From: a virus
Virus record (IMG/VR): IMGVR_UViG_3300030419_002709
Span: 1-21,064 of that record
Direction: 5' to 3' (one strand)
Length of the DNA: 21,064 nucleotides
Shown here: positions 1-21,064 of the stretch, piece by piece
How the letters are laid out: each line of letters begins with the position of its first letter
Position numbering within the stretch: the first letter of the stretch is position 1
Notes under the pieces: generated by a model
Told to the model about the DNA's origin: nothing
Database searches by the model: none
Seen by the model: only the letters and a program-made list of their open reading frames with translations
Position numbers and translations under genes: made by a program

Positions 1-669
1 AGAACACATACCGGTCAACCAAGAGACTTTATTTTTGATAAGTACAAGGATCGTTTTCCAGAAGAAATGATGGATAAGGTTTTATATCTACCATGCGATA
101 TTAGTGAGCATACCGTAGAAGCCTATGACAACGAGGATGCTATTCTTACCGTAAATGTGCCAGTGATGCGAAGTGTATTCATGACTATCTTGGATTTTGA
201 TGATGAGGATGTGATTGTATCTGTCGATGCTGATGAAATTATATACGGGGAATCATATGATTATATACTATCCGAGGTGCAGAAAAAGAGTTGTGTTAGA
301 TTAAACCTACACCAGTTTTTCTACAAGCCGACATATTTTTGGAAGGATAAGGATTTTGTTTCTCCAATAGCAACTAAGTATGGAGTATTTAGAAACCATT
401 ATCCATGTGATCTAAGAAATGTGGGTGATGTTGTTTCCGAAAAAGTTGGTTGTCATTTTTCTTGGTGTATGACTCCAGATGAAATGGTTTATAAACTACA
501 CACATACGATCACTCTCCACGGTACAGATTTTGCGCCAACAAGGAACTGTTGGAGAATGCTATAGAGAACAAAGAATACCCATTCGATAGTAGTGTTGAT
601 TTTCAAATAGAAGAGTTGGAAGAAAATGATCCAATACTGCCCAAGTCATTCAGGAGTATGTTGGTGTGA
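1..669 (+). CDS. Glycosyltransferase family 17 (GT17)-like protein, 5' partial
   Basis: The reading frame is open from the first base, so the N-terminus lies outside the window; 222 residues are visible. The visible start carries the HTGQPR motif (residues 3-8), which resembles the family-17 signature (TGxP/K-type) of beta-1,4-N-acetylglucosaminyltransferases. A DxD metal/nucleotide-sugar motif follows at residues 76-78 in the context SVDADEI, and an HFSW motif lies further on, as expected for this family. It should transfer a sugar from a nucleotide donor in the cytoplasm. The first internal ATG (67) would delete the HTGQPR motif, so it is not the true start. Its stop overlaps the next gene by 4 bases (GTGA), suggesting coupled translation within the glycan locus. 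The acceptor is unknown. Confidence 0.75.
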   Translation, partial: RTHTGQPRDFIFDKYKDRFPEEMMDKVLYLPCDISEHTVEAYDNEDAILTVNVPVMRSVFMTILDFDDEDVIVSVDADEIIYGESYDYILSEVQKKSCVRLNLHQFFYKPTYFWKDKDFVSPIATKYGVFRNHYPCDLRNVGDVVSEKVGCHFSWCMTPDEMVYKLHTYDHSPRYRFCANKELLENAIENKEYPFDSSVDFQIEELEENDPILPKSFRSMLV

Positions 670-1325
670 GTAAATCCGTCGCTATAATTGGAAAGGGGCC
701 CAGTGTAAAGCATAGTACCAAGGAATTAATTGATTCCTTTGATGATGTAGCAATTTGTAATTTTCCCCCGATGGAAAAATATCAACATTTAATTTCGAAT
801 AGAGCAACTTATCATTTTTTAAATGCGGGTGATCCTTTTCCCTATAATAGAGATTTCCTAAACAGTCTTGGACTCACGCATGTATTTAATATTGCCCATG
901 AAGAAGTTTCACCAGATAGGTTGTTTTTACCAGATCATGAAGTTTATTATTTTTCAGATTACGGAGTACATGTCAAAAAGGAATATGAAAGTAAACATGG
1001 ATTCTGGCCTTCTTGTGGTGTTCAAGCGTTCGATTATTTTTTAAAAAATGAAGAGTATGATAAGATTTGTTTGATTGGATTTGATTTTGTGAAACCGGGA
1101 TTACCGGTTTATTACTTCCCAAAGGAAGAGGTGAAACCTGCATTGCATTATTTGTGGAACAATTTTCATTACACCACAAATGGACTGGCGTTGGAAGAGT
1201 CTTATAATTCTCATGGTGGTGATAAACAAAAACAATTTGTTATTGATACTATAAATGCATCAGAAAAACAAATAATTTTATACAAGAGTGAGGCGTTTGA
1301 TGGCTGTACTATTGAAAAAAAATAA
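666..1325 (+). CDS. Sialyltransferase-like protein (GT29/GT42-type motifs)
   Basis: 219 residues from a GTG start that overlaps the upstream stop. The N-terminus has a Rossmann strand with GKGPS (9-13), then N32, like the GNGPS loop that binds CMP-sugar in GT42 and GT29 sialyltransferases. PSCGVQA (115-121) followed by KICLIGFDF (133-141) resembles the sialyl motif S region (PS/TSG..., then a strand ending GxDF). H183 in SHGGDK could be the catalytic histidine, by analogy with GT42. No signal peptide or membrane segment is seen, so it is probably cytosolic. The presence of NeuA-, NeuB- and epimerase-type genes about 4-7 kb downstream supports a CMP-nonulosonate donor. An alternative is the related MptE/DUF115-type fold. 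The fold class is fairly secure; the activity is inferred. Confidence 0.6.
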   Translation: MSKSVAIIGKGPSVKHSTKELIDSFDDVAICNFPPMEKYQHLISNRATYHFLNAGDPFPYNRDFLNSLGLTHVFNIAHEEVSPDRLFLPDHEVYYFSDYGVHVKKEYESKHGFWPSCGVQAFDYFLKNEEYDKICLIGFDFVKPGLPVYYFPKEEVKPALHYLWNNFHYTTNGLALEESYNSHGGDKQKQFVIDTINASEKQIILYKSEAFDGCTIEKK

Positions 1326-2415
1326 TCCGACAGTAAAGGGTATATTGATATTGAATCATAAAGAAGTCAATTTATTACCTTACTTCTCACCATTCAGAGA
1401 TAGATATCTAATCGGTTGTCATGTGGGCTGTCATCATAAGTCTGAAAATATCACAGGTTTTGATTTTTATCTATCGTCACCAGAACAACTGCCTGATAAC
1501 TTCCCAGATAAAGATAAAATAATTCCCATGAACAGTAGGAATTTTTTACCAAATGAATTCCATAACATTAGAAACAAAACAAAAGAGTCGCTGTTATATT
1601 CTATAGAGCAAATGCACAAGGTTTCGAAAGTGAAAATATCCAACAGTGTTCTTGATGACATTAGAAATAATGAAAAGGATTACTACTGGGATATTCTTTG
1701 GGTAAATAAACCGCATTCAGTAAAGAACATCAAAACATTTTTAGATCAACTTAAGATACTATTTAATACTAATCCTTGTAATGTTTTATTGATATGTGCC
1801 ATCAGTCCCAATGAATATAAATACAAAGATCATTTTCTGGATGTGGAAAGTTATATTAAACAAATTTTTACAGAAGAAGAGAGAAAATTTATCTCCCTGT
1901 TGCGACCAGAAACTTCAGGAAATGAAGGAGCAGACAATTCTTTAATGCCACCTTTTTATCAGTGGTCAAACGCATTTGCATTTTATACGCAAAAGGAAGG
2001 TGAAAGCAGAGTTGTTCATGAGGCTCTGTGTTGTGGTTGTAGAATAGTTTACTACAAATATGTTGAGGGTGGAAGTGATGATTATCTAGACAATACAAAT
2101 TCGATAGCGTTCGATTCATATGCATATTCACATGAATCTCTATTGTCTGCAATCAAATTGAATAAAGTTGCCGATTGTACGGCAATACATGATATATGTT
2201 TATGTGAAAATACTATTGACAAGTTCAAAAAAGAATTGGTTGATCTTTACAATAAACACAATTTAGATTATGATGGGGAGATGTTAGATATTCCTAATCT
2301 TCATTTTGAATTGCCAGCACACAACCACAAGGTTCCTTGGAAAGAACCGCACAACGAAACTGGAGATTTAACAATTCCTTATTTGAATGAATTTATACAG
2401 CATACAGGTATGTAA
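1300..2415 (+). CDS. GT-B fold glycosyltransferase (GT4-like C-terminal domain)
   Basis: 371 residues from ATG 1300, chosen because GAGG lies 6 bases upstream; a GTG at 1288 in the same frame is a weaker alternative adding four residues. The C-terminal half has the GT-B nucleotide-sugar motif EGESRVVHEALCCG, giving the paired glutamates (Ex7E, residues 233 and 241) seen in family 4 transferases, followed by a YYKYVEGGSDDYL loop. The N-terminal half is poorly recognisable, so the donor and acceptor cannot be assigned. The gene overlaps the sialyltransferase-like gene by 26 bases and precedes the PhyH gene by 12. It probably adds one sugar of the same glycan. Base composition is AT-rich, like its neighbours up to about 5380. 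Confidence 0.6.
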   Translation: MAVLLKKNNPTVKGILILNHKEVNLLPYFSPFRDRYLIGCHVGCHHKSENITGFDFYLSSPEQLPDNFPDKDKIIPMNSRNFLPNEFHNIRNKTKESLLYSIEQMHKVSKVKISNSVLDDIRNNEKDYYWDILWVNKPHSVKNIKTFLDQLKILFNTNPCNVLLICAISPNEYKYKDHFLDVESYIKQIFTEEERKFISLLRPETSGNEGADNSLMPPFYQWSNAFAFYTQKEGESRVVHEALCCGCRIVYYKYVEGGSDDYLDNTNSIAFDSYAYSHESLLSAIKLNKVADCTAIHDICLCENTIDKFKKELVDLYNKHNLDYDGEMLDIPNLHFELPAHNHKVPWKEPHNETGDLTIPYLNEFIQHTGM

Positions 2416-2427
2416 AGGAGATATACC
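2414..2427 (+). promoter_or_regulatory. Very strong ribosome binding site of the PhyH gene
   Basis: AAGGAG, then ATATACC, then ATG at 2428. The 7-base spacing is ideal, and the site matches the well-known T7 gene 10 leader (AAGGAGATATACC) exactly. It is the strongest Shine-Dalgarno seen in the glycan locus and suggests that the downstream oxygenase is translated more heavily than its neighbours. The match is most likely convergence on the anti-SD consensus. Confidence 0.7.
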
Positions 2428-3102
2428 ATGATTGAAATTGATAATATAAATGTTGATGAGATTTTAACATCTCTGGAAGAATCTGGATATTACATTATCC
2501 GGGGAATGTATCCTAAAGAATTTTGCGACACCATCATAGAACAAATGAAAAATGTTCCATATGATAGAGGAGATGGTGGCGATGGTAGATGTCCTATGTT
2601 TGATCGTTTCAGCGAAGAAGCGAGGTCGTTCATGAATAATCCATTGTTTACAGAATTGTGCGGAAAACACTCTAGATCAACAATCATCACTGAAGACACA
2701 AGATGTCAAGCGGGAATAGTTTCAAAGAATATTGGATCCGTTGATTCTGGTGGCGGGTGGCATGTTGATAATCATGCCAGACAATTTAAAGCACTACTAT
2801 ATTTGAATGATGTCGGTGAGGAAGGTGGACCCTTTGCTATCTTAGAGGGAAGCAGAAAGACTCACCGAAACATTCAAACATATGCTAAAGTTCCCGGTGA
2901 CGATTCGGAAACTCGATATTCAGAGGAAGTTCTAAGAGAAACTCCAGAGTGGGAAAATTTGAAAATTTTAACCGGAAATGCGGGTGATGTAATTCTTGTT
3001 GATACTTCTAATATCCACAGAGGATCTGCAATAGAGGAAGGAACAAGATATACATTGACTAATTATTTCTACACGGAGAGCATGAGGAATAATGGACTAT
3101 GA
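2428..3102 (+). CDS. PhyH-family Fe(II)/2-oxoglutarate-dependent dioxygenase
   Basis: 224 residues, normal for small phytanoyl-CoA dioxygenase-like proteins. The iron triad is visible: H112 and D114 in GGGWHVDNH, and the distal H197 in SNIHRGSA. R207 ten residues later fits the 2-oxoglutarate carboxylate ligand. The LYLNDVGEEGGPFAILEGSRKTH segment (124-146) is the typical family core. Such enzymes hydroxylate or oxidise a small molecule, sugar or protein side chain using O2 and 2-oxoglutarate. Inside a sugar locus, the likely substrate is an activated sugar or lipid-linked glycan, but nothing in the sequence proves this. It sits behind a very strong RBS and next to a PIG-L deacetylase. Family assignment is strong; the substrate is unknown. 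Confidence 0.85.
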   Translation: MIEIDNINVDEILTSLEESGYYIIRGMYPKEFCDTIIEQMKNVPYDRGDGGDGRCPMFDRFSEEARSFMNNPLFTELCGKHSRSTIITEDTRCQAGIVSKNIGSVDSGGGWHVDNHARQFKALLYLNDVGEEGGPFAILEGSRKTHRNIQTYAKVPGDDSETRYSEEVLRETPEWENLKILTGNAGDVILVDTSNIHRGSAIEEGTRYTLTNYFYTESMRNNGL

Positions 3103-3115
3103 AGTGGAGAGAAAC

Positions 3116-3823
3116 ATGTGTTTGAAAATTCTATTAGTCACGGCACACCCAGACGATGAAGTTATTTGGTTGGGTTCAACTCTCCATGAACTATGTAAAA
3201 AACCAAATGCAGAAGTTAAAGTTATTTGTTTGTGGGGAGCAATGGAGAAACCAGGAACCATGTCTGCTGTTACTCCAGGATTCTCTGATTGGGACAGAGA
3301 AAAACATTTCTATGAAGCCTGTAGAAATCAAGGATATAGTAAATGTAAGATATTTGTTGATGAAAACTTTGAAGCATCTGCAAATGAATATCAAACAGAT
3401 GAGAATCTAAATATTGCTTTTAATATTTGCCTGAAAGATATTGGGGATTATGATGTACTCATAACACACTCCCCAGATGGAGATGAAAGAAAACATCCAC
3501 ACCATATTCGTCTTTATGAGTTTTTTAGAAAGTTTACTTTAGAGAACAATATTCCATTCGGATTTTTTAGTACATTTGAAAATAATAATATCTCAACAGA
3601 AAAAATCAAGGATGGTGTTTTTAGATGTCAAGAAAATCCGTTCGGGGTTGATTGTTTAATGAAGTTTGAAAACGATGTTTCAACAAAATTAGAATCTATG
3701 AGGATATACAAGTCAGTAGATTTCAATAAACATTATAATGATTATTATGCAATGAGAACAGGTGATGAAAATTTATATATGGATATGAATTTATATGAGG
3801 AGTTAAATAAATTATGGGAATAG
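3116..3823 (+). CDS. PIG-L/LmbE-family N-acetylsugar deacetylase
   Basis: 235 residues. The N-terminal motif AHPDDE (10-15) is the zinc-binding signature of the PIG-L/LmbE family (H11, D13 and D14), and HPHH at 127-130 supplies the later zinc histidine. Members remove the N-acetyl group from GlcNAc-containing lipids, mycothiol precursors or sugar conjugates. Start ATG 3116 is preferred because GGAG lies 6 bases upstream and the protein then begins directly at the first beta strand. ATG 3092 in the same frame, overlapping the previous stop by 11 bases, is the alternative and adds 8 residues. The gene probably works on an N-acetylated sugar intermediate of the locus. It overlaps the next gene by 10 bases. 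Confidence 0.85.
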   Translation: MCLKILLVTAHPDDEVIWLGSTLHELCKKPNAEVKVICLWGAMEKPGTMSAVTPGFSDWDREKHFYEACRNQGYSKCKIFVDENFEASANEYQTDENLNIAFNICLKDIGDYDVLITHSPDGDERKHPHHIRLYEFFRKFTLENNIPFGFFSTFENNNISTEKIKDGVFRCQENPFGVDCLMKFENDVSTKLESMRIYKSVDFNKHYNDYYAMRTGDENLYMDMNLYEELNKLWE

Positions 3824-4479
3824 GTGAAGGTGATATGGTCGTCTTGGATAGACTCAGAAAAGATTATCCAACAGGAGGTAAATGTGCTGTTTTGGGAGAT
3901 TGTACATTTTTTTTCAATGGAGGATCTAAAGAGGCGTTTAGAGATAGACTTAAATTTGATTCTGTCGAAACATTTGATATCAACGGAACACCAGATCATA
4001 AGTTAGATTTGCAAGAAGAATTGGGTCCAGAATTCAAAGGTAAATATGATTGGATAGTTGATGCTGGAACTTTGTTTTGTATATTTGATGTGCCGTCTGC
4101 ATGGAAAAATTTGCTATACATGTTGAAGGATGATGGTAAGATATGGCATCAGTCTAATCTGGTAGGTCATTTCGGTAGAAGTTTTTGGGCTTTTAGTCCA
4201 AGTGTTTTTGGTGAATTCTATTCTGCAAATGGGTTTGAAGTTAAAGAAATGGGCTACATGATAAAAAGTAACGGTAGATATTCTTGGACTAACTGTCCTA
4301 CTAATCATTACTATTTACAATCTGCAACTCAGGATTCATTTCAATTTAGTCCAAATACATCTACTTATCAGGGACCGGTTGTTTGTGATACAAACTTGAT
4401 GTGTTTCGCAATAAGAAAAGAAAGTAAAAAATATGAAAGACCAGTACCAGAACACTACATTAGAACTAATGGTAGATGA
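3814..4479 (+). CDS. SAM-dependent methyltransferase-like protein
   Basis: 221 residues with a class I methyltransferase-like order: VLGDC (26-30) in the place of motif I, an acidic strand end FDING (54-58), DL (65-66), then YDWIVDAGTL (78-87) as the motif IV-like strand and MLKDDGKI (103-110) as motif V/post V. The glycine-rich loop is poor (GDCTFFF rather than GxGxG), so cofactor binding is not assured. The rest is rich in aromatic residues. ATG 3814 overlaps the deacetylase stop; ATG 3835 with AAGG just upstream is a possible alternative start. Within a glycan locus, O- or N-methylation of a sugar is the likely role. No specific subfamily recognised. Confidence 0.6.
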   Translation: MGIGEGDMVVLDRLRKDYPTGGKCAVLGDCTFFFNGGSKEAFRDRLKFDSVETFDINGTPDHKLDLQEELGPEFKGKYDWIVDAGTLFCIFDVPSAWKNLLYMLKDDGKIWHQSNLVGHFGRSFWAFSPSVFGEFYSANGFEVKEMGYMIKSNGRYSWTNCPTNHYYLQSATQDSFQFSPNTSTYQGPVVCDTNLMCFAIRKESKKYERPVPEHYIRTNGR

Positions 4480-5383
4480 TATAATATATGATGTAGTTAT
4501 TATAGGGTGTGGAATAAATGGAATACTCGCTCTAGAATATTTTGGTAAAAAAGGTTTAAATGTCCTGTTGTTAGATAGGGGTAATATTTCTTTATCATTC
4601 ATGGAAAACTATATGATTGATGATTTAATCTTTATTTCAAGAGGTGACAAGTTCGGGATAGGTAAATCAGAAATGAGTGTTGAATTTCTAAAAAAACACT
4701 TCAGAGAAAAATTGGAATCTTTTATAGGGTGTGTGAATTATAACCAAGAAGTTAGACGAGTAAAAAAACAAGAGGATTTTATTCTTGTTGAAACTAATGT
4801 AAAACAATATAAATGTAAAAATGTGGTGTTAGCAACAGGAAGAGGTATACCTAAAAAATTTAATTCATTCTCCAATATCACCAGAGGTATAACTTTATTT
4901 GAAGATAAAAAAATATTGCTCGTTGGTTCAGGGGATAGTGCTGCTGATTTTATATTTCATAATCATTCTAAAAATAAAATATATTGGGTGAACAAATATG
5001 AAAACCCTTGCAGTAAATTGCACGATAGTATAAAATCAAAATATGAAAAGATAGATAAAAAAAATATTCAAATATTAAACACCGATGATGTCATTGATGG
5101 GGGACATGGCAAAATAGACTTCAGAGGAAGTATCATGCACTACGATGTGTGTGTGTGTCTCATAGGTTTTGATTTGGATAATGATTTTTTAAATAATAGT
5201 GATATACAAACATTAACAGTGAATGGTATGAGATACTTGAAAACGAATTCTAATTATGAAACAAACATTGAAAATGTTTTTGGTATTGGAGAAATTGTTT
5301 TATCTCCAATGGATAATACAAATAGGGCGTACATAGAACATACTCCCACTATTCTCAATAGAATAATGGAAAAAATAAAATGA
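4469..5383 (+). CDS. FAD-dependent NAD(P)H oxidoreductase
   Basis: 304 residues from ATG 4469. The N-terminal dinucleotide fold has GCGING (13-18) after DVVIIG, for FAD. VLATGRG (120-126) is the conserved ATG motif, and a second fold VGSGDSAADF (152-161) suits NADPH, as in flavin monooxygenases and the thioredoxin reductase group. NVFGIGEI near the C-terminus resembles the final FAD-contact GD motif. No CxxC redox pair is visible, so it is not a thioredoxin reductase. The start is uncertain: neither 4469 nor an upstream ATG at 4433 has a good RBS; 4469 begins right at the first strand. It is very AT-rich (bases 4741-4800 have 17 G+C of 60). The substrate is unknown; it probably oxidises or hydroxylates a sugar of this locus. 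Confidence 0.75.
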   Translation: MVDDIIYDVVIIGCGINGILALEYFGKKGLNVLLLDRGNISLSFMENYMIDDLIFISRGDKFGIGKSEMSVEFLKKHFREKLESFIGCVNYNQEVRRVKKQEDFILVETNVKQYKCKNVVLATGRGIPKKFNSFSNITRGITLFEDKKILLVGSGDSAADFIFHNHSKNKIYWVNKYENPCSKLHDSIKSKYEKIDKKNIQILNTDDVIDGGHGKIDFRGSIMHYDVCVCLIGFDLDNDFLNNSDIQTLTVNGMRYLKTNSNYETNIENVFGIGEIVLSPMDNTNRAYIEHTPTILNRIMEKIK

Positions 5384-6045
5384 CAAAAATCATGGAAAAT
5401 GTTTCTATAGTTATTCCTGCTCGTAAAGGGTCTAAGGGATTTCCTGGCAAGAACAGATATCTGTTTGATTATACAGCATCACAGATACCACATAGACTTT
5501 TGGATCAGGTAATACTCACTAGTGACGACGAGGAACTTCTTGCTAAGGCTTCTGACCTTGGTTTTCAAGTATTGGAAAGAGAGTCACATCTTTCAACAGA
5601 TGAAGCCTCAATGAGATCTGTTATATCAGATGTTGTAGATAAATTTGACATTGACTCGGAAAGAGATATAATAACTCTCTATCCAACTTATCCACAGAGA
5701 ATATGGGAAGAGATAGAAGAGATATACGACTTTTATAAAAAGGAGAATGCTCGTTCTCTCTTATGCTCAAAAGAAGTGAAGTCTCATCCATACCTGTGTT
5801 TCGAAAACTTGGATGGTTTTCGTGGTAAAAAGATCATAGATCATGATTTATATCGGAGACAGCAATACCCTGAATGTTTTGAGGTATGTCACTATGTTGT
5901 TATAACAAAAGCAAATGTTCTAGGTGAACTGGACAGCAATTTATATTGTGATAGTACTGTATTTTATCGTTTACATGAGAAGATTTTTGATGTAGACTAC
6001 ATGAAAGATTTTGATAAGTTTAGAAAGGAATCTCATAGTGGTTAA
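5380..6045 (+). CDS. neuA: CMP-nonulosonate (acylneuraminate) cytidylyltransferase, NeuA-like
   Basis: 221 residues. The CTP-binding loop IPARKGSKGFPGKN (12-25) is the hallmark of CMP-sialate and CMP-Kdo synthetases. Further family motifs are TSDDEELLAKASDLG (47-61), the LSTDEASM segment (71-78), LYPTYPQR (100-107) and a terminal DVDYMKDF (204-211). It should activate a nonulosonic acid with CTP. It is slightly short: the usual segment after the loop (gkPLi..., about 10 residues) appears condensed to KNRYLFDYTASQIP. Start ATG overlaps the previous stop (ATGA). The next gene is the synthase that would make its substrate. Kdo cytidylyltransferase is an alternative, but the following NeuB-type gene argues for a sialic-acid-like sugar. 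Confidence 0.85.
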   Translation: MTKIMENVSIVIPARKGSKGFPGKNRYLFDYTASQIPHRLLDQVILTSDDEELLAKASDLGFQVLERESHLSTDEASMRSVISDVVDKFDIDSERDIITLYPTYPQRIWEEIEEIYDFYKKENARSLLCSKEVKSHPYLCFENLDGFRGKKIIDHDLYRRQQYPECFEVCHYVVITKANVLGELDSNLYCDSTVFYRLHEKIFDVDYMKDFDKFRKESHSG

Positions 6046-6862
6046 GGTCATTGCCGAGATTGGTATAAATCATAATGGTAGTCTTGATATTGCAAAGAAG
6101 TTAATTGATGTTGCTTCTATTGCTGGTTGTGATTATGTGAAGATGCAAAAAAGAAATCCAGATGTCTGTGTCCCAGAAGATCAAAAGAGTGTGATGAGAA
6201 AAACACCTTGGGGAGAAATGACCTACTTGGACTATAAGTATAAACTGGAATTTGGTCATGATGAATATGATGAGTTGTATCACTACGCTTCTGAAAAGGG
6301 TATAGGATTCTTTGCTTCTGTGTGGGACAAAGACTCTGTAGATTTTATGTCTAACTATGGTGCAATGATGAAGATTCCTTCTGCATTGATAACCGATGAT
6401 ACACTCATTAAGTACGCAAGAAAAAACAGTGACTACCTGATGATCTCAACTGGCATGAGTGATGAGCGAGAAATAGAAGCCGCTGTTTCTCTTTGCAAGC
6501 CAGATCTAATTTTTCATACTAACTCTGCCTATCCGTCACCCGTAGAGGAATTGAATCTAAAATATATTGAATGGCTTGCTAACAAGTATCCCCACGCAGA
6601 GATTGGTTATAGTGGTCATGAATATGGATTGGTCCCTACATTCTCTGCTGTTGCAATGGGAGCAACTTGGGTGGAGAGACATATCACATTAGACAGGACC
6701 ATGTGGGGATCCGATCAACTTGCATCGGTTGAACCAATAGGATTGATGAAGTTGGTGAAGGGTATTAGGGATATTGAAAAGTCTATGGGTGAATATGGAA
6801 AAAGAAAAGTGGCAAAATGTGAGATGTCGAAGAGAAAATCTTTGAGAAAGGTTTGTGTATGA
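6038..6862 (+). CDS. neuB: NeuB-type nonulosonic acid (sialic acid) synthase without SAF domain
   Basis: 274 residues of a TIM barrel that condenses phosphoenolpyruvate with an N-acyl-hexosamine. Motifs: EIGINHNG (7-14), DYVKMQKRNP (32-41), MKIPSALITDD (111-121), ISTGM (136-140), NSAYPSP (162-168), IGYSGHEYG (189-197) and ERHITLD (213-219). H194 and H215 match the two metal-binding histidines known from NeuB. GTG 6038 is chosen because AAGGA lies 8 bases upstream and the barrel begins at once; it overlaps the neuA-like gene by 8 bases. The protein ends shortly after the barrel with a basic tail and lacks the C-terminal antifreeze-like (SAF) domain of the usual 340-350-residue enzymes. Substrate specificity cannot be read. 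Confidence 0.9.
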   Translation: MVKVIAEIGINHNGSLDIAKKLIDVASIAGCDYVKMQKRNPDVCVPEDQKSVMRKTPWGEMTYLDYKYKLEFGHDEYDELYHYASEKGIGFFASVWDKDSVDFMSNYGAMMKIPSALITDDTLIKYARKNSDYLMISTGMSDEREIEAAVSLCKPDLIFHTNSAYPSPVEELNLKYIEWLANKYPHAEIGYSGHEYGLVPTFSAVAMGATWVERHITLDRTMWGSDQLASVEPIGLMKLVKGIRDIEKSMGEYGKRKVAKCEMSKRKSLRKVCV

Positions 6863-7206
6863 TTTACTGTTTTGATCTGGATGGTACTCTATGCACGCTT
6901 GAAGTCGATGGTATGGTAGAGGGACCAAGTAAGGACAAGTTTCAATACATGAAGGCAAAGCCAATCGAAGAGAGAATTGCTCTTGTCAATAGTTTGTATG
7001 ATGCTGGACATACTATCATTATAGAAACTGCTAGAGGAAATGTGAGCGGTATTGATTGGCACGCTTCAACTAAGAAGCAGTTGAAAAACTGGGGAGTCAA
7101 GTTTCATACTTTGAGAACCGGTGTCAAGCACGCAGCAGATATTTACATTGATGATAAGGCACTAAACGCAAATGAATTCTTTTACGCTTTGAGCATGGCA
7201 CCATGA
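6859..7206 (+). CDS. Small HAD-superfamily phosphatase
   Basis: 115 residues from ATG 6859, in an ATGA overlap with the NeuB-type gene and with AAGG 7 bases upstream. The HAD signature FDLDGTLC (5-12) gives the nucleophile D6 and acid D8. TARG (57-60) is the motif II threonine, and YIDDKA (96-101) is the motif IV acidic pair. It is a minimal HAD without a clear cap domain, like small phosphatases found in capsule and LPS clusters. Position between the synthase and the epimerase suggests it removes phosphate from a sugar intermediate, for example a nonulosonate-9-phosphate or a hexosamine-6-phosphate. That substrate is an inference. Its stop overlaps the epimerase start. Confidence 0.8.
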   Translation: MIYCFDLDGTLCTLEVDGMVEGPSKDKFQYMKAKPIEERIALVNSLYDAGHTIIIETARGNVSGIDWHASTKKQLKNWGVKFHTLRTGVKHAADIYIDDKALNANEFFYALSMAP

Positions 7207-8171
7207 TTTTATTTTCATATGGAACAAGACCTGAATGGATTAAGATAAAGCCTCTTATCGAGGCTCTTTCTGATGAAGGTAGACCATATCATGTGTTGTT
7301 TACAGGACAACACAAAGATTTGATTAGTGGTAACACACATGATTTTATTATTGATATTGAGGAAGGAAAGAACAGACTAGATTCTGTTTTTAAATCTATA
7401 ATGGATTCTATAGACTTCTCTCCTTATACAAAGGTGCTTGTTCAGGGGGATACAGCAAGTGCTGCCGCCGTTGCACTGTCTGCCTTTAATCATAATTGTC
7501 CAGTGGTCCATTTGGAAGCCGGTCTTAGGACATATAATTTACAACACCCATATCCAGAAGAAGCATATAGACAGATTATATCTCGAATAGCATCTTTGCA
7601 TCTTTGTCCAACAACATTGGCAAAGAATAGGCTTATTCGAGAAATAGTTTCTGGAAAAATTGAGGTGGTCGGTAACACGGTGCTGGACAATCTAGTTGGT
7701 TTGGAAACATCATACGGAGATGAAGTTTTGATTACCATGCACCGAAGAGAAAATCATGATCTCATGTCTGAGTGGGTCAAAGAATTTGAACTTCTACCTA
7801 GTTTGGGTTTGAATGTTACTGTTATTCGTCATCCAAATCCTAATGTTAAGAAGGCTCTGGAGAATGTGAAGAATATAAATGTCATAGATCCACTTAGTCA
7901 TGATGAGATGATGCAGAGATTGGCTCACTGTAAGTTTATTATTACAGATAGCGGTGGTCTGCAAGAAGAGGGATCGTTTTTAGGTAAAAAAATAATTGTT
8001 TGTAGAGAGACTACTGAGAGAAGTGAGGCTTTGGTTGCCCACTCAGTTTTATGTAAAAGACCTTCTGGTCTGTTTAACATTTGTAGGATAGTAGACAGCG
8101 ACTATATAGTAAGTGAACCATGTCCATTTGGAGATGGAAGTGCTACAGAAAAAATTATGGAGTTATTATGA
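7203..8171 (+). CDS. wecB: UDP-N-acetylglucosamine 2-epimerase (WecB/NeuC family)
   Basis: 322 residues, shorter than the usual 370-380. Family motifs are complete: GTRPEWIKIKPLI (7-19), QGDT (81-84), HLEAGLRT (103-110), PEEAYR (118-123), VVGNTVLD (155-162), HRREN (180-184), DSGGLQEE (249-256) and TERSE (271-275). These include the catalytic Asp, Glu, Glu/Arg and His of the E. coli enzyme. The shortening falls mainly between TGQHKDL and VLVQGDT. The enzyme makes UDP-ManNAc or, if it is the hydrolysing NeuC type, ManNAc plus UDP, which is the substrate of a sialate synthase. The neighbouring neuB and neuA types favour the NeuC reaction. It has ATGA overlaps at both ends. Confidence 0.9.
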   Translation: MILFSYGTRPEWIKIKPLIEALSDEGRPYHVLFTGQHKDLISGNTHDFIIDIEEGKNRLDSVFKSIMDSIDFSPYTKVLVQGDTASAAAVALSAFNHNCPVVHLEAGLRTYNLQHPYPEEAYRQIISRIASLHLCPTTLAKNRLIREIVSGKIEVVGNTVLDNLVGLETSYGDEVLITMHRRENHDLMSEWVKEFELLPSLGLNVTVIRHPNPNVKKALENVKNINVIDPLSHDEMMQRLAHCKFIITDSGGLQEEGSFLGKKIIVCRETTERSEALVAHSVLCKRPSGLFNICRIVDSDYIVSEPCPFGDGSATEKIMELL

Positions 8172-9448
8172 AAAGACCTGATGGAACTACAGTTACCTTA
8201 TGCATGATCGTTAAGGATGAGACTCATATTATTCATGAGTGTCTTGAATCTATGGCTCCATATGTTGATAGGTATGATATAACAGATACCGGTTCTACTG
8301 ACGGCACACCAGAAAAGATCAAAGAGATCATGGACAAGCACGGTGTACCGGGAGAAGTTTACCTTTCTGACTGGAAAGGCTTCGGTGCATCTAGAACGGA
8401 AGCGTTTGAAAATGCTAGAAAGAGTGGAGCAGATTATGCTTGGGTAATTGACGCAGACGATAGAATTAATGGTGAATTCAATTATCCAGAACCTATGGAT
8501 GCAGACGCATACTCATTGAAGATTGGTAGACCAGAATTCACATGGTATAGGAACCAACTATTTAAACTCTCTAGACCTTGGAGATATGTTGGAGTCCTCC
8601 ACGAATATGCCGATTGTGAAGGTTGCGAGAACATGCATCAGGTAAGACTAGAAGGAAATTACTTTGTAGAAGCAAGAACGCAAGGTGCAAGAAACTTAAA
8701 TGTCACCCAAGTTGAGAAGTACACAAAAGATGCAGAAGTACTATACAGTGCTTTGAATAATGAAGACGATCCTAATTATGATCCAGAGAATTCTAGGTAT
8801 CAGTTTTACTTAGCGCAATCTTATTTTGATTCTCAACAATGGGAGAAGGCAGAGGAAGCATATCAAAAGAGAGTTGAGATGAGGGGTTGGGAAGAGGAAG
8901 TATTTTACTCTCTGTTCAGAATTGGTATTCTTTCTGTGTTGCAGGAAAAGGAATGGTGGATGATTCATGCAGCATTCTTAACGGCATGGGAGTTTAGACC
9001 TATCAGAGCAGAACCTCTATATGAATTGGCAAGACTATATCGTTCAGCAGGCAAACCTAGACTGGCATATCTATACGCTAGAATGGCAGTGGAGATGCCA
9101 TACCCCCATCAAGACATTCTGTTCATTGGTTCTGATGTATATGATTGGAAGGCTTTGGATGAGATGGCTTCAACTGCATTTTATGTGCATAGATTTAATG
9201 AAGGGTTTGAAGCCTCCAAGAGACTAATGACTAATAAGAATATTCCAGCAGATGAGATGACAAGAATAAAGAGCAATTATGAACACTATAAAAGTAAAAT
9301 GGTAGAACTGCAAAAAGAACAGCAGGCTCACCAGATGAGGGTCAAGCAGTACGAAAAAGAACAAAAAAAGAAATTAGAAGAACAGAAGAACGCTAAAAAT
9401 ACTCCTGCGAAGACCTTTAAGAAAAGAAAGAAAAATAAATCTAGATAA
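8168..9448 (+). CDS. GT2 glycosyltransferase with TPR-like region and Lys-rich tail
   Basis: 426 residues from ATG 8168 (ATGA overlap with the epimerase). The N-terminal GT-A domain shows TLCMIVKDE (10-18), then TDTGSTDGT (39-47), and the metal-binding DADD at 95-98. From about residue 200 come helical repeats resembling TPRs (YLAQSYFDSQQWEKAEEAYQ, then LYELARLYRSAGKPRLAYLYA). The last 40 or so residues are a coiled-coil-prone, Gln/Lys/Glu-rich segment ending in KKRKKNKSR. This GT2+TPR layout is common in bacterial surface-glycan and protein-glycosylation loci. The basic tail is unusual and could bind nucleic acid, membrane or another protein. It is the last gene of the sugar locus and ends at a late-promoter-like site. 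Confidence 0.8.
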   Translation: MKRPDGTTVTLCMIVKDETHIIHECLESMAPYVDRYDITDTGSTDGTPEKIKEIMDKHGVPGEVYLSDWKGFGASRTEAFENARKSGADYAWVIDADDRINGEFNYPEPMDADAYSLKIGRPEFTWYRNQLFKLSRPWRYVGVLHEYADCEGCENMHQVRLEGNYFVEARTQGARNLNVTQVEKYTKDAEVLYSALNNEDDPNYDPENSRYQFYLAQSYFDSQQWEKAEEAYQKRVEMRGWEEEVFYSLFRIGILSVLQEKEWWMIHAAFLTAWEFRPIRAEPLYELARLYRSAGKPRLAYLYARMAVEMPYPHQDILFIGSDVYDWKALDEMASTAFYVHRFNEGFEASKRLMTNKNIPADEMTRIKSNYEHYKSKMVELQKEQQAHQMRVKQYEKEQKKKLEEQKNAKNTPAKTFKKRKKNKSR

Positions 9449-9451
9449 ATA
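9444..9451 (+). promoter_or_regulatory. T4-type late promoter (GATAAATA)
   Basis: The octamer GATAAATA, spanning the stop codon of the GT2 gene, fits the T4 late consensus TATAAATA with one mismatch and the NATAAATA form described for marine T4-like phages. It lies 18 bases upstream of the start of the first virion gene (9470), which has a strong AAAAAGGAG RBS. Inferred to start late transcription of the fibre genes. It could be chance in AT-rich DNA, but its position between two functional modules supports it. Confidence 0.5.
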
Positions 9452-9469
9452 ATATAAAAAGGAGTTCTA

Positions 9470-9874
9470 ATGGCTGCTAATTACAATATTGATTTAGATC
9501 AGGGGTCAACCTTTGTTTTCCATTTTCAATACATCGGAAGCACTGGAGCCGCTGTTGATTTAAGTGGATATACAGGACAGATGCAAATTCGTAGATCTCC
9601 CTTGACAGATACACAGATAGTTAAAATTTTAAATGCGGGTGTCAGTTATTCTGGACCCTCTGGAGTAACCACTGCCGGAACCGGTGGTTTCTCTATGAAT
9701 TCTTCCGTCACGGGTTCTGTTCTCACTGGGGGTGTCAGAGTAGAACTGGATGCGGTCACTACTTCTTATATTCCATATGGTAAGAACTTCTATGATGTAG
9801 AACTTGTGAAGGGCGCAACAGTAGATAGAGTATTGCAGGGAAGAATAGAATGTGATCGAGAGAGTACGAGATGA
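9470..9874 (+). CDS. Putative virion structural protein (baseplate/fibre-associated)
   Basis: 134 residues behind an AAAAAGGAG Shine-Dalgarno. The N-terminus (MAANYNIDLDQGSTFVFHF...) followed by VDLSGYTGQMQIR (29-41) resembles the N-terminal module of BppU-like upper baseplate proteins and similar small phage structural proteins (long strand, then DLtGy...m.iR). The middle is Gly/Ser/Thr-rich and beta-like, and YDVELVKGATVDRVLQGRI closes the domain. Role inferred as a fibre adaptor or baseplate decoration, supported by the fibre and beta-helix genes downstream. No enzymatic motif is visible. It lies just after a late-promoter-like site and overlaps the next small ORF by ATGA. Confidence 0.6.
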   Translation: MAANYNIDLDQGSTFVFHFQYIGSTGAAVDLSGYTGQMQIRRSPLTDTQIVKILNAGVSYSGPSGVTTAGTGGFSMNSSVTGSVLTGGVRVELDAVTTSYIPYGKNFYDVELVKGATVDRVLQGRIECDRESTR

Positions 9875-10005
9875 AAGTAAAGATAACCAAAGATCAATTT
9901 AAGATTACAGACAAGAAATATTATGCAACAGATGACTCTAGAATGGTTGTATCGCTAACCATCAAGAAAGATAGAACATATACGACTAAATTTGTGAGAA
10001 ACTAA
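9871..10005 (+). CDS. 44-residue basic hypothetical protein
   Basis: A short frame (44 codons plus TAA) that fills the gap between the structural gene and the tail fibre. It starts in an ATGA overlap with the former, with GAGAG upstream as a weak RBS, and ends 1 base before the fibre start. The peptide is Lys/Thr-rich (MKVKITKDQFKITDKKYY..., ending TTKFVRN) and alternates polar and hydrophobic residues, suggesting a small beta-strand domain. No family recognised. Its exact fit between two genes argues that it is real. It is probably late-expressed. Confidence 0.6.
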   Translation: MKVKITKDQFKITDKKYYATDDSRMVVSLTIKKDRTYTTKFVRN

Positions 10006-10006
10006 T

Positions 10007-11467
10007 ATGTCAACCATTAAACTAAAAAGATCTGGTACTACTGGCTCTGTTCCCGGTCCTGACGACTTGGTGCAGGGTGAACTTGCTATTAACTATGCAG
10101 ATAATAAATTATATGCATTGAGTCATGATAATGTAACTGTAGTGGATCTTTTAGCAGTTGCTGACCAAGTTGGTGTTGCCACTTTCAATGGTTTGTCTGG
10201 TGATGTTTTCGGTGTCGGTAGTTTCAACGGACTCACTGGTGACATACAAGGCGTTTCTGCTTGGAATGGTTCAACTGGAGCAGTAGTCTTTAACGATTAT
10301 GTCGCTACTTTCAATGGACTTACTGGTGCCATACAAGGCGTTTCTGCTTGGAACGGACTAACCGGTAATGTGGATATAACAAACTCTCTTGTTCAAGTTG
10401 GGGGATTATCTGCTGGATCTGGCGCAACCTTTGCTGGTCTTGTAAAATTAATAGGTGGGTTGTCGGCAGATGCCGGTGCTACATTTGCTGGCTCTGTAAA
10501 CTTTAAGGGAGGCATTTCAGCAGATTCGGGTGCTACATTTGATGGAGATTTGGGTTTCGCTGGCAACCACCATATTCGAAATTCTTCTGGACAATCTATT
10601 TTTGACGCAAATAGCGGCCTGAATGTTTATATTGGCGACAGCGAAGGTGCAGGCAATGAAACTGATATCTTTATCAGGGACTCGCATTCACTGATTGCCT
10701 TGAATGCAGACAACGAAATTGAACTGAACACCCCCATCGTAGAGATTGAAGGAAAACTTAGGCATAAAGGCGATACTAACACATATTTAGATTTTACGCC
10801 CGATGGTATTACGATGGCAGCAGGTGGTAATGTTTTGTTTTCAGGAGATGCAACAGATTTAAACATTAGAACAGGTATTTCTGCTGATGCGGGTGCTACA
10901 TTTGCCGGTGCAATTAATACAACTGCTGGTACTTCTGATTTAAATGCCCTGAAAACCGGTGCGTTGCTTATAAACGATAATTACAATTTACCCACTGGTG
11001 CGGGTGCAACTGGTGATATTCTGATGATTGCCAATGATGGTGATCTTGAATTTGAATCTCTAAAGATGTCGGCAAACTTCGTTGTTGACTCAGACATTCC
11101 TCTTGCGACTGGTGTTAGATATAAAGCACTTTATCAAGTCCCTATGGCTAAGATGGCAGTGACAGAGATCACTCTTCGTTCGGATGATGTATCTCCTGCT
11201 GGTTCGGGCGATTCTCTATCAGTAGCATTAAAAGGTATTTTTAGAACTACTGAACTTGATGCAGCATCACCAACAATCGCTAGTACAATCGAAACGGTTA
11301 CAATTCCATTGGGCGGAGAATACTCTGTAACTACAATAGAAGCCAATGTAGATAATCCCAATGTTGGTGGTTCGAACGGCGTTAACTTTTTGGTGGTGGA
11401 TGTTACGGCAAATGCGGGGAATCACACCAATTTCTGTATGGTGGTAACTATGGAGGCTAGACCTTAA
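10007..11467 (+). CDS. Tail fibre protein with internal repeats
   Basis: 486 residues. The N-terminus STIKLKRSGTTGSVPG...LVQGELAINYADNKLYAL is the typical start of phage fibres that attach to the baseplate or a neighbouring fibre. It is followed by repeats of FNGLTG/IQGVSAWNG (about residues 58-122) and then GGLSADAGATFAG-type repeats (about 132-180 and again near 290), a Gly/Ala-rich trimeric-fibre pattern. From about residue 365 a different domain (VRYKALYQVPMAKMAVTEI...) forms the likely tip. It is expected to be a homotrimer in the distal tail and to contact the host surface. No clear chaperone or peptidase domain is seen. The RBS is weak (GAGAAACTAAT), so translation may be coupled to the 44-residue ORF. 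It overlaps the next gene by 1 base. Confidence 0.8.
   Translation: MSTIKLKRSGTTGSVPGPDDLVQGELAINYADNKLYALSHDNVTVVDLLAVADQVGVATFNGLSGDVFGVGSFNGLTGDIQGVSAWNGSTGAVVFNDYVATFNGLTGAIQGVSAWNGLTGNVDITNSLVQVGGLSAGSGATFAGLVKLIGGLSADAGATFAGSVNFKGGISADSGATFDGDLGFAGNHHIRNSSGQSIFDANSGLNVYIGDSEGAGNETDIFIRDSHSLIALNADNEIELNTPIVEIEGKLRHKGDTNTYLDFTPDGITMAAGGNVLFSGDATDLNIRTGISADAGATFAGAINTTAGTSDLNALKTGALLINDNYNLPTGAGATGDILMIANDGDLEFESLKMSANFVVDSDIPLATGVRYKALYQVPMAKMAVTEITLRSDDVSPAGSGDSLSVALKGIFRTTELDAASPTIASTIETVTIPLGGEYSVTTIEANVDNPNVGGSNGVNFLVVDVTANAGNHTNFCMVVTMEARP
10222..10353 (+). repeat. 87-base-period direct repeat inside the fibre gene
   Basis: Bases 10222-10266 and 10309-10353 (45 bases each, offset 87) match at 42 of 45 positions; within them a 32-base core (10235/10322) differs at one base. 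They encode the FNGLTGxIQGVSAWNG unit, so the spacing is exactly 29 residues. A weaker third copy lies upstream (from about 10183, FNGLSGDVFGV). High identity at the DNA level, including synonymous sites, suggests recent duplication or gene conversion. Confidence 0.85.
10400..10546 (+). repeat. GGLSADxGATFAG repeats in the fibre gene
   Basis: Three tandem units of the form G-G-(L/I)-S-A-x-x-G-A-T-F-(A/D)-G, separated by short beta-like linkers (LVKLI, SVNFK). A fourth isolated copy (GISADAGATFAG) lies near 10874-10909. The DNA of the units is similar (for example TCAGGTGCTACATTT-like cores), and the repeats resemble trimeric fibre shaft modules. Confidence 0.75.
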
Positions 11468-12597
11468 TGGCAACAAGATATTGTAATGTTGATTTAGCAA
11501 GTGGTGATAATGATGGTACTTCTGAAGCAAACGCCTATCAGGATTTTAGCACAGCGGTAGCCGCTACTGTAGCGGGTGATATTTTATATGTAAAAAAGGC
11601 ATCTAGTAGACACGATGATGGTCTTATTACCATCAGTAACAACGGCACCAAATCAGCAACAATCACTATAGAAGGGTATGAGACAACGCCGGGTGATAAT
11701 GGAAGATTTGAATATGGTCATTCTTTTGAAATTGATGGTGATTATGTTGTCCTAAAAAATATTGATGTAGAAGACAGTAGGGCAACCAGTTCTGGTGTGG
11801 TTCGAGTAGATAGTGACTCCGAAAAAGTAGTAATACACAATTGTAGATTATACAATACCCACACCGGAAATTATACGGCTCTGAGAGTCAACACCGCATG
11901 TGTAGTAACCGACTCGGAAATTATTTGTGATGGTAATATTACAACTAACCAAAGGGGTGTCATCGATCTTAATTCGTTTGATGGTTTGCTAGTGTGCGGC
12001 TGCATAATCAGGGGCAAACAAGGCATAGATCTTAGACCATATTTTCATGGTGTTATCATCGAGGGTTGTCTTTTTTATGACGCTCCCAACCAAGCAATGG
12101 AAAGGGGAATACAACTAGACATGCAGAGCGGTACTTCTCAAACTGGGGAAGTTGCAATTCTGAATAACACCATTCATGCCAGTGTCGTAGGAATTAAAGT
12201 ACTTGAAAACTTAGATGCGGGTGAAGGGACCATGTTCATCATTCGAGGAAATGTAATTTATGGCGACGGAAGCACCGATGGTATTAAAAATGATGAGACT
12301 GATTCGACTGTCGGTCCTTCTATCTGTTTTAATGCAACTGGAAATATGACTACTGACAACCACGGTATAACTGGGTGGGGAACCACAGTTGCTTCATATG
12401 GAAATATTCAATTAAGTGCAGATCCATTTGTAGATAAAACCAACGCTGATTACAGACTAAACGGAGTCAGTGGGGGAGGAGCCGAATGCAGGGCTGCTCT
12501 TGGGTTTGCTACTCCCACTGGTTTAACTGCGACTAATAGAAAAGACATTGGCGCATACGGACATAGTGGATTAGTTGAAAGAATTTCCGTAAGTTGA
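11467..12597 (+). CDS. Right-handed beta-helix protein, tailspike/depolymerase-like
   Basis: 376 residues with GGAGG 10 bases upstream of the ATG. The N-terminus (CNVDLASGDNDGTSEANAYQDFSTAV...GDILYVKK) is the usual lead-in of parallel beta-helix proteins. Residues about 85-285 contain coil repeats: VVLKNIDVEDS, VVIHNCRLYNT, CVVTDSEIICDG, LLVCGCIIRG, VIIEGCLFYD, VAILNNTIHAS, FIIRGNVIYGDG, each ending in a turn with N or D. The last part (DPFVDKTNADYRL... DIGAYGHSG) matches the common end of pectate-lyase-like domains. Phage proteins of this fold bind or cut surface polysaccharides. No catalytic acidic cluster can be picked out by eye, so enzyme activity is unproved. It is the last late gene before the promoter at 12600. 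Confidence 0.8.
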   Translation: MATRYCNVDLASGDNDGTSEANAYQDFSTAVAATVAGDILYVKKASSRHDDGLITISNNGTKSATITIEGYETTPGDNGRFEYGHSFEIDGDYVVLKNIDVEDSRATSSGVVRVDSDSEKVVIHNCRLYNTHTGNYTALRVNTACVVTDSEIICDGNITTNQRGVIDLNSFDGLLVCGCIIRGKQGIDLRPYFHGVIIEGCLFYDAPNQAMERGIQLDMQSGTSQTGEVAILNNTIHASVVGIKVLENLDAGEGTMFIIRGNVIYGDGSTDGIKNDETDSTVGPSICFNATGNMTTDNHGITGWGTTVASYGNIQLSADPFVDKTNADYRLNGVSGGGAECRAALGFATPTGLTATNRKDIGAYGHSGLVERISVS

Positions 12598-12599
12598 TA

Positions 12600-12627
12600 T
12601 TGACATTGGTATTTGACGCTATATAAT
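12600..12627 (+). promoter_or_regulatory. Near-consensus sigma70 promoter
   Basis: TTGACA (12600-12605), 16 bases, TATAAT (12622-12627): both hexamers are perfect matches to consensus and only the spacer is one base short of optimum. It sits in the largest gap of the window, right after the last virion gene and 36 bases before the next start codon (12663, with TAAGGAG at 12647-12653). It is probably an early promoter read by host RNA polymerase that drives the nucleotide and replication genes. No terminator hairpin is visible between it and the upstream gene. Confidence 0.8.
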
Positions 12628-12662
12628 ATTTGAAAACAATTTTTTATAAGGAGTGATTGTTT

Positions 12663-12890
12663 ATGGCTACAACGACTACTGAGACTGATGTGATGGCAGA
12701 TTTGAACGAGAAGAGTCTTCGTCTGCGTTGCTTTGAGATGAGTCTTCAGATTAAGCAGCAGGAGTCCATGCATCGTTTTCAGATGTGGACACAAACGGGT
12801 AGAAAGGGCGACATGCCCGAACTTCACACTATGGAGGAAGTTTTTGACCATGCCGCTTCAGTCTACGACTTCATCAGCACCGTAGAATGA
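12663..12890 (+). CDS. 75-residue early protein of unknown function
   Basis: Starts at ATG 12663, preferred over a TTG at 12657 because TAAGGAG lies 9 bases upstream. It is the first gene behind the sigma70 promoter. The N-terminus is Thr-rich (MATTTTETD), followed by predicted helices with Met, Gln and Glu (EKSLRLRCFEMSLQIKQQESMHRFQMW) and a charged segment (RKGDMPELHTMEEVFDHAASVYDFI). No zinc site, membrane segment or catalytic motif is visible, and no family is recognised. First genes behind strong early promoters often encode host-takeover proteins, but there is no direct evidence here. Its stop overlaps the dUTPase start (ATGA). Confidence 0.75.
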   Translation: MATTTTETDVMADLNEKSLRLRCFEMSLQIKQQESMHRFQMWTQTGRKGDMPELHTMEEVFDHAASVYDFISTVE

Positions 12891-13453
12891 GTAAATTATC
12901 ATACTTTAAAATGTATGAGGATGTCGAAGCACCAGAGTTCGCAACAGAAGGCTCTGCGTGCTTCGACATTTATTCATACTTGGCGGTTGAGGGTGATTTT
13001 ATTCATGGCAAACCTAAGCCTACCACAGTTATCTACACTATGGATAACAAAAAGGAGGAGAGAGAAGTTTGTCAGTGGGCAGGGAAAGGCAACGAAGGAT
13101 TTTACATTGGCGTTTCGGTTTTTCCCGGAGAACGAATTCTTGTTCCAACAGGATTAATTTTTGATATACCAGAGGGTCATTCTGTTAGAATCCATCCTCG
13201 TTCCAGTGTATCTCTCAAGCAGGGATTGATGCTTGGTAATTCAGAGGGCGTGATTGATTCTGATTATTATCATCAAACTTTTGTTATGTTTTATAACGCT
13301 AGTGCTGATGAAATTCGTATCAGGCACAAGGAGAGAATTGCTCAAGGTGAGTTAATAAAAACACTTGATTATTCCTTTGGAGAGACTATAATACAACCTG
13401 AACGAAGCACCAGTAGAGTTGGTGGCTTTGGAAGTACTGGAGTTACAAAATGA
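12887..13453 (+). CDS. dut: dUTP diphosphatase (trimeric dUTPase family)
   Basis: 188 residues; all five dUTPase motifs are present. I: ATEGSACFDIYS (19-30); II: PRSSVSLKQGL (104-114); III: GVIDSDYYHQTFV (121-133); IV: IRHKERIAQGEL (145-156); V: ERSTSRVGGFGSTG (172-185). It hydrolyses dUTP to dUMP and pyrophosphate, limiting uracil in phage DNA and feeding dTMP synthesis. It is about 40 residues longer than the common form because of a segment between motifs I and II (about 33-76, with the KPKPTTVIYTMDNKKEEREVCQW stretch). The C-terminal Gly-rich motif V is intact, so it should be active as a trimer. ATGA overlaps join it to both neighbours. Confidence 0.9.
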   Translation: MSKLSYFKMYEDVEAPEFATEGSACFDIYSYLAVEGDFIHGKPKPTTVIYTMDNKKEEREVCQWAGKGNEGFYIGVSVFPGERILVPTGLIFDIPEGHSVRIHPRSSVSLKQGLMLGNSEGVIDSDYYHQTFVMFYNASADEIRIRHKERIAQGELIKTLDYSFGETIIQPERSTSRVGGFGSTGVTK

Positions 13454-13626
13454 AAACAAAACAACACTGGTTAGAAGAAACTTATATTGGTCATCTTATC
13501 GATAGTGCGATTGAGGGTTGGGGAAGAATTTTTCTTAATGATTCAGGAGAGTCAGTCCAAAAGAAAAAGGTAACCGCAAAGTCTAGAAAGACAAGAAAGC
13601 CGTTCAAGAAAGTTGCCAAGAAATGA
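13450..13626 (+). CDS. 58-residue basic hypothetical protein
   Basis: A small frame with ATGA overlaps at both ends (dUTPase upstream, the next ORF downstream), filling 170 bases with no other candidate. The N-terminal half (KTKQHWLEETYIGHLIDSAIEGWGRIFLND) looks like a small amphipathic helical domain. The C-terminal third (VQKKKVTAKSRKTRKPFKKVAKK) is very basic, like a DNA- or RNA-binding tail. No family recognised. The perfect overlap pattern makes it likely to be a real gene. Confidence 0.65.
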   Translation: MKTKQHWLEETYIGHLIDSAIEGWGRIFLNDSGESVQKKKVTAKSRKTRKPFKKVAKK

Positions 13627-13961
13627 ATAGAGAAGAACTCCTAGAACATCACGCTCATCTATGCGGTCTTGCTGTTGACATCATGAAAAAGAAGAATCAT
13701 GATTATGCAGGAAAAGAAGGCGATCAGCCCTTTGCAAACTTTGAGAGAACTGAGGCTATGGGTGTCTGCTCTACTGAACAGGGATTCTTGGTTCGAGTAG
13801 TGGATAAGGTGTCTAGACTTTCTACATTTTGTTCTGCTGGAGAACTGAAAGTAGATAATGAGTCCTATGAAGATGCAGTGCTTGACATTATTAATTACAT
13901 GGTTCTGTTTAGTGGTTATTTGAAAGATAAAAATGACTTGGGAAATAGTAGTAGGAAATAG
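13623..13961 (+). CDS. Small helical protein, possibly DUF1599 / nucleotide-modification-associated type
   Basis: 112 residues, ATGA overlap with the 58-residue ORF. The pattern LCGLAVDIMKKKNHDYAG...PFANFE (13-41), then FLVRVVDKVSRLSTF (55-69) and ESYEDAVLDIINYMVLF (80-96) resembles the phage family once called DUF1599 (nucleotide modification associated domain 1) and the broader all-alpha NTP-pyrophosphatase (MazG-like) helices, with the E/ED..D acidic cluster near 80-88. It may act on nucleotides or help make modified DNA; this is inferred from resemblance only. The gene overlaps the DNA methyltransferase by 29 bases, which tightens the link to DNA modification. Confidence 0.55.
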   Translation: MNREELLEHHAHLCGLAVDIMKKKNHDYAGKEGDQPFANFERTEAMGVCSTEQGFLVRVVDKVSRLSTFCSAGELKVDNESYEDAVLDIINYMVLFSGYLKDKNDLGNSSRK

Positions 13962-14877
13962 TCTTGAAAAACTAAATGAACTTCCTGAGAATTCTATTCA
14001 TTGCTGTGTTACTTCCCCTCCATATTTTGCTCTGAGAAATTATCAGAACGACGAACAAATTGGTCAAGAAGAAACACCGGAAGAATTCGTAGAGAATTTG
14101 GTTGAGGTTTTTCGTGGTGTAAAGAGAGTCCTTCGTGATGATGGAACTCTCTGGTTAAATATTGGCGACACATACTCCCGTGGAAATAGGGGTAAAGTTG
14201 TTCCTCCTGCTGGAGTTGCTGCAACCAAGAACGATGATATTAAATACGGTGACTTGGAAACACCCAAGTTAAATTCTCATCCAACAATAAAGCAAAAAGA
14301 TTTGATTGGTATTCCTTGGAGAGTTGCATTTGCCTTGCAAGCAGATGGTTGGTATCTTCGTAGTGAAATCATCTGGCATAAACCAAACCCAATGCCAGAG
14401 AGTGTGAAAGATAGACCGACCCGTGCGCATGAGCATATCTTCTTGCTGAGTAAAAATGAAAAGTATTATTACGATGCAGAGTCTATTAAGACAGATAGTA
14501 CAACGACATCCTCCAGAAAAACTCCACACAAAAGAACAACCCAAGATTGGGAAGATGGTTCAGGACTTCAGGCACATTCTGGTTTTGATAAGGAATACAC
14601 CAAAGCAAACAAAAGAGATGTATGGAGTGTTCCTGTCAAGTCATATCCCGGCGCGCACTTTGCAACTTATCCACCAGAATTAATTGAACCGTGTGTTCTC
14701 GCTGGATGTCCTGTTGGTGGTACAGTGATTGACCCATTCAGCGGTGCAGCAACTACGGGTGTTGTCGCATGTCAAAATAATAGAAACTATATTGGTATTG
14801 AATTGAACCCAGAATATGCTAAACTGTCAGAAGATAGACTCTCAAAGGAGGCAGCACTTGAAAACTTCTTCGCGTGA
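13933..14877 (+). CDS. Beta-class DNA methyltransferase (N4-cytosine or N6-adenine)
   Basis: 314 residues. TSPPY (27-31) is the catalytic motif IV and comes first; motif I, DPFSGAATTG (267-276), and IGIELNPEYA (287-296) come near the C-terminus, so the order is that of the beta class. TSPPY, rather than DPPY, favours N4-cytosine methylation but does not prove it. The middle part (about 90-240), with a basic RKTPHKRTTQDWEDG stretch (195-209), is the likely target-recognition region. No restriction endonuclease gene is next to it, so it looks like an orphan phage enzyme for protecting phage DNA or for altering expression. Its 3' end contains the RBS and start of gp43 (20-base overlap). Confidence 0.9.
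   Translation: MTWEIVVGNSLEKLNELPENSIHCCVTSPPYFALRNYQNDEQIGQEETPEEFVENLVEVFRGVKRVLRDDGTLWLNIGDTYSRGNRGKVVPPAGVAATKNDDIKYGDLETPKLNSHPTIKQKDLIGIPWRVAFALQADGWYLRSEIIWHKPNPMPESVKDRPTRAHEHIFLLSKNEKYYYDAESIKTDSTTTSSRKTPHKRTTQDWEDGSGLQAHSGFDKEYTKANKRDVWSVPVKSYPGAHFATYPPELIEPCVLAGCPVGGTVIDPFSGAATTGVVACQNNRNYIGIELNPEYAKLSEDRLSKEAALENFFA
14844..14851 (+). promoter_or_regulatory. RBS of gp43 (AAAGGAGG) deciding a TTG start
   Basis: AAAGGAGG lies 6 bases before TTG 14858, inside the methyltransferase coding sequence. It is the best match to anti-SD in the replication block and decides that gp43 starts at TTG, giving a protein that begins MKTSSREFYSNV, close to the T4 gp43 N-terminus (MKEFY...). An upstream in-frame ATG at 14816 has no RBS. 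Confidence 0.8.
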
Positions 14878-17398
14878 ATTCTACAGTAATGTAGCATTGA
14901 CTGGTGACAACATTTTGTTTCGTGGTTATGAGAATGGTAAAAGAATTCAGAAGTCCATTCCCTACAGACCAACTCTTTTTCTGGAGACAGAGGAAGAGTC
15001 CAAGTACCGAACGCTGTTTGGTGAGAAGGTAAAGCCAATTCAGCCGGGTGGTATTCGGGAGTGTCGTGACTTCGTAAAGAGATACGAGGGTGTAGATAAT
15101 TTTAGAATTCTAGGATCTACTGAATATGTCTATCAGTTTATCGGAGAGTGGTATCCCGATGAGCATGTCCCGTATAGATTTGAGGACTTGACAGTTGTTT
15201 ATATTGATATTGAAACCACATGTGAGAATGGGTTTCCGAATATCGATGATCCAGAGGAACAGATCAATGCAATCACAATGAAAGCGGGGGACAATGTTTA
15301 CTGCTTTGGTCTTGGTGACTTTCATATCGATAAACCAAATGTGGAAAACTTATGTTACACTTCGGAAGAAGAACTTATCAAAGACTTCATAGAACTATGG
15401 AGAAGCATCGATCCTGATATTGTCACTGGTTGGAATGTTAGATTCTTTGATATTCCCTATATCATAAACCGAACAAAGAAGTTGTTTGGTATGTCTCAAG
15501 CAAAGAAGATGTCCCCTTGGAATTTTGTCAAGGACAGAAAGATTAACAAACAGGGCGTTGATCGAGTCGCGTATGAGATGGTGGGTATTTCTATTCTAGA
15601 TTATTATGAATTATATCAAACATTTACATACAAGAATCAGGAATCATACCGACTCGATCATATCGCCCATGTTGAACTTGGTGAGAGAAAATTAGACTAT
15701 GGTGAGTTTGACAGCATTGCAGAATTCTATAAGAAAGACTTTGCTAAGTTTATGGAATACAACTACCTCGATGTTATTCTTGTTGAGAGGTTGGAGGCTA
15801 AACTAAAACTTATTGAACTAGCAGTGGCTCTTTCCTATTCTGCAAAGGTAAACTATAACGATGTCTTTTCACAGACACGGACATGGGATGCCATCATCTA
15901 TCATTATCTAACTTCTAGAAATATTGTCATTCCCCCAAAGAAACTGGGAAAGAAGCATAAGCAATATGCTGGTGCGTATGTGAAAGATCCTATTGTGGGT
16001 ATGCATGATTGGGTTGTTAGTTTTGACTTGAACTCCCTGTATCCTCACTTGATTATGCAATACAATATATCTCCAGAGACTATTGTGAGAGAGGGTTATG
16101 GAAGCACTAGAGGTTTTGTTGGAGTGGATGATATTCTTCATGTGGAAGAGATAGAACACATTGAAGAAGCAAAGGAAAAAGATCTTTGTATTGCAGCCAA
16201 CGGCGTGTGTTTTACAAAAGAGTTTCAGGGGTTTCTTCCAGAACTCATGGAAAAAATGTACGCTGATCGAAAGATGTACAAGAAGAAGATGATTGAATGT
16301 CAAAAGCAGAAGGAAACAGACCCAGACAATTCTGAGTTGGACTTTGAGATTGCAAAATATAATAATTTTCAATTAGTCAGAAAGATTCAACTAAACTCTG
16401 CTTATGGTGCGTTGGGCAATCAATACTTTAGGTACTACTCCACGGACATGGCAGAAGCGATTACTCTATCGGGACAGTTGACTATTCGGTGGATCGAAGA
16501 AGCGTTGAATGAATTTTTGAACGAAACAATTGGTACAAAGGATTATGATTATGTTGTCGCTAGTGATACAGATTCTGTCTATCTGCGTCTTGGGAATCTT
16601 GTGGACAAAGTGGTTCCCACTAAGACCAAGCAGGAGGTGGTCGAATTCCTCAACAAAGCATCAGCAGAAATAATTCTTCCCTTCATCAAAGGTAAGTATG
16701 ATAAACTTGCTGATAAGATGAACGCTTATCAAAACAAGATGGTGATGGAGAGAGAGGTTATTGCAGAGAAGGCAGTATGGACTGCTAAGAAAAGATATAT
16801 GCTTCTTGTGCATGACTCAGAAGGTGTGAGGTATGAGACACCTAAGATGAAGATCATGGGTGTTGAAACTACAAGAAGTTCAACGCCACAGGTAGTTCGG
16901 GATTCATTGAAGGAAGCGATTCACCTGATACTGACTACTGATGAGCAAACCATAATGGATTTTGTTAAGGACTTCAAAGACAAGTTTAACAAAATGGTTC
17001 CCGAGGACATTGCTTTTCCCCGTGGGGTAAGTAATGTGGAAAAGTATTATGACAGTAACATGATATATCAGAAAGCAACTCCCATTGCAGTGAAGGGTTC
17101 TCTTCTCTATAACTATTATATTAAGAAGTTAAAACTTACGAGAAGGCACAGGGAGATTATTGACGGTGACAAAATTAAATTTCTCCACCTTAAGAAACCA
17201 AATCCAATGGGTGGCGTTAGGGGAACAGATCAAGTCATAGCATTCCCTAACTCATTACCGAAAGAATTCGGTCTTGAGGATTACATTGACTATGACACAC
17301 AATTTTCAAAATCATTTTTGGAGCCTTTGAAGACAATACTAGAGAAGATAGGTTGGAAACACGAAGAGCAGGCTTCATTGGAAGGAATGTTTGTATGA
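14858..17398 (+). CDS. 43: Family B DNA polymerase, T4 gp43 type
   Basis: 846 residues from TTG 14858 (T4 gp43 is 898). The exonuclease domain has Exo I DIETT (117-121), Exo II GWNVRFFDIPY (191-201) and Exo III YNYLD (301-305), so proofreading should be intact. The polymerase motifs are A: DLNSLYPHLIM (390-400), B: KIQLNSAYGALGN (509-521) and C: SDTDSVYLRLG (569-579), then KKRYMLLVHDSEG and PKMKIMGVETTRSSTP as in T4. The C-terminal region (KSFLEPLKTIL...SLEGMF) resembles the T4 tail that binds the sliding clamp. It copies both strands in the phage replisome with UvsX-dependent initiation, gp41 helicase and gp61 primase, all encoded next. No intron or intein interrupts motif C, a common insertion site. 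Confidence 0.97.
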   Translation: MKTSSREFYSNVALTGDNILFRGYENGKRIQKSIPYRPTLFLETEEESKYRTLFGEKVKPIQPGGIRECRDFVKRYEGVDNFRILGSTEYVYQFIGEWYPDEHVPYRFEDLTVVYIDIETTCENGFPNIDDPEEQINAITMKAGDNVYCFGLGDFHIDKPNVENLCYTSEEELIKDFIELWRSIDPDIVTGWNVRFFDIPYIINRTKKLFGMSQAKKMSPWNFVKDRKINKQGVDRVAYEMVGISILDYYELYQTFTYKNQESYRLDHIAHVELGERKLDYGEFDSIAEFYKKDFAKFMEYNYLDVILVERLEAKLKLIELAVALSYSAKVNYNDVFSQTRTWDAIIYHYLTSRNIVIPPKKLGKKHKQYAGAYVKDPIVGMHDWVVSFDLNSLYPHLIMQYNISPETIVREGYGSTRGFVGVDDILHVEEIEHIEEAKEKDLCIAANGVCFTKEFQGFLPELMEKMYADRKMYKKKMIECQKQKETDPDNSELDFEIAKYNNFQLVRKIQLNSAYGALGNQYFRYYSTDMAEAITLSGQLTIRWIEEALNEFLNETIGTKDYDYVVASDTDSVYLRLGNLVDKVVPTKTKQEVVEFLNKASAEIILPFIKGKYDKLADKMNAYQNKMVMEREVIAEKAVWTAKKRYMLLVHDSEGVRYETPKMKIMGVETTRSSTPQVVRDSLKEAIHLILTTDEQTIMDFVKDFKDKFNKMVPEDIAFPRGVSNVEKYYDSNMIYQKATPIAVKGSLLYNYYIKKLKLTRRHREIIDGDKIKFLHLKKPNPMGGVRGTDQVIAFPNSLPKEFGLEDYIDYDTQFSKSFLEPLKTILEKIGWKHEEQASLEGMFV

Positions 17399-17586
17399 AC
17401 AGAGAAATAAAGGATATCGTGATAGAAGAACTTTCTCTCACAAGAAGGGTTCTCAAATCACATATTGATGAATGCATGAATAGTAAGGATTCTTCTACAA
17501 GAGATCTTGACGCATTGTTCGAAAGATGCGATAATATAGACAAAGCATTAAAGGAGATTGGTAGCCATGAGCGAGTTCTTGGGTAA
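17395..17586 (+). CDS. 63-residue helical hypothetical protein
   Basis: Starts at ATG 17395 in an ATGA overlap with gp43, with GGAAGG 9 bases upstream. It ends 20 bases inside the start of UvsX, so the UvsX RBS (AAGGAG 17551-17556) lies in its coding sequence. The peptide [26 protein letters not shown]...[17 protein letters not shown] is charged and helical, probably one coiled-coil hairpin. No motif or family recognised. Position between gp43 and uvsX suggests a replication or recombination accessory, but this is only context. Confidence 0.65.
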
Positions 17587-18586
17587 AATTTTAAAGAAGA
17601 CCGGAAACGATTACGCTTCTGTTGTGTCTGACGGTATTGATGGGAGTGATGTTACCGGTTACATTGATACTGGTTCCTATATGTTTAATGCATTAGTCTC
17701 CGGTAGTATTCATGGTGGTGTGCCTGATAATAAAATTCTTGCCATCGCCGGTGAAAGTGCGACAGGAAAAACTTACTTTACTTTGGGAATTTGTCAGGAA
17801 TTCCTACTAAATAATAATGACGGGGTAGTTATTTACTTCGACACAGAACAAGCAGTTACAAGCGAGATGATACATGGAAGAGACATGGATCCATCTAGGA
17901 TTGCTATTATGCCTGTGGCTACTGTTGAGGAATTCCGAAGACAGGCAATAGCAATTGTTGATGAATATCTAGAAACACCTGAGAGTGAACGAAAACCTAT
18001 GATTATGGTGTTGGATTCTCTTGGTATGTTGTCAACTGAAAAAGAAATGAATGATACGGCTGAAGGAAAGAATGTCCGTGACATGACACGGGCACAGGTT
18101 GTTAAATCTACCTTCCGTGTTCTTACTTTGAAATTGGGTAAGGCGCACATTCCCCTGATTATGACTAACCACACATACGATGTCGTTGGTTCATATTTCC
18201 CCATGAAGGAGATGGGTGGGGGTTCTGGATTAAAGTATGCCGCTTCGACCATCATTTACCTTTCAAAGAAGAAGGAAAAGGAAGGTACAGATATCATTGG
18301 AAACATCATTCACTGCAAGACTCACAAGAGCAGACTCACGAAGGAAAATCAGACGGTCGATGTTCGTCTTAGATATGACGAGGGTCTTAGTAGACATTAT
18401 GGTCTACTACAGATGGCAGAAAAGTGTGGTGCTGTAAAGAGAGTTGCAAATAGATTTGAATTCCCAGATGGAAAGAAGGTATATGAAAAGGCGGTAATGA
18501 GTGATCCAGAAAGTTATTTCACCGAGGAGTTACTTGAGAAGATTGATGAAACATGTAAGAAGGAGTTTATGTATGGAAAATCTTGA
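17567..18586 (+). CDS. uvsX: UvsX RecA-like recombinase
   Basis: 339 residues from ATG 17567, with AAGGAG 10 bases upstream; T4 UvsX is about 390, so this is a shorter marine-type version. Walker A is GESATGKT (62-69), and YFDTEQAV (90-97) fits the region of the RecA catalytic glutamate. Walker B lies in [10 protein letters not shown] (146-155), and [15 protein letters not shown] with [11 protein letters not shown] is the DNA-binding loop region. It forms filaments on ssDNA and drives strand exchange, which in T4 starts replication forks late in infection. It ends 14 bases inside the next gene. Confidence 0.95.
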
Positions 18587-18947
18587 AGATATTTTAGAGT
18601 TTGTGAAAAACGAAGATGGTGATGTTCAGATAAAAATGACCAAGGGTAGGTACTCTGATCTTGTAATTCGATACGGTGATGTCATGTTTTTTCCCGGCGA
18701 GGAAAGTAATGATAATATAAAATTCTCCTACGAGATTATTGAGAATCCTAATAATGTCGAAGAGGATGAGGAATTCTATGATTTCTTTGGGGCGTTGGTA
18801 TTGGACATTGCCGAGAATTATCTTTCACCTATCACTAGCAATATAGATCTTAGTGAGTATAATCTACAGGGGACAGAGGAAGATCTGATTAATCAAATAG
18901 AAGAACTGAAAAAAGGAATGGAACTAGAACGAGCCGATAATGGATAA
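18573..18947 (+). CDS. Conserved-position protein between uvsX and gp41 (possible gp40-like)
   Basis: 124 residues from ATG 18573, chosen because AAGGAG lies 7 bases upstream; it overlaps UvsX by 14 bases. The protein is very acidic (many D/E, for example [17 protein letters not shown]) with an N-terminal helix ([16 protein letters not shown]), a beta-rich middle ([23 protein letters not shown]) and a helical end ([15 protein letters not shown]). In T4 the gene between uvsX and 41 is 40, a head-vertex assembly chaperone, and the mixed acidic layout is compatible with that. Homology is not shown by any motif I can name. Call is positional. Confidence 0.6.
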
Positions 18948-20355
18948 TATTGAATCTATAATTCTTGGTTGCCTTGTAACGAATGAAGATTATTCAAGAC
19001 GAGTCATTCCCTTTATCAAGGGAGAATACTTTCGCACACGCGAAACGAAGGAGATGTTTTCAAACATTCAGTCTTTCGTAGCCAAGTATAACGCACTTCC
19101 TTCGAAAGAGGCGATGAGTGTGTTGTATGAGGAACAGAGTAACCTCACCGAAGAGGAATACAAGAATTCCATATCACTGATTGACCAGTTGTATGTGGAA
19201 AGAGATGTCAACGATGACTGGTTGGTAGAAGCAACAGAAGAATTCTGCAAAGACCGTGCTATTCATAATGCTATTCTAGAATCAATTCATATTATTGAAG
19301 GAAAAGAAAAGGACAAGACGGTAAATGTTCTACCAGAAATTTTGTCCGAGGCACTTTCAGTATGTTTTGATGTGAACATTGGTCATGATTACCTTGGAGA
19401 TGCCGAGGACAGATTTGATTTTTATCATCGCAAGGAAAAGAAGATCGCATTCGACTTGGATTTCTTTAACAACATAACTGCTGGTGGTACTCCACCCAAA
19501 ACTTTGAACATTGTTATGGCGGGAACTGGTGTTGGTAAGTCTTTGTTCTTGTGTCATCACGCAGCGAACTGTCTTAGTCAAAATCTAAATGTCCTGTACA
19601 TAACATGTGAGATGGCAGAGGAAAGAATTGCAGAGAGAATTGACGCAAACTTACTCGACATCACTATGGATGATCTTCACGACTTACCAAAGTCAATGTA
19701 TGCACAAAAGATTTCAAATCTTGAACAGAAGATTCAAGGTAAGTTGATTGTCAAGGAATATCCAACAGCAACTGCGAATGCAAACCACTTCAAGGCTTTG
19801 TTGAAGGAACTCAAACTCAAGAAGAAATTTGTACCTGATGTTATCTTTATTGACTATCTCAATATTTGTGCATCGACCAGACTGAAGGGTGCAGCAAACC
19901 AGAATAGTTATCTTTATATCAAGGCAATCGCAGAAGAACTTCGTGGTCTTGCAGTGGAACATAATGTTCCGGTGTTCTCTGCGACACAAACAAACCGTTC
20001 TGGATATTCAAACACTGATGTCAGTCTGGAGGATACATCCGAATCTTTCGGTCTACCAGCAACAGCAGACTTCATGTTTGCTTTGATTTCCACAGAAGAA
20101 CTAGAAGAGTTGGGACAAATACTTGTAAAACAGTTGAAGAACAGATATAATGATGCTTTCAGTAACAAGAAGTTTATTGTCGGTATGAACAGGGCTAAGA
20201 TGAAATTGTTCAATGTAGAACGGAGTGAGCAAACTGGTCTTAGTCAATCCAATCAAGTTGATAAAGAGGATCATGGAAATGGTTTTGGTCCTAAGACTTT
20301 CAACGAAAAGTTTGGAAAGGGTAACGAGAAATTCAAAGAGTGGTCATTCACATGA
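18940..20355 (+). CDS. 41: Replicative DNA helicase, T4 gp41 (DnaB-like)
   Basis: 471 residues, almost the T4 length (475). The N-terminal domain follows T4 closely (IILGCLVTNEDYSRRVIPFIKGEYF...). The RecA-like core has Walker A AGTGVGKS (194-201), a motif VLYITCEMAEERIAERID (218-235) and Walker B VIFIDYLNIC (301-310), followed by AIAEELRGLAVEHNVPVFSATQ and GLPATADFMFALI. It is the hexameric 5'-3' helicase that unwinds the fork and works with gp61 as the primosome. It overlaps the previous gene by 8 bases and the primase by 4 (ATGA). Intact; no oddities. Confidence 0.96.
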   Translation: MDNIESIILGCLVTNEDYSRRVIPFIKGEYFRTRETKEMFSNIQSFVAKYNALPSKEAMSVLYEEQSNLTEEEYKNSISLIDQLYVERDVNDDWLVEATEEFCKDRAIHNAILESIHIIEGKEKDKTVNVLPEILSEALSVCFDVNIGHDYLGDAEDRFDFYHRKEKKIAFDLDFFNNITAGGTPPKTLNIVMAGTGVGKSLFLCHHAANCLSQNLNVLYITCEMAEERIAERIDANLLDITMDDLHDLPKSMYAQKISNLEQKIQGKLIVKEYPTATANANHFKALLKELKLKKKFVPDVIFIDYLNICASTRLKGAANQNSYLYIKAIAEELRGLAVEHNVPVFSATQTNRSGYSNTDVSLEDTSESFGLPATADFMFALISTEELEELGQILVKQLKNRYNDAFSNKKFIVGMNRAKMKLFNVERSEQTGLSQSNQVDKEDHGNGFGPKTFNEKFGKGNEKFKEWSFT

Positions 20356-21064
20356 GTTACTTTATCGATAAAAAATATATAAACATTGTTTCTGCAAGAC
20401 TGGATAGATTTGCTTGGAAGAAACAAAATCTTGCAAATTGCAGATGTCCTATTTGCGGTGACTCCAAGAAGAACAGCGTAAAAGCCCGTGGTTATTTTTA
20501 TGAGAAAAAGGGTGGATATTATTATAAATGTCACAACTGCAACTATGGTAGCACCCTATATAATTTCTTAAAGGAAGTTGACCCAACTTTAATGAAAGAG
20601 TATTCGCTGGAGAGATACAGATCTGGTGATGGTGGGTACGCCAATTATAAAAAACCAAAGGAAGACGAGTTGTTCAGATTTAAAGATTCGAAACCAAAGT
20701 TTACCCCGAAGGATTCTATATTAGATTCCTTGACATGCATAAACGATCTTCACGATACGCATCCAGCAGTGAAGTTTGCTAACATAAGAATAATACCCAA
20801 GCAATACTGGAAATATCTGTACTATACAGATGATTTCGGTTCGTTTATGAGTCAACTAGATCCAGACTGCTTACCTGTTGGAAAAGAAGAGAGATTGGTT
20901 ATACCATTCTTCAACAGTCATGGTGTTGTGGTTGGTGCGCAGGGTAGATCGTTAAGTATGAAAGATGAAAATAATGCTCGTTATACTTTGAAGTATTTGA
21001 CGGTCAAGGGCGACAAGAGTATTGATCGTCTTTGGTATGGTATGTGGAGAACCAATCCCAAGAA
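20352..21064 (+). CDS. 61: DNA primase, T4 gp61 type, 3' partial
   Basis: Open from ATG 20352 to the window end; 237 codons are seen and the C-terminus lies outside. A zinc site is clear: C30, CPIC (32-35) and CHNC (60-63), followed by YGSTLYNFLKE. GDSKKNSVKARGYFYEKKG (37-55) matches the typical start of gp61. Further on, RLVIPFFNSHGVVVGAQGRSL (about 187-207) is the beginning of the TOPRIM-like core. It makes the short RNA primers for lagging-strand synthesis and binds gp41. The ATGA overlap with the helicase gene implies coupled translation of the primosome pair. Confidence 0.92.
   Translation, partial: MSYFIDKKYINIVSARLDRFAWKKQNLANCRCPICGDSKKNSVKARGYFYEKKGGYYYKCHNCNYGSTLYNFLKEVDPTLMKEYSLERYRSGDGGYANYKKPKEDELFRFKDSKPKFTPKDSILDSLTCINDLHDTHPAVKFANIRIIPKQYWKYLYYTDDFGSFMSQLDPDCLPVGKEERLVIPFFNSHGVVVGAQGRSLSMKDENNARYTLKYLTVKGDKSIDRLWYGMWRTNPK

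Follow-up and report, generated by a model that had tools for sequence, protein, structure and literature searches.

The window analysed here, a stretch of 21,064 nucleotides from an uncultured T4-like phage (IMG/VR record IMGVR_UViG_3300030419_002709), carries an island of sugar genes that probably encodes a CMP-nonulosonate pathway running by the phosphorylated (9-phosphate) route, with the protein g02 transferring the sugar; we put the probability of this reading at roughly 0.6. In the inferred scheme, which extends to the substrates, the identity of the sugar, its acceptor and the role of the pathway, a NeuB synthase without a SAF domain would convert a hexose 6-phosphate and PEP to a nonulosonate 9-phosphate, the hexose most likely being host mannose-6-phosphate, or ManNAc-6-P. 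A small HAD phosphatase would take off the 9-phosphate, NeuA would turn the free sugar (Kdn or Neu5Ac-like) into its CMP ester, and g02 would move the activated sugar onto a glycan that the adjacent glycosyltransferases would make, with the nearby-encoded tail fibres or the host envelope as possible carriers. A WecB-type epimerase probably supplies UDP-ManNAc to the adjoining GT2 enzyme rather than serving NeuB.

The family, fold, gene order and conservation of the cassette are direct observations. Genes g01 to g14 lie on the plus strand, and the neighbours of the island are tail-like and T4-type replication genes. At its left end, g01 (1..669, 5' open) encodes a GT17-like glycosyltransferase (PF04724, 3.4e-10) whose stop is overlapped by the GTG start of g02 (666..1325); g01-type genes recur near g02 homologues in relatives. 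Next come a weakly matched group-1-like glycosyltransferase (g03, 1288..2415; PF00534, 9.4e-5, below cut-off), a PhyH-type 2OG-Fe(II) dioxygenase (g04, 2428..3102; PF05721, 1.7e-6), a PIG-L/LmbE-type de-N-acetylase (g05, 3092..3823; PF02585, 1.1e-12), a possible SAM methyltransferase (g06, 3814..4479; PF08242, 0.021, below cut-off) and an FAD pyridine-nucleotide oxidoreductase (g07, 4433..5383; PF13738, 2.2e-19). The genes for NeuA, NeuB, the HAD phosphatase and the epimerase overlap one another across 5380-8171, and the last of them is overlapped by g12 (8168..9448, ATG at 8168), a GT2 glycosyltransferase (PF00535, 1.8e-9) whose C-terminal half is weakly TPR-like (TPR models below cut-off). 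Downstream lie a probable tail-associated protein (g13, 9470..9874), which matches phrog_3304 (tail, 6e-7) and phrog_1084 (2.9e-17), a family with function not known, and a tail-fibre-like protein (g14, 10007..11467), a possible acceptor of the sugar, whose match to phrog_19966 (long tail fibre distal subunit, 1.9e-6) covers the N-terminal 40 residues only. A g13-type gene also follows the cassette in L002, L008, L009, L014 and L021. At E 0.01, PHROGs gave no family for g01, g02, g03, g06, NeuA or NeuB, and megablast of the window against phage records returned three short matches only, in polymerase and helicase genes. A DNA methyltransferase gene is also present in the window.

The synthase gene g09 (6038..6862) has its best start at GTG 6038, giving 274 aa, and its product passes PF03102 (9.4e-64; 215.6 bits against a cut-off of 22.1). 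The metal histidines H194 and H215 are numbered from 6038 (H193 and H214 from 6041) and in a profile alignment match the histidine pair of the N. meningitidis enzyme (1xuu). The protein carries a GYSGHE motif, whose SGHE we take to resemble that of human NANS. The C-terminal SAF domain of the full-length NeuB/NANS architecture is absent, and there is no room for one in the phage family, since none of the 63 distinct phage NeuB frames exceeds 305 aa from stop to stop. The best NCBIfam model is N-acetylneuraminate synthase, and the protein fails this equivalog (TIGR03569; 216.8 bits against a cut-off of 399.65).

NeuA (g08, 5380..6045), a CMP-nonulosonate cytidylyltransferase-like protein with a ARKGSKGFPGKN loop, passes PF02348 (2.7e-7; 31.1 bits against 22.6), and among solved structures it is related to CMP-NeuNAc synthetases and a NeuA (1eyr, 2.9e-9; 6ifd, 2.8e-8). 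In NCBIfam it groups with PseF/NeuA (44 bits), not with KdsB-type enzymes (21 bits). We reject a Kdo pathway for the cassette on these scores and on the family of NeuB. The original prediction, which placed five genes correctly, holds for this cytidylyltransferase and for the synthase with its two histidines.

It also located a HAD phosphatase correctly between synthase and epimerase. This gene, g10 (6859..7206), encodes a small HAD sugar-phosphate phosphatase, our proposed 9-phosphate phosphatase, whose catalytic residues D6, D8, T57, K90 and D99 are invariant across 23 aligned copies, that of the window included. The PHROGs label 'phosphoheptose isomerase' for this protein is contradicted by these motifs. 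TIGR01689 (EcbF-BcbF) is matched at E<=0.01 by 19 of the 23 aligned HADs, the window protein not among them, and the KDN 9-phosphatase equivalog NF058599 gives the window protein no match at that threshold. Its best VIA match is phage AfhF, a D-arabinose 1,5-diphosphate phosphatase (Z 12.4, 37% identity). The HAD family also serves pathways other than nonulosonate synthesis. Relatives occur in 369 of 50,697 phage records, only two of which are NeuB records; phages of Escherichia and Acinetobacter often have a member, and several of the 25 phage HAD records listed adjoin heptose or capsule genes.

The gene set recurs in relatives, so the cassette is not a chance assembly. NeuB relatives are encoded by 545 IMG/VR stretches, and the best 80 of these (62-77% identity) hold 63 distinct NeuB proteins, counted once each, of which 53 are flanked by 4 kb or more on each side. 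In these 63 loci from the best 80 of 545, NeuA lies within 5 kb in 56, the HAD in 50 and both together in 44; the epimerase is found in 11, and 43 lack a g02-type frame over the same distance. The joint count takes either strand and the others the same strand within 5 kb; all come from models built iteratively on the same loci, of which the NeuA model may catch other nucleotidyltransferases and that for g02-type frames (X) includes distant, possibly MptE-like members. In the window itself, g02 is 4 kb and several genes away from NeuA. NeuA and a small HAD are fused in one frame in the phage L019, and in L089 the frames for the g02-type protein, NeuA, NeuB, HAD and epimerase overlap or abut in the order X-A-B-H-C. 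The GYSGHE motif is present in 65 of 69 viral rows, a frequency biased by the use of GYSGHEY as one of two patterns in the viral scan. A quick NeuB tree, with an arbitrary root and reference rows on long branches, places 64 of the 69 viral rows in one starred clade; L006 groups with a Neomarinimicrobiota row, and four viral rows lie far out.

Among the matches listed, the 80 nearest cellular NeuB loci also pair the synthase with a phosphatase: 76 of them have a KdsC/KDN-9-P-phosphatase-like HAD, which shares a frame with NeuA in 55 and is separate but no more than 5 kb away in 21, although these loci are not independent because 50 of the 80 are from Streptomyces. For two separate cellular HADs scanned, NF058599 is the best model (5e-41 and 2e-44, below its cut-off). 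All 80 listed loci have the GYSGHE motif, which the cellular scan did not use. Because a phosphatase accompanies NeuB in its cellular relatives, we infer that the phage enzyme may be a Kdn-9-P/Neu5Ac-9-P synthase using hexose 6-phosphate.

The epimerase (g11, 7203..8171) passes PF02350 (4.3e-60) and fails both equivalogs, falling just under the cut-off of TIGR00236 (WecB, non-hydrolysing; 201.9 bits against 210.15) and far from that of TIGR03568 (NeuC, hydrolysing; 50.1 against 235.9). We call it a WecB-type UDP-GlcNAc 2-epimerase, not WecB, because it passes the broader PF02350 and just misses TIGR00236; beyond those that a family model describes as such, epimerases are counted as non-hydrolysing here by assumption. 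Among solved structures, bacterial UDP-GlcNAc 2-epimerases, 1f6d for one, match it best, whereas the human bifunctional enzyme 4zht stands far down the PDB list at 2e-5. On the two model scores we reject a NeuC assignment, so that of the WecB/NeuC epimerase described originally only the WecB half survives. On a classical route, the epimerase would act as a hydrolysing NeuC giving ManNAc, NeuB would make free Neu5Ac for NeuA to activate, and the HAD would act on a different sugar. The adjacency of epimerase and HAD in the window, L002 and L089 and the best NCBIfam model of NeuB are compatible with such a route, but it is made unlikely by the WecB-type character of the epimerase, its presence in so many fewer phage loci than the HAD, and the phosphatase next to nearly all of the cellular relatives listed. 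The HAD is a core step, which favours the 9-phosphate route, and the epimerase is an optional accessory. The earlier claim of a CMP-nonulosonate pathway with its own sialyltransferase-like protein is retained, its NeuC to ManNAc to NeuB scheme is not, and the description as a whole chain is apt only if the host provides the hexose phosphate.

It also seems improbable that the cassette makes a pseudaminic- or legionaminic-type sugar (di-N-acyl) that is tailored by the oxidoreductase, the PIG-L deacetylase and the methyltransferase. PseF is the best NCBIfam model of NeuA (under cut-off), frames that look DegT-like and SDR-like by eye occur in relatives, and PIG-L and methyltransferase genes recur near A-B-H in L062 and L068. 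However, no aminotransferase or SDR match was found among the window proteins scanned, and NeuB scores 217 bits on NnaB against 163 on PseI.

The g02 product is a predicted sialyltransferase-fold protein of the GT29/GT42 superfamily. Its AF2 model (pLDDT 88.5, pTM 0.88) finds sialyltransferases in all 32 Foldseek matches to the PDB at E<=1e-3, with no unrelated families, and VIA ranks 24 sialyltransferase entries best (Z 11.3-13.4), ahead of Maf (Z 9.9) and HPPK (Z 9.1). Where no family model assigns them, we take the PDB entries to belong to GT29 or GT42 as named here. Since the AF2 input was a 24-sequence alignment with clear GT29 members in it, the model and those members are not entirely independent. 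The fold thus bears out the sialyltransferase-like protein foreseen at 666-1325, while the profile search proposed for it gave a mixed result: g02 scores below the cut-off of GT29 (PF00777; E 0.048, 13.5 bits against 23), has no GT42 row in the Pfam scan and alone reaches no family cut-off in profile scans, but some relatives pass GT29. On PF00777, L005 (61% identical) scores 24.0 bits, L014 21.4 and L003 17.4, the cut-off being 23; in whole-record scans of eight g02-clade contigs, L005, L007 and L014 pass GT29 and five do not, and 14 control genomes give no GT29 match. A single-sequence PDB search with g02 returns only a weak, unrelated match. The 24-sequence profile reaches sialyltransferases at 4e-23 and CstII at 5e-12; because it held clear GT29 members, the search was repeated with a 10-member g02-clade profile, which reaches ST3Gal1 at E 0.055 and nothing else at E<=10, CstII included. 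We therefore base the sialyltransferase claim for g02 on the fold and give less weight to the relatives that pass Pfam.

Compared with GT29 sialyltransferases such as vertebrate ST3Gal/ST8Sia, g02 has the fold, blocks like sialylmotifs L and S and the invariant histidine H183. Across sialylmotifs L, S, III and VS, whose residue roles, like those of CstII, we assume in reading the alignment, H183, G118, G138 and F139 are common and N32 and Y150 nearly so. Other sialylmotif residues differ, with no histidine preserved ahead of Y150 and no glutamate at the fifth residue past H183, and several positions conserved in GT29-positive phage proteins are changed. The GT42 enzymes CstI/CstII of Campylobacter share the GxGPS start; in the fold list CstII stands first with Z 13.4 over 198 residues, a value equalled by GT29 rows, but at 15% identity and with no Pfam GT42 match listed.

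When only g02 relatives served as queries, 7 loci were recovered, each on its own contig, two of which look like copies (identical coordinates and scores), with NeuA on 7/7 and NeuB on 6/7. NeuA or NeuB is present in 23 of the 28 strong phage GT29-like loci (E<1e-30), a co-occurrence that is partly circular because the GT29-like query (A4) derives from loci detected by means of NeuB: 10 of the 28 sit on contigs first found via NeuB, and the other 18 have NeuA or NeuB in 13 and NeuB in 8. Only 13 of the 51 weaker loci (E>=1e-30; 51 of 79) have either gene. We see only a small chance that g02 merely resembles sialyltransferases in its core and is an MptE/DUF115-like or Maf-like protein, not the transferase of the cassette sugar. 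The g02-type protein of L014 has a weak MptE-like match (0.0076), several BFVD neighbours of g02 carry the name MptE-like, and Maf and HPPK follow among the folds; against this stand the 24 top fold entries, all sialyltransferases at Z of at least 11.3, the clade members passing GT29 where 14 controls do not, and the co-occurrence of g02-type genes with NeuA. BFVD also has a 'Glycosyl transferase family 29' entry from an uncultured Caudovirales phage.

It is very unlikely that DNA hypermodification is the function of the HAD and sugar genes, a role that we guess AfhF of phage HY126 may have, with the nonulosonate part coincidental or DNA-bound too: AfhF is the closest solved HAD relative, the HAD family is frequent in Escherichia and Acinetobacter phages and the window contains a DNA methyltransferase, but the NeuA-HAD fusion of L019, the repeated A-B-H order and the tail-like genes adjoining the island argue against it.

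The preferred 9-phosphate pathway resembles several cellular systems. The routes of B. thetaiotaomicron, P. parvum and human run on phosphorylated sugars (PMC6200933); the phage cassette shares with these KDN-9-phosphate and human NANS-NANP-CMAS routes the synthase, phosphatase and CMP-synthetase steps and a NeuB-family synthase, but its synthase has no SAF domain, its phosphatase is another, small HAD, it is phage-encoded and its substrate would be as proposed above. The NeuC-NeuB-NeuA system of E. coli and N. meningitidis likewise has NeuB and NeuA families and an epimerase nearby, whereas the phage epimerase is WecB-type and optional, a HAD is added and the SAF domain is missing. The EcbF/BcbF capsule phosphatases and phage AfhF have the same HAD catalytic residues and small fold, but the window HAD is linked to NeuA/NeuB and not to arabinose or capsule genes. 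Among the matches listed, Streptomyces NeuB/NeuA-HAD loci have a synthase 51-53% identical with a common GYSGHE motif; in contrast, their phosphatase is KdsC-type and fused to NeuA. PMC11481543 describes a Kdn-containing teichulosonic acid in Streptomyces, whose Kdn these loci may produce. As for earlier counts, neuB ('126 8') and neuA ('11 5') stand in a table of a 2013 virome survey (PMC3877843), 23 bacterial GT29 sequences in a survey (PMC5811610) and one GT29 among coral viral genes (PMC11656804). Searches of the open-licence literature found no paper describing the cassette.

NeuB is common in uncultured viruses (545 stretches) and near-absent in GenBank phage records (3/50,697), so isolate-based annotation would miss the cassette. 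A bolder proposal is that uncultured T4-like phages sialylate their own tail fibres by a eukaryote-like phosphorylated Kdn pathway with a minimal phosphatase and GT29/GT42-superfamily sialyltransferases, and that phages are a major overlooked non-eukaryotic reservoir of GT29-type sialyltransferases; we regard it as speculative and rather doubtful. The phage GT29-type proteins bear on the origin of GT29 sialyltransferases, and the cassette supplies small, soluble enzymes open to testing. Recognition at the surfaces of cells and viruses is governed by sugars of the sialic-acid-like class; if the pathway operates as proposed, the phage could use it during infection to change the charge and receptors of its own surface or that of its host.

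The virus record of 21,064 bases has a sugar island in its left half and replication genes in its right half, where a DNA polymerase, a UvsX-like recombinase, a DnaB-like helicase and a primase are encoded. The island comprises genes for a GT17-like transferase (1-669), the sialyltransferase-fold protein g02 (666-1325), a group-1-like transferase (1288-2415), a PhyH dioxygenase (2428-3102), a PIG-L deacetylase (3092-3823), a possible methyltransferase (3814-4479), an FAD oxidoreductase (4433-5383), NeuA (5380-6045), NeuB (6038-6862), a small HAD phosphatase (6859-7206), an epimerase (7203-8171) and GT2 (8168-9448), followed by a tail-associated frame (9470-9874) and a tail-fibre-like frame (10007-11467). 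From the oxidoreductase through GT2, neighbouring genes share 4 to 8 bases at every junction, with starts as chosen here. The oxidoreductase matches phrog_6397, whose label, ribonucleotide reductase large subunit, looks wrong. The deacetylase and methyltransferase pair (3092-4479), which also lies near NeuA-NeuB-HAD in phage loci L062 and L068, perhaps tailors the sugar. A DNA methyltransferase gene in the right half (13933-14877), flanked by dUTPase and polymerase genes, has no relative among the 92 loci searched (including L001, which covers a section of the window that lacks this gene).

NeuB matches PF03102 (9.4e-64), retains both metal histidines and scores 217 bits against the NnaB model versus 163 bits against PseI, under both equivalog cut-offs. 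It carries GYSGHE where four solved synthases compared have G-x-S-D-H, and it is too short to accommodate a SAF domain, as are all 63 distinct phage copies in the count. A profile scan found NeuB relatives encoded in 545 viral stretches, the best 80 of which (62-77% identity) were retained; 63 distinct loci were counted. Only 3 of 50,697 records in a phage-record collection matched: a 484-kb uncultured phage, a marine single-cell virus assigned to Kyanoviridae and, weakly (26.6%), a record filed under Moritella viscosa. Within 5 kb of NeuB, 56 of the 63 loci contain NeuA, 50 contain HAD and 44 contain both; a g02-type frame is present in 20 and the epimerase in 11, and NeuA-NeuB-HAD is the commonest local order (21/63). 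In L089, transferase, NeuA, NeuB, HAD and epimerase are overlapping or abutting frames, and in L019 a single frame holds NeuA and HAD. On these counts and arrangements, HAD is a core part of the cassette and the epimerase is not. The original prediction, of a chain of WecB/NeuC epimerase, NeuB, HAD phosphatase, NeuA and sialyltransferase-like protein, is revised at two steps, the epimerase and the phosphatase.

The epimerase scores 50.1 bits with the NeuC model (cut-off 235.9) versus 201.9 bits with the non-hydrolysing WecB model (cut-off 210.15), which argues against a NeuC-type enzyme. Its closest solved relatives are bacterial UDP-GlcNAc 2-epimerases, and its product should be UDP-ManNAc, which is not directly usable by NeuB.

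Among the 80 nearest cellular loci listed (50 from Streptomyces), a HAD resembling KdsC or KDN-9-P phosphatase lies in NeuA's own frame in 55, is a separate gene within 5 kb in 21 and is absent within 5 kb in 4. Two separate HADs scanned fit the KDN 9-phosphatase model best (5e-41 and 2e-44), under its cut-off; two fused frames scanned combine a NeuA half with a KdsC-like one. The B. thetaiotaomicron, P. parvum and human enzymes of this set act on sugar 6-phosphates (PMC6200933). A phosphorylated route is proposed because most of these cellular NeuB relatives have a phosphatase and known routes use sugar 6-phosphates. Streptomyces make Kdn-containing wall polymers (PMC11481543), and their NeuB-relative loci presumably make that Kdn. 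On the Neomarinimicrobiota contig L095 (5947-9198), a NeuB relative, NeuA, a KDN-9-P-phosphatase-like HAD and a WaaA-like Kdo-transferase are consecutive; Kdn possibly replaces Kdo in the lipopolysaccharide core there.

The HAD of the phages is a small one, distinct from the cellular type. EcbF/BcbF capsule phosphatases are matched by 19 of 23 aligned phage copies, the window's copy not among them. The model of the latter (pLDDT 86.7) best fits AfhF, a phage D-arabinose 1,5-diphosphate phosphatase (37% identity; Z 12.4, rmsd 3.0 over 98 residues). Of 50,697 phage records, 369 contain HAD relatives, and heptose or capsule genes lie beside several of the 25 listed; thus, this is probably a family of general sugar-phosphate phosphatases, and only the partner genes suggest which substrate it has in this cassette. 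The name 'phosphoheptose isomerase', given to this family (phrog_1238) in PHROGs and several phage records, looks wrong because of the HAD phosphatase motifs and the solved relative AfhF.

The g02 model (pLDDT 88.5, pTM 0.88) matches sialyltransferases in 32 of 32 Foldseek hits at E<=1e-3 and in the top 24 VIA entries (Z 13.4 to 11.3), CstII superposing at 3.7 A over 198 residues; Maf (Z 9.9) and HPPK (Z 9.1) come next. By itself, g02 matches GT29 (PF00777, cut-off 23 bits) below threshold. The cut-off is passed by 8 of 10 phage relatives scanned (best 1e-33), among them L005 at 24.0 bits (61% identity to g02), and not by the g02-clade members L003 (17.4 bits) and L014 (21.4 bits). In whole-record scans GT29 is passed in 4 of 13 records and in none of 14 control genomes; the g02-clade gene itself passes in 3 of 8 such records (L005, L007 and L014, the last at 25.4 bits with its neighbours in the frame included) and not in 5. 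G9, G118, G138, F139 and H183 are invariant, and I22, N32 and Y150 nearly so, in 24 aligned sequences, and g02 departs at several positions invariant or nearly invariant in the GT29-positive phage group. Most notable among these are the histidine of that group's HY pair and a glutamate located five residues past the invariant histidine. On its predicted structure, we call g02 a sialyltransferase-fold protein and do not place it in GT29.

With g02 relatives as the sole query, a scan returned 7 loci, each on its own contig; two of these seem to be copies. NeuA is on all 7 and NeuB on 6; the other contig, L091, ends at locus base 12,565, and its NeuA frame begins at 10,864. NeuA or NeuB accompanies strong GT29-like genes (E<1e-30) in 23 of 28 viral loci, or 13 of 18 (NeuB in 8) excluding 10 loci on contigs already found via NeuB, and weaker ones in 13 of 51. 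In L254 (LR756508.1, a 484-kb uncultured phage), seven GT29 stretches exceed the Pfam threshold and seem to represent some five genes, one of which is read across a TAG; NeuB and HAD genes lie near most of them, and our NeuA model found no NeuA there. L206, L212, L215, L221 and L232 have three to five GT29-like frames in tandem without NeuA or NeuB in the locus, and are seen as another type of GT29-like cluster in phages.

Parts of the set have precedents: a 2013 table lists neuB in viromes (PMC3877843), bacterial GT29 was documented in 2018 (PMC5811610), and BFVD holds a phage protein named GT29. Searches of open-licence papers turned up no account of a cassette of NeuA, NeuB and HAD, or of one linked to a sialyltransferase-fold protein.

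To the observed protein families, fold and gene linkage we add inferred substrates, acceptor and purpose. In the most likely pathway, NeuB would condense a hexose 6-phosphate with PEP into a nonulosonate 9-phosphate, HAD would release the free sugar, NeuA would convert it to the CMP-sugar, and g02 would move the sugar to a glycan assembled by the remaining transferases of the island. We favour Kdn as the sugar, since Man-6-P is a common metabolite whose use requires no extra gene. A tail-like frame lies 3' of the cassette in the window and in L002, L008, L009, L014 and L021; thus, the fibres are a candidate acceptor, and the host envelope is an equally open one.
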